Below are positions 1 to 64,000 of a DNA stretch of 64,000 nt, in pieces. Position 1 is the stretch's first letter. Each line of letters starts with the position of its first letter. The position numbers were made by a program, and so were the translations under genes. The stretch comes from Paralichthys olivaceus (Eukaryota > Chordata > Actinopteri > Pleuronectiformes > Paralichthyidae): positions 15,100,501 through 15,164,500 of the forward strand of contig NC_091112.1 in assembly GCF_024713975.1 (NCBI RefSeq), given 5' to 3'. The notes beneath the pieces are model-generated. The model did not search any database. It had not been told where the DNA came from and saw nothing but the letters and a program-made list of their open reading frames with translations.

Positions 1-3000
1 CGTCAAGCAGTTGGTAGCAAACATACGACCATGTTGCAAAGTGCTGTGAAGACGTATTATTTCTACATAATGTGAGGATAAGGTCAGGATATGTCACACG
101 TCTGATTTGACTATTGCTTATTCTGACTAAGGTAATCAAACATTCAGTCAATTGACTTCACCTGGTTAATATTGGAATATTGGTGTCCGCATATAAACAA
201 ATTCATTGTCTCTTCAAAGTATGCTTATGATGATATGGTGATTCTGGCCAAAAAGTCCCAATTATTGCTACATTTGAATCAAAATGTTTTTTTAATCATC
301 AGAATATTCAGATTGGTCTAATGTCCTAATGCATGGAGGAGCTTATGTGCAGTATATTAAGACCTCTGTATTGAATGGTGAATTGAGCCGTATTTGACTT
401 ATGGGTCACCTCTCCATCTGTCAAAGATTGTAACATTCAGCATTTCAGGACTGACATGAAGCATTTCATCTGTGTGTGTGTGTTATTGTGTGTGTCCCAG
501 GGGTGTATTGTGTCGGTGGGGGTCAGCTGGGCGGCTGCTGGGGGAGGATCTGCCAGTGAAGTGGTCAAGCAGCCCCAGATGGGTTTCTAATAGTCCTAAT
601 CCAACAGGTCAGCGTGCTGGGCTCTGCCTCGCCGTCGCCCCTCACAAACCTGGGCTTCCTCTCCTTCTGTCTCCTCTCGCTCTCTTTCAACTCCCCTCTG
701 CTTATCTAACCCCCACCCCCTCGCTATCTCCCCCTCCCCTGTCTTGCTCTGCCTGTCTTTCCAGAAAAGCAGCAAGAAGCTAATGAGGCTTGGCTGGCGT
801 TTATCCAGCCTTCTATCCCATTGTGCATGTGTGTGTGTGTGTAAGAAATCTCCAGCCTTTATTACAATATGTCTGCATTAAAATAAATATTAACGATAAT
901 TGCTTTGTTGCTTTAATAGGATAATTTATACAGGATTTCAGCTGAGTTGGGGGGGAAAGCAGAGGTCGTTGGGAAAACTGCTCTGTGGAGACAGGTAGTC
1001 ATGGGCGGTTGGAAATGGGGATTCCGAGGTGGATATTTAGGGGCGGAAGGCAGGTTTTCCGCCCCATTAAAAGGTTTCCAGTGCAGGGAGATGTGCTGCA
1101 CCTTGGATGAGACAGTCCTGTTATCTCTCTGCGGAACAAACAGATGGGAAATCATTCCCGCTTCTCCCTGTGTCCGTGAAGCACCTGCCTGTTTTCCATA
1201 CAGAGGGACCATCCTGAGAAACAAACACTAAACAGCCTCCTGGCACACGCTTTGATGCTGAAATCTACCTTTTCCCAACCTGAGAATATTCTTAATGCCT
1301 CATTAACTCCCATTGTTGGAACTCTGCAGACAGATCGTGCTAATGAGACACATTTCAGAGAGTATAGGTTTCAAAAAAACGTTATATTTTCATCTTTTTT
1401 CAGTTTGACAGACCAATGCCGCACTGGTTCACATTTGATATAATTTACAGAGAGCGGCGCAGGATAGGTGGGAAGGAGGCGAGGAATCACATGCGACAAT
1501 GCTGCGAGGTTAGAGACGGAGAGGAGACCTGTCACACACATTGTCGTAGCAGTCATTAGTGCTAAGTGACAGTTTCTGGTGGCCCTCAGCCGGGGAAGCA
1601 GAGGAGAGACAGAGAGAGAGTGTGTCAGGGGAGGCGAGACAGCGGGATGTAATGCATTATATCAACAACAGGTTCACTCCAACACCCAGCCAACCTGACA
1701 GTGTTAATATTGCAGGATTATTATTCAGCCGGGCTGAGCCGAAGGTGTGATGACCTGAGCAGGTGACGGGACTAATTAACCACCATTTGACCCTGCCCGC
1801 CTCAGACAGCTGCTCCGTGTGTGACTGTGTGTGTGTGACTGTGTGAGTGTGAATGTGCACTCAATGACAGCTTAAGAAATCATTTTTATTCCTCCACTAG
1901 TGAGGATGAAGTAATGTCTGTGTGTGTGTGTGTGTGATTGTGTGTATCCACCTGTCTGTCAAATGTTTCAGTCATCATATTTCAGGTGGTATCCCACACA
2001 TGACTTGATTTGCATAGGAAACAAATTAAATGGTCTCACAGCTGTTGGCAGAAATAATGGATTTTAGAGACTATGGGTCTAAGATTGAGGATGAAGTCAG
2101 GTGTTAAGAGGTAACACTGCAGTGTGCAGTCAATCAGTCAGAGGGACGTGTGCATGAACGGAGCTTTTTGATTGAATGTATTGAAGTCTGTGTGGGAATG
2201 TACTGGTTGGCTGCTGATGTACTGTAACCTGTGAATATTATACTGTGTAGTGCTGCACCAGAGTGACGCTGCGCCAGTTTCCTCCAACTAGTGGGAAAAC
2301 AGAATATGCATTGTTTGCATCATCCGGCTGAAATTCTTAGCTTCATTTTTCTAAGAGCTTGAGGATCCAATAATTACTAAATGCGAGAACCAATTAAACA
2401 CATGGAATCTTCACACATTTGAGGTGTATTGATTGATTCACAGAACTCATGCATTGAAAAACATGCTAGCAAACATTCCATCTCAAAAGTTGCCAGTGGC
2501 TGCTAATAGTCTTAAATCGAAAGAGAGAAATTAACCATTTTTTCTATCCGTCTGTTCATTGAATAGTATCCAAGATTTTGAAGAATATTATGAGAAAAAA
2601 CAAAAGTTGTAATATTGCGAGAATAAAGTTATAATTTTAGGCAAGGTGTCATTTAAGACGAGGAATATCAGAAGATTAGCTTCAACTATTTGCAAAATGT
2701 AGAATTTAACTGTAAAACAGCTGTTAGCAGAGACAACGAGGTCAGCGATGCTTGTAATTGATTATGCATGTTCTGGTTTGCACTGGTAGCAGAGACTAAC
2801 GCTTGTCATTTCCTTAAATAGAAGCCTGATGAATCAGCGAAGGCTCTGTCCTGACTGAAAAGACATGATCAGCATGAGGTTGTGCATGTCATCATCTCCA
2901 AATATCTAAATATATTCTGCCTGTCTAGACTAAAGTTTTTAACTGTAACAGCTTTTTAGCTAAAATTTCAGAGTAGTATGGACACCAGGCGTATTTGTAT

Positions 3001-5245
3001 CAGAGTTTCTGTTTTCAAATGAAAACACAGTGGGTCCCTTTCCTGAAGCACAGAGCCGGTGATGGTTCAACTCTTACATTGAGGATACAGCTGGAGCTGT
3101 GGCTCTGCTCTCCCCCACCTGATGCCAGAGCTGTGGGGAACACGGTGGTCTCTCTCTCATCTGATGCTAACTCCCTCATCTCTAATGTATTCTTCCTGTC
3201 GATCACTGTCTTTACAGTCAGGCAGGCCTCATTTATCCCTGTCCTCCTCGCTGTTGCCTTCTCTCTGACTGACTCAGTGTGTTTGTGGCTATAACATCTC
3301 AGAAAAACAGTCAGGCTGTACATTTTTACCAGAATTTTTAGCACATTACAAACACAAAAAAACTAAAAGTGAGTGTGAAATATGAATTATTTTAATTCTG
3401 AAAAATCTGTATATTCTAAGTGCATTTAAGTTGAAATCTAAAAATATACCATTATTACTGCAAACTAACCTCAGTCTTTTTCTTTTTCCTTTTGTGTTTT
3501 TAATGGGGAGTAGGGCCCCACATGTTAAATGGGACCCCAGATGCTTAAGCTGCCACAATGCCTGCTGAAAAAGAAGGCGTTTTAATAGATGAGCTTCACC
3601 CCTGCCTGCACTCCAGCTTCCCCTCAGAATGGGTTTCAGATGTTTGATCTCCATTTGATGATAGTAAATTAGTATAAAAATATTCAAATCAAAAAGTAAC
3701 ATTCACTATTTATTATTTACGATGATTAATGCCATTCTAATTACAACACGCTACATCCATGCTGGTCTGACTCCCAGTCCCAGCTACTGCAGATCAAAAT
3801 CCATTTTACCTGTACGTGTGGACCTCTTGTCCATTCTCAAAGGTTTCTGCATGTTTATGTAAAGCGAAATGTTTGGGAAACTATGAGGTCATAGCTTACT
3901 TTGTGCATGTCCACTGTTGCTTTTTCTAATGAGCCTACGCTAGAAACGGCAACAACAATGGTGTCGATATCCCAGTTTGTCTACGTTTGGTTAGCACTAA
4001 TGACAAGTTTTCAGCTAAATTTGGCATCATTGCACCATATTACCGGCATTTATAGCCATCGTCCTTGCCGAATATTACTAGCGACATTCTCTGGTACTTG
4101 GAGGTTCATTGATGTTGACTATAGCGCCACCTATTGGCCTGGCATGCATGTTTGTTTGTAGTTCTTTTTGTGTTCTTTTTGTGTTCGTCTGGACGGACAT
4201 TTTCTATAATCCAGGGGGGAAAATGGTGTAGACAAAGCCTCAAACCACTGGAGTTGACTTTTGCATCATTGTCATCATGATGAATGTAGACGAAGGGGCT
4301 ATTAAGTGACAAAAAATGTTTCCCTCTACAACTCTTTATATCTATATATATCATAACGAGAGTGACGGTCAAACTTCTACAGGCAGGTGGCAATAACATT
4401 TGACTGTGCTCCGCGTCTGTTATGTTCATTTACATATTCATGTTTTCTCCAGAAATAAGCAGCTGAATTAAACAGTTTTATTTTAGGGTCTGCAGAGAAT
4501 AGAACCGGCTCAAAAGTAAATTCAATTAAGTGACAGAGAAATACAACCATCGGAGTATAGCAAATATAATATAAATATTAATATAAATATCAGCACATAA
4601 CATGACGAAGGGTCGAAGAATTGATCGGGGCCCTTCACGGTATTTTAGTGATGCTGGTTGCAGCTTTCTCTCTGAAACTTTAAAAGTGACCTGCTGCATG
4701 ACTCAGTCCACAGAACCTTGAAGCTGCTCCACTCCTGCTGCACAAAGAGCTGTTCACCTGTTCACCAAAATTCAGTGAAGCTCGACTCAGTACGAAGAAC
4801 TGGAGAATCAGTTACTGTTGTGGTGAAGGCGCTGTTGTTGTGATGATCAATGTCACTTACATTGATGAGTACCAGTCGCCACATACCGTGTGTCCAAATT
4901 GCAAGTTCAACTCCTCGGACCCTAGCAATACACAGGCCAGGTCTGGAGTCAACGGTTCTCAAGATATGAGACTGACATTCACACAGATTTCTGGAATTAG
5001 TAGATACAACCCACACGGCTAACTACATCATATCACTTTCTAGATTGCGGACAAAGAGGTTACTGATTGGTCCAAAAGGGAACAGACCAACTAATGGCGT
5101 CTACGACTGAAGTTTGAGCAGCTACCTGTAAGAGGAACCAAAGCAGACACACACAGTCCACTGAATTCTTGTGGGCCCCATATGGACTGCACACTTTAAT
5201 CATTAATGACATGGTGATGATAGAGTGCTCTTGACCTCCAGGTTT
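1..5245. other. Intergenic, upstream irx1b flank, no gene seen
   Basis: Six-frame translation gives only short open frames with no recognisable domain. The stretch holds small TG tracts (about 824-842 and 1917-1938). A degenerate tandem at 2583-2640 contains GAATAAAGTT-type units. There is a repeat-free TAAT-rich block at 1650-1830 (see findings). The part around 4120-4440 contains the phrase TAGCGCCACCTATTGGCC, which suggests old repeat DNA, but no element borders can be drawn. Confidence 0.5.
2583..2640. repeat. Degenerate tandem with GAATAAAGT(T/C)(A/G)TAAT units
   Basis: The units alternate TATTATGAGAAAAAACAAAAG and ATATTGCGAGAATAAAG, a decayed form of the teleost repeat built of 'attacgagaataaagtcgtaat' units. 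A shorter relative occurs at 60442-60482. Confidence 0.45.

Positions 5246-5281
<36 letters not shown>
5246..5281. repeat. (CA)n microsatellite
   Basis: About 18 uninterrupted CA units. Open reading frames across it are artefacts of the repeat. Confidence 0.95.
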
Positions 5282-5283
<2 letters not shown>

Positions 5284-8200
5284 CTTAAATCTCTGCAGCT
5301 CCTTTAGTCCAGTCATCCGTCGTGTCTTTTAACTTCTCAGCGTTCCTACAGACTGGTGACTTCCCCGGTTCAACTCCTCAACAATAGGCAGGTGCTTCCC
5401 AGCGCTGGGGAAAGCTGGCCCGCCATTGTCCCCGCTGAAAGCCCAGTTATTCATTGCCCGTGAGTTAAAGAGCTGACCCCGGTGTAACACTGAAGGAGCC
5501 GGCTATCAACACTGAGGCCCTTTGTCTGGCCCTGCCTCGTCTCTGATCACCCTGTAATGAAGTGAGAGTTCGGTCGAAAATTTACAGCCTTCGCCCCTCT
5601 CCTCCCTTTCAACTCCCTCTCTGCCTTGTCTTCATTTTTAGTGCTCTCTTTCTCCACAGACATCATTTTAAAGGGTTCTCCTCCCACTAAAGCCCTTTAT
5701 ATAATAACAATGATGACAATATGAGATGGGCCATTAATTCCCTCTCAATGGATCCCAGTTGTTTTCCCCTCTTCTCCTGTCGTCCCTCCCTGCTCCTGCT
5801 TGCTGTGTTTTATTCGCTTTCTCCAGCTCTATAGGGATGGGTGATGTGGTTTCTCCCTCCCATAGGGGGTCCAACTGACATACACACACACACACACACA
5901 TGCTCACACACAGACACGTGCACAAGTAGGCGAGAGTCCTAAATGAATCACCTCCTACTGTTCCCATAATGGGGAGTTAAACGCTCTAAATGCTTTACGA
6001 CATTTAATCATTACCTCACACAGGCAGTCGTCCCCACACACAAACACACACACACACACACAAACTGTTGCGTCAAACACAACCCTTATCTGTGAGAAAA
6101 TACATTCAGGACCTATGCAAAAACTGTTCCAGGATCCGAGCGGCGGCCAAACATTTTTGGTCTGGTTAATGCCTTATTTTTTTCCCCTCAAAATATTTCC
6201 TCAATCTGAAATTGAACTGCGGATGGACCTGCTGTAATAAATCCTCTCCTTGAAGTGTGTGTCTGTGTTTGTGTGTGTATGTGTGAGTGTGTGTGTGTGT
6301 GTGCGTGTGTGTGTGTGATATCCCAGGGTAAATTGTTTCCTCCAGGCTTTGAGAGGTGGGCATTCAACAGCCTGCCAAAAGAGCTATAGGCGATAATTAA
6401 ATGATTCCATGCTTGAAAGGAGAAAGAAACAGAGACAGAGAGCGAGAGAAGAGAGGAGAGAGAGCGATATTGAGACGGCAAAGGATGGAGGAGAGAGAGG
6501 GAGAGCTGGACTGAGTGTGAGGAAGGGAAAGGGAAACACACAGAGACGGATAGATTTAGAAAGAGGAGGGTTTTATTTGCCACAGTGTGGGATAGTATCA
6601 CACTCTGCGGGCCAACACTCAACGGATCCAACCCAATGCCTGAAGCCAGCTTGGAGATAAAGAAACATCATTAATCAGCCATGCTGGAAGAGTCTAAATC
6701 AGAATGGCTCCTGTCAAATGCCAAAGAACACGTTTCATTCCAAAGCCCCGCTTCTCTTTTACCTTTATTTCTGCTGTCTTGTTCTGCAGCATCCTGCTTC
6801 AAATCACCATGTTTTGACTTTTTTTTTTACAAACGTAGACCCAGCACAACCAGTCAGCCACAGCAGGTCTGCATCGGAGCAACTGGGTGTTCGATGCCTT
6901 GCTCAGGGGGCAGTACATTATTACTGTTGCTTTTCCATAACGTTTGTAGAGTTGCAAGAGACTATTTTAAGAATGGTCAAAATAAAGAAAAATACACACT
7001 ACACTATTACGTTTCTACCTGCCATCCACACTCTAGAGTTTTGGAGCACTTAAAATGGAGTGAAAACAGTGTTTACTTTAATTATCTCCAGGGCTGTATT
7101 GTGGTATAGATGGACAAAAACTGAGACATATGGAAACTATGACTGATACATTCTGGTCTTGTTATTGTATCGTCAGCTTGTCCTGCCCCGACAGCCGTCG
7201 CACAGTAACAGAGCTATGGATGAAAAAGTATTGAAAAGATGTATGTGAGTTTTTTTTAACATGTGTACCATTAGCTGTTTGGATCTTCTGATGTTTTCGC
7301 CTCGCTTGTTGCTGCCATTACCTCTTCGAAAAACAGTTTGTCGCAAAAGCACTATGAATCATGGGATATTTTGGGCTGGTAAGGATCCACATCCAGCATC
7401 CATTGCTTGGGAATGGAAGGGGGTATTTGTCGGGTGCATTTGGAGGAGCCTTTGAATTGGGACTGTCAAGTCGAGCCGCTGTGACACATTCAGTCTACGA
7501 GTGCAGCCTCCGAAGGATGCGGCCCCTGAACTGAGACACAGTGATAGCCTCCTCATTCGCTTCCTGATTGATTATCAGTCACAACTCGACTAGCAGCGGT
7601 TATACTGTTCCACCTCATTGTCGGTAGAAAAATAAAGAATCGCAAAGCTTACTTTTCACCATATTTTCTTCTTTTTCACAGTATTTTTGACAACAAATCC
7701 AACAACTACAGAGTAGACAATCCAAAAATCTTGTTTACAACGATACACACTAGCCCAGTGTACGTGAATGGTCATGTGATATAGGTTTTCTGGTGCGTTA
7801 GTATGGATGCAGATTATTAGTGATGCAGAGCTAAACCACTCAAGTGGCCCGGGATCGTTTAGTTTAAAACGAGAAAGTATTAGTATGATCATCTTCAGTT
7901 CTTAACAAAGCTCCTCCAGAGCCACATATAATATTATAAAACTGATTCTCCTCAAGATAAACAAACTGATGTTGTGGTCAAATCTGTGAAGTTCCCTTTT
8001 AATTTGACTTCATGTGCTAAATAGTTGTACAAATTCATCATTTGTGTGATAATAAAATAAAATGTCTTTAAATAATAATAATAATTTAATTAATTATTAG
8101 ATAATTAGATAATTAGTCAGACAAGCTATTTGAAGTTGACAGCTTGGTCTTGGACCTGAACACACAAAGAAACTCTTACTCCAGAGTCCAGCTTTGTGAT

Positions 8201-8496
8201 GTGGAAATATTATATATATATATAAAATAGAAATGCATTGTGACTAATTCAATTTCAGCATATGTGGCTTTTGGACAGTGCACACAGAGAAAGGCACATC
8301 ATCTTTACAAATTTAGAAATTGAAATACAATATTTCACAGGTTAACTCTAATATTTCACGTCTTAGTTGTTTTTTTGTCATAGTAAGTTACATCATCACC
8401 TCTTTTTCCATGTCCCTCCCCTCTCTCCACCTCCCATTCAATAAGCGATCCAGTGGTTGAGTGTTCGCTCATTTACATCTCTCAAACTGTCTCTCT

Positions 8497-8500
<4 letters not shown>
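5282..8500. other. Intergenic: microsatellites and unique sequence
   Basis: No coding signal. Short CA/TG tracts lie at 5880-5900, 6036-6062 and 6256-6319. The block 5430-5740 is repeat-free and contains TAATGAAG, GGCCATTAATTCC and a TATATAATAACAATGATGACA stretch, compatible with old regulatory DNA. A dispersed repeat begins near 7250. 7900-8400 is AT-rich with nothing recognised. Confidence 0.45.
7250..7541. repeat. Dispersed repeat, family A, copy 1
   Basis: Aligned by eye with 53340-53630. Shared blocks in the same order are ACCATTAGCTGTT, (A/T)GGATCCAC after a GGACTGG/GGCTGG stretch, AGAGCCTT(T/C)GAA(T/A)TGGGAC, and a GGATGC...TGAGACACAG end. The family is probably a non-autonomous DNA transposon; this copy lacks a clear left end. 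Confidence 0.6.
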
Positions 8501-8587
<87 letters not shown>

Positions 8588-8640
8588 GCACACACACACG
8601 CACACGCGCATGCACACACGCACGCACACACACGCACACA
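8501..8640. repeat. Long (CA)n microsatellite with CG interruptions
   Basis: Roughly 80 bases of pure CA followed by CACGCACG-type interruptions. Apparent open frames on both strands here are repeat artefacts. Confidence 0.97.
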
Positions 8641-8930
8641 TTGTTGCTGCATATGCCGATTTTTCAAGACTCACAGGATTCAGTTCTCATCACTTGACAC
8701 CCGCTGTTGCTCAGGTTTCAATGCTCAAACAGAAAAAAGCCCTCTCTCCCATTCCCTGTCTCTTATACTCTCTCTCGCTCTGACAGTAGGTGTTGCATAC
8801 TAATGTGTGTGTGTGTGTGTCTCAGGGGGGTGAGATGAGGAAGTCCTCTCCCATTACTCAGTGCCCACCAGCTGGGCAGGGGCAAGGGCTTCAGCAGCCA
8901 GACAGATGGTACTGTCACCCCCTGCTCACA

Positions 8931-8946
8931 GACACACACAGACACA

Positions 8947-9014
<68 letters not shown>
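8931..9014. repeat. (CA)n microsatellite
   Basis: GACACA start followed by about 35 CA units. Confidence 0.97.
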
Positions 9015-9016
<2 letters not shown>

Positions 9017-9298
9017 AGTGTATTAGTGAGGAGGAAGTCATTAGCTGGGAAAACCACAAGATTCCTTATTGAACAGGGGGAAGAAAAGGGGTGAGGTTGA
9101 GATGTAAAGAGGGAGGGAAAAAAGGGAGAGAGACAGAGAGGGTGGGGGGGAGAGAGAGAGAGGGGTGGGGGGGTTATCCCGAAACTCAGTTCTGCTGAGG
9201 CAATCTGTCATGGTTGAAGTAATTGCCCTCGTCTTGCGTGAATGAAGTGATCTGTCATCGCCCACTGCATTACTGACTTAAGAACTGCTCTGACATAG

Positions 9299-9372
9299 AC
9301 ACACACACACACACACAGGCACACACAGGCACACACAGGCACACACAGGCACACACAGGCACACACACACAC
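9299..9372. repeat. CA tract with a 10-bp minisatellite (ACACACAGGC)
   Basis: Exactly five direct copies of ACACACAGGC at 9311-9360, flanked by plain CA. A higher-order unit has formed inside a dinucleotide repeat. Confidence 0.95.
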
Positions 9373-9499
9373 TGGCGCACGGTCAGAAAGCCGTGACCCT
9401 TCTGAACGCTCCAGCTCAGACGCACGCAGCTGTGACATCTTGAATAAACCACCCTTCCAAAAATTTCGGCAGAGGGGAAGAAAGAAAAAAAAGACACAT

Positions 9500-10430
9500 G
9501 GCCAGCCTCTCTGCTTCCTTTCGCTCCCTCATAATCACTCTTTGTCTGTGCAAAGAAAGAGTGCGAGTGTTGCCCAGAGAAAAGTGGCTGATTGGTTACT
9601 GTTTTATCAGTAAGAGTAGAGTGGGCCAGGGTCTCATTAGGTCAACATCCTCTGTCCCTGTTTTGTTGCTTATGTGGTGTGGTTGATACACTGTGTTGAA
9701 TGAGAAAACAGAGGGGGGAGGGGAGGTATAATTGCTCTTTAGCTGCAGCTATCAGACTAATATTTGTCTACGTGGTGAAAAGAGACATTAGTCACATTGA
9801 TTAGGACTCATTAATGGAGTGTGGGGAGGTGAGCTGGGCTTATTGGCTGCACATGTTTGAAGAAAGCTGAGCATTAGCGTGCACTGAGTGATGAAATTTG
9901 GAAAAGAAATATCAATTTCAGGCTTATAGCAAAGAATATTTAAAAAGTGAAATATAAACAATCTTTATGTATAGTTTTCACACAAATGCCTCACACCACA
10001 TCTGACTCAAACTCTTAAATTGCTTTCAGACCTGCACTGAACTCCAGATGATCAGCTGAAATTGTTCAGAGGGGCTGCATGGGAGAGCGTGAATGTCTGA
10101 GACAGTTGCTGTGGACATTCTCCGGATTCTGTCCGTCCAGTAAAAACCAAGAAAAAACCAAGAGAACGTCACACGTAGAAGAAACTAACTCGTTTAACAC
10201 TATCAAGGAGGTCAAGAGAGCTTTTGGTGATAAGGGCCGATGCCAGTGGCAATGTGCTGTAAACAATAAAGGTGATTTTGCAGCGGAATTTATACAGTTA
10301 TGTCCTGCACCTGCTCGCTGTGCCACTCACCTGAATGCTCCAGAGATTTCTGTAGTGAACACATACGTGTGGTGAATCTCCTTTTCATATATGGAAGGCA
10401 AACTCTAGACAACATTGTGCAGACATTTCT
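9500..10430. other. Intergenic, no gene; possible conserved block
   Basis: No domain is recognised in any frame. 9720-9900 is unique sequence with several homeodomain-type cores (GACTAATATT, GATTAGGACTCATTAATGG) and an ACATGT palindrome, the reported Iroquois target core. Confidence 0.35.
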
Positions 10431-11295
10431 TGGAGTTTATGTCTGAAAATGGCTTAAAACTAATCAAATTTGCAGACGACACCACATCAGTCGTTTCACA
10501 TGGAATAGTTTTGTTGGCTCTTGAGCATCGCTTCAGCCACAATTATCCTTCCTGTCAGAGTTAGAAAAGCAAAAGAAATGCTACAGAATACCTTTCCATC
10601 CCTCTGCTTACCATGGATCAAAATCAGCTCTCCTAAATTTCTTGGCAGTAACTGTTAACTCCAGCTTACTGAAGTGGGAGGGAATTACAAAGGCAATTCT
10701 TACCATGGCACATTGGATACAAGAGAGTTTTTCTTAAAGGGATAGTTCATCCCAAAATGAAAATTCACTCATTATCTACTCACCACTATGCAGATGAAGG
10801 GGTGGGTGAAGTGTTTGAGTCCACAAAACACTATAGGTGTCTCAGGGGTAAACAGCGTGGCTGCCATATCCAATATGGCAACCATGTCTTCAAGGGTAAA
10901 AAAAAAACCAACAGAAATTTACATAAAATTCCTCCATACTGCTCCTGTGGTGTCATCTAAGTGTCCATAGGCCCTGGCATTCAAATTCAACTCGAACGGC
11001 ATCATTTAAACCCTATTTTATGTTCACAGATATCCTCCTCCTAGTTACTGCAGCAGTTATCGTGAATTCTCGTAATACTCACAAGCTCTAGCGAGAACTG
11101 CAGCAGTGAACTATCCCTTTAAGGCTATTGTGGACATTTGATGTTTTAAAAAGAGACAGATATTTCCTTTTCCATTGCAGGGATGAATTCCTACGAGTTT
11201 ATGCCTCTCTTACCCTATGTTGGCTGGGATTGGCTCCAGCCCTCTGTCCCCGCTGACTCTCAGGGATGAGCGGCCACAGCTAATGGATGAATGGA
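10430..11295 (+). mobile_element. Degenerate LINE fragment (reverse transcriptase remnant and 3' tail), interrupted by a MITE
   Basis: Frame 1 of 10451-10498 reads GLKLIKFADDTTSVVS, with the FADD core of a non-LTR reverse transcriptase palm. 10617-10652 in another frame reads IKISSPKFLGSN, the KFLG block downstream of the palm. After an inserted element, 11214-11293 reads TTGGCTGGGATTGGCTCCAG ... AATGGATGAATGGA, the kind of 3' tail carried by teleost L2-type LINEs. Stops and frameshifts show a dead copy. Confidence 0.6.
10734..11122. mobile_element. MITE with 17-bp terminal inverted repeats and TTAA ends
   Basis: The left end TTAAAGGGATAGTTCAT (10734-10750) pairs with the right end GTGAACTATCCCTTTAA (11106-11122), 16 of 17 bases. 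The outer TTAA on both sides would be the target duplication. TTAA targets with AGGG ends fit Kolobok- or piggyBac-type transposases. About 389 bp, with no coding capacity. Confidence 0.75.
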
Positions 11296-14200
11296 TCAAT
11301 ATGGAACTAAAGACAAGAGACAGTTAGCTTAGCATAAAGACCAAAAGTAGGGAGTTAAAGTTAAATAAATCTAACAATTTATTTTGTCTAATCTGCACTA
11401 GAGCCAAAGTGTTAATCGACCATACAGTTCGGTTTGGAAGTAGAAACTTTCTCAAGGTTCCTCTGGCTTCAGTGCAACCTCAAAATAACGACTCAGTATC
11501 AATCTTCCTATCTAACATCTGTATTTTTCAAACCTAAACCTCAGTCTACTTTATACCCTTGATCTTTTCCTTGTCTTAACAGCACCATAGTTGGAATGCA
11601 CAGATTCTGGACACAGGTTTTGTAGATTTGTCCAATATTAATATTATTTTCTGGTTGGCAGAAGTAAAGCTAGTATTTGGGGAATCATTAATTATTTTTC
11701 TTCGCATAAAAATGATCTTATTTACACAGCTTTAGACAAAATGGAAATAACCAATGCAACAGTCCTGCACTACGCTGTCAGAGGGTGTGGATTCAACTTT
11801 ATGGAAATTTTTTAGAGAGTTCATGCTAAATTGCATATATTATACAGGTTTTACTGTGCCCTACCATCCTGTACATACAGTACCTTAAATCACAAACGCA
11901 CCCCCACATGCACAGAAACTCTCCACCTCCTCCATCACCTCGGCACATGCACACTAACACAAACAGACGTTCAAATAGACATACAGTCTGTCATATTTGC
12001 GGCTGGCAAATAAGCACTGAGAGGCTGTTAAAGCCGGCAAGCTGAGTAAACCAGAGACAAGCGTGTGCTTAATGAACTGGGCTGCCTCCCAGCACAACAT
12101 CTCATCATCACTTGGACTTAAACAAACCACTCAGCTGCTAATTGGCCGAGCCGCATGGAGCCGCTGTGAGGAATGTATGCTCCCCACCTCCACTGTTGCT
12201 CCTCAAAGGCTTGACAGACAGCAGCAAGACAGACTCTGTTATTGAGTCTTTGCACTGATCTGTGACAGTCTGGCCTTCTGGTGGCTGTGTACATCCATAC
12301 ATGCACTGAGTCAATCCATACACTTGTGTGTTTCCATTGTAATTTGTGCTGAAGGTTATTACTTTCCCTCACCCTCCAAGTGTATTTTAATACGTTTCGA
12401 TGGCGGAAATTCTCAGTGCGTAGAATTTGAGGCGACAGTTTGCACTTGTCAATCAAACAGCAGCCATCTTTCTCTTGAATTTTCATAAGATTTAGTGTAA
12501 AGTTCTGCAAGTATGCCACTGTTTTTCTTCTTCTGTTCGGCTGCAGTGGCCATCGTTGCTAATGTTCTTATTCTTCTGCTCGAAACAAACAAATAAAGCC
12601 CATCACTTCCTGTGTGCCAGAGGATTTCGATCAGGAAAGCCCGACCAGACACCAGGTGCTTAGATTATCAAATGCAAAGATTCATAAACTGAGAATAAGC
12701 CGAGTTATATTATTGGCAAACAAACATTTATTGATATAAAATGTTGCAGATTATTCCTTGATTCCAATCTCTGGCCCGGCAGACCCATCTCAGCAATTTT
12801 TATCTTATTTCTATTTTATACTTTTATACATTTTATATATACACATCTAAATTGAAATATGTTTAAATAATAATTTGACTCATAGAAGGGAGTCTGACTG
12901 ACCGGTCAAACAATGGTTACTTGTGCAGCAAGCAATTCAGCAACTACATCATTCTGCTCCGGGTCAGACCAACCTCATCGCAGGGTGGAGATGTTTCCAG
13001 CGAGTGTAGGGTTTAGGAGGAAGTTGATAGAGCTTAAGAGCAGGAAACACACCCAAGTGACTCGTGGTCAAATCCTGAAAGTAAACTAAAAAATGGCAGC
13101 ACATCTCTGCAGTTAGTTCAAGTTCATGTATCTGTTTGCTTTGACTGTACCTTGTGTTTATTCTGGTAGTGTGCAAATAGTTATGACAAGGATATGGATA
13201 TTGAGGGTGGATTTCAGGGCTGATGATAATGATACTTTTTTTTAATGAAGCTGACTATAAACTGATAGTTTGTGATAATATTTAATATCAGAGCATTTTC
13301 GCTCCAAATATGACCCCCTAATTACGACAAATTTCTGTTAAAAGACACTTTATGATTCAATCTAAGTAGATGAGTGTGATTTCTTTGATCTGTGTTTAAA
13401 AAACAGGATTCATACTTTATTTGCTGTTCATCATTGGTTAGCAGTCACACATTATAGAGTGTAACTTCAGCACTTTGTGGAAGAATCTCTCCACTAGAAA
13501 TTCAAAAAATGCCTTGAGAACACATTGCTGGGTGGCAAAAAGACTAATTTTCAATTAACATCTGAAAAAAATGTAATGGAAACGTTGAACCATACTTTGT
13601 CTCAATGTACTTTCTTTGAGCTTGAGCATTTAGATCATATTGTGAGAGTAGAATCACTGCAGGTGGAACAACTTTCATGGTGTGTGTGCCTGTGTGTGTG
13701 TGGCCAAATCACATCTTCACTGCCATCCTAGTAGCAAGTGATAACACTGGCATTGGCTGTATTGACAGGTCAGTAATGGCTTCCTTCATTCCTTCCATTT
13801 CCATTTCATACCACTGTACATAGTCATACTGTTACCAGAAAAACATGCAGCATTATCTACAAAATATAATAGGTATGAAGCCTATGTGAAAAAACTACAA
13901 TACCATTACATGAACTACAAGCTTCAGTTTCAGCTGGATAAAAGAGACCCACACCACCTCCCTCTCCCCAGCAGTTAATGGGTGATTAAGCCCTGTTGCA
14001 GACAGTGGGCCACAGGGAGCCAATTGATCTGACCCTTGACCCTCACTCTGATGGAAGGGGGGAGGCTGGAGGTCAGGCCTGTAAGGGATACCCTCTTTAT
14101 CCCTCTGCCTGAACAGGAGCTCAAAGCTGGTGGAGGCACCCAACCAGGATCCATGGGTCTCCGGGGCCCCCCTACCACCAGCATCACATTCATATGGTCA

Positions 14201-14989
14201 ATATGAGCCAAAGAGCAAACACCTTGGTGCTCTGTGGCCCCCGTGATGCTTTGACCTGCGTATCTTTGATTTTCCCAAGGGTAACTCACTTTGATTGGCT
14301 CCTATTGGATGAGCCCTGCATGTGAAAACACACACTTACACAATAACTGCTATTTGTGACGAGTCTGGATACGATCCTAACTTCTTCATCTCTGTGATCT
14401 CTGACAGTCATGAAGTGAAGATTGAGCTGATCCTTCTCTCAGTGAAAGACTTGTAGGGGATTTTCAGAGGAGAGGACTTTGTAATGCCACTTCTCTTTGA
14501 GGTATCCAATGAAGTCAGCACTATTGCATTAAGCTTACTGGTCTTGCTAAGGGCACCTTTTCATCACAACCCACACACACACACACGCCCCATCCCTCTC
14601 ACTCCCCCTTTTAAGTTGAGGTATTGTCTTTAACAGCATTATAACGGTATCATTCCGCTCCCACTGTGAACAACAAAGACAAGAAACGCCAAATCCTAGA
14701 ACACAGCAATCTGTGTGTAGGTGTGTGCGTGGGTATGTGTGTGTGTGTGCTCTTTAAAGCAATGCTAATGGGCCCAAAGAAGCATTAAAGTGACCCCTAC
14801 TGTAACAAAAGAGTTAATAATCCGTTTAGAAAACAATCAGATCCATGGCCATGAGAAAAGCCCCCTGCTAAGTCTTTCTGTAAAGAGGAGGAGGTGGGAA
14901 TTCACCTTTTTTTCAGTCAGCAATCTTGTTGAACATCGCTTGTTTTCATCGTTCTCTCTACGGGGAATGATGGAACTGTATTTAACGGC
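11296..14989. other. Intergenic, no gene seen
   Basis: Only short open frames with no domain. The stretch contains AT-rich DNA, and a TG/CA patch near 14570-14590. Around 13900-14290 lies GC-richer unique sequence with CCAGGATCCATGGG. Nothing else is recognised. Confidence 0.4.
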
Positions 14990-15009
14990 AGCTCTCAGCC
15001 ACAGTCGGC

Positions 15010-15028
15010 AAAAAAAAAAAAAAAAAAA
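15010..15028. repeat. Poly-A run
   Basis: About 19 consecutive A bases. No retroposed gene or SINE body is seen next to it. Confidence 0.8.
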
Positions 15029-15049
15029 TACATCACAGTTGAGTTTTAC

Positions 15050-15350
15050 ATGGGCCATTTTGAGTGATTCTAAGTGACCCTTACTGGAGGTCAGGGTTTG
15101 TTATCTGCCCCATCCACTGTAAATGAGTCCCATTGGACTTCTAAAGGAGCTATTAACAAACAAACGCTGGCGCGCCCGTTAATTGCTAATGATAGGCTCT
15201 TTGTCTTGTGTTTCCCCTCCAGGTCAAAATGTTCAACTAACAGGATCCATCTCCAGGCAAGAGGCTGTCAGGTCAAACTGCTGCAGATATAATAGGTGAT
15301 ATAAGCCATTAAGACTTCGAATGACATCTCCCGCGCTGCATGTCAGATAT
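15050..15350. promoter_or_regulatory. Candidate enhancer upstream of irx1b
   Basis: Repeat-free sequence with GCTATTAACAAACAAACGCTGG (fork-head-like AACAAACA) and CCGTTAATTGCTAATGATAGG (paired homeodomain cores) in 60 bases. Candidate only; it was chosen by composition and site density, not by alignment. Confidence 0.3.
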
Positions 15351-17338
15351 CATGGTGATTAAAAAAGTGATACAGAGTGATAAAATAAGTACAAGCTCAG
15401 TGTTAGGGATCATAAAACTTTGCAGCTGAATGTATTACCTCAGGCTGGCAGCCTTATCTGTTATGCATCAGAGTGATCCATGTGTTTTAACATCAGGTCA
15501 GAGCTGAATCTATCACTGCTTATCTTTGCTGTCAAGTAGGTGAGGACAGGCCATTTTATTTCTTTGTCTCTCTGCTGCTTATTCTTCCTTCCCGCCCTCT
15601 GGTCTCAACACAATCTCAACATCCAGGAAAACGATCACAAAGCTTGCGAAAATAATTTATTTTGGAAAAAATACCAGAGTGAGGATGTGTGACAGTGAAG
15701 TGAGATAATTTTCTTCTTATCAGTTCTTATCAACTGGCATTTTCTACTGGTGAAGTGGCCAGATTTGATTTGATTAGATCTTCTAAGTTGTCAAGGAAAT
15801 TAACAGTTGTATCAGGAAAGCACTTGAAACACTAGAGTATTTTTCTTACATGAACTCTAGAGAATGGGTCTGGACTTTTTCCACACATGAACAATGCAGC
15901 AGGAGACTCTCCACTCAGACGTTCACAACAACACAGAAATCTCCGGAGCATTGAGATGAGAGGTGCAGGATGTAAAGTATTAATTCTGCTGCACACCATC
16001 AACTCCTCATCAGTGTCTTCTACGTGTATGGCACCATTTTCTCATCCTGAGATATTTGTATTCTTTTATTTTTGCATTGCATCTGTCTGCTGATAGAAAC
16101 ATCATCAACACACCCACCTGCTCTCAGTGAGTTCTCCTGAGGATCTCTTGCTGTGTTCTCACATGTGAACATTCGGACATTAACCAAAGTTCTTACAAGG
16201 GTGCTGGCCAGAGAAACTCTGAAACTTTGCAGTCTCTCAATTGGATATTTGCATTCTCACATACAGCCCCTCCAGAGAATGTCATTATCTGGTGTTCAGT
16301 ATGTGTGAAAGCAACTTTTCAATGACTTGTTCTTTAAACAACTACAAATAGTCAGCAACCATATGTACACAAAATGAAATGCATGTGGAAAAAGGAAAAA
16401 AAAATTCTATTGCACATTGTTCCCAAGAAGTAAAAAAACAATAAGTATGCAAATGTTCTTCCAAAGTTGTTGGACAATCCATTGTATGAACTAGTTACTT
16501 TACAGCATAACCAAGCCAGTGGCTATAGTAAGCCAGCCAGCTATAAGAAGACACAGTCAGGCTGTGTGTGCAATCGCTCAGTCACCATTCCTTGTCACAG
16601 TATTTCACAGTGAGCGGTAAATTGAGATTTCTGACACATGAATCATTTCAGTTTTAGTAAAAGTTTCATACAGTTAATTATTGCATCTAAAGCATTGTAC
16701 TTTCCACAGAAAGTTTTTCATTCCATTGGGTGAATATTTGAGTGCACTATAATTTGGACACTCAATTAAGATGGCGGACAGTCATAAGGTTGACTGTAGA
16801 AGCACATGAAGGTGCTGTGGCTTTTAGACAGGAGATCCTGCAGAAAGAAAATCCCAGCAGTGCCTCACTGTGAAGCATTTTAGGGAATTTCCTTGATCAG
16901 GGATCAATATAGTCTCATCTTATCTTATCTTATCTTATATTGAGTTATTTTGGGCACAGTCAAAGATAACTGTGAAATGACATGTGTTATATCTCTGCAG
17001 CCACTGTGTGTTCAGTCTATATGTTTTCCGTCCACCCAGTGCATTAATTTAACTTCAAGTTAGACAGCTTACAAGTTGAATCAGTACTGTGATGTCAATA
17101 CTGATATTTCAGGATGTCATTTCTTGCATTAATTGTTGGTGAAAAAAGTAATCACCGTACACGTAAAGTGTTAAAAAGGACATTTGCATAGATTGTTTCA
17201 TTTTAAACTTTTAATCACTGTTGCAGATTCAATTGAACTGAGGTCTTGTGAAAGCTCTCTGTGAATGCCAAATAATCCAATTATTTAATCATTAATGTAT
17301 TACTCCTATCATCTCTCCTTTGTTGAAGTGTTAGCAAA
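15351..17338. other. Intergenic, no gene seen
   Basis: Only short open frames. The part near 16560-17290 is AT-rich. A likely LINE tail with (ATCTT)n lies at 16884-16940. Confidence 0.4.
16884..16940 (+). mobile_element. Probable 5'-truncated LINE 3' tail with (TTATC)n
   Basis: GGAATTTCCTTGATCAGGGATCAATA followed by repeated ATCTT units. This is like the 'gggatcaataaagtatct(atct)n' tails of teleost LINEs. Nothing of the body remains. Confidence 0.45.
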
Positions 17339-17389
17339 CACACACTCACACACACACACAAAGAATCAGTTTTATGATGTTTCTGGGTG

Positions 17390-17590
17390 TCTTTCCTCAG
17401 TGCAAATTACCCAGGAGGAAATGGCCATTGCGAGTGGATTGTGGGACTTTATTCGAATGTTTCCTGCGGTAAGTTATTCCTTTGTCTGGGCCAAGCTAAT
17501 AGCAGGGAATGGGATTCAAATAGAGTCAAGCTGCCTCCTGAGATCCCTCAATCCACCGTCGCCATAAAAAGAGGTCTGAGGCCAGTCTAA
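17390..17590. promoter_or_regulatory. Candidate enhancer upstream of irx1b
   Basis: Two hundred bases of unique sequence about 2.5 kb upstream of irx1b, between CA tracts. They include CAAATTACCC, TGTGGGACTTTATTCG and CCATAAAAAGAGG. Open frames here have no protein similarity that I recognise. Candidate only. Confidence 0.3.
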
Positions 17591-17623
17591 ATATTTGGTA
17601 GTCTTAGCAGGTTCATGTTAAAA

Positions 17624-17683
17624 GACACACACTCACACGCACGCACAGTGCACACACACACACGCACCAACACACACACACAT
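17624..17683. repeat. Imperfect (CA)n tract
   Basis: ACACACACTCACACGCACGC... with interruptions. A smaller CA tract lies at 17339-17361. Confidence 0.9.
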
Positions 17684-17865
17684 GCACTGAATGCACAAGC
17701 AGGCCGAGGCTGTGAAGTTGAATGGCATAGCTCAAAGCCTTCCTCCCCCTATCCCTGCCTCTTTCTCTCTCTAAACCGCCAAACCATTCTCCCCCTTTCT
17801 CCAGCTCAGAGGAATTCATTAACTGCCTCTCCACAGAGACACTATGGAAATCAGGCAGCTACAAA

Positions 17866-18120
17866 GGCAAAGAGAGAGGGAGAGAGAGAGGGGGAGAGAG
17901 AGGGGAGGGAGGAGGAGGGAGAGGGTGGGTGGTGGTGGTGAATGGGGCTATATTATCCTATTAGATGGTGGATATGTCTCGTTTCCCTCCCCAGTCATGA
18001 GAAAAACATTAATTTTAAGTGAGAAACGAGACAGAGGGAGGGCGGGAGAGAGAGGGATGAAGAGAGAGAGAGAGAGAGGGAGAGAGAGAGAGGGAGAGAA
18101 AAAGAGAGAGAGAGAGGGGA
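17866..18120. repeat. Two purine-rich (GA)n tracts around unique sequence
   Basis: 17866-17925 and 18050-18120 are AGAGAGGGAG-type polypurine runs. The 120 bases between them are unique and contain CCTATTAGATGG and CATTAATTTTAAG. Confidence 0.85.
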
Positions 18121-18154
18121 GGGAAATGGTGAGGGTCTTTAACATTGCTCTTTT

Positions 18155-18770
18155 ATCGAGCTGAAATGGAGAGTCCCCTGGCTCCATTTACCTTGGCAAT
18201 GAGGATAGAGCCGCTCTCCATGAATGCCATTTAAAATGCCATGGAGATTAAGCATCCTCTCTCTCACTCTTTCTCACTCATGCACACACATACACACACA
18301 CACATGCATACACACATGCACAGCAGCAGCGGCGGTGTGCTCGTCATAATATGTGTTTAGGAAAACAGCTTTGAGATTCATGAGTAAAGCCCTCTAGGTG
18401 CCAGCGCGAGGAGGGAAGAGAACGGGAGAAAGAGACACAGAGAGAGGACCATCACTTAGCCAGAGTGGGCTTTAAGCACTGTAATTAAATCATTAGATTC
18501 CCTCCCTCCCTTACTCCCTCCATCCATCCTTCCATCCCTCCATCCCTCCCGCCCACCACCTCCCCTTCCTGTCCCTTCTCTCCCTCTTCTTCTCTCCATC
18601 TCTCTCTCTCTCTGAGCTCAGCCAGGCTCATCAGGGGCTCCAGTGTGAAATGATGAATCTGTATTTATGGGGATGGAGTAATTACACAGCTAACCTCTGA
18701 AGGAACCCAGGAGGGCCACAGGGCCACTGAGCAGGGCGCGGGGTGCTCAACCTCATTAGCACTGCCTGAG
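18155..18770. promoter_or_regulatory. Candidate regulatory blocks upstream of irx1b
   Basis: Two unique blocks stand out between simple repeats: 18155-18255 (GGCTCCATTTACC ... AATGCCATTTAAAATGCCATGG, with an internal direct repeat of ATGCCAT) and 18605-18765 (TGATGAATCTGTATTTATGG ... GTAATTACACAGC). Candidate only. Confidence 0.3.
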
Positions 18771-19596
18771 TGTGTGTGTGTGTGTGAGTGTGTGCAGCAG
18801 ATTGAGGCAGAGCTGCTGTTTGGACAGTTAAGCCTGTCAATGAAGACACATCAATCTTTGTCCTTTCATATATCAAAGGGAATTTTTTTAACAGTTTCCC
18901 CACATAAACAGATTCGATTTTCTCGCATCTCATATCTCAAGTTTTTACTTTCCCACATATTTTCATCCCCAAATACAAAACATACCTATACTATATAACG
19001 CCATTGGCTTCACTGATAGTCCTGAGTATACAGTAGCCCATTCTTCTGAGCAAGCATCTGTCATTTTCCACTCCACAGCCCCTGTGTGCTCCTGATCTCT
19101 GCTTATCTCTTCAGCCTCTGTCATTATACCGTCAGTGTCCTTTACCTTCTCTCTGAAAAAACATGCTCCACTGACTTCCGTCGATAATCACGGACATTCC
19201 TCGCAAATCTGGCCGACCATATCAGTGCCTCTCGGTCCATCTGCTGACCAGGATGTCCCGGCATGCCCCGCGGATCACCTGTCAAAGCATGGAGCGAAAT
19301 AAATAAATGAAAATAATCTACAGAGAGGTGTGCAACAGTTGTTTATGTTCTAATTCATGTTTATTTGTCTTGTTATGTTTTATAATAATTATTAATGTAT
19401 TTTCAATTAGTACATTTCTTTCAAACTTTTGCAGCTATTATAAAAAAAAATCTGAGCGTGACAATGAGGCAGGGCTTTGGTGCATTTGTCAAATACAAAA
19501 TGACCACAAAATGCTAATTCACACATGCACAGGCTTACACACACTTCACAGGTTTCCTTTTCTGCACAGACAGTAAAGACTGCAGAAATTAGATCT

Positions 19597-19601
19597 CACA
19601 A

Positions 19602-19634
<33 letters not shown>

Positions 19635-19638
19635 ACAT
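19597..19638. repeat. (CA)n microsatellite near the irx1b promoter
   Basis: About 19 CA units with one CT step, roughly 370 bases upstream of the irx1b start codon, so length changes could affect promoter spacing. Confidence 0.95.
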
Positions 19639-19696
19639 GCACGACCTAGGCTAACCAATGCACTAATCGCCTGCCCCGGGCATAGGAGGAGCTTGG

Positions 19697-20003
19697 TGCT
19701 TAAGTAGGCTGCCAATCAGTCAGTCAGCTCCACATCCAGAAGCTCCCGCGGCCAGACGCACGCATCACTCCGCACTCGAGGTGCCAAACTGCGGCTCTGA
19801 CACAACTCCGGCTCGGTTGAGAGAAGCTTGACAGTTTGTGGGAAAAAAAGAAGAGGGGGGACTCTGGTGGTTTAGACGCCCCCTTCATCCTCCTCTACTC
19901 CGTCTTTCTGGGGATTCCTACTTTTTTCCCTCTCTCCTGTGCCTCCTCTTTGCTGTTGTGTGACTTTTTTGGGGGAGAGATTTACTGTGCGCGCTCTCCG
20001 GAC
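19697..20003 (+). promoter_or_regulatory. irx1b: Probable irx1b promoter and 5' UTR
   Basis: This GC-richer stretch directly precedes the irx1b start codon. It holds a CCAAT box (GCCAATCAG, 19711-19719) about 290 bases upstream of the ATG, and a (CA)n tract lies just beyond it at 19597-19638. No clear TATA box is seen. The reading frame of the coding exon stays open upstream to an ATG at 19836, but that extension (MWEKKKRG...) has no resemblance to Irx N-termini. The transcription start is not determined. Confidence 0.4.
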
Positions 20004-23000
20004 ATGTCTTTCCCTCAGCTGGGGTACCCCCAGTTCCTCAGCGCCTCCCATGAGGTGTACGGGGGCGAGCGGCCGGCCTCTGCCCGGGAGGGTGCTGCCG
20101 AGGGCGGCGTGAGCTCCTCTGCCACCGCCGCGGCTGTCGGCTCCATGCTGGGGATGTATGGGAGCCCGTGGGTGGCTCACAACTACAGTGCCTTTCTGCC
20201 GTACAGCGGAGCCACAGACCTCGCCCTCATCTCCCAGATGGTGAGAGTTGTTTAATGTTGATGACACGCGCTGATCTGTCTTTTGTTATAGATTAATACG
20301 CAATTAATCAATGGCACCAAGTGATAGACACGCCATTCTTATTCTGTAATATTTATGGATTTAGATAATAACTGTCCTATTATTTATGATGATCTGCTCA
20401 TTGTCAGTTTTATCATTCACCATGTGTAGGTCTGTGGTCTAAATTATAAAACACTATAATTAGATAAATATATAATTAGTGGAAGCATAAACATAAACTC
20501 TACAATTTAAGCTACAGGCATATTGTTTTCGTTTCTGTAAATTGTGTAAAAGATAAAGGGGGAATTACTGCTAATTTTAACGTCAGTGGTAGAGTATATA
20601 ATCTATGGAATCGTTTATTAATTAGAAAGCAAATATAGTTTATTAATAATATAAGAATAAAAATGTAGAGCCTTTTAAAATGTATAATGTTTCAATTTTT
20701 TGTTCGATAGGCTTAATCTAAACAAAATGAAAATATTTATATATCATTTTAAATTCAGCCACTTTAGAAATTAAATAACTGACATGGGCTAATTTCTTAA
20801 TTCAGGGTGTGTCTCATTCTGTGTTTCCTAAATTTAGGCTCTAATACACCAACACTTTTGAAAACGTTCCCCCCACACATAAATAATAAATGATGTGGCA
20901 TTTTAATTAAACATTTATGAACTTTAGAGGACATTTTTAAAAGACGCTCAACAAGTTGCTTTCTCCAATTACATGTCCAGGGCTCCCAGTATGAGCTGAA
21001 GGACAGCCCGGGCTCTCACCCGGCCTCCCTCCCTGTCCACGCCGCTCAGGGCTTCTACCCGTACGGCCAGTATCCGTACGGGGACCCGTCGAGGGCCAAG
21101 ACGGCCACGCGGGAGACCACGAGCACCCTGAAGGCCTGGCTGCAGGAGCACCAGAAGAACCCGTACCCCACCAAGGGAGAGAAGATCATGCTCGCCATCA
21201 TCACCCGGATGACGCTCACACAGGTGAGTGCATGGTGTGTAGAAGTGTCAGCTGTGACCTGGCGTTAAAGGGGTTTGGAGAAAAGAACTCGGTGCCACTT
21301 ATTAGTGAAGAACATGAGCTGATTTGCTTTTCAAAAGGTCGTGTCCACACTTGTCACCTACAATAGCAGCACTTCATTAAACGACTTGTTCCATGACATT
21401 GTTTTGACAACTCATTTACAATCTGTGACACTTCCAAACCCACAGTTTAATAGTCTTATTTCCAAGCTCTTACATTGATCATAAGACTTATTTATCATAT
21501 TTTACATTAGGATATAGCCACAGTTTTCCACACTATGTGTTCAAACCAGTGCTTTTGATTTCAAAGTGTATAAAAAAAGTTTGTTTTCGTGTCCCAGGTG
21601 TCGACGTGGTTCGCCAACGCGCGCAGACGCCTGAAGAAGGAGAACAAGGTAACCTGGGGCCGCAGCGCCGAGGACCGGGACGGCCGCATCTTCAGCAGCG
21701 ACAACGAGGACGAGCCCGGCAAGAACGGCAGCGACGACGAAGACGAAGATGAGGAGATCGATCTGGAAACTGTGGATATCGAGAGACCCGAGGAGCAGTG
21801 CGCACAGGAGGAGCAGGGCTCCCCCAAAGTCGAGGGAGAGGCGGGCCTGTCCGCCAGAGAGCAGGCCTCGGAGCCTCGGAGCTCGGAAAGCGGCAGGACG
21901 CTTTCTGTGGAGGGCCTGAGAGGAGTGGAGGCGGCCATTTCTCTCAATAAATCGCCCGTTGTCAAACTCGCAGTGGATCATTCTCCCAGTAGACAGGAGT
22001 GCCAGAGACCCGCTCAGAGCAAACCCAAAATCTGGTCCTTGGCAGAGACCGCCACAGCCCCCGACAGTTCTCACAAACCTTCCCCTGCGGCCCATGCGCA
22101 TCACCCGGCTTTGGCCTCGGCCGGCCACCCGGCATTGCTCCCGGGTCATGGGATATATACGTGCCAGATTGGCAAACTGCACAACTGGGCCAACGCGGCT
22201 TTTCTGAACGCCAACTCTCTTTTGAACATGAGGTCGCTCCTCGGAGGGGCGCCGGCCGGACACCTGCCTCTCCACGGCGCAGTGCCGGCTGCGCGTCATG
22301 ACGCACGGCCGGTTGCAGCGGCGGCGGGCCAGGGAACTTCGGGAACTGAGGATGACAGTGATTTAGAGTCGTCGGGAAGCTTCAGTCCAAAAAGAGATGG
22401 TATGTGTTTAACTGTGCAACCCTCTGTTATTAATTTAACTCAATATTCCATGCAATATATGTGCCAACAAAACAACACACAAAGGACAAAACAACTATAT
22501 TTGCTCAAATTTGACAGGACAATTAATAATAATCATCAAATAATGATTATTATTATTATTATAATAACATTTGCTAAATAAATACATCGTTTGTCTTTCT
22601 ACAGACGAAGAGAGCGACCACAGGACCGATCCCCTGAAGTTCCAGCTGATCACTGACAGGTACAACAATCTCCTGCATCTCAAATCAATTTAGCATCATG
22701 ACATCGTCCACCTCAATTTCTCACCACATGTCTTCTGCTAAACGAACCTTAAAGGAGAGGTAAACACTGTTACACCTGAGCGGGCAGGAGGCACAACCTG
22801 CAGCACATAAATCATTTGATTGAGACCCCACTTTAACGCTTTGTCAGGCACCAGTCTAATATATCCTGCGACCCCCTCCCCACCCACCCTCTCTCCCTGT
22901 GAGTTATCGCCACCCTAATGTCATTTAAATAATCTGCCGCCATTTATTCACGCCCCCTCAGTGAATGCACCTAATGTATGTCAAAGAAAACGCTGATAGC

Positions 23001-23291
23001 AACATCATGAATGAAGTGGAGGGTGAAAAGACATAAAACAATTTACCGGCATGGTGTTTTTTAATTTGCATAAATTGATCTTAACAATGTTTTAATATGG
23101 TCTTTAAAAAGCTAAAGTCATACAGTTAAAATTGGGTAATTATTTTTAAAATGTGTGTAAATGGAATTGTGCTTTTAGGAGAAATATTAATCACTGATTT
23201 GATTTTATTACAAACTAAACCTATATTTTCTTTTTTCCACAGACCTCACCATGGCACAGCATCACAACGAGTCCTGACAACAACATTATGA
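20004..23291 (+). CDS. irx1b: Iroquois homeobox transcription factor Irx1 (irx1b-type), 5 coding exons
   Basis: This gene encodes a TALE-class homeodomain transcription factor of the Iroquois family, a nuclear patterning regulator. Coding exons are 20004-20240, 20981-21223, 21598-22399, 22605-22659 and 23243-23291; every junction is AG/GT, phases agree, and they give 461 residues (human IRX1 has 480). The start opens with [10 protein letters not shown], the family's N-terminal signature. GSQYELKD begins exon 2 (residue 80). The homeodomain spans about 118-181, with the TALE PYP insertion and WFANARRR recognition helix. An acidic stretch follows, then [12 protein letters not shown] at 302 and [13 protein letters not shown] at 345, both Irx1-type. 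The homeodomain is odd for Irx1: residues 121-123 are preceded by T rather than N, and it has ETTST, LQEHQKN and ITRM. The last two exons keep only a blurred match to the Irx1 C-terminus. An in-frame upstream ATG at 19836 is judged 5' UTR. Calling it 'b' rests on the missing irx2 and compact spacing. Confidence 0.93.
22770..23000. promoter_or_regulatory. irx1b: Candidate regulatory block in irx1b intron 4
   Basis: The last intron of irx1b is AT-rich except for this block. It contains AAATCATTTGATTGAGACC, TAATGTCATTTAAATAATCTG and CGCCATTTATTCACGCC. Its composition differs from both flanks. Candidate only. Confidence 0.35.
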
Positions 23292-23567
23292 GAAGACACA
23301 GAAAAGAAAAAGAGAAAGGAATCATTTTATTTAACGGAGAACAATTTAACGAAGGATATTTTTTTCGGCAAGGGCATCTGTCATAGTATTACTGTTTAGC
23401 TTCTACATGCAAAAGACATGGTTGGTTTTGTCACAGATTTGCTTGTATCTCTCTTTCATGTCCTATGTTTTTTTCCCCCCTCGCCTCTTCTGTTGTGAAT
23501 GGAAACCTTGAAAATTGTAAATACAGGATATGAATTTGTCTTTAAAGAGTATATTTTTTGGGATCTA

Positions 23568-23573
23568 AATAAA
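23568..23573 (+). terminator. irx1b: Polyadenylation signal AATAAA of irx1b
   Basis: A canonical AATAAA lies about 280 bases after the irx1b stop codon, with T-rich sequence downstream. It is the first good signal on the + strand after the gene, so the 3' UTR is probably about 300 bases. Longer 3' UTR forms cannot be excluded. Confidence 0.6.
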
Positions 23574-24304
23574 TGTCATTATAGTCATTTATCATTCAAG
23601 ACTTTTCTATTCTAACTATAATTAGAAAATTGTCCATCTTCTTTTAAAACAAAACAAACCCTGGATGTATTTATCTTCCTTTAGATTGACACTGACATTT
23701 GTATGTCAATTTACAGTTTCCCATTTTATCAGATAACTATCAATTATCAGTTATAACGTGATCATTTTAATTCAGCACAATGCAGAAATTATCTTTTTAG
23801 TTTTCCTCCATCTACTTTTGAGTGTGAGGTCTCAGCAAACTGTATTTTAAGGGAAAACCAGACATAATCATTGATTCGTACTCGTTTTAATGGTGATCAC
23901 AGTTCACCTTTTAATTGATTCTTTTGGCCCTATGTCCAGTGAGTTTCACACTCTTCTTGGCAGCTACACCATGCAGTGTCAGCCCTTTTTTTTTTACTTT
24001 GCAAGAAAAGTCCTGCCCTCATTGAAATCTGCACCCTTGCCAAAACTCGGAGACTTTTGCCAGCGCCTTGGAAGCCACTGCAAACGCTGCAGAATTTTGA
24101 AAATTGAAGCTTTCCAGGACCTTATGAACCTGCGCCTGTGCTTTCAGCCTAGGCCTCCTCACTTTAATGTTGGATTATACCCCCTCAGTGCCACCACTGC
24201 CGCCTCTGAAATATGGATCAGACGGCAGGAAAGGCCAGCAGCCAGTATGGGGGCGGCAGCTCAGGGGGAGGTGGATGCGAGGGTGAGAGGGGAGGGCAGG
24301 GGGT

Positions 24305-24345
<41 letters not shown>

Positions 24346-25683
24346 CACTCCAAGCCATCCTTGACGTTCACAGGCCCAAAGTCATGGGGTAGGAAGAGAG
24401 AGAGGATGATGGGAGGTCTTAGTGCTTCTATAGCTTTCAAAGCTGGGGTCCTATGCTTGGGTTAGCAGCAGATCATGCGTGGCACATAATTCGGGGTCCT
24501 ATGGCCTCTCAAGGGGCCCGGGCAGGTTCATGTACTGTCGAGATTTAGATTTAACTGAAAGTTTTAAATTCACATTTTACTATTGTTTTAAAGAAACATT
24601 TTAATTTGATCGTCCATTGCTGATAGTCAACTTTCTGTCAGGTGCCGGAAAGTAAGGCCTTGTGGAGGTGATGAATACCACTGAGGTCTGTAGATATGAA
24701 GGCTTTGGATTAGATTACTGAAATGTTAGAATCAGGGTAAGGCTGGGTCGGGTTAGGTAAAGTTACATGGTCGACAAACAGCAAATAAGTGTGTGGCATT
24801 GTGCTGAAGAGCCTCTCTCTGTCATCTGATAGCTTCAACAGATGAACCCAAGTGGATGCTTGTGTATTTGCTGTGATACAATTCCCCATAAGGAATCATC
24901 ACAATATCATGTAAAGTTCACACACAGTCAAACAGGGATTTGAGCAGACGAGATATGACCACTGATGGACTCAGAGCCACCGGGTGATGTGACTCAATGC
25001 TGCCACCTCACTCTCAGAGAAAGCAGAGCAGTACTACACCATGACGGGCACAACTGTCACTGTGGCTGTAGGTCTGTACTCACACAGGCACTAGACCCTG
25101 AACCTTTCTGCAAGTATAGCTCAATCATACTCAGCAAAATCAACCCAACAACAATCAATACAGTTGGCTCAGTTCCTATATTGTTGCCGCTTATAGTGAA
25201 AAGCGTGTATCTCCAAATATTTTGGAATGAAGTTTTACTTTGTGGGTGTTAAAACTCAGAGGATTATCTGAAAACAAAGCTGTTTCAATGTTAAACATTT
25301 AGAAATGCACGTTTTTCTCAGTTGTGACTATCCATACCTCAACATATCATACACTGCCAATGACTCCATATACAGTATTGGCTTTATTGTACATTCACTT
25401 CAGTGAAAATAATTACAATAACTATTTTCTGCCAGAAACAAACATCCAAACATTCAGTCACATGGGCCTAAAATGCACCTTTGATTGTGTGTGAGGAAAA
25501 TATACTTTTTAAAATGTGCATGAGGGATATTCATTGTAAAACATCACAGGCTGTAGATTGTAAAATATGCAAGGGTTAGTAAAATGTTTGTATTTTAAAA
25601 AATATATTCAGTTATTTCTTTGGATTGCTCATGCTGATCATAAACTAGAAGCCACGTTCACTGTTTGTGGTAAGATGAAAAAA
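23574..25683. other. Intergenic between irx1b and irx4b, no gene seen
   Basis: A 191-codon open frame at 23890-24465 has no domain and runs through a TG microsatellite (24306-24345), so it is not taken as a gene. The remainder shows nothing recognised. A residual homeobox of a lost irx2 was looked for among the open frames across 23.6-38.2 kb and not found. Confidence 0.45.
24306..24345. repeat. (TG)n microsatellite
   Basis: About 19 TG units. Confidence 0.95.
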
Positions 25684-26078
25684 AAGTACCTTTACTTTAT
25701 TACAATGCTTCGAAAGTACATGTTTACTTGAGTAGATTTATTTTCAGGTACTTTTCACTACAGTAGATCAAATATCTGTACTTTCTACTCCACTACATTT
25801 AAAAAAAAATGCATTGCATTAATGCTCACTTTGTATTTCATATTTTTAGAAGTTTATAACCAGAAGGGAATTGGCCCATTGATCCAATCAGAGTGGGCCG
25901 GTAACATTAGACCCCGCCTCCTTCAATAAGATTAAAGTGCACCTGCAGCAGCATCACTGGTGAAGGAATAGGTCACTGCTGAGAATGAGCCATGTAGTAG
26001 ACCATTGCAATATGCTTCACTCGGCAAGTACTTTTACTTTTAATACTTTTAAAACGTATATTTAAAAGCAAGTACTTA
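25684..26078. repeat. Dispersed teleost repeat built of AAGTACTTTTACTTT-type ends
   Basis: It starts AAGTACCTTTACTTTATTAC, continues TTTACTTGAGTAGATTTATTTTCAGG and TACTTTCTACTCCACTACATTT, and ends CAAGTACTTTTACTTTTAATAC. These phrases recur widely in teleost genomes. Probably a non-autonomous DNA transposon; borders are approximate. Confidence 0.6.
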
Positions 26079-28064
26079 GTCAGGAGTCAGGACTTAGGAG
26101 GTGCTTCCAGGTGCCGTAGATATTTTCCTCCCTCACAAGTCTGAATATCTTAATTCATTCACCCATCCCTCTATTCGCCCACCCACACATCTTCACGCGG
26201 GGAGAGAAAGAGTCAGAAAACAAGAGATGGCAAAAGCAAACTTGAGTCGAAAGAGAGCAAATGAGCGAGCGAGAGAGATGATGCAGTGAGAGCTGTCATT
26301 GATGTGAGAACAGCATGGAAGGAAGCCAGACACTTGAGGCCATTTTCACTTCCTCTGCCAACTCTGACAGACTGCCATCAGCACTGCTGAGGAGAATATC
26401 AGCCGCTTTTTCTCTTATGCACACACACTTCCCTCTTTCTGCACTTCATCCCAGCCAGACCGCGCGACTGTTCTTCCAAGTACCCAAACAATATGTTATT
26501 CTTTCAAAGTTGGAAATCAGTGAGCTTAGCATGATGGGGCTGAAAATGACATCAAATAGCTGTTTAATCAGTCACACAGCGTGTCCAAAACATGTTTTGT
26601 TATGAAAGGAGTGGGAAAAGCGTGCAGATCCAAAATATGATTAGCGTTTTCTGGCGAGTGCAGCAAGAACTTCTACAGAGTTTCAAGTTAAGGCTTCACG
26701 TTGCTAGTTTGTCACCCAACCTGCCCCAAAACTTTTCTAAAGTAGAGCTGGTACACAGTGTGAATAAAAGAAAGAAAAGAAGCCATGCATACGTGAGGAA
26801 AACAACCACCATTATACGTGTGAATAAGACTCTTTCTGTGGAGTTGTATCAGCCCCTCAAACTCTCAGTGTGAACAGAGTCTTCATTGGTGCTTTGGTAT
26901 TCTGATAGAGGCTCTTTGGTGAGGTCTAATCCCTATTAAAGAGGCAGATTATGGAAGGGATTTGTCTTTGATTCTCCTGTCCCACTGCTCTTTTCTGCCA
27001 CCATCTCGCTCCCTCTATATATCCTTCCCTCGTTCTTTTTCTCTCTGCTCCTCTGTCATCTTGATGGGATGGTTGGGGTCTGAACAATGATTGCCTCCAT
27101 GTGTCATCTCCCTCACACTCCCACTCCTTTGCCATGCTCCTGTGATTACGGTGACATGTATGAGGACCCCCGGTCGCCTGAATAGATTTGTTAAAGGCCC
27201 CCAGTGGATGAGAGAGGTCCGGGCCTCGTATAGACTGGTCCTCGTGTGCGCATCCATTCCCTTTCGAGGGACTCCGCATGGGGGTGAACCGCCTGCCAGT
27301 CATCCCCCCCACCCCTCCCTCCTACAGTGGCTACCCCTCCTACTCCTCTCCTCTCCTCCGCCACACAGAGATAATCAGGCTTATGTAAAGATGACGTGCT
27401 CTTTTGACAGTCATCAGCTCATCAGTGATCCAATCAAGCCCAAATCCGCCATTGTTCGCCCCTCAAAGTGTCTCAAATCCGCTTGTGCAGGAGAGAGGGG
27501 CTGCGCTCTTTATCCTGCCAATCACTCCTGACATTCCTGCCACAGTTGCCATGGCCTGGGGTCAGAGGTCATGAAAACAGAGAGCATGGAGCTGACTCGG
27601 GGAGAATGGCGGAGTGCCAAAGGAGGGACTCTCTGTGCGATGGTCCCATTGGTCAACCATCGCAGGGGGTAAGTGTAGACAAGTTAGGACTCTATAGCCC
27701 CCGCTGAGAGGGCCAGCCGCACAGAAAGAGACAAGGGGCTGAGGGGGGGGCGACGACGCAGAGAAAGGGCCAAGGCAAGAGAAAGAGGGCAAGAGAGGTG
27801 TGTGTGGAGAAAGGAGGAAAAAGAGGTTTAGGGAGGGACAGTGTTTGATTGCCAAATAGGCTTTACATTGCTTGACCTCGAGGGGCTTGAAGAAAAAGCC
27901 TGATACCCAGTCAAAGAAATAATGAACACACAAGTTAATATTTCTTCAAGCCTTTTGCATTTCTGCATATAAACTACAACAAAACAATCCGCTATGATTA
28001 ATTCTACTCTACACAACAAGAGGTTAAGACCAAAGCTGCCAGAAAAAAAATCACGCTCTGTTTT
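26079..28064. other. Intergenic, no gene seen
   Basis: Only short open frames. 27390-27500 is unique sequence (GACAGTCATCAGCTCATCAGTG, CCAATCAAGCCC) that could be regulatory. 27720-27840 is purine-rich. Confidence 0.35.
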
Positions 28065-28076
28065 TGTGTGTGTCTG

Positions 28077-28118
<42 letters not shown>
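28065..28118. repeat. (TG)n microsatellite
   Basis: TG units with TCTG breaks, then about 18 pure units. Confidence 0.95.
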
Positions 28119-28119
<1 letters not shown>

Positions 28120-29117
28120 ATGCTAGCTGCTGAGCTGTAATTTGAAATGGAAATGTACCTCCCAACGCAATGAAGCTAATACATGTCATTGCGGGATAAG
28201 CGGGGCACTGGGTTAAATCTGTTGTAATGTCGTCAAAAGAATAATTTTCTGTACCCAATGTATACGTAAGTGAGCAAATGTTTAGCCTAGACTAGATATC
28301 ATAGGGAATTTACGCCATTCACTGTTCCTCCTTAGGGATTAGTGGAATTAAGCATGTACACAAAAGCAAAGTATCAAAACTCATGGGTAATTCAACAAGC
28401 TCCACAATGCTGAGTTTACCGAGTGCCGTGTTTTATTGTCGCGTTGCAGCTGCGAGCGCCGTACAGACAAATAGCAAACATCGTCAGCGCCGTTAAAAGG
28501 AGACAAATTTAATATACAGGGAAAATACACACGGCAAATGCTATGAAAGGGTGGGAGTGATAAGTCTTTTCTCTTGTTTGCCCATTCATGGCAATAATCT
28601 GAGGGAAGAAGCAGATTAGGACAGAGGGAGGGTTCGTGGTTGAGTGTTCGCATCGCTGGCTCCTTTCAGCCATTTTGAAACAATGTTTATCCACTGGTTT
28701 GTTATAGCGGAGCAACTTAGCTTAGTGAACTGCTGTGAGAGTCCTGAGGGTGGGTGGGGGGGGCCTGAGGACTCGCTGCGTCTTTGTTCAGCATCCATTG
28801 AGACACATCGATGTATTATAGCGACGAACGGAAAAGCTGCAAAACTTGAATTTGTATGTAGTCTTAATGGTGATTTCTGCTATTTGTAAATTAGTTTGCG
28901 AATTGCTCTCTATGTCACAAATGTTTGTTTCTGTTTTGGTTAATGAAGAGAAGAAGGTATTTCTGTTTAACTTGTCAGTACAACGTCAGCGAAGGAAACA
29001 AGCACACTACTCCACTGCAATCATGAAAACAAATCTCAGATGGTTCTTGAAATAAGTTCATATGTATGCCAGGTTGAAGTTGGTCAGTCATTCATGCTCC
29101 TCAGAGGATTAATCGAC

Positions 29118-29544
29118 TTAAGGCAGATTCATGCTTCTGTGTTGAAGCTACGCCTTAGGTGCACACGTAGCCTACGTACGAGGCAGAGCATTCATAGTTG
29201 TGTGTAGCTGTCGAGCTCTAATTAGAACGTCAAAACACTACTGGCTGTAGAGGTTCTTTACTGGTGTTGAGTGTTTCTGGTTCGCTTATTTACAAATTCT
29301 CTAGCGTCCCTGTTTACTTCAGAACAATGTTGTGAGTGTTACTAAGGGGATGGTGTTGGATCAGATAGATGTCGAAAAGCAATTACTTTTTCTTAAAGAA
29401 CTGTAATGAAGAAAAGAAAGACGTCATCCGTGTTTGTTCCTTCAACTCAGTTTAAAAATGGGGAGTCTGCTGGAGATGCGACACTATCAAGCGGACCAAT
29501 CACAGCTTTTGTGAGGGGAGGTACAAAAAGCATGAATTAGGCTT
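29118..29544. mobile_element. MITE with imperfect terminal inverted repeats
   Basis: The left end AAGGCAGATTCATGCTT (29120-29136) pairs imperfectly with AAGCATGAATTAGGCTT (29528-29544). Inside are GAAGCTACGCCTTAGGTGCACACGTAGCC-type phrases near the left and CCAATCACAGCTTTTGTGAG near the right, known from a common teleost MITE. No coding capacity. Confidence 0.6.
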
Positions 29545-30199
29545 CATCCTCTGGTGATACCTGAGGGACAAGTCTTCACATGTCCTGTAAAATATCTTAT
29601 CATCTTGATTGATTGATGCAAATGTCTTATCAGCCTTCATTGCTTCACACGCATTAGTTTTGTCCAAGGAGGTGCAGTGTTGAAATTTTACAGATTTGTC
29701 TTAAAGTGGATAAAATTACATCTACCCCAGGAAGGAAAATCATCTCAATCTGCTTAAGCTTAACTCCAGCGATTTTGTTAAATTGTTATGAATATGACAA
29801 GACAAGATACAGATTTTTGTACTGTACAGTACCGCATAGTGCAAAACCCCCACTGGCTCTCTTTCGCTTTGTGGATGATGATAGAAGACTCATGGGTCAC
29901 ATATCCTCACAGTATAATTACACATGAGATGTGTGCATGTGCATTGGGTTACACACACTATCATTCTAACACACTCACACAGTTGCAGAGTAATATGAGT
30001 CCTCATTCATCTGCCCAAGTCGTTTAGGGTAATAGAGCTTAATGGAGTATATTAACCCCGTCCAGCTTGCACCCGCCCCCTCCTTCTACCTCCGATGTGT
30101 GTGTTCATGCACATGCACAGGGAAAGGGGAAACCTGCCAACTGTTTATCTGCAAGGGACACACACACACATATACTGGGGGAGCAGAGATCTGGTTTCC

Positions 30200-30560
30200 C
30201 ACTGTCACAGATGCTTACCCGCTTCTCCATTAGTGATGTGATTGGAGTGGACATAGAAAACCAGCAGCACGTTCCCACAGGGGCAATCTGAGGAAATTAT
30301 TGCCCCGCTGCTCTCCGGGGAATGTCATCGCTCCAGAAAGAAGCACTTAATCAACTGCTATCACATGCAAGTCTCTGTCAAGCGCTTACCATGAGTTTTT
30401 GAGCATTTGGTGTGGATTAATACTTTGTGGAATGGTGTTTGATGATATGCGATCAGTCATGGCACACAGAAAGAGGCTTGCGGGAGCTGCACGGCTCTCA
30501 AGATGTGGAATCAGGAGATCAGAGACAATCAGCGGCGTTTAATGGGAAAGTGACAAATAG
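30200..30560. promoter_or_regulatory. Candidate enhancer between irx1b and irx4b, with a hairpin
   Basis: Unique sequence with CCATTAGTGATGTGATTGG, GTGTGGATTAATAC and AGCACTTAATC. An 8-bp perfect inverted repeat is also present: GGGGCAAT (30280-30287) and ATTGCCCC (30299-30306). Candidate only. Confidence 0.35.
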
Positions 30561-30974
30561 ATGATCACTGGAGAATGAAGATTGATACAATAGTCCAGAT
30601 CTTCCGTCTGTTTTTTAATACTATTTTCTGTGTGATATAAGGATTAAACTAACTTCTTATCTTAAACAAACATTATGGGATTTCGTCCATCCTGATGCAA
30701 ATGTATGAACGTGGCAAACATCAAAAACTGATTAAGAATTAGCATAAAACAACAACAACATTAAACTCACGTCGTGAACCGTAGGATGTTAGGAAATACT
30801 CTGCTGGTGGCAAAAAGTCCTGGGAGGTCCGGTCAGAGACGTAACATGAAGTCTGCAGCCACACCCAAGTGCACGCATGCAGACAAGCAGACCCACTGTG
30901 TGTCTTTGGTCACCCACTCAATTGTAGGTGACCTTTTGACCCTGGTCAATAATAACTGCAAGTTGAGACCACTG

Positions 30975-31300
<326 letters not shown>

Positions 31301-32974
31301 AGTTCTTTAAACCACCAGAGGATGGCACCTGAGATCCAGGCAGAGATGCTGCAGCAGTCATGTGAAACACTGGGTGAAGCCTTGTTCTGATTCCCGTTTT
31401 CATGGTATTCCCCAATTTAAGAATGTAAAGTGGATGCTGCTGCAAGGCTCTGAGATTAAATGTCTTCCCCAGTTTTCTAGGATTTCAGGATTTTCTAGGA
31501 GAATTCACTTTGAACTAAATTAGGAAGTCGTAATAAAACATGGTTAGCTTTATAACCAAAGAAATAGTTTATAAATATTAAACCATGGCTTTATGCTTAT
31601 GCTCTGCAGATCCTTGCATGGCTAATAGGAGCTGCTAAAAACACATATACACATACATTGGCAAGATTGTTTTATACTAATATTTTCCCTGACGGAGAAT
31701 TGTTGAGAATATGTTTTGGGACTGAAGGAAGAAGTAGAAATATAGATAAAAGTCTAACATTCAAATGTTTACTGAAATACAAATTGGCATAAAATTACAA
31801 AAGTAAAAGGACATTGCAGCAGGAAAAATGTAACTGATTTTATGTTATGTACTTTAATTAGGTCGTTTGTGAATTTTAAGCACAAATTGATCCCAAACTT
31901 AAGTAACATCCAGATAGTATAATGTACATTTCTTTGTTGAATCTCAATATGCAAAACTAAAATAGAAAACTATATGAAAATAGAAATTCACATTAAGGTC
32001 TAGGAGAAATCATGTAATGATTCACACTCAAAAAATACAAAGATTTATTTAATAGAAAGACTAAAATGATTTTACATGATAAAGAAACTTAAAATCATGG
32101 GCCAGAGAATTATAAAAAAACAAGAGGGCTTTCCAATCAAAGAACAGAAATCAAGTCCAAGTGCAATAATGGACAAATGAATAGATGGGGTAACAGTCGA
32201 AGGATCAGTAGACGGGATAAGGTGGGTCAAAGTGTTTGTTAAAGGCTCTATCGGTCCCTGTGGACTGAGGCTTGAAGAGCTGAATAATGTATGTCCGCTT
32301 CAGGAGTAATGAAGTGGAAGTGATGGGGAGGAATACGGCTGGCCTCCCAGGGCTCAACACAAACTGTACACACTCTTAAGAGCTGCCTGTAGCCTAAACC
32401 TGTCTCCCTCTCTGCCTCTGTCTGTCCTCGTCCACTTCCTTTCACACACGATGCACAGCAGCTAAGAGGGTTAGCATGTCTCTGTTCCTGTGTCTTACAT
32501 CATTGATGAGGAGGACCGGGGCCTTTAAAGTGTCTCACTCTAGAGTTCAAAAGCTCCAGATCTTCCACGCGGAGGCTCTTATTAGAGTCGAGCGGAGACA
32601 GCAGGAGGTAGCATGGCTGCTGCTCAGCAGCCAGACACACGTATGGTGTTGGCAGTCTTGTTTGTGGATCTGGCCTGGTTTGCACTTGCAAGGCGCCGGT
32701 GTGCTTAACAAGAGGCAGCCGCTGTACACAGTGTCTTGTGGCAAAAAGAAAGAGCGACTTCCTCCCCTCATGATCCATTTATCGCTTGTCCTCCTCCGTC
32801 CTTTTTTTTGCTCTTAAATATCCCTCCTTTCTCTCACTGAGCGAATGTTGGAAAAATGGTGGGAAAGTCACCTTCCCTTGTGTTTATATATAAATTTGGA
32901 ATGGAAACAACTCTCTACTGTTCTATTTCATAGAAGGATTTTATAGCACACAGATCTAAAGAAATGTCTTTTTA
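31301..32974. other. Intergenic, no gene seen
   Basis: 31400-32240 is AT-rich with nothing recognised. 32250-32360 is unique sequence (GAGCTGAATAATGTATG, GGAGTAATGAAGTGG) that could be regulatory. Open frames in 32476-32817 on both strands lack domains. Confidence 0.35.
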
Positions 32975-33172
32975 ATCCACCTCCACCAATGAGGTTATGT
33001 TTTGATCAGTGTTAGTTGTTTTGTTTGCTGGATTATGCCAAAGCTGCTAAAATGACTTCCATGAAACTTGGTGGAAGGATGAGTAATATGTGTCAAGGAA
33101 GAAACTGTTACAGATCTGGATCAGGGGGCAGATCCAGGGTTTTTCTTTATCTTCTTTAAAATGATTCACAAG
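32975..33172 (+). repeat. Dispersed repeat, family B, copy 1
   Basis: CCACCTCCACCAATGAGGTTATGTTTT ... GAAACTTGGTGGAAGGATGAG ... GATCTGGATCAGGGGGCAGATCCAGG are phrases recurrent in acanthomorph genomes. A short truncated relative lies at 47566-47610. Confidence 0.6.
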
Positions 33173-34689
33173 CTTATGTTTTCTCCTACTGACAACTCGA
33201 AGATGAAAACAATTAAATTACATATTTAGATATAGAAAAAAACAATATTGTGTTACTGTACTCGTTAATCAGAACCATGGGTCCTGTATCTATACATACG
33301 ATACAAAGACAGCTGGTAATATTGCTGTTATATGTTATTGGTCTGTGGAGTTGGGGGATGAAGGTGGCCACATCAGAAAAGCCCTCTCCTCTTCTTCTAC
33401 TCCTCCAGGCTGATAGACCTGCAGGGGGCGATGTTCTTCAGCAGACAGGGGTTTGCCTCTAAAGGTCTGAGGCACTTTCTATCTGTGAAAAAATCAATTT
33501 GCTGAAATTTGGCTTTTTGTCCTTAAGACATTTGGTAGATAATATTTCAGTGGTACTTTTGGAATCTGTCCTTCAGCAGTAGCTTCTGTGTTTGTCACTG
33601 AACTTGTAGTTCAGAGCTTGTTGGATGGACTGCTCCTTTTCGTTGATTTCTTTAAGAGTTGGGAGTTGCATCCCAGCACCCAACATACCCTTTTTCTATC
33701 CATGAACAAATTATAACCATACCACAAGGTACCATAACCTTTATCTGTTTCTTTTTTCACATTGATCCAAGTTGGTAAACCTCCTCCAGTTCCACCACAT
33801 CCACAATTTTAGCAACTACTGTACATAACATGGTTCACTGCTTCCTGCCATCCTTACCCTATCCCACTAACAACAACAACCCTAACCATTCCCACAGAGC
33901 ATCCAGTCACAGTCTCTGCAAAAGAGGCTAAAACTATTAATTAACAACTTCTTCCTTCTTCACTTCAACTGTGCAAGATCACAAGGGGGTGGTTTTTAAT
34001 TGCACCTGCAATCTAGTCTGGTTGCAACGTGAGAGCTTCAGTAACCTCTGTAAACAGAATCTCTTTGTGAATGTAGGGATATGTGAAAGAGGAATCTTAA
34101 TCTTAAGATATGTATGTGAGGGACAAGACTTTGGCACCAGAAGCCTTCTGATTTCTGTTTCTAGTTTGACCAATCAGGTTTAGTTACCCACAGGTAAACC
34201 ATCCGTGTGGAGATCGAAAGAGGCGGGTCACGTTGCCTGTTTTTTATTTAGCTGTCAATAGAGATTAGCCAAAAGGTTGTCTGGACCCAAACCACCTACA
34301 CAAAGGATGAGTTCTTGTGTTTTGAATTAGAAAGAAATGTTTGACTGATAAAAGAAACTAGTCAGACTATAAACAGTGTACATGAGACCAGAAGACAGAG
34401 TCTGGCTCGGATATCTACTCTCTACACCAGAAACCCCAGAATATCGGCAAGTGCAGAGACTAATTCGTCCTCGTCTGAGATTAGGACTTCAGGTATTTCT
34501 TGGTTGGATACAGTGGACACTCCATTAAATGACTGACAGACAACCAGAGATAACACCAGTATGTTTTACACTTTGTGTTGGTTTGCAGATGTTGATATTG
34601 GCACGAGCCAGACTAGCTTTTGCCCCTATGTCCACTCTCAATGCTAAACTAACCTGACTGGCTGCTGCCTGTAGCTTCATATTAGGTAA
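33173..34689. other. Intergenic, no gene seen
   Basis: Only short open frames without domains. Nothing else recognised. Confidence 0.35.
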
Positions 34690-34960
34690 ATCATCTGTAT
34701 TCATATGGTGCTTTTCTAGTCTAGACGACCAAGTAAAGCACTTTAAAGTACAGTTTTGTCATTCACACATTCATACACTGCATCTATGTGCAGCACTTTC
34801 ACCGACAGCACCGACAAAGCAATATGGGAGAATTTTGAGGTTCAGTGTTTGGTGTTTTGCCCCAGGACACTTGGGCATGTGGAATGCTGAAGACTGGGAT
34901 CGAACCACCGACCCATTGGTTAGTGGACAACCAGCTCAACCCTCTTAGCCCCAGCTGCCT
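34690..34960 (-). mobile_element. tRNA-derived SINE (minus strand)
   Basis: Read on the minus strand it opens with a tRNA-like head. The head holds a decayed A box (GGGGCTAAGAGGGTTGAGCTGG) and a B box GGTTCGATCC (34897-34906). A body with GCCCAAGTGTCCTGGGGC follows, ending in AGAAAAGCACCATATGAATAC. This fits the teleost SINE that commonly ends 'aaagcgctatataaat'. Diverged; not a functional tRNA. Confidence 0.65.
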
Positions 34961-36765
34961 CTAATATTTGGTTTCAATCTCCTTACTTAACACTCTGCAA
35001 GTAAACAACATTTTTTTAATTTTCTTTTACCTGGACATTTTCCTGCCGAGTGTGACTGCCTCACCAAAACAAATGCTCACAAAATAATGAAATCATGTTT
35101 TCACTCAGGTTGTTAAAAGCATTCTCATTCTGGGGCCCATCAGCACCACCCACTGAGATATTTTCAGTAAAATAGCAAAAAAGCGTGATGACGGCTCAAA
35201 AAGCATCTACATGTTAAACAGTGATTAAAATTGCATAGATTTCAGACTTTAGCGTAGAAAATATTCAAATGCAGCGCACTGTGATTGAAGGAACTTGTGA
35301 TTGGAGTTGTTTGGTGCTCTCCTCCAAACACTCTCTGCAGTTCAAGCCTCCTCCTGCTCTCACATTAACATGCTTCTATCATTAACCCCCACACCCCACC
35401 CACTGCATAATAGCTAGAGCTGAATGCAGGAAGGACAGAATAAGAATGCGGTTCCTTTCCTTTTTTTTTATCTTGTGGAGCATCTTGAATGAATGATTGA
35501 TGTGAGGGGAGCGAGATCAGAAAGATATAATCACGGTCTAACGAACGCAGAGCTTTAAGAAATATATACTGGAGGAATGCTATAAATTTATAAACACATC
35601 ATATATTAATATATAAGTGGTTCATTGAATATTCAAAAAGAAGGAAATAACATAATCTGTGCACCTCCGTGTGTAATGTGTGCTTTATATTCATTCTTTC
35701 TACCCAGGAAGAAGGTAACAAATGCTTTGGAAGTTGAATTCAGACTCACCATCGTCTGCTCATTCATCGAAACCTCACAAGTTATTTTTCCCAGTAAACT
35801 ATAGAATGCAAAGATTAAACACAGTCGTGTTCATTGTCACCGGCTAAACAAATTTCCATTCTCTTTGAGTGACACGTGTTTTGTGTGAAGACGTGCAAAG
35901 CCAGCACGGGGAGATAACTTCATTTCCAAGCTTTGAGCACAGATGAGGCAGAGACAGTTAGTCCGTGTTCGGTATATGAGCACCTTTCACGGGACAAATG
36001 GAATGTCAATCAAGGGCCCGTACACAGATGCTTTCTCCCTGGTGGGGCCTGAGATGCTTTTTGGTGATGCGGCTCTGTTGTTCCAACCTTACTCTGGGTG
36101 CACTGGGAATATTCTGTCCTTTTACCCCTCCACATCCCCCTCGCTCCATTTCAGATCCCCTGGCTATTAATGATTTCCTCAGCTCCTCAAGTTTGCCTCT
36201 TTAGGCTTTCCCTCTTTTCCCCCTTGTGTTTATCAATGTTGGATGTCTTGCATCCAAAGGTTCTTTGCCAACTCTTCTTTTGTCTCTTATTTCTTCTCTT
36301 TCTCATAACTTTTCATTGATGTGGCTGTTCGATTGTCCCCTCCATATACTAATCCAATAGAAGGAACTGTGTGAAATGTATTAATGTGGCAGTGGTGGTA
36401 AATTTTGAAATTGTTTTTAGATATATATAAAAAGGTCCATGAAGAGGAAGATAAATGACAATACCTGCCCCCAAAATCTCAAAATAATGTAGTTATGACA
36501 AATAACTGCTAATCAAGCATTAAGTTGATCGAGAAAACTGGGAAAAAGCACAATTTCTTTCGTAATGTTTTCCACCTAACCTACAACTCCTAAGTTGGAA
36601 CCATGGAAGTGTAACAGCGGCAGAAGTACCAGACCTTAGTTATTAACAATAATATGACCTCTGTCATCATGGTAACCAGAAGAAAACATCCAGTTAAGGT
36701 TGTAAAACTGTTTAGTCTGAGCACAAAAACTTCCTGGAACGGAAAAAATAAACGCTTGTGTTAAA
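34961..36765. other. Intergenic, no gene seen
   Basis: Open frames at 35943-36319 overlap each other and have no domain. 35940-36070 is unique sequence that could be regulatory (GGGACAAATGGAATGTCAATC). Confidence 0.35.
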
Positions 36766-36954
36766 ATCATAGACAGTATTTTAAGATGGACGACATGACG
36801 GCTCCACAAAATTAAAGCCTTAAGTGTCTTAATTGCCCCCTGGTGGCTGGCTGCAGGATATGTCAATAACCCTGCCTCCTTCATGTTAGTGGATAGGACA
36901 TGTACCAAACTAGTGTAAAAATACATGTGAAATTGATTTTTCTCAAAGATGGTG
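36766..36954. repeat. Dispersed acanthomorph repeat
   Basis: ATAGACAGTATTTTAAGATGGACGACATGACGGCTCC ... GCCCCCTGGTGGCTGGCTGCAGG ... CATGTTAGTGGATAGGACATG is a well-known spiny-rayed fish repeat string. It supports the taxonomic call. Confidence 0.6.
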
Positions 36955-37319
36955 TATGAGATTTTAGGTAGTTCATATCAATCTGATGATCAAATTTAGA
37001 AATTTAAATACACTTAAACCACTACCACAAACTCCCCTTCGTCATCCTGAGGAGTTTCTGTACAGTTCCTTACTCCTTTACCTCTGTAGCGCTTGCCCTC
37101 TACCCCTTTTCTTAACATCACTACTTCTGCCATTTTCACTCAAATATTTTAACACCACCCCACATCCCTTTCACACTTGCCCCGCTCCCTGTCCTTCTTG
37201 ACCCATAAAAGATGAATAAAAATTCTAAAGGAGAAGAAATAGAAGTAATGTTTCCACTTCAGCTGGGCAGCTTAAGACACTGTTATTAAAAACATGACAA
37301 GCCATTCAGTTGGTAAAGG

Positions 37320-37799
37320 TGCTTACTCAAGGGAATACGGAGGAGTGTTTATTCTTTGATTAATTTGCTCGGAGGAGACCTGAAATTTCCCCACTCATGA
37401 ATATGTGGATGACAGGGAGATTTCTCTGTGGTGACAACTTATCTAAACTACAGGGCAAAACGATTATGCTAATATCAGGTTGTAGTCATCAATCATCTGG
37501 TGTCAATGTGGTGTCAACAGCATCACGTTCCTGATCCCCCTTCTGGCCATAACAACTGTGTGTGTGAGTGTGTGTGCGTGTGAGTGTGCGTGTGTGTGTG
37601 TGAGAGAGAGAGGAGAATTGATCACATTCTCATTTTGCCTGGAGACTTATTTTTTTGGGGGGGGGGGCGCACTTGCACGTGTGAGAGGTAGTTCTATTAG
37701 ATAAGTGTATGTGTGTGTGGTGGTGGTTTTTTTTTGGGGGGGGGGGGGGTTAATTAGGTGAGTTTCTTCGTCTTGATATGAACACACACATAACACATA
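37320..37799. promoter_or_regulatory. irx4b upstream block with TG tract and poly-G runs
   Basis: 37320-37550 is unique sequence with TTCTTTGATTAATTTGCTC and TTATGCTAATATCAGG (octamer-like). It is followed by a TG tract (37560-37610) and two runs of ten or more G (about 37658-37667 and 37737-37750), which could form G-quadruplexes near the promoter. Role inferred. Confidence 0.3.
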
Positions 37800-38220
37800 C
37801 ACACCAGAATCCTGCGCCGACGTCAGAGAGACGCGCCTTAAAAGCCAAAGAGCGCATCACAGAGAGATGAACGGTTTGATCACACACACACATATATACA
37901 CCCACACACACCGATACACACACTCGCTTTGGATTGTAACCTCAGCAGGGACACTGCAGAAGCTGCAGTAGCGGCTTGAGTGAGGCGGAACCGGAGGGGG
38001 AGTCGAGAAGTTACTTTTTGAAGACCGTTCTTCGCCGTGCGTAAAATGAAAGTGGTGCGTAAATGTCCGCGCGTCCCCGTCTGGATAAGGTGGTAGATGA
38101 TAAACGCAAAACTCGCTCGGAACTAGTGACAGCGGTGAAAGTCTGCCTCTGCCACGGATGCTGTTGATTGTGGTCTCGGGTCTGCGCTCCTGCTCCTGCC
38201 TGTGAGATCTGATTTGTGCC
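37800..38220 (+). promoter_or_regulatory. irx4b: Probable irx4b promoter and 5' UTR
   Basis: This CpG-containing stretch lies directly upstream of the irx4b ATG. It has a CRE-like GACGTCAG at 37819-37826 and a TATA-like CTTAAAAG at 37837-37844, eleven bases apart, and then about 380 bases that would be 5' UTR. Poly-G runs and a CA tract lie just upstream (37650-37800). The placement is inferred from these elements only. Confidence 0.4.
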
Positions 38221-40793
38221 ATGGCTTACTCTCAGCTGGGATACCCATACTCCACCACACCGCAGGTACTGTCAATATCTTAAGCATGTTTAACGACATT
38301 TAAGTTGAGACTTGACTTGAGCCATGTGAATATACTCTAGGTTCTTCTTAAAACATGACAATTCCGCCTCCAGATTATTTCTCGTGGTTCTTTTAAATCA
38401 TGTCTTTCAAGATTTAACCTAAACCATCAACAACAACAACAGTGTCTACAAAAAACTGTTAAGAGACGATTTTCTAATGCAATGTATTACCGTATCTATA
38501 TGTTTTAAATGTTAGCAAACTTCTTTCTCAGTGACGAATTGTCTAAATTGAACAATTTTCTTCCAAAAGTTTCTGATGACCTCAAGCTCTCTGGCTGGTT
38601 GTCTGGAACCGGGAACCCCTCCGTCTCACCCGGTGCTGCGCTCCCCCGGGCCCCAGCTCACCCCGAGCACCGGCATCGGAGTCTACAGCGGCCCTTACCC
38701 AAAGAGCCAAGGTTACTACAACACCTGCACCAGCGATGCCACAGCGCTCTATTCCAGAGTGAGTCTCACAATCCAGCTCATTCATAAGATCCTTTCTACA
38801 AATATTTACCAAAATTCTTACATAAGAATCGTAGTTACGCATCAGGGAAGCAGGGACCCTGTCATTTTTGAAGACTATACCTTGTCTGAAATGATATGGT
38901 AATGTTATTTGAAACAGAAAAAAAAGTCAATAATTTCCAGCTTTTTTCTAAAGTCACTGGAGTGTTCCTGTTGTTGGAATTATTCAGGGATTCTGATTAA
39001 TTTTGTATTTATGTGAGTTATGTGCCAATTTTTTTTCAGGGGCCACTGGATCCAAAAGACGGGGCTGCATCTGTGCATGTGGGGACATCTCAGACTCCTG
39101 CCTACTACCCCTATGAATACACATTTGGACAATATTCTTATGACAGATATGGGTAAGTCATCGTCTGTTTGTCCTTTTTTCCACATTTAAATTTGTATCT
39201 TTGTGTTAGACGTCCTGCTAAGGAATAGAGACAAAGAGATAAAAATATGTATCATGTGTCATATTCCTCACTGTCTTGGTATTGTTATTATACCACACCT
39301 ATAATATCCTCTCTGGGATTCAGTGGCTGGAAATGGTGGCGCTTTTACAGTGGTTTTATTGTTCTCAATGGTATAGTTTCTATCCTATAAGAGATCATTC
39401 ATATATTATTTAATACCCCACATAGTTACTCATAAAATACAGGGTCCATTCTTCCATGCTGAATTTCACTCACTCATTTCTGCTAAGACAGAAATGAATA
39501 TTGTGTAACATTACGATTTTCTTCAGGTATTCCTGCTCTGATGGTGCTTCTCGTCGCAAAAATGCCACCCGAGAGACCACCAGCACCCTGAAAGCCTGGC
39601 TGCAGGAGCACCAGAAGAACCCCTACCCCACAAAGGGAGAGAAGATAATGCTGGCTATCATCACCAGGATGACTCTCACACAGGTGAATATCTCTTACAT
39701 TTATTACAAGTTTCAACTCTACTGCCCATGAGTCCTAGTTAGTATTTTCTCTCAATCCATTCCTTCAACTTTTTCTTTATCTGTTTGCACTGCTTACTTT
39801 ACACTTGAATTTTAACACGAGTCTCTTCCTTACTTCCTATATTCTCCATTCCTTCACTTCCCTTCTTTCAATCTGCCCTTCATGGCTGCGTAACTTCCTT
39901 CTTCCCACTATCCCTTTGATTTTATCTCTTTTTATGACCTCTGTTCGCTCTCTCCCTCAGGTGTCTACATGGTTTGCCAATGCACGCAGGAGGCTGAAGA
40001 AGGAGAACAAGGTGACGTGGTCACCGCGAGCTTGTAAAGGCTCTGATGATCGAGGATGTGATGATGACAGTGATGAAGCTGAGAAGCCAGTTAAAGATGA
40101 AAAAGACCATCCTGGTAAAGCAGAAGGCTTAAACCAGTCAATGCATTTCTGTACTGTTTTAAGGTAGCATGTATAAACTGAGTATTATTTGTATGATTCA
40201 TTTTTGCAGATCAACAATGTGCCGACCTGCAGAGTGATCTCGAGGACTTCGACCTGCTGGAGTCTGACGCTTCTGACTCTGAACCGAAGCCACAATTCCT
40301 ACCTGAGGACGATGGAGAAAACCCAAACACAGATCTCCCACACGAGCACCTCACACACAACCCTGAACCGCTTCACCGAAAAGACAGATTGTCCCCAGAC
40401 TGCCCCAGACTCACACCAGTCCAACACCAAAACACCTCCTTCTTTCCAAACCCAGACCTTCAAGGCACAGATGTCAAGCCGAAAATATGGTCCATCGCTC
40501 ACACTGCTGCGTCTTTGGATGGCAGCTTGCAGCCAGAGTACCCTCCCTGTATGCTCTCATCCAACGGCTCCTCCTCTCCTGTGTATCCATCAAGTATGGG
40601 GCTCACTAAGGCAGACAGGCAACAGGAATCACCAGTCGCCACGCTCAGAGAATGGGTGGACGGAGTATTCCATGGTCCGCCTTTCCAACAGCCCAAACCA
40701 GCTGAAGTGTGGAAAGGCTTTAATGACGCCGCGATAGACGTCAGAATACCTGGACAACACTTTGAACTTGTTCGGTCTACGTCATCTTTGTAG
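38221..40793 (+). CDS. irx4b: Iroquois homeobox transcription factor Irx4 (irx4b-type), 6 coding exons
   Basis: A second TALE-class Iroquois transcription factor, in the same orientation as irx1b. Coding exons are 38221-38265, 38570-38758, 39040-39152, 39527-39683, 39961-40114 and 40210-40793; all splice sites are AG/GT and phases agree, giving 413 residues. Irx4 identity rests on FLMTSSSL at residue 16, DPKDG near 81, [17 protein letters not shown] with [10 protein letters not shown] before the homeodomain, and REWVDGVF at 366. These match the known Irx4 patterns FLMTTNSL, SKDG, GQYQYDRYG and DGVF. The homeodomain spans about 126-189 and includes PYP and [14 protein letters not shown] recurs at 309. 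In the family Irx4 acts in ventricular heart and retina; here that is inference. It is shorter than human IRX4, missing most of the sequence after DGVF. Its homeodomain has KVTW at the end, as in Irx1, rather than Irx4's KMTW, and carries the same unusual Q and R as irx1b. Confidence 0.92.
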
Positions 40794-41271
40794 TCCAACT
40801 CATCAACAACGGAATATTTCAAAGACTGCTGGACATGAAGTCTATATTGTGTTGTTGTGACGATTGACCATTTGCTGAGCACCACCCTTTTAGTCACTGT
40901 TGCTACGCCAATCAATCTTTCCATTCATGCAGTGTAACTTTGGCAGATGTAGCCGGCAAATTTGTAATTTTTTTTAAAGACAGAGATATACAAATTCCAA
41001 AAACTCCTCATTAATCATATTGTCAATTAGTTTAGTTCAAAAACACCAACTCTGAATGACTTTTAAAACTGCAGTTTGTAAACATGTCTTAAATATGCAC
41101 TTGACGGCCACATAGATTGACAGGAAAAGATTGAGGCGAGAGTTTCATGTCACGGGGAAGAAGGTCGGCACCATCACCACTTAATGATTAAAGAAGACAC
41201 GCAGGCTTTTAAAATGTGGAGTAATCAGCCCGTTTTGCATCTGTAACATAAATGTAATGTTGCTTAAATTA

Positions 41272-41277
41272 AATAAA
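41272..41277 (+). terminator. irx4b: Polyadenylation signal AATAAA of irx4b
   Basis: AATAAA sits about 480 bases after the irx4b stop codon. A weaker ATTAAA lies earlier, near 41188, and another AATAAA lies near 41370, so alternative ends are possible. Confidence 0.5.
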
Positions 41278-44200
41278 GAGCAGGGCAGGGCTGATAAAGC
41301 TAGGATTGGTAAGTTTTATTGGATATCCTTTTTATTTGTTAAAATTCTCTTCATGTCTTGATAGACCTCAATAAATGAAGTCGTCTGAAAAAAGAAAAGA
41401 AAGAAAAGCCATCGTCTGTGTCTGTGGCCCTCGCAGGGCTGTAATAAACACCAATCATTTCATCTGACTCCCCGCCGCAGAGACATAAACAGCTGAAACA
41501 GAGATGATAACCAGAAGTTAGCGAGCGAGTCACGTTTGTGTTTTAATGTGTTTTAGGGGCGTAGCTTTAACAAGAGGGCTGATGGGAGGGGATGGGATGT
41601 ATTGGTTGCATATTTTTGAAGTGTAGCCCGCTCTTGCTTTTCCAGCTTTGCCAACCCTAGCTTTAACGTTAGGATGAATGCCTCGTGGACGGACAATGAG
41701 AAAATGCTACACCGTGGATTTGCTAGATGTGAGTGGTTGCTTTTGTTTGACCATGTAACCACACAAATGGATGAAGGGCATGCTAGTTGAGAATAACTAG
41801 CATAACCTAAGTAACCTTATACTTGGTGACAGGTGGTAGTAAACTAGTTACCTTGGCGTGCTGACGGTCTCAGCTCAATCCAATTCTTACACCTTTGCTC
41901 TTTTATTTCTGGTTTTGGAAGGTTTATAAAATGTCAACCCATCACCCCAAACTTGTCCAGTATAGTTCTCTAAATAGGTCTCATGCACATGTCTTCAATA
42001 TGTGAAGAAATCCCACAGTTGAAAAGATGCCGAGCCAAATTATGGCTGCTGAGCTACAAATGGAAAATTGCTGTTTGGCAAAGGGTTTTAGCGAATGGTC
42101 AATAAACAAAGTATCATCCTTTTTGGACATTTTGATATGGCCTCTCTCTCTCTGTCAACAATTATGGACAAATCTTATGGACAAATGTGAGCGGACAACT
42201 GTGACCACATACACAAACACACGTCCCTGAAGCAAGGTTGTACGATTCACATACATAAAAAATATACAATATTGTACACATGCACTATAGCCTGCACATG
42301 CACTGAGTCACAAAAATAAAAGGTGTATTCTGTAGCATGGCAAAGTTTTCTGTGTGTGCCCTTATGTCCGCTGTCCACTGTGCTGAAACCACTAATGTTA
42401 TCCGTTTAAATGTTGTAAACCCTGCTCAGGGATAGTGGAATATACCTTCCCAGCTGTGTGTGTGTGTGTGTGTGTGTGCGCATATGTGTGAGTTTTGAGG
42501 AAGTGAAAGGGGGGAAGTGGGTGGTATTCAGCCGTGACTAATGGAAACACACAGAGGAGGGTACTGCTAAATTGTTAAATCGATGCCACTTCCACCTCGG
42601 CTCCAGATATAGCTGCAATCAGCGATGCGTCCCTTTTCATTAGGCGGCTTTTGACTTTGTCAACGTGGGACTGCAAGAAAATCCACTGTGTGCAAAATAC
42701 TTCATAAAACCTCTTAAGTAATTTTAAGAAAGTGTTACATCTTTATCCACTTAGATGATTTTCTGATACGACCAATAAGAAGCATTATACAAAATAAACA
42801 GATAGATAAGGCTGGGATCAGTGAGGCTGAATATGTTATATACATATATATATAAATACAATAACATTTCCTCCAACTTCAATTATTAAAGAAATCTTCA
42901 CAAATTTAGCACAAAACATTTAAACCAACACTTTCTAAAACAAAGCACAACAAGAAACAGTGAGAAGTTGTTTTTTTCACTCCCATCTTTCTCCTCCTGC
43001 TGTTTTTCGATTTAGGAACAGTGATAAAGTATTTATCAGAACAGAGGAGGGATCTGCCCAGGCTTTGTATGGAATTAACCATTTCAGATTAAATAATTCA
43101 GGATGAATTCAACCGAGAATTTCATTCTGTTTCTGCCTCATAAATAAGTAAGATTCAAGATGATAAATAATGACATCTGACTTCTTATTTCTGTAAAGTT
43201 TTCTTTCTCTTTGAGGTACGCTGCAGATGTATGTTTTTGTATTGTTGCAAATATTTGTCTCAAGAACGGATTCAATTTTGTAAAATCTTTAGTTGATGAG
43301 AAAGGTGTGGAGTTATGACAGATACAGAATGACGGTGAGATAAGAGGTCGGTCCAGTGCTGAGTGGAGTGTCCTCACCTTTAGCTGTTTGAGACACGACA
43401 GCAAACATACGTATAAACACGGCAGCTGGGTGCCGAACATTCAGTCTCTTTTTATTCAAATAATCTAAAAAAAAAAATCCAAGTTCACATGTTTTCAGTG
43501 TAAATAAAAACAAAATTGAATCTTGAAGCTTTTTACTATTTTGCGCAGCCTTTCAAACTATTGATATTTGTTTAAAGACATAACTCAAACCCAGGGGTAT
43601 GGTAAGATATCATGTCATTACTTTATTCCCTTAAAATCTTCATTTCATCAATAATAAAAATACAAATAAATAGTTTTCTATTTATTATTATTATTTTCTA
43701 AGCAAGGTTGATGTGCACTTGGGAGCAGCAGAGACAAGTCGTGACAACAAAGTTAACTGTATTTTTAAACAAACATTTGCAAATTTACACACCTTGAAGA
43801 CATGACGCTATGTATTAATTCACAGTTGCTGAACCTGTTTGGTCTGTTTTGTTCTTTACCAACTTTTGAGAGAATTATTTGACTCTGAAGCTTCTAACTG
43901 CTCCACTAACTAAAACACTTTTTTTAATATCTGTTTGCTGTTTGGTCATTTTGGTTGGATTTGAGAGCATATTTGCTGAAAACAACTGCGTACTGTGATA
44001 AACACCATGAGAAACCATTACAGTACAGGCCAGAGTTGCACAACAGCAAAACAAATAGTTGAAAGATGCTTTAAATCTGTTACTGAGGTGAACTGCACTC
44101 ACAATGAGTGAAACCTGTCACATTACAAGATGCAGTCTACTAATATAATATATCATATTACTAAATATGATATGATACAAATACTAAAATACTAAAAATT

Positions 44201-45176
44201 GTGAATAATATATTCTAATATGAAAATACTGATAACAGACATCCTCAGAGAATCCCTGAAACTTGTGAAATTGTTCTTCACAGCGTGCTATTTAATCTTA
44301 CTTTTGTTGACAGTGTATTTATTTGACGAAACATTAAAATTTCAAAGCCGATATTCTAAAGTACAAGCATAGTCAGCCAAAACTTCAAACATCTTGTTCT
44401 GACTAATTGATTACTAAATAACAATACAAGGTTTTCCAAATAATTCCTTTTGGGGAATGTGTGAAGAGCAAAAATTGTGAAGTTAAAACTGTTTTACAGA
44501 TGCAAGGGTACAATTATGATGTCAAAATAACAATATGGCAGTTTTCTGACTTGTGGTTTGCATTTTTTCTTTGTTTACGAGATTTACTTTAGATCATCTC
44601 ACCCCCTTTTGTCACACTCTATCTGCTCCACTGCAGCTCACCTTCCTTTCCTCTTCCTTCCAAAACCCTCATCCCTCTCTCATTCCACATTCTCCACACC
44701 CCCCTCTTCACCCGGACCCTCCACTCATCTCACCTCACCTCTGTCTGCTCTCCATACACCAGCTAGCCACTCAACAGCCGTCTGACACGAAGGCCTGCTC
44801 CCTGGGCCATATAATGTGATTAAGCCGCAGTGTGTTGCTATACAGGTCGGGGAATGTCGGACCCAATGTTTACTTGTCTGGCTCACACCATTGGGAGGTA
44901 TTTGGCCCTTTGTGTGTTATGGAAGAATGGACACAGATGATGACGTAAAGGTGATGGGGGGAGAAAGTGACACAGTAATAACTTACATTAATTGCTGATA
45001 TTACTAATTCTGAACCCTGCAACCCTGTTCCTGATTCACTTCTTCTTTTGAAATTTCAGTTGGAATGTCTGCACAGCAAGTATTGACAACTTCAAATTGC
45101 TCCTCTCTTCACTGTCTGTCTGACACCTATTTCCTTTCAACACCGTGTGTGTCTGTGTCGCATACTCAAACACACT

Positions 45177-45211
<35 letters not shown>

Positions 45212-47268
45212 TGGCATACTTATACACACGGCTCTAAGTCTCTTGCGTCTTGTCACACATACTTTGGTTTTCCGGGGCTATCAAAGTGCTGAGTGCAAAC
45301 TCTCTCCGACAAAAACTGTCACATGTCGCCAGAGGTGTCTCGCTCCCTGTGGTAACCCCTCCAGAGCTCCTGGCACAAGAACAAGTCATTATTTCCATGG
45401 TAAAGGTCAGAAGCTCTGTCACCTGACTCTAAAGTGGCGCTGAGTGGAGTCGCCCCAAGACAATGACCAAAGGTCAGTTTTCTGTTTTGCCTCTCGTGTG
45501 GCGAGTGTGGATTTAAGAAAGACGGGCTGCTCCCAGATCTGCCTATGAGCCCCTTTTGGTCACAGTGGCTTCTAGACATGGAGGTTCAGATAATTGGCTG
45601 CGGGGAGCTCCATAATGAGCCTCGGGGTCTGTAATGTGACACATCTTAAAAGGAGAAATATTTTAATAGGGCAATTACGGCGATGAGGAGGATGTTTTGT
45701 GTGGAGTGAGTGATTGTTGTGGAGGGGTGCTGTGTTAAAGAATTCAATGGCATTTAACTCCATTATCTACTGTGTGGCTCAGCGGTGAGGAGACCTTCAA
45801 TATTATTACTGTCTTATTTAAGCTTATCTTAGTCTGAATGGTCTAACCCAGCGCTGCAGGTCATATTATGCTTGAGAGCTGTATTTGCTATTATTATTTA
45901 ATATTATACCGAAACAACGAGGATAACTGGATGTAGCCATTGACAGCTCAGGGTTGAATGAGGATAGAAATTGTCTGAAAATTGGTTCAGTCCACCTTTA
46001 TAATCTGCAGTTACTTGACATAATATTGAAAAGCATTACATTATGCTGGGTGATGCCTTTAAGAGCAGTGAATAATTAAAGGGAGCAGTTAAACCCAGCT
46101 CAAAAACACAGTGCTGTTTAATTCAGCACAATTCATATGCTCAGTTTCATCTGAAGATTTTGCCCCCGGCAATGCCTCCAACTCAATCAACCACCACCTC
46201 TGAACCGCTTCAACTTTACCAACCGCAAGACCCACCATCCGGCTCTCTGACACTGACCCGGCTCGCCTGCCTCATTTTAACAATGCACCTCTCTCCCCTT
46301 CACTCATCCAAAGTGGTCCGACTATAGATGAGGTTAACTACAGCACAAGCCTCACTTCCACGAGTCACCAGGGCCAATTATATCAGCCTGACTAGTCTTC
46401 CCAACCTGAGCTCCATGGTGTGGAAAATGCAGTTCCACTGGCTGCATCACTGGGGACAGAACAGGCTAGTGCTGTCTGGAGCCGGAGCCAGGCGCGGGCC
46501 AATTTGGCATGCAGAGGTCTATGGAGAATAAGCCTGATGAAATATATATATGATCTTCTTCAAACATGTATTGTTCCGCGCTGCTGTGTCTTATCAGGCT
46601 GGCTCTCTCCTGACGTCTTCCCGGCAGAAGACATCAAGAGGAAGAACGAGACTCTACAGCGCAGTGTGTGTGTGGAGTGGGGGGTGCACGAGGAATGCTA
46701 AGGTTCCCTCAAGTGTTCCTTACAGTAAACAGACCCATCTCATCTACTTATTGATGAAAGCACTGCAATGACAAGCAGTTATTCATGTAGGAAAATAAAG
46801 AAATCCTGCTTCTGCACACAACAGAGCAGATGACATACAGTAGGAGCTCTGTGGCTTTAGTTCACTGGCTTTTTAATAGTTGAAATCAAATCTCAGTTTT
46901 ACAACCAATACCAAGCTTTGGTCTTATCAGTGGCAAACAAAGCAAAAATCATGGCTTTAATTTCTGTACCAAGTAGCCTTTCATTATTTGTTTTGTCCTC
47001 TTATCTTAACATTGTGTAAAGGACAATGCTGACCTCTGCCTGTCACTATGTGAACTGCATCCTTACCCACCAACTACCCGTGCAGAGAATTACACCTGAG
47101 CAGAAGCAGCAGTTGAATCAATGTTTACACTCTCAGTCAGTTGAACCTTTGATAACAAACATTTAAATGTATGTGTTTGATTGTAAACATTATAGCCGAG
47201 GACAATGCTGTAATGATGATTTCAACAGGCCTCATTAAGAAGATCACACTTAGATTAGACAGATATAA
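41278..47268. other. Intergenic irx4b - ndufs6, no gene seen
   Basis: No open frame here shows a domain. TG/CA tracts lie at 42457-42479 and 45179-45207. 43440-44530 is AT-rich. Two unique blocks, 42480-42680 and 45570-45800, look like possible regulatory DNA (see findings). Confidence 0.4.
45179..45207. repeat. (CA)n microsatellite
   Basis: About 14 CA units. Confidence 0.95.
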
Positions 47269-47274
47269 TTTATT
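47269..47274 (-). terminator. ndufs6: Polyadenylation signal of ndufs6
   Basis: On the minus strand an AATAAA lies about 50 bases past the ndufs6 stop codon. A short 3' UTR is normal for this gene. Confidence 0.6.
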
Positions 47275-47321
47275 AACCAATATGGCAATTTATACAGAGA
47301 AGCAAAGACAGAGGAAATGTT

Positions 47322-49671
47322 TCAGTGATGATGCTTCTGCTTGAACTGTAATCCACAGTACCCACATGTGCCCACTTTTGTGTCTTTATCCTGAAAAAAA
47401 CACAGACAGTGTTTACAACTGGGACCTTTGCATAACCTGTTGTTGGGATGACTAAAGGAATACATATAGGAATATTTCAACAGCTGAGGAGGACTTATGA
47501 ATGATCATATTTAAGTAAATAAAATGACACAAGTTATGATGACAACTACGACAGTTTCCCTTCAATAACTCCACCAAGGAGATTGTGTTTTCATCCATGT
47601 TTTGTTTTTTCCCCACTTACTTTAAAATAGTAAGACAGGGCGTTAGCCTCAGGGGAGGAATGCACTCCCCCGGTGTTCTAGTTTCTCTCTATGTAGGCCC
47701 CTAAGTATGAACTCATTCATTCAGAAAATGCATGTGTCAAAAGATTAAACATTCTAATATGTTTATTGTCAGGTTTCTGCAGAAACATGATTTCTTGACA
47801 TGATGTAAGAGAGAAAAAATTCTCTTGATCACAGTACTATTTTTTGAAGCCCCTGAAATTTTTTGAGGGCTACGGGGGTCATCACATAGATCATGTCAAA
47901 AATGATAAAGACGGACTATAAATTTTAAATAAACCACACACACACAATTAACCTTGTCATTTTGAGCCACAAAAACAAGTGAACAGATGGTAACTACACA
48001 CACTATGGTGGTATGAACCCAGGTTGCTGGTTGGCCCAAACACTTACAATATGCACATGCCTTTAAGTATGGTCAAAATGCCCTGACTAAGCACTAAAAA
48101 ATGTGTATGCGTATTGTGTGTGCAGGCTCTTACCAGGTTGATGTAGACTTTGGGATGTCCCAGAGCTCCCCCACCTCCATCACAGGACACAACTCTGGCC
48201 TCGATGTCAGACACAGGCTCTTCTGCCACCAACTTGATGGCAAAGTTCTTATTCACCTGGAAACAAACAATATGATTTCTGTAACTATCATACAGCAGAC
48301 ACAATGAGGTAGTAATGTACATTCTTTATGATACAGATCCCACAAATGTTGTCTATCCTGTGTGAGTGCACTATAGCTGCTCCAAAGCTTTGGAAGGTTT
48401 TCCTTTTGTTCAACTTCCATAGACGTATTCAAGGTTAAACTGAAGACTGATGTGTTTTCTTAGACATTTGACTTTGTTTTATAATGGGTGAAGTAGTGAG
48501 CACTGAATGTTTTTAACAATTAAATGAATAAAGCAACATTAGGTGAATCTGTCTAGACAGCTGTTCTAAAGTGCTTCACAAAGGGGAAAAATAGAAATAA
48601 CAAAACAGCAAATGATATACTTTAAATTCAAAAACCAAGGGGAACAAATTAATTAATACAACATCATTTGAAAGTTATGGTAAAAGAAAAGAATAGAAAA
48701 CATAAGTAATGACTAAGAAAATGAAGTAAAAGCACATTTTGAGAGAGGATTTAAAGACAGACAGTGAAGTTCCTCTGGTGAAGTATTCCAAAGGCTTCTG
48801 AACAATAATGTGTACTGGTTTCATTGTGTGGTGCAATGAGGAACAGACATTGAGACCATGTGTGTGTTCTTTACCAAGTTTTAAAAATGTCTTGTGGGAT
48901 TAGTTAAAGACAGCAGCAGTTATTCACACAGCCTCACGTTGTACTGTTATTCTACATCCAACAAACCTGGTATCAATAAACATTTCCATTGAAAATAGCT
49001 GCCACCTGTTATTAAGTTTGCTTAGTTTTAAGTCTTTGTTGTGTTGCTTCTATCCATTAAAACTGTATTTGCTGATTATGAATAACTCCTGTTATTGGAC
49101 CTCTATTGAGAGAGAGATCAACAGTCTCAATGAGAATGTTTGATTAAAGTAATGTGAGTTGCTTCATACCTCTTTCTGTCTGCCAACGAATCTGGCTCTC
49201 CTGGGATCCTTCTCGTCAAACACCTGCGAGGAAAACACTTGGAGTTAAAGACAACACAACACATAACACACTTCTAAACACAACATTTAGCTCCCGACTT
49301 GTGATTGACGGGCTGAATCAGGGAGCTAAAGCATGAACTGTGCTTTCTAACAGAAATATACACTGACCCTCCCTGAACATTGTTGTAATCAATGGTTCAC
49401 ACTCAAATGTTGGAGGAATGAACTGACACGCTAACCCCGCTAGCCACACAAACGCTAGGCTAATGTTTGCTAGCATCAGGCCACCCGGTGTGACCAATAG
49501 TAGAGAAATGGCGGCTTTAATCCTTACCTGGCCGGTGTGAGTGATGGCCTCCCCGGTGCTGGACACCTCTAAACTGTATCTGCGAACAGGCACAGCACTG
49601 AGCCTCACAGCCGGGGCTAGCACCTTAGCATTTTTACTGAAGGACAGAACTCTGACCACTGCGGCAGCCAT
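47322..49671 (-). CDS. ndufs6: NADH dehydrogenase (ubiquinone) iron-sulfur protein 6, mitochondrial; 4 exons
   Basis: This is an accessory zinc-binding subunit of the matrix-arm N-module of respiratory complex I, needed for late assembly. Coding exons on the minus strand are 49528-49671, 49170-49223, 48134-48256 and 47322-47390; all are phase 0 with AG/GT borders. The product is 129 residues (human 124). Residues 1-30 are Arg/Ala/Val-rich without acids, as in a mitochondrial presequence. [28 protein letters not shown] and HPKVYINL are the family's conserved core. The zinc ligands are visible as C91, H100, C116 and C119, with the spacing known in human NDUFS6 (x8, x15, x2). The protein ends in HHH. 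It is divergently arranged with mrpl36 and next to irx4, as in mammals. Confidence 0.95.
47566..47610 (+). repeat. Dispersed repeat, family B, truncated copy
   Basis: AACTCCACCAAGGAGATTGTGTTTTCATCC matches the first 30 bases of the family at 32975 with a few changes. It lies just downstream of ndufs6 exon 3 on the gene's minus strand, within its last intron. Confidence 0.45.
48540..48810. repeat. Dispersed repeat, family C, copy 1 (ndufs6 intron 2)
   Basis: Aligned by eye with 63795-64000. Shared in order are GCTGTT..AAGTGCTTCACAAAG, (A/G)(A/G)CAGCAAATGATA, and a TTTGAAAGT/TTCAAAGTAATGG stretch. It continues GTAAAAGCACATTTTGAGAGAGGATTTAAA, a common teleost repeat phrase. Confidence 0.6.
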
Positions 49672-50052
49672 GTTTACACCAGCCTGTATTTCCCAGAATG
49701 CCCTGTAGGGAGGCTTAGATATAGTGAAATTAGCTAACCCGGGTTTTGTCTCACAGGCACTGAGTGCTTTCTCTGGCCTTATATGTAGTTATTTATTATT
49801 GAAGATAACGTCTAGTCCTCATCTTTATCATATCAATGATTCTATAACGCCACGATATACATTATTTATATAAATTAAGAAAGGGAAATTGTCTGACAGG
49901 CGCAACCGAGGGCACAATGTACCCCTGTGTTATCGAAAACCGGAAGCAGTTGTATGCCCACAAGGATGAACTGCAGCTGTAGTGTTGCTATTAAAACTGC
50001 AACATTCGTGACTATAAACCACTTTTAAACACCCAGCGAATATCTAACAGGT
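49672..50052. promoter_or_regulatory. Bidirectional promoter ndufs6 / mrpl36
   Basis: ndufs6 (minus) and mrpl36 (plus) diverge from here. Next to the ndufs6 start codon TTCCCAGAATGCCCTG (49690-49705) fits the ZNF143/Staf core site. CCGGAAGC at 49940-49947 fits a GABPA/NRF-2 (ETS) site. Both factors are known to drive nuclear genes for mitochondrial proteins. A candidate donor ACAG|GTTTGT at 50050/50051 would close a non-coding first exon of mrpl36. Sites are seen in the sequence; their use is inferred. Confidence 0.55.
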
Positions 50053-51001
50053 TTGTTCACGTCCTCTGCATTTAATGAAAAGATCGAGTCATGTCGAATA
50101 TTGAGGTTTCGGTGGTTTTAATGTCTGTCTTTGGCGCTAGCAGGTTAGCACATGCTAGTCTCCTTGGCATGTCCCACAGCTAAGCTACAGTAACACCGGG
50201 CAGTGGTATTGACATGTGTTCACTGCACAGGGAAGGAAGATAGCAGCTTTTAAACGTGACACTTTGTTTACCCTTTGTAAGTGTATTAATGCTGTAATAA
50301 TCAGACTACGTAGCAGTTTGGATCATATCATGTACATTTTGTAATGATTCATTGTGGCTCTGTTATATTGGTAATATATCAATTCATTCTGATCCACATA
50401 TTCAATTTCCACCAGACAGTTTGCAATAAACAACAAAGTAAATAAGGGCATAACAAATAAATAAAGATGTAAAAGGTGTAGGCTGAAGCTAAAGCTTATG
50501 ACACCGTCCCGTTATAAAAAGTATTAATTTGATTGGTTATGTATAAAAGCGTATCACCTTATTTTTCAAAAATTTTTTAACTTGTACATTGAGCTACATG
50601 TTTCAGTTCCTAATTATATAAATGCCCCAGATGTTACCCCTTTAACACATTCACATCTATCTATCTTTATATATCTGTCCATACCCTTGACCAGAGAATG
50701 TTTCTTCAAATGTACTGAATGTTTTACCAAAAATCCAAAACCCAAAGATATTATGTTTATTATAATATGTAACATCGAGACGCAACATATCTTCCCATTT
50801 GAGAAGCTGGAACCTGAGAAACTAACGGCTTTCTCTGTGATCAAGGACTAATGCTCGAATAATCATTTTAGCTCTACACCACTATATGTATTAAGCAAAC
50901 CTCAGATTAACAGAGAGTCTTATATCAAAAATGTTGATACATTTTGCAACAGTAATTGCATCTGAATTATTTATCTTCTCCTCTTTGCAGCCTTCGACAC
51001 C

Positions 51002-51382
51002 ATGATGCCCCTGCTGTTAAAGCACTTGGCTGCCTCTCTGTCTCGCCAAGTGGCCCAGATGAGCAGCTTAAATCTGAGCTTGTCCTCACCGGCAGCTAGT
51101 GCTTACAGATGTCTCTGCACCCTCACTGCAGCCCCCCGCTCCCTACTCCTTTCATCAGCCAGAGTCTGCTCCATCCAGCCTCCCTCGACTGGCTCCCCCG
51201 CTCAATGTGGACCATCTTTGTTGGGACAGTGTCGGCATCTTCCCTGCATCCAGCCCTCCACTGGAATGAAAACCAAGTCTGCCCTGAAGAGGCGTTGCAA
51301 AGACTGTTTCTTTGTTCGACGAAGGGGACATTTGTTTGTGTTCTGCAAGACAAATCCAAGACACAAGCAGAGGCAGGGCTAA
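51002..51382 (+). CDS. mrpl36: Mitochondrial large-subunit ribosomal protein bL36m
   Basis: This is a mitoribosomal 39S protein, the organellar counterpart of bacterial L36, imported to the matrix. The coding sequence is a single exon of 126 residues that begins 11 bases after an acceptor (CTCTTTGCAG, ending 50990); the first exon is therefore non-coding and probably near 50.0 kb. Residues 1-88 are a long, poorly conserved Ser/Leu/Arg-rich mitochondrial targeting region. Residues 89-126 are the L36 domain, opening [11 protein letters not shown] and ending HKQRQG. Its zinc-ribbon ligands are C99, C102, C115 and H121. Two tandem ATG codons (51002, 51005) compete as start. The gene is head to head with ndufs6, the same pair as in human. 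Confidence 0.95.
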
Positions 51383-51447
51383 AATGTTGATGGAGGTTTG
51401 AAAATTTGCTTTGAAATTGTGAACAATCAAAACAACTGTGCTGTTAT

Positions 51448-51453
51448 AATAAA
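51448..51453 (+). terminator. mrpl36: Polyadenylation signal AATAAA of mrpl36
   Basis: AATAAA lies about 65 bases after the mrpl36 stop codon, followed by T/G-rich sequence typical of a cleavage site. Confidence 0.7.
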
Positions 51454-53193
51454 TTGTTTGGCTGAATATCTTTTATAGTCTTTTTCACTCTGTTTCCCTC
51501 TAATGGTCAAAAATACGTATTTTATCACTGTGAAGAAACAGAATTCTGACATTTTGTGAACCAGGATTTCCTTTAACCTCCTGCACATTTTACAAGGGAA
51601 ACATTTTATATGATATTAAGCCTCCTAAGTGTCAGTAAATAAAAAGGTCCAGTTTGCAAAGCCTTGAAAATACAGGTGTATGTAGTTCAGATTTCTACAG
51701 ACAGCTGCTTGACTTATTATATCTTTTTTTATTTGAAACAATATGTTATATTTCATGCACCACAAGTTGTTGGGTACTAGCTTATCTGAATATTGTCAAA
51801 GGATCTGCAAATTAGCTCCTCAGTTGATTATTCGCCTGTTGATTGTCAGTCTTCCACATGAGGGAGCCAAAGTCTTTGCTACATTCATACAGGATTGAGC
51901 CTGCTTTTGAAATACACAAATGTCTCTTTGATGCCCTCTTTCTAACCAGTGTTACCCTTCATACATTGTCCCTATCATCCTCTGGTTGACTCAAATCAGT
52001 ATTCATCCTAACAGAAGAAACACAAGAGAATCATCTGTTGAAGGTTTTCTCTTCTTGCATTGTTGAAAATCTATCTGTTTCTCTCTATGGCCACACCAAT
52101 TGTGTTACCTCTGAAAGCCAGAGAAAGCACAATGCACACAGCAACACTGACAGACTGTGACACGAAAACAAAGCAGCCATAGAAACCTGTCTGGTTTGAA
52201 ATGTGTTTGGCAACAAATACTGAGACTGAAACTGCCACCCTGCAAAAATAGTTCTTGTTAATATTTGCTGAAGGAGTTACAATTTAGAACATCTGGAGAA
52301 TTTGCAAGTATACTTTGTTGTTTCATCTGAGTATTGATTTCAGAGAGCACATATTTGCTATTATTCAATGGAATTCCACTGAAGCACCTGACAAACACAC
52401 AATAAAAGAGAGAGAGAGAGAGAGAGATCTTATCCTACATGCAGCATTCTGTTACGAGTCAGTAAGAGAGTTTTCTCACCTTGAATTAACTACCAAAGTT
52501 CAGCAGGGATCATTAGTAGTTACAACTCAGTGAGCAGCTTAGTACCTAGAGGTTTGTGAGATGAACACATGCATATTTGCTGTGAAGTTGATGAACCAGT
52601 CGGCCCAAATGTAAATCTGTCGTCTGTGGTTATAAGACAACAAAGTCTGTTTTAAGTGAGCAGTCGCTGTCATGTAGAAAATAAGCACTTCCTCAAACAA
52701 CCCTCCCTCTTCTTGATGAATTCAGTGGATTTGAGATCAACTTGCTGATTTTATCACAGGATCATGGCACATAATTACTCTCATAAAAAAAAACCGAGCT
52801 CTTACTTTATTAGCCACACTGTTCCTCTCTTCCTGTAAAGAGAGGTTTTATTTATATTTACCCTCCACCTTATTGAAACAAATAGGATTGACAAAATACT
52901 AGACACACCTGTGACTAGATGCTGCACAAATGGAATCAGGTGTATTTAGGTGCAAAAAGCATTTTGTCCATCTTAACACAAATGTTACCATGAGAAATGC
53001 GGGGGACAAATTGAGCACAATTGCACATTGAGGAAGTTTTGTCAGTGATTCACATTTCCTGATTCAATAAGGTATACATTGTGTTTCCTTGTTCACTAGA
53101 TTTGAGAACAACCACAACTCATTATAATTTGAGTATTGCTTCTTGTTTTAGCACATTGTGCATGAGAGCACCAACAATTTATTAACACTATAG
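51454..53193. other. Intergenic mrpl36 - lpcat1, no gene seen
   Basis: AT-rich sequence with short open frames only; a short (GA)n lies at 52408-52427. Nothing else recognised. Confidence 0.4.
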
Positions 53194-53630
53194 CTGTGCC
53201 TCAATTCAGGAACTGCAAAGGTCAAACGGAAATGAGACAGTCTGGTCGACAGCTAGTCTCATTGATCAGCATCACCAGCTTGTCCCACCATTGTTGAGCT
53301 GCAGTTGGACATGCCAAGAAAGTTTTAATGCCCCTTATTTATTTTTTTTAAATGCGTACCATTAGCTGTTAGGTTGAGTCAAAGCGTGATTCTCAAGCGT
53401 TTGAGGTCTTGAAGCTTGCAGGTGCCATATCCTCTTAAAAACCGGTTAATCAATAAAGCACAATGAATCCTAGAATAGGTTGGACTGGGAAGGATCCACC
53501 TGTTTGAGCCCTTGATTCTCTGGCATTTGTCAGTCATTTTAGAAGAGCCTTCGAAATGGGACAGTCTAGCTGATGCAATTGTTCTTCAAATGCAACCTTA
53601 GGAGGATGCTGCACCTGGATTGAGACACAG
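53194..53630. mobile_element. Dispersed repeat, family A, copy 2, with terminal inverted repeats
   Basis: The left end CTGTGCCTCAATTCAGG (53194-53210) pairs with the right end CCTGGATTGAGACACAG (53614-53630), 15 of 17 bases. It is therefore a non-autonomous DNA transposon, possibly hAT-like. The right half is homologous to 7250-7541. A clear target duplication was not seen. Confidence 0.6.
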
Positions 53631-53899
53631 ATGATGTCATATTTAGTTTTATGGCTATTGTTGTTAAGTGACTAGTTTATTTCAAAAAAATATTACAATC
53701 AAGACAGGGGCATTTCAGGGGCCAGTCAGATTTTAGAGGCGGGACCATAGCCCCCCTGGCCCCGCCCTTTGGTCCATCCCCGACCCAAAACCCCAAAGTT
53801 TTATTTTGTGTTTGTTTTATATAACACACATAATACACACTACATTATGCAGATATAATATCATGGCTAAATTACCTTTTCAATGTGACCCTAAAATAA

Positions 53900-54162
53900 T
53901 AAAATAAAAAATGAACGCTGAGATCTATCACCTTGATCCGAGACCTTTTTATATACTCTATGTGCGAGACACGGGAATCTTATTTTGAAAGTCACCACCG
54001 GATGCTGTTGGTGGATGGTGACGGAGCGCGTCTGCTTCCTCGTCCAGCATCAGTGCCTCTGCTCCGGGGAGAGGAAGCTGGAGTGAGCGCTGCAGAGGAC
54101 CGCGTAACACCCCGAGACATAGTGGACACACCTCGACCCCTCTGTGTGAAGGTTTGTCGGCC
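53900..54162 (+). promoter_or_regulatory. lpcat1: Probable lpcat1 promoter and 5' UTR
   Basis: GC content rises here, with CpGs (for example GGTGACGGAGCGCG near 54018), directly upstream of the lpcat1 first coding exon. No TATA box is seen. Placement is by position and composition only. Confidence 0.3.
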
Positions 54163-57100
54163 ATGAAGTTGTCAAGCAGTCGCCCCTCCAGAGTGGGAAG
54201 AAACCCCTTCATCCACAAGCTGAGATTCACCATGACAGAGAAGATCAAGGTAAGAAATGAACATGCAGGAGAAATCATTCTGCACTCTGAGGTGAGTAGA
54301 TACTCACTTTCCTGTGGGTGTTGTATACAGGGGGATCTGAATATTGTAGTTGTAAAACAAAGAAAACATAGGGAAGAACTTTTAAAACACAGAAGCAGAG
54401 CTACAATATCACCTGGGAAATGTGGTTTCTCTTTGATTACCTGTTTGTCATAAAGATTAGAACATGACTGGCCTTTAAGTGGTCCTCACAGCAAACAATC
54501 CAAATAGACAAAAGCCATGTGTTCAACTAAACATGCATTACTTCTGCAAAGTCTCTCCACAGATTGCACACTCTCTCACAGTCTGCTATAATGTATACTA
54601 CAAGTTAAGGTCTCACTTTTATTTTAGTAACCTATGACATGAGAGCACCATGCTGATCCTCCACGTTGTTATCTGAACCATGTGGTGTCATTATGTGACC
54701 AGCCACTACCCCACATTTCCCTGGATGGATTTACACCGCCCAGCAGCTGAAGCCCATACATTACTTTACTGTAACTGTCATACTGATGCATGCCAATCAG
54801 GGTAACATGACCTGGACCTCCTCCCACGCTCTCCGCCTGTCAGTCAACACTTTTCTGTTTCTTGTTTCTTTTGACTCATCCAGTTGAGTGTGTGCACAGG
54901 CACACAGTGTTTTCGCTGGGTTGTGAGCACAGGGGTAAACAAGCTGAAGGCTTGCCAAGTTTCATATGTGCTCGTTATACAGAGCGCATTGTTAAAATAA
55001 CTCACGGTACTCCTTATTAGAGTGGATCAGTTTTCAGGATGTCACAACAAGAGTGACTAGGGGTTGTGGAGTTAGGTCAAAGTCATTTTTTATGATCTGT
55101 CTAATTAGGGACATTCCATGTGGGGAAGCCGTCCTGACTCGTACTCAGATATAGCACATTTGAAGGAGATCGCAAAGCACATGATAAAGCAAGGCATCTG
55201 CTGGAGGCCAAACATGACCATGCAGGTGGGAGGTGAGATATCCTGCTGGTCGTGGTACACATGAACCCCTGTGGCTACGCCCTAAATCAACCTCAAATCA
55301 ATGGAATCTCTCTGCTGGAGGACGGTGTCCTCATCAATCAGCCGATGGATCAATGGGGTTTCATACCTCGTGATTGGGGAGGACTACTGACAGCGTGACA
55401 CATTGCTAACACAGTCTGACTGACCAGCAGATGGGATAATATCACCTAGCTGGGGTTGAGTCTTCATTCTTTCCCAATAGAAGCTGTCTGAACCTCTGAA
55501 ACTAGCTGATTTCTGTTCTGTGGAAGCAATTGTACAATCATGAGGAAGAGGAGGAAGTGCACTCCATCTGCTCTGCCTCCATCAGGTTCATCTGTTTCCC
55601 CACAGCCTCAGGGCCCTGAGGTGCCTGCTTTCATTCACAGCAAAACATACAAAGCACAAGGCACAGGAAATGTCCCTTTATGTTGGCACCGTCGGCTCCC
55701 AACATGTTCCACTGAGACAAGTCACCACGCTTTTCAGCTTAGCTTCATGAAGATACTTCTGACGTCTGTGGTTCGTCCTCACCATTTTCCCAGCACTGTT
55801 GTTGCAGTGCTAATGTCTGTATTAGTTTGTTTAGTTCTTTGTCAGTTTTCCCACTGGAAGTTGTAGTAAATTGTAAACAGTTGTGCGTCTGTGCCCGACA
55901 GCAGCAGCAGCAGTCCAGTGAAATTAAGCTGGACCATGTGTTTGCCAGAGTCTGTTTCACTCCTCGTGCTGCCTCTGGTGTAGCAGTGAGGTGTGTTTTT
56001 CCACTTCACCAATGCAGATACATGCAAACAAGCACAAGCTCTGCCTGAACACAAGTGTTGCTTCCTTAATGCCACAGGCTTTAAATGTGTAAGACTGCAT
56101 GACATGCATATCTTTCAGGGTGTGTGTCTGCTTTTTGTGTGTTTTTTTTATATAAGTGCTGCCACATATACACGTATATGCACGTTGTCTTCCTGCCAGT
56201 ATTTTGGATCCAACTTCTAGCAAACACGAGAAGCAACAATGCAGGTCGACTAGATCAGCGAGTGGAACAGACATTAGCACAAACTCCAGCTGAGTCGCGT
56301 TGCAGCACACAGACATGACTACCAACTTGATTGGGTCCCCCTCTCAGATATCAATCAGTTATCCAACAACTGATATTTTTGGCTATTTCAGTGTCTTGCA
56401 CAGGCCTTCTAAAGACAGTTGGAAAATAAATTCAGCAGTTATGTTTTTTTATTACTTATCTTTATTCAAAACAGACACAAATCAAAGCACAGAAAAATAA
56501 TCCAAGAGCAGAGGAGTAGTCAGAGAGCAGACATTTAATGAACAGGGCAAAATATCTGGGTGCAAGTGCATAGTTTGAGCTCTAATGTAAACATAAGCAG
56601 GGGTTATTTCAGTGAGAGCACAGGGCTTTGAGTGAGAGCAGCATTACAAAATCTGAAGGTGAAATCAATAAGTCCTGCTCTCAAACTGAAAGACCATGCT
56701 CTTGAATAAAGATAGAAAAAAACAAAACACAATCATCCCACAATTTTACTTCTGGGAAAACGAATAAATAAGTGTAACCAGGGGCGTTCAACAAGGTAAT
56801 CAAAGCTGGCAGTTGACTGTGGCCTTGAGAATGGCTGTTTGAGGTTAGTCCACAACAACAACAATGGGAACCCCCTTAAATTCTATGATCGGCTATATAC
56901 AGAGGACTGCAACGACTCCATGTTAGGAAAATCCCATTGTGCTACTAGCGGTAGAGGTTTGTCTAAATGTGTGATAATATATTTTAAAAATATATATTTT
57001 TCTGTTTTGTTTCTTTAAGTTGAGTTTACTTCGATGTAGGGCCCCCTCCAGGTCCCTTTTGCAGAGGCCCCCTTAAATTTCTCAGATATAACATTAAGTC

Positions 57101-58785
57101 CAAATGCCTGACCTCACTCTCTGCCTGTCACCTGGTCTTCATCTGTACGACTGCAACCGTGGTTTATTAAAAACAATTAGCCAGGAGACATTAGACCCCA
57201 CCACAGGGTATAGAGCAGTTAGAAGTATGCTGGGCCATGATGCTCAGGGGAGTTGGGTGTTATGTTGCCCGGTAACGGAATAACAGATAAATGTGTTTAA
57301 GTGAAGGTCTGAAAATTTAGTTCGATCAATCAGAAATAACATTCTCATTTTATTATTTCAAAAAATAGGTTGACAAATCTTTTGTTCACCCAACACAAAA
57401 TATTTCATTTACTTCGAAAAAAGGAAGCAAATTATTACGTTTGAGAACCTGGATGCATCACATGTCTTTTTTAAATTGCTAATTAATTTTCTCCCAACCA
57501 GGTTATTGATTAACTGACTCATCGTTGCAGCTCTAGAATCAATACAGAACATGGTTAGCACAACAGCAGATCCAGCCTTCCCCCCAGTGGCCAGCGACAT
57601 CACCCCTTCTCACCTGTGCTAGGGGTGAAAGTAGTGACATAGTATTCCATGCTCATAATGTTGGAGTGCTTGCGAGAGACAGATTTAAAAAAAAATTGCC
57701 TGAATTAATTCAGCTATGGAGATATTCTGACAAGATCCCAAAACACTGGAAACTTACAGTTCCTATAAAGTCATTTATTCAGACCTCCCGATGATGGGGC
57801 ACGTTCGATCTCAAAGTTTTGTTATTGTTTCCTGGTTGAACGACACGCTTTCCAGAAACAGTGTGCAACAGGATTTAAAGGGACGTTTTCTCTCATTTGG
57901 TGGGTGTGTCAGAGGTATTGACTAAACAGTAGCTACATGTCTGTTAACCCTTTAGTAATAAAAGGCAGGCCACACAATTGATTCTCAAGTTTTCTTGAAA
58001 TGCGGCAGCTGCTGCTTGGTATGGCACTAACTGAGAATGTTGGACAATATATTTGTTAAAGTTGCTTTTCAATCTTAACTTACATAAAGGGTTTTTGTAC
58101 AAGTGGATTTCCACAACTCCTTTCTCATGTTTCCACATATTCCTTTACGCGTTTTGATGTTACAGTGTCTGCAGAAAGTGAAGTATCAAACGTGTATTTA
58201 AATCCATGTCATCTACCTTCTCCACAACAGCGACAAGAATGGTATGGTAATGGTAATGGAATCTCCTCATTTGCCATAGTTACAATGCTTGCATATCACA
58301 TGTTCAATGAATCCCCATCTATGTTTAAATAAACGTCTTGCTACATTTTGTCCAGGCTGAACGCAGCCATGACATTTTGTTAGAGTCGATGTCACTTGTG
58401 ATTCTATCAGTATGAAATCACCAGGGTTATTTACTTAGACCAACAGAAAAGTACCTTCACTGGTAAATTAGAGAATTATTTCATTTTGATAAGTTAAATC
58501 CAGCAGATAATTCATTCATTCAAACATTTCAAATAAGGTTTAAATAATGATTTGATTTTGCAAAACCAATAACAACATCCTTTTACTGCTGTGCGACTGA
58601 TGGCTCCCTGCAGCTTCAGCTTTACCATATGTCCCTTCTGCTTGGTGAGGCCCCACCCTCAGTGTGTATGCATGTGCTAACTGTGCATTATAGGTGATGC
58701 TATATGTCAGATGTTTGCCTTTTCATGTGATGCACTTGTGTGTATATGTGTGCATTAGAGTCCAGCTGACTGACTGACTGACTGG

Positions 58786-58820
<35 letters not shown>

Positions 58821-61800
58821 GTTTGTCTGTAGACAATGGAAGTGCTGTGGATGATGCCTTAATGGCCTCTGACAGCTTTATGGATGCCATACGTACACAC
58901 AGAAGGTGTGTGTGTTTGTGTGTGAAGAGACAATGGGAACATCGTGGTTTCCCAGAGTCTCCTGAATATTTAACACACTGCAGAGAGGCCACCATTAAAA
59001 TCTTCCCCTCAGGTCAAAAGACATTTGCTTCTCTTTTGTCTACACACTCATTAGGATAATACAACAGGATATTTGTCTTTTTGCGTTTCTATTTCCCTGA
59101 ATTCAATGGAGATCCAAAGTAAATGAAATATAAACAATGGAAAAAAATCTACCTCAGCTCAGTTTTGAGAAGCTGCCATCATTACTCACAATTGAAAAAA
59201 ACTCTCATTAGAGCCACAGATGAACAAAATGAAACTTTTATTTACAAACTGAGCAGAGTTCCTCATGACAAGTCAAATTATCTTCATGTGTCAAAGTGAC
59301 GCAGGGCCCCTTTACCACTGTTGTTCTCAACGCTAAGGAGCACAGTAACAGTATATTGCCTTAAAACCTTTGAGTGGCTTTTATATTGGAGTGAGGATAT
59401 GTGATATGAGTGAGCCCAGCTTACTGAAGTGTATTTTCTATCGCAAAAATTCAAATCATCAGCTGTGGAAGGGGCTGTTACTCTCATAAAACACTGGAAA
59501 CTGCTCGCTTCCACCCCGCCCCAGCTCATTCTCATGCCGCCTCCCGAGAAAATGTCAGCACATCTTCCCAGATGGATTCGTTAAGCTCTGGTGATGAGTG
59601 CGCTGCGCGTCAGGCGGAGTGGGGGGGCAGGGAGGGGCGTCATAAATCAACCCCATTACTGCTTATTTATTAATACAGGCCTGCTGTGTGCACCTGGGCT
59701 CATCCAGGGAGAGAGATGCACATGAAGAAAGGGAAGACAGGACAGGAAGAAGGAGGAGGGGGTTAGATATGATTCCCCAGAGTGATGACAGAAAGCACAT
59801 CAATGCAAAGTAGGAGGAATGCAGTTGAAGGGTGAGCAGCATGATAAATGAAGGTGCACCTAAGCAAATAGACACAGGGAGTGAGAGATTGATGGATGGA
59901 TGGATTGAGGAGAGGGATTCCCCTGAGACCACAGATTACTGTAAAGCAGACGGGGAGGCTGATGAGAGTGGAACGAGAGAGAGAGAATATAAAAGAGAGA
60001 TTGAGTGGGGGCTCGGACATGGAGGAGGAAGGAGCTTTAAATGTCACACAGTCCGAATTTACACTGCAGGCCATGACATTTTGACACTCTTAGAACACAC
60101 ACACACACACACAGCACATCTCTCTCATTACGCAGTAATAGAAAAGCCATGACAGGTCTTGTGTGTGGCTTCAATAAACTTTATTTCAGTGACAAGACTT
60201 AAACCTCATGACCAGAGGATGAAGTCAGCCACATGTGCTACTTGCAGAGTTGCCTTAACTTCCTGTATTTCCTGCCTTACAGTGAGATCTCACTGGCATT
60301 ACCCCATAAACAAAAGATCTTATGTTTTTATGATCACAAAAGGCCAGCTTTTTTCAGCAAATATAAATTGCCACTAGAAATGCATTGCGAGAGTAAGACA
60401 GAGTTTTAGGACAAACTTAAAGGGACACAATTGGAGATTTGGGGAATAAAGTCGTAATTTAACAAGAATCAAGTCTTAATTTTTTGGCTGCTTGTCATTT
60501 TTGACTGGTAATATCAGAGGATCAGTCACCTTTGTTAAAATGAGGAATGTGGAGCACCTTGTTAAGTTCTACTTTAGTGTAGGTTTCACAAGTAATACAT
60601 ATTTCGAAGAAAGAATCCTAACACTCCATCCTACGACGAGCTTTGTCTGAGAGGAGACATAGTTTTGGACATTCTCACAGATGGTTTAGAGACAATCTCT
60701 GAGCCCATCTGCAGTTATCTGGGGAGGAATTGGCCTTTGGGGGAACTAGACAATATTTTGTGTCTGTGAGTTTAGACAGTGGATAACAAGTCGTACACCT
60801 TTTAGAAACTAGTTTGCCTACATATTCTACATATTCTAACATGCAGAATCTATTCATGCAGACATGTTTGACTGACTGCACTTTCTACATTCCAAATATA
60901 AATCATCAATATGTGCAATTAGTAGGTATCTTGTTATTATATAAACAAGTAGATGTCAGACATATAAGCCTGTAAGCGCTGGGGTTTCTTACCAGGAAAG
61001 TGTGATTAGAACATGACTGAACATGACTAAACTTTCTGTGTGTCTGTGAGTGTGTGTATGAGAGTTGGACTGTTGTGTGTGTTAAGTCCTCTAGACCCTG
61101 TAGGATGTGCAGGAAACCTTTTTTTGTATAGGAATGTACAGTATGTACAGTATGTGTACATTTGAAATTGCAGAATGTACTAACGTGACTATGTATATCG
61201 TGTATTATTTTTACCTTTTTTCACATACCCACACACACATCCTCTTTCTCGTCCTCTGTCTCCTTCAGATCGGACTGATGTCGGTCACAGTGTTTCCCGT
61301 GCGGCTGCTGCTGGTGTCCTTCTTCATGCTGTTGGCGTGGCCCTTCGCCTTCACAGCCTCCCTGGGCCGCTCTGAGTTTGTCATGGAGCCTCAGCCATGG
61401 TGGAGGAGGTGTGTGTGTGGAGAAAGAGTTTGGTTTGAGGAGCTTCTTCAAAGGGCTGTGAGATGGTTGAGACATTTGAAAGTTCAGGTTAGAGTAAGGG
61501 TAAGGGGCAATGCAGTATACATTGTGTCCTCAAAACTCTAGAAAGACAAAGTGAGCTTGAATGATACTAAGACTAAAGGGCATTACACGACACTGTTCTG
61601 TCAAGCGGAGCTGAGCAAACAAGCCTTTTGACAACTGCAGGATTATCTACTGTTTATTAGCGTCCACTGAAAATGATTCTTGTGTCTGCTGAGGTTTGAA
61701 AGTGCTAATCTCTGCATCGACTGTCCCAGGTTTATAGATCTTTGTTTACGAGTGATCATGCGAGCCATGTGGTTTTGCGGAGGGTTCCACTGGATCAAGG

Positions 61801-63354
61801 TAAAAGGGGAACGGGCAGCACCCTCCGAAGTTCCCATCCTCACCGTGGCGCCGCACTCGTCCTACTTCGATGCCATCCCCGTCACCATGACCATGTGCTC
61901 CATCGTCGCAAAACTGGAGAGCGGGAGCATTCCCATCTGGGGCAGTGAGTTCAGCATATTTCCATCAATGGGTTTACTGAAAAGAAATGAACAGAGCAGT
62001 TGATGTGCCTTAATGACCTACAGCAGGTTTCATTTAATGAAAAATAAAGAAAAAAGACATTTTTGCCTCCTCGCAATTAACATCTGAGTCACTGTAGTAT
62101 GTGAAATGAATAAATTCACATGTTGAAGTTGTTTAGTTATAAATTGAATGATCTGGCTTTTTTACATATATATAAAAATCTATTATACTGAATAACAGTT
62201 TCCTGTTTTTCATCAAGGTTTTCTAAATAAGTTAATTGCTCACTGAACCATACAGTGCATTCAGGCACCATATGTTGCACGTGGGTGTAGATACGATTTC
62301 AGGACAGCCTCAAAATGATCATTGCATGTGTCCCTGAATAAACAGATGTGGATGCATTTTTCTGTGATAATTAACTGCATTTAAATATGGTGCTGCTGTA
62401 AAAAACTCAAGCGCTGTCACTACCTGTATAAACGAGTCCTGTGTGTTTTGTGTGTTCAGTGAGTTGGTCTGTACGAAAATTGAAAATCCGTCGACCCACT
62501 TAACATACAGACAATTGAATACTATAGTCGCAATTAAAATGTTAAAAAGTCATTATTCTGAGTTTTAAAAATTAATTAAAATCTGAAACTGTAATAGAAA
62601 CATTTACAGTAGCTATAAATGAAATTTAAAATGTATATCACTGGAACAGTATTTGAGCTTTTCCTAGTCTAAAAACCACCATGTTTACTGTAAACTCCAG
62701 TGAGCAGTGTCTCCCTGCAGCAGGACATGTTCATGTTTGGAAGCATTGAGGCTTCCAGGGTTCAAATGTGTGTAAATATGGGTATATGTTTTGGTACTAA
62801 TCGAACATTATATCATACAACACCTCACTGACTCCCTTACTGCTCCACATGCTTCTCTATGGTCTCCTCTCATCTACTGTAGCTTCCATTTGGAAATTGG
62901 TTGCATGTTCATTTTTTAAAGTCAAATGTTGATAATCAATTCTCAAAATCCTCTCAACATGACGCTAAAATGAATCAATAAATGTCAGTCCAGGGAAAGA
63001 TTAATCAATGCTTTCAAATTGAAGATGAACTTAACTTCACCCTTGTTCTGACACGCATCTTAAATCTGCCTCTTCATCATCTCCCCACCAGCTCTGATCA
63101 GCTACATCAGGCCAGTGTTCGTGTTTCGGTCCGACCAGGACTCCAGGAAAAAAACTGTAGAGGAAATTAAGCGGAGAGCACAGTCTGGAGGGGAGTGGCC
63201 TCAGGTATATGAATATGAATGTTCACACAAAATAATGACACACAACACACACGCACACCTACGCTCACTTTAATATGTATTTGTTTGTTCCAGATCATGA
63301 TATTTCCAGAGGGGACGTGCACCAACAGGTCGGGTCTCATCTTATTCAAGGCTG
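54163..63354 (+). CDS. lpcat1: Lysophosphatidylcholine acyltransferase 1, 5' part (exons 1-5); gene runs off the window
   Basis: This ER and lipid-droplet enzyme transfers acyl-CoA to lysophosphatidylcholine in phospholipid remodelling (Lands cycle) and lung surfactant and retinal lipid synthesis. Coding exons seen are 54163-54249, 61269-61408, 61730-61944, 63092-63204 and 63294-63354; all junctions are AG/GT and phases agree over about 206 residues. GRNPFIHKLR near the start matches LPCAT1. One hydrophobic membrane segment lies at about 35-60. PlsC-family motif I is H118-SSYF-D123 and motif III is E191-G-T193 (FPEGTCTN). RPVFVFRSDQDSRKKTVEE between them is LPCAT1-like. The ATG is in a good context (GGCCATGA). 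The C-terminal EF hands and ER signal lie outside the window. The first intron is about 7 kb. Confidence 0.95.
54250..61268 (+). other. lpcat1: lpcat1 intron 1 (about 7 kb)
   Basis: No coding exon is recognised. It contains a (CTGA)n/(TG)n tract at 58765-58822, a CA tract at 60097-60113, and a repeat relic at 60442-60482. A GC-richer unique block lies at 59540-59700. Open frames inside have no domain. Confidence 0.5.
58765..58822. repeat. (CTGA)n followed by (TG)n microsatellite
   Basis: Four to five CTGA units run directly into about 18 TG units. Confidence 0.9.
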
Positions 63355-63794
63355 GTATGTGTTCAGACCCCTCACCCCCTCTGTCTTTTCCAGGTGTTAC
63401 TCATGTTGTTGGAGCCTAAAGCTGTTCACACAGTGAAAGTGAGTTAGGGTAAGGTTAGGTCTAGGTTTTTTGTGAGAATAACATCCTCTTCACTATGGGA
63501 CACAACAATAGCAACCTCTCAGTAACCTACACAACAGAAATGGCTAAAGTTTCAACAACGATTTGTTCCTTTCGTCGACAGTGGGCCAGAACGACTGGGA
63601 TATGTTACAGAAATACAAAGAAGCCAGAGTGTTTTTTCTCTTCCTGTAGGAGAATTGTAATGGGTGGAGATGGATCCAGCTATGAGAGATTAAAGTTGGG
63701 TGAAGGTTTGACAAGTTGTAGTTATGGTTAATGTTAAATCAAATACAAGGGAAATTAATCTTAGTGTAATGTCTTCTGAAGAAGTTGAGACATA

Positions 63795-64000
63795 ACGGTA
63801 TGTGTATATTTATAAAGCAACTTTCAAAATAGCTGTTAAGTGCTTCACAAAGATGACAAATGAAAACAAGAAAACAAGGACACAATTACACAATTCAATT
63901 TAAAACCAAAGGCAGCAAATGATACGCTACAAAATCTAAAGTCTAAGACAACAAATAAAAAAACATGTCATTCAAAGTAATGGCATAGAATAAAATGAAT
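63795..64000. repeat. Dispersed repeat, family C, copy 2 (cut by window end)
   Basis: ATAGCTGTTAAGTGCTTCACAAAGATG and GGCAGCAAATGATACGC match copy 1 at 48540. The end lies beyond the window, inside lpcat1 intron 5. Confidence 0.6.

Follow-up and report, generated by a model that had tools for sequence, protein, structure and literature searches.

The irx1b and irx4b genes of Paralichthys olivaceus, which lie on the same strand with a current spacing of 18 kb, encode an identical homeodomain, and in both a phase-0 intron interrupts the homeobox between residues 44 and 45, an intron found in none of the eight other Irx genes recovered from this genome (five read directly, three judged from the length of a masked stretch). 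Two things are unusual: the pair of homeodomains are nearer to each other than to those of their own ohnologues, and the intron is missing from every other Irx gene found. Of these observations, the common intron is stronger evidence than the identity. Because the common homeodomain and the intron in the same place are lacking in closer relatives, the case suggests that a segment of one gene was replaced by sequence from the other, in the distant past and not recently. We give a little better than an even chance to an old gene conversion between homeoboxes of the b cluster that spread both the intron and the residue changes. The analysis covers one genome, and coordinates (Table 1) refer to the window, i.e., the whole stretch of 64,000 nucleotides that was analyzed (GCF_024713975.1, NC_091112.1:15,100,501-15,164,500, forward strand).

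Translation of both genes revealed a TALE homeodomain with the three-residue loop and the WFANARRR recognition helix of Irx proteins, and the Pfam model Homeobox_KN scores above its cut-off in irx1b exon 2. Outside the homeobox, protein comparison, which for irx4b covered the short acidic piece and the last exon, assigns irx1b to irx1a and irx4b to irx4a. The C-terminal part of irx1b has irx1a as its top match (E 9e-37), irx4a matches irx1b exon 1 over only 20 residues, which is chance level, and the short acidic piece of irx4b matches irx4a (E 0.006). A search of this genome for irx2b found none.

Table 1. Positions of the irx1b and irx4b coding parts and homeobox introns in the window.
Feature	Position	Strand	Description
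irx1b exon 1 (79 codons)	20004..20240	+	70% identical to irx1a (82 positions aligned)
irx1b exon 2	20981..21223	+	homeobox codons 1-40 at 21104-21223; non-homeobox part 67.5% identical to irx1a
irx1b homeobox intron	21224..21597	+	374 bases, phase 0, homeodomain residues 44/45
irx1b exon 3	21598..22399	+	homeobox codons 41-60 at 21598-21657, followed by the acidic region and an 11-residue motif
irx4b homeobox exon, first part	39527..39683	+	homeobox codons 1-40 at 39564-39683
irx4b homeobox intron	39684..39960	+	277 bases, phase 0, homeodomain residues 44/45 as in irx1b
irx4b exon	39961..40114	+	homeobox codons 41-60 (39961-40020) and start of acidic region
irx4b last coding exon	40210..40793	+	39.8% identity to irx4a over 171 residues, E 9e-26

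The first-pass annotation of this locus had reported a fully shared homeodomain, and translation bears this out at 60/60 residues (40 before the intron and 20 after it). In the first homeobox exon part, 109 of 120 bases are equal and all 11 differences are silent, as it had also stated; the 60-base part in the next exon holds 10 differences, again all silent. The 29-base perfect block to which it drew attention is real and unexceptional, since irx1a and irx4a share one of 48 bases and irx2a and irx4a one of 35; irx1a and irx4a likewise differ by 11 silent changes in the first homeobox exon part. Near-identity is not rare among Irx homeodomains (59/60 between irx2a and irx5b), and irx1b and irx4b agree with their own ohnologues at 56/60 and 57/60 residues, respectively. 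The claim that the pair carries unusual residues holds at both positions: the Q of HQKN occurs in none of the seven other Irx genes readable there (R in irx1a, 2a, 4a, 5a, 5b, and 6a; L in irx7) and the R of ITRM in none of the five readable there (K in irx1a, 2a, 4a, 5b, and 7). All four homeodomain changes in irx1b and all three in irx4b reach the same residues, and at residues diagnostic of irx1 or irx4, irx1b has the irx4-type T and Q and irx4b the irx1-type V.

The homeobox groups the genes otherwise than their flanks do. Quartet sites supporting (1a,4a)(1b,4b), (1a,1b)(4a,4b), and (1a,4b)(1b,4a) number 9, 1, and 1, or 5, 1, and 1 at third positions, and the best homeobox tree places irx1b and irx4b together with a clade support of 75 (all sites), 50 (third positions), and 50 (silent sites). 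The joint pairing of both genes with their orthologues is rejected by the AU test on all sites (P 0.011), on third positions (P 0.027), and on silent codons (49 codons with an invariant residue; P 0.012); it stays unrejected by the SH test on third positions (0.10), and the pairing of irx4a with irx4b alone is unrejected by AU (0.12, 0.36, 0.39). Two marks of gene conversion are thereby found, namely a local tree in conflict with the flanks, with a clade support of 50-75 and an SH value of 0.10 at third positions, and a rare structural change, the intron, common to both members of the pair and present in 0/8 of the other genes found.

The first-pass annotation had offered gene conversion between the tandem copies, or strong joint selection on DNA binding, as the explanation. 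Conversion is supported in an old form only, by the tree conflict and the common intron, and falls in a recent one. A recent event would account for 60/60 residues and 109/120 bases; we nevertheless reject it as highly improbable, given that silent divergence is the same as in other Irx pairs, the introns are unalike, and no tract is detectable. Indeed, irx1b and irx4b have no surplus of silent similarity (differences at 20 of 55 silent codons, P 0.41; P 0.48 for the b pair in an earlier permutation with seven genes, in which the a trio reached P 0.001), and irx1b has smaller silent differences to irx7 (14/46), irx5b (16/48), and irx1a (17/51) than to irx4b. The search for a tract with a GENECONV-like test returned no significant fragment (pairwise P 0.70 for silent and 0.49 for all sites), and the intron sequences share no significant similarity (P 0.12). 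In favour of old conversion, genes of one cluster resemble each other more in their silent codons than ohnologues do (P 0.005), but this signal comes mostly from irx1a/2a/4a (P 0.0003) and is absent from the irx5a/6a pair (P 0.34).

Joint selection, by which one DNA-binding specificity of the b cluster drove both homeodomains to one sequence without any exchange of DNA, would fit a protein that stays identical while silent sites drift, and may fit the shared residue changes. Selection alone, however, explains neither the common intron nor the shared silent codons. The two unique residues sit in the TALE loop and in the turn between helices 2 and 3, off the base-contacting positions 47, 50, 51, and 54, which are equal across the seven Irx homeodomains readable in full. 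We accordingly regard joint selection as a scarcely credible sole cause.

The borders of the intron read CAG/gtgagt ... cccag/GTG in irx1b and CAG/gtgaat ... cctcag/GTG in irx4b; the irx1b intron has a length not divisible by 3 and contains in-frame stops, and both introns are probably spliced. A genome search for a repeat origin of the irx1b intron, by a method that skips repeats and very common words, matched only the intron itself. Intron gain through local duplication of coding sequence was considered and rejected as too weak, since positions 7-24 of the irx1b intron, set against the continuing coding sequence of four genes, match at 8-10 of 18 bases, and those of the irx4b intron at 5-7 of 18.

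Other TALE genes of this genome, which we label Pbx-, Mkx-, and Tgif-like by their sequence, bear on the recurrence of the site: the Pbx-like and Mkx-like genes have a phase-0 intron at the same 44/45 site, the Tgif-like genes have acceptor sides there, and the eight other Irx genes found have no such intron. All seven Irx homeoboxes readable at the site carry CAG followed by GT, and NANOG also has an intron at 44/45 (PMC2211742). The Pbx- and Mkx-like introns, the CAG/GT context, and the NANOG intron lend some credit to parallel change, i.e., separate intron gains at CAG/GT of a recurrent site together with separate fixation of the same few tolerated residues, as do the unlike introns; with 4 positions changed in irx1b and 3 in irx4b, the chance that at least two coincide is 0.24-0.50 if only 8-12 positions are variable, but 0.010 if all 60 are. 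Even so, parallel change demands that two adjacent genes of one cluster each gained an intron at one base position and that 0/8 of the relatives found did, the silent codons too reject the joint orthologue pairing, and every change in either gene arrives at the same residue; we judge it unlikely, though one of the two main rivals.

The Pbx- and Mkx-like introns and the Tgif-like acceptor sides would suit retention, in which the TALE intron at 44/45 was already present in the ancestor of the Irx genes and persisted only in irx1b and irx4b, and introns of vertebrates are lost more commonly than gained. Tetrapod Irx homeoboxes are not known to be interrupted, hence retention would entail extra losses. 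Under the published pairing of Irx1/3, Irx2/5, and Irx4/6 (PMC2674049), it further requires separate losses in at least irx1a, irx3a, the irx2/5 line, irx4a, and irx6a, and perhaps irx7. The common Q and R and the silent-codon grouping are left unexplained, and retention, the other main rival, is on balance improbable.

Beyond the homeobox, irx1b and irx4b are ordinary ohnologues of irx1a and irx4a. Under old conversion, one homeobox would first have gained the phase-0 intron at 44/45 together with two substitutions, R to Q and K to R. It would then have been copied between adjacent b-cluster genes by short conversions, one or several and all of them old, which wiped the residues diagnostic of irx1 and irx4. 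Later drift would have brought silent sites and introns to the usual divergence of the family, the protein being held by selection. The single origin of the intron, the copying itself, and its age and direction are what we infer from this pattern. Weighing against this reading, too, are the ordinary silent divergence of the pair, the negative tract test, the unlike introns, and the modest clade support.

The split between Irx1 and Irx4 is older than the annelid Dlx pair of Capitella teleta. This pair, among the closest systems, arose by a duplication placed within annelids; according to the cited passages, its genes are inverted, tail to tail, whereas irx1b and irx4b share a strand, and nucleotide and intron similarity persists there, unlike in the irx1b and irx4b introns (PMC3199776). 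The hexapod genes engrailed and invected are reported to undergo concerted evolution (Peel et al. 2006, cited in PMC3199776) and likewise exemplify conversion in homeobox gene pairs, though in insects. As for vertebrate Irx clusters, irx1b and irx4b belong to an IrxA-type cluster, and the extra teleost clusters are attributed to the teleost genome duplication in a study whose main text does not use the words intron, exon, or conversion (PMC2674049). In our searches of open-licence literature, we found no paper with both irx1b and irx4b, no printed copy of the homeodomain string, and no description of the common-intron, common-homeodomain pattern. Single scans of bacterial/archaeal and viral collections confirmed relatives in 0/80 and 0/9 candidate stretches, respectively, and the solved structures matched comprise 26 distinct sequences, none named Irx, with PKNOX1 the best.

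Intron gain is rare in vertebrates, and introns common to paralogues are usually taken as ancestral. Here, somewhat short of an even chance, a newly gained spliceosomal intron may have been carried by conversion into an adjacent paralogue whose separation preceded the vertebrate genome duplications, so that two otherwise dissimilar transcription factors came to share one fixed homeodomain, perhaps early in teleosts. As tentatively, concerted evolution confined to the homeobox may be a general feature of Irx clusters, because irx1a, 2a, and 4a also show cluster-wise codon homogeneity. If conversion spread the intron, intron presence would be an unclean phylogenetic marker in Irx, b-cluster genes would be wrongly placed in Irx trees built from homeodomains, and the homeodomain of an old paralogue would be replaceable while the remaining gene keeps its own identity.

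Two of the ten Irx genes recovered by protein searches of the 588-Mb genome (25 contigs), a count that is a lower bound since some homeoboxes are partly masked and could hide a further gene, have a predicted phase-0 intron between CAG (Q44) and GTG (V45) of the homeodomain, the 44/45 site. These two, irx1b and irx4b, are neighbours but not sister genes, and both lie in the window, C20:15100501-15164500; all ten names are presumptive, resting on sequence resemblance and on general features of the family. Contig 25, of 17,090 bases, resembles a fish mitochondrial genome over the 9,999 bases read, and the genome is taken to be that of a teleost. The predicted introns (374 bases in irx1b, 277 in irx4b; neither divisible by three) have standard splice signals, and unspliced read-through soon reaches a stop in both frames. 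The homeobox is uninterrupted in irx1a, irx2a, irx4a, irx5b and irx7, which were read directly, and in the partly masked irx3a, irx5a and irx6a the masked stretch is as long as expected for a homeobox with no intron. No significant similarity was found between the two introns (local alignment score 13 against a mean of 10.9 after shuffling, P = 0.12).

The first-pass annotation had described the two homeodomains as identical, and translation and base comparison confirmed its observation as a whole: 60/60 residues are the same, the bases agree at 109/120 positions of the first homeobox exon and at 50/60 of the second, and all differences are silent. The residues it considered peculiar to the pair, Q of HQKN and R of ITRM, are indeed absent from the other Irx genes readable there (0/7 and 0/5, respectively). 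The homeodomain of irx1b differs from that of irx1a at four positions and that of irx4b from irx4a at three, every one (4/4 and 3/3) ending in the sequence common to the pair; R to Q and K to R are changes that the pair alone has, a further two make irx1b irx4-like and one makes irx4b irx1-like. This two-way mixing suits conversion, perhaps in more than one event.

Beyond the homeobox each gene pairs with its own ohnologue: irx1b with irx1a (identity of 70% for exon 1 and 67.5% for exon 2; C-terminal part, E = 9e-37), and irx4b with irx4a (last exon, E = 9e-26, in a comparison that covered its coding sequence after the homeobox). Within it, nine quartet sites join irx1b with irx4b and irx1a with irx4a, one follows orthology and one a third grouping. 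Maximum-likelihood homeobox trees of seven genes, resting on 60 codons, joined irx1b and irx4b (UFBoot 75 for all sites, 50 for third positions, 50 for silent codons, i.e., codons of an invariant residue). With both orthologue pairs forced, the AU test rejected the tree (0.011, 0.027 and 0.012, in the same order) and the SH test gave 0.024, 0.10 and 0.043; forcing irx1a + irx1b alone gave AU values of 0.021, 0.18 and 0.029, and irx4a + irx4b alone was not rejected by the AU test (0.12, 0.36 and 0.39). Judged on these alignments, the conflict at codons of invariant residues, of modest support, is not caused by protein selection. Pure joint selection on the two homeodomains appears very improbable.

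At the base level the likeness is not very much out of the ordinary. In the first homeobox exon (120 bases) irx1a and irx4a likewise differ by 11 silent changes, and fourfold sites differ at 8/19 for irx1b/irx4b, 8/18 for irx1a/irx4a, 8/18 for irx1a/irx1b and 11/19 for irx4a/irx4b. Across all 180 bases, irx1b and irx4b differ at 20 of 55 silent codons (0.36; the 21 pairs among seven genes span 0.25-0.51), and irx7, irx5b and irx1a are each closer to irx1b in silent codons than irx4b is. Shuffling of codons within each residue among nine genes revealed no excess silent-codon similarity for irx1b/irx4b (P = 0.41) or irx5a/irx6a (P = 0.34), a clear excess for irx1a/irx2a/irx4a (P = 0.0003), and greater closeness of pairs within a cluster than of ohnologue pairs (P = 0.005). 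The longest identical homeobox blocks measure 48 bases (irx1a/irx4a), 35 (irx2a/irx4a) and 29 (irx1b/irx4b), and a GENECONV-like run test found no tract in the irx1b/irx4b homeobox (P = 0.70 for silent sites, 0.49 for all sites). Silent divergence, block lengths and run test thus leave a recent conversion unsupported, and we give it scant credence; the proposed conversion between tandem copies is supported in part, through the intron and the tree conflict, and as an old event only. The irx1a/irx2a/irx4a homeoboxes show cluster-wise codon homogeneity; irx1a and irx4a, which share the 48-base block, lie ~270 kb apart.

Irx genes, loci with the intron site and neighbouring features (C, contigs of the same genome; L, fetched loci)
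Feature	Contig or locus	Window position	Strand	Remark
irx1b	C20	20004-22399	+	18 kb from irx4b
irx4b, homeobox and later exons	C20	39527-40793	+	same strand as irx1b
irx1a, irx2a, irx4a	C13 (L011, L013, L012)			protein search
irx3a, irx5a, irx6a	C1			protein search
irx5b	C7			protein search
irx7-like	C6			protein search
CA/TG repeat	C20	8387-8803		long; upstream of irx1b
CA/TG repeat	C20	30975-31110		long; between irx1b and irx4b
ndufs6-like exon	C20	within 49318-62003	-	right of irx4b; by eye, without Pfam match
mrpl36	C20	within 49318-62003	+	right of irx4b; Pfam L36
lpcat1-like	C20	within 49318-62003	+	right of irx4b; by eye, Pfam acyltransferase below cut-off
Mkx-like and Pbx-like, phase-0 44/45 intron	L025 (C17), L030 (C16), L021, L024, L026, L027, L028			

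On C13, irx4a and irx2a lie on the strand opposite irx1a, an order that agrees with the human one, and the relative orientation of irx1b and irx4b differs from that of irx1a and irx4a. Taking the C13 order as ancestral, irx1b therefore looks inverted relative to irx4b. Protein searches of the genome found no irx2b, and either the inversion or irx2b loss may have placed the two genes close to each other ahead of the proposed exchange. The order ndufs6-like, mrpl36, lpcat1-like is presumably that of the IRX4 side of human 5p15.33.

The 44/45 site is also used by other genes of the TALE superclass, presumptively named from sequence and read by eye at their splice sites. Pbx-like genes have a phase-0 intron there (donor side at five fetched loci, acceptor also at four), as do two Mkx-like genes (one on both sides, the other on the donor side only), and the acceptor side matches in two Tgif-like genes. 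A Meis-like homeobox (L022, on C8) can be read through the site without a break, up to a stop codon beyond it, and is possibly a retrotransposed pseudogene. These introns raise the odds both of retention of an ancestral intron in irx1b and irx4b, the foremost alternative though itself unlikely, and of parallel change in the two genes, likewise doubtful, for which the site may be a recurrent insertion point. Chiefly for this reason, we hold with little better than even confidence that an old conversion limited to the homeobox would have carried the intron between irx1b and irx4b. As far as sequence can tell, the 44/45 site either dates back to the ancestor of the TALE genes or is a point of recurrent intron insertion.
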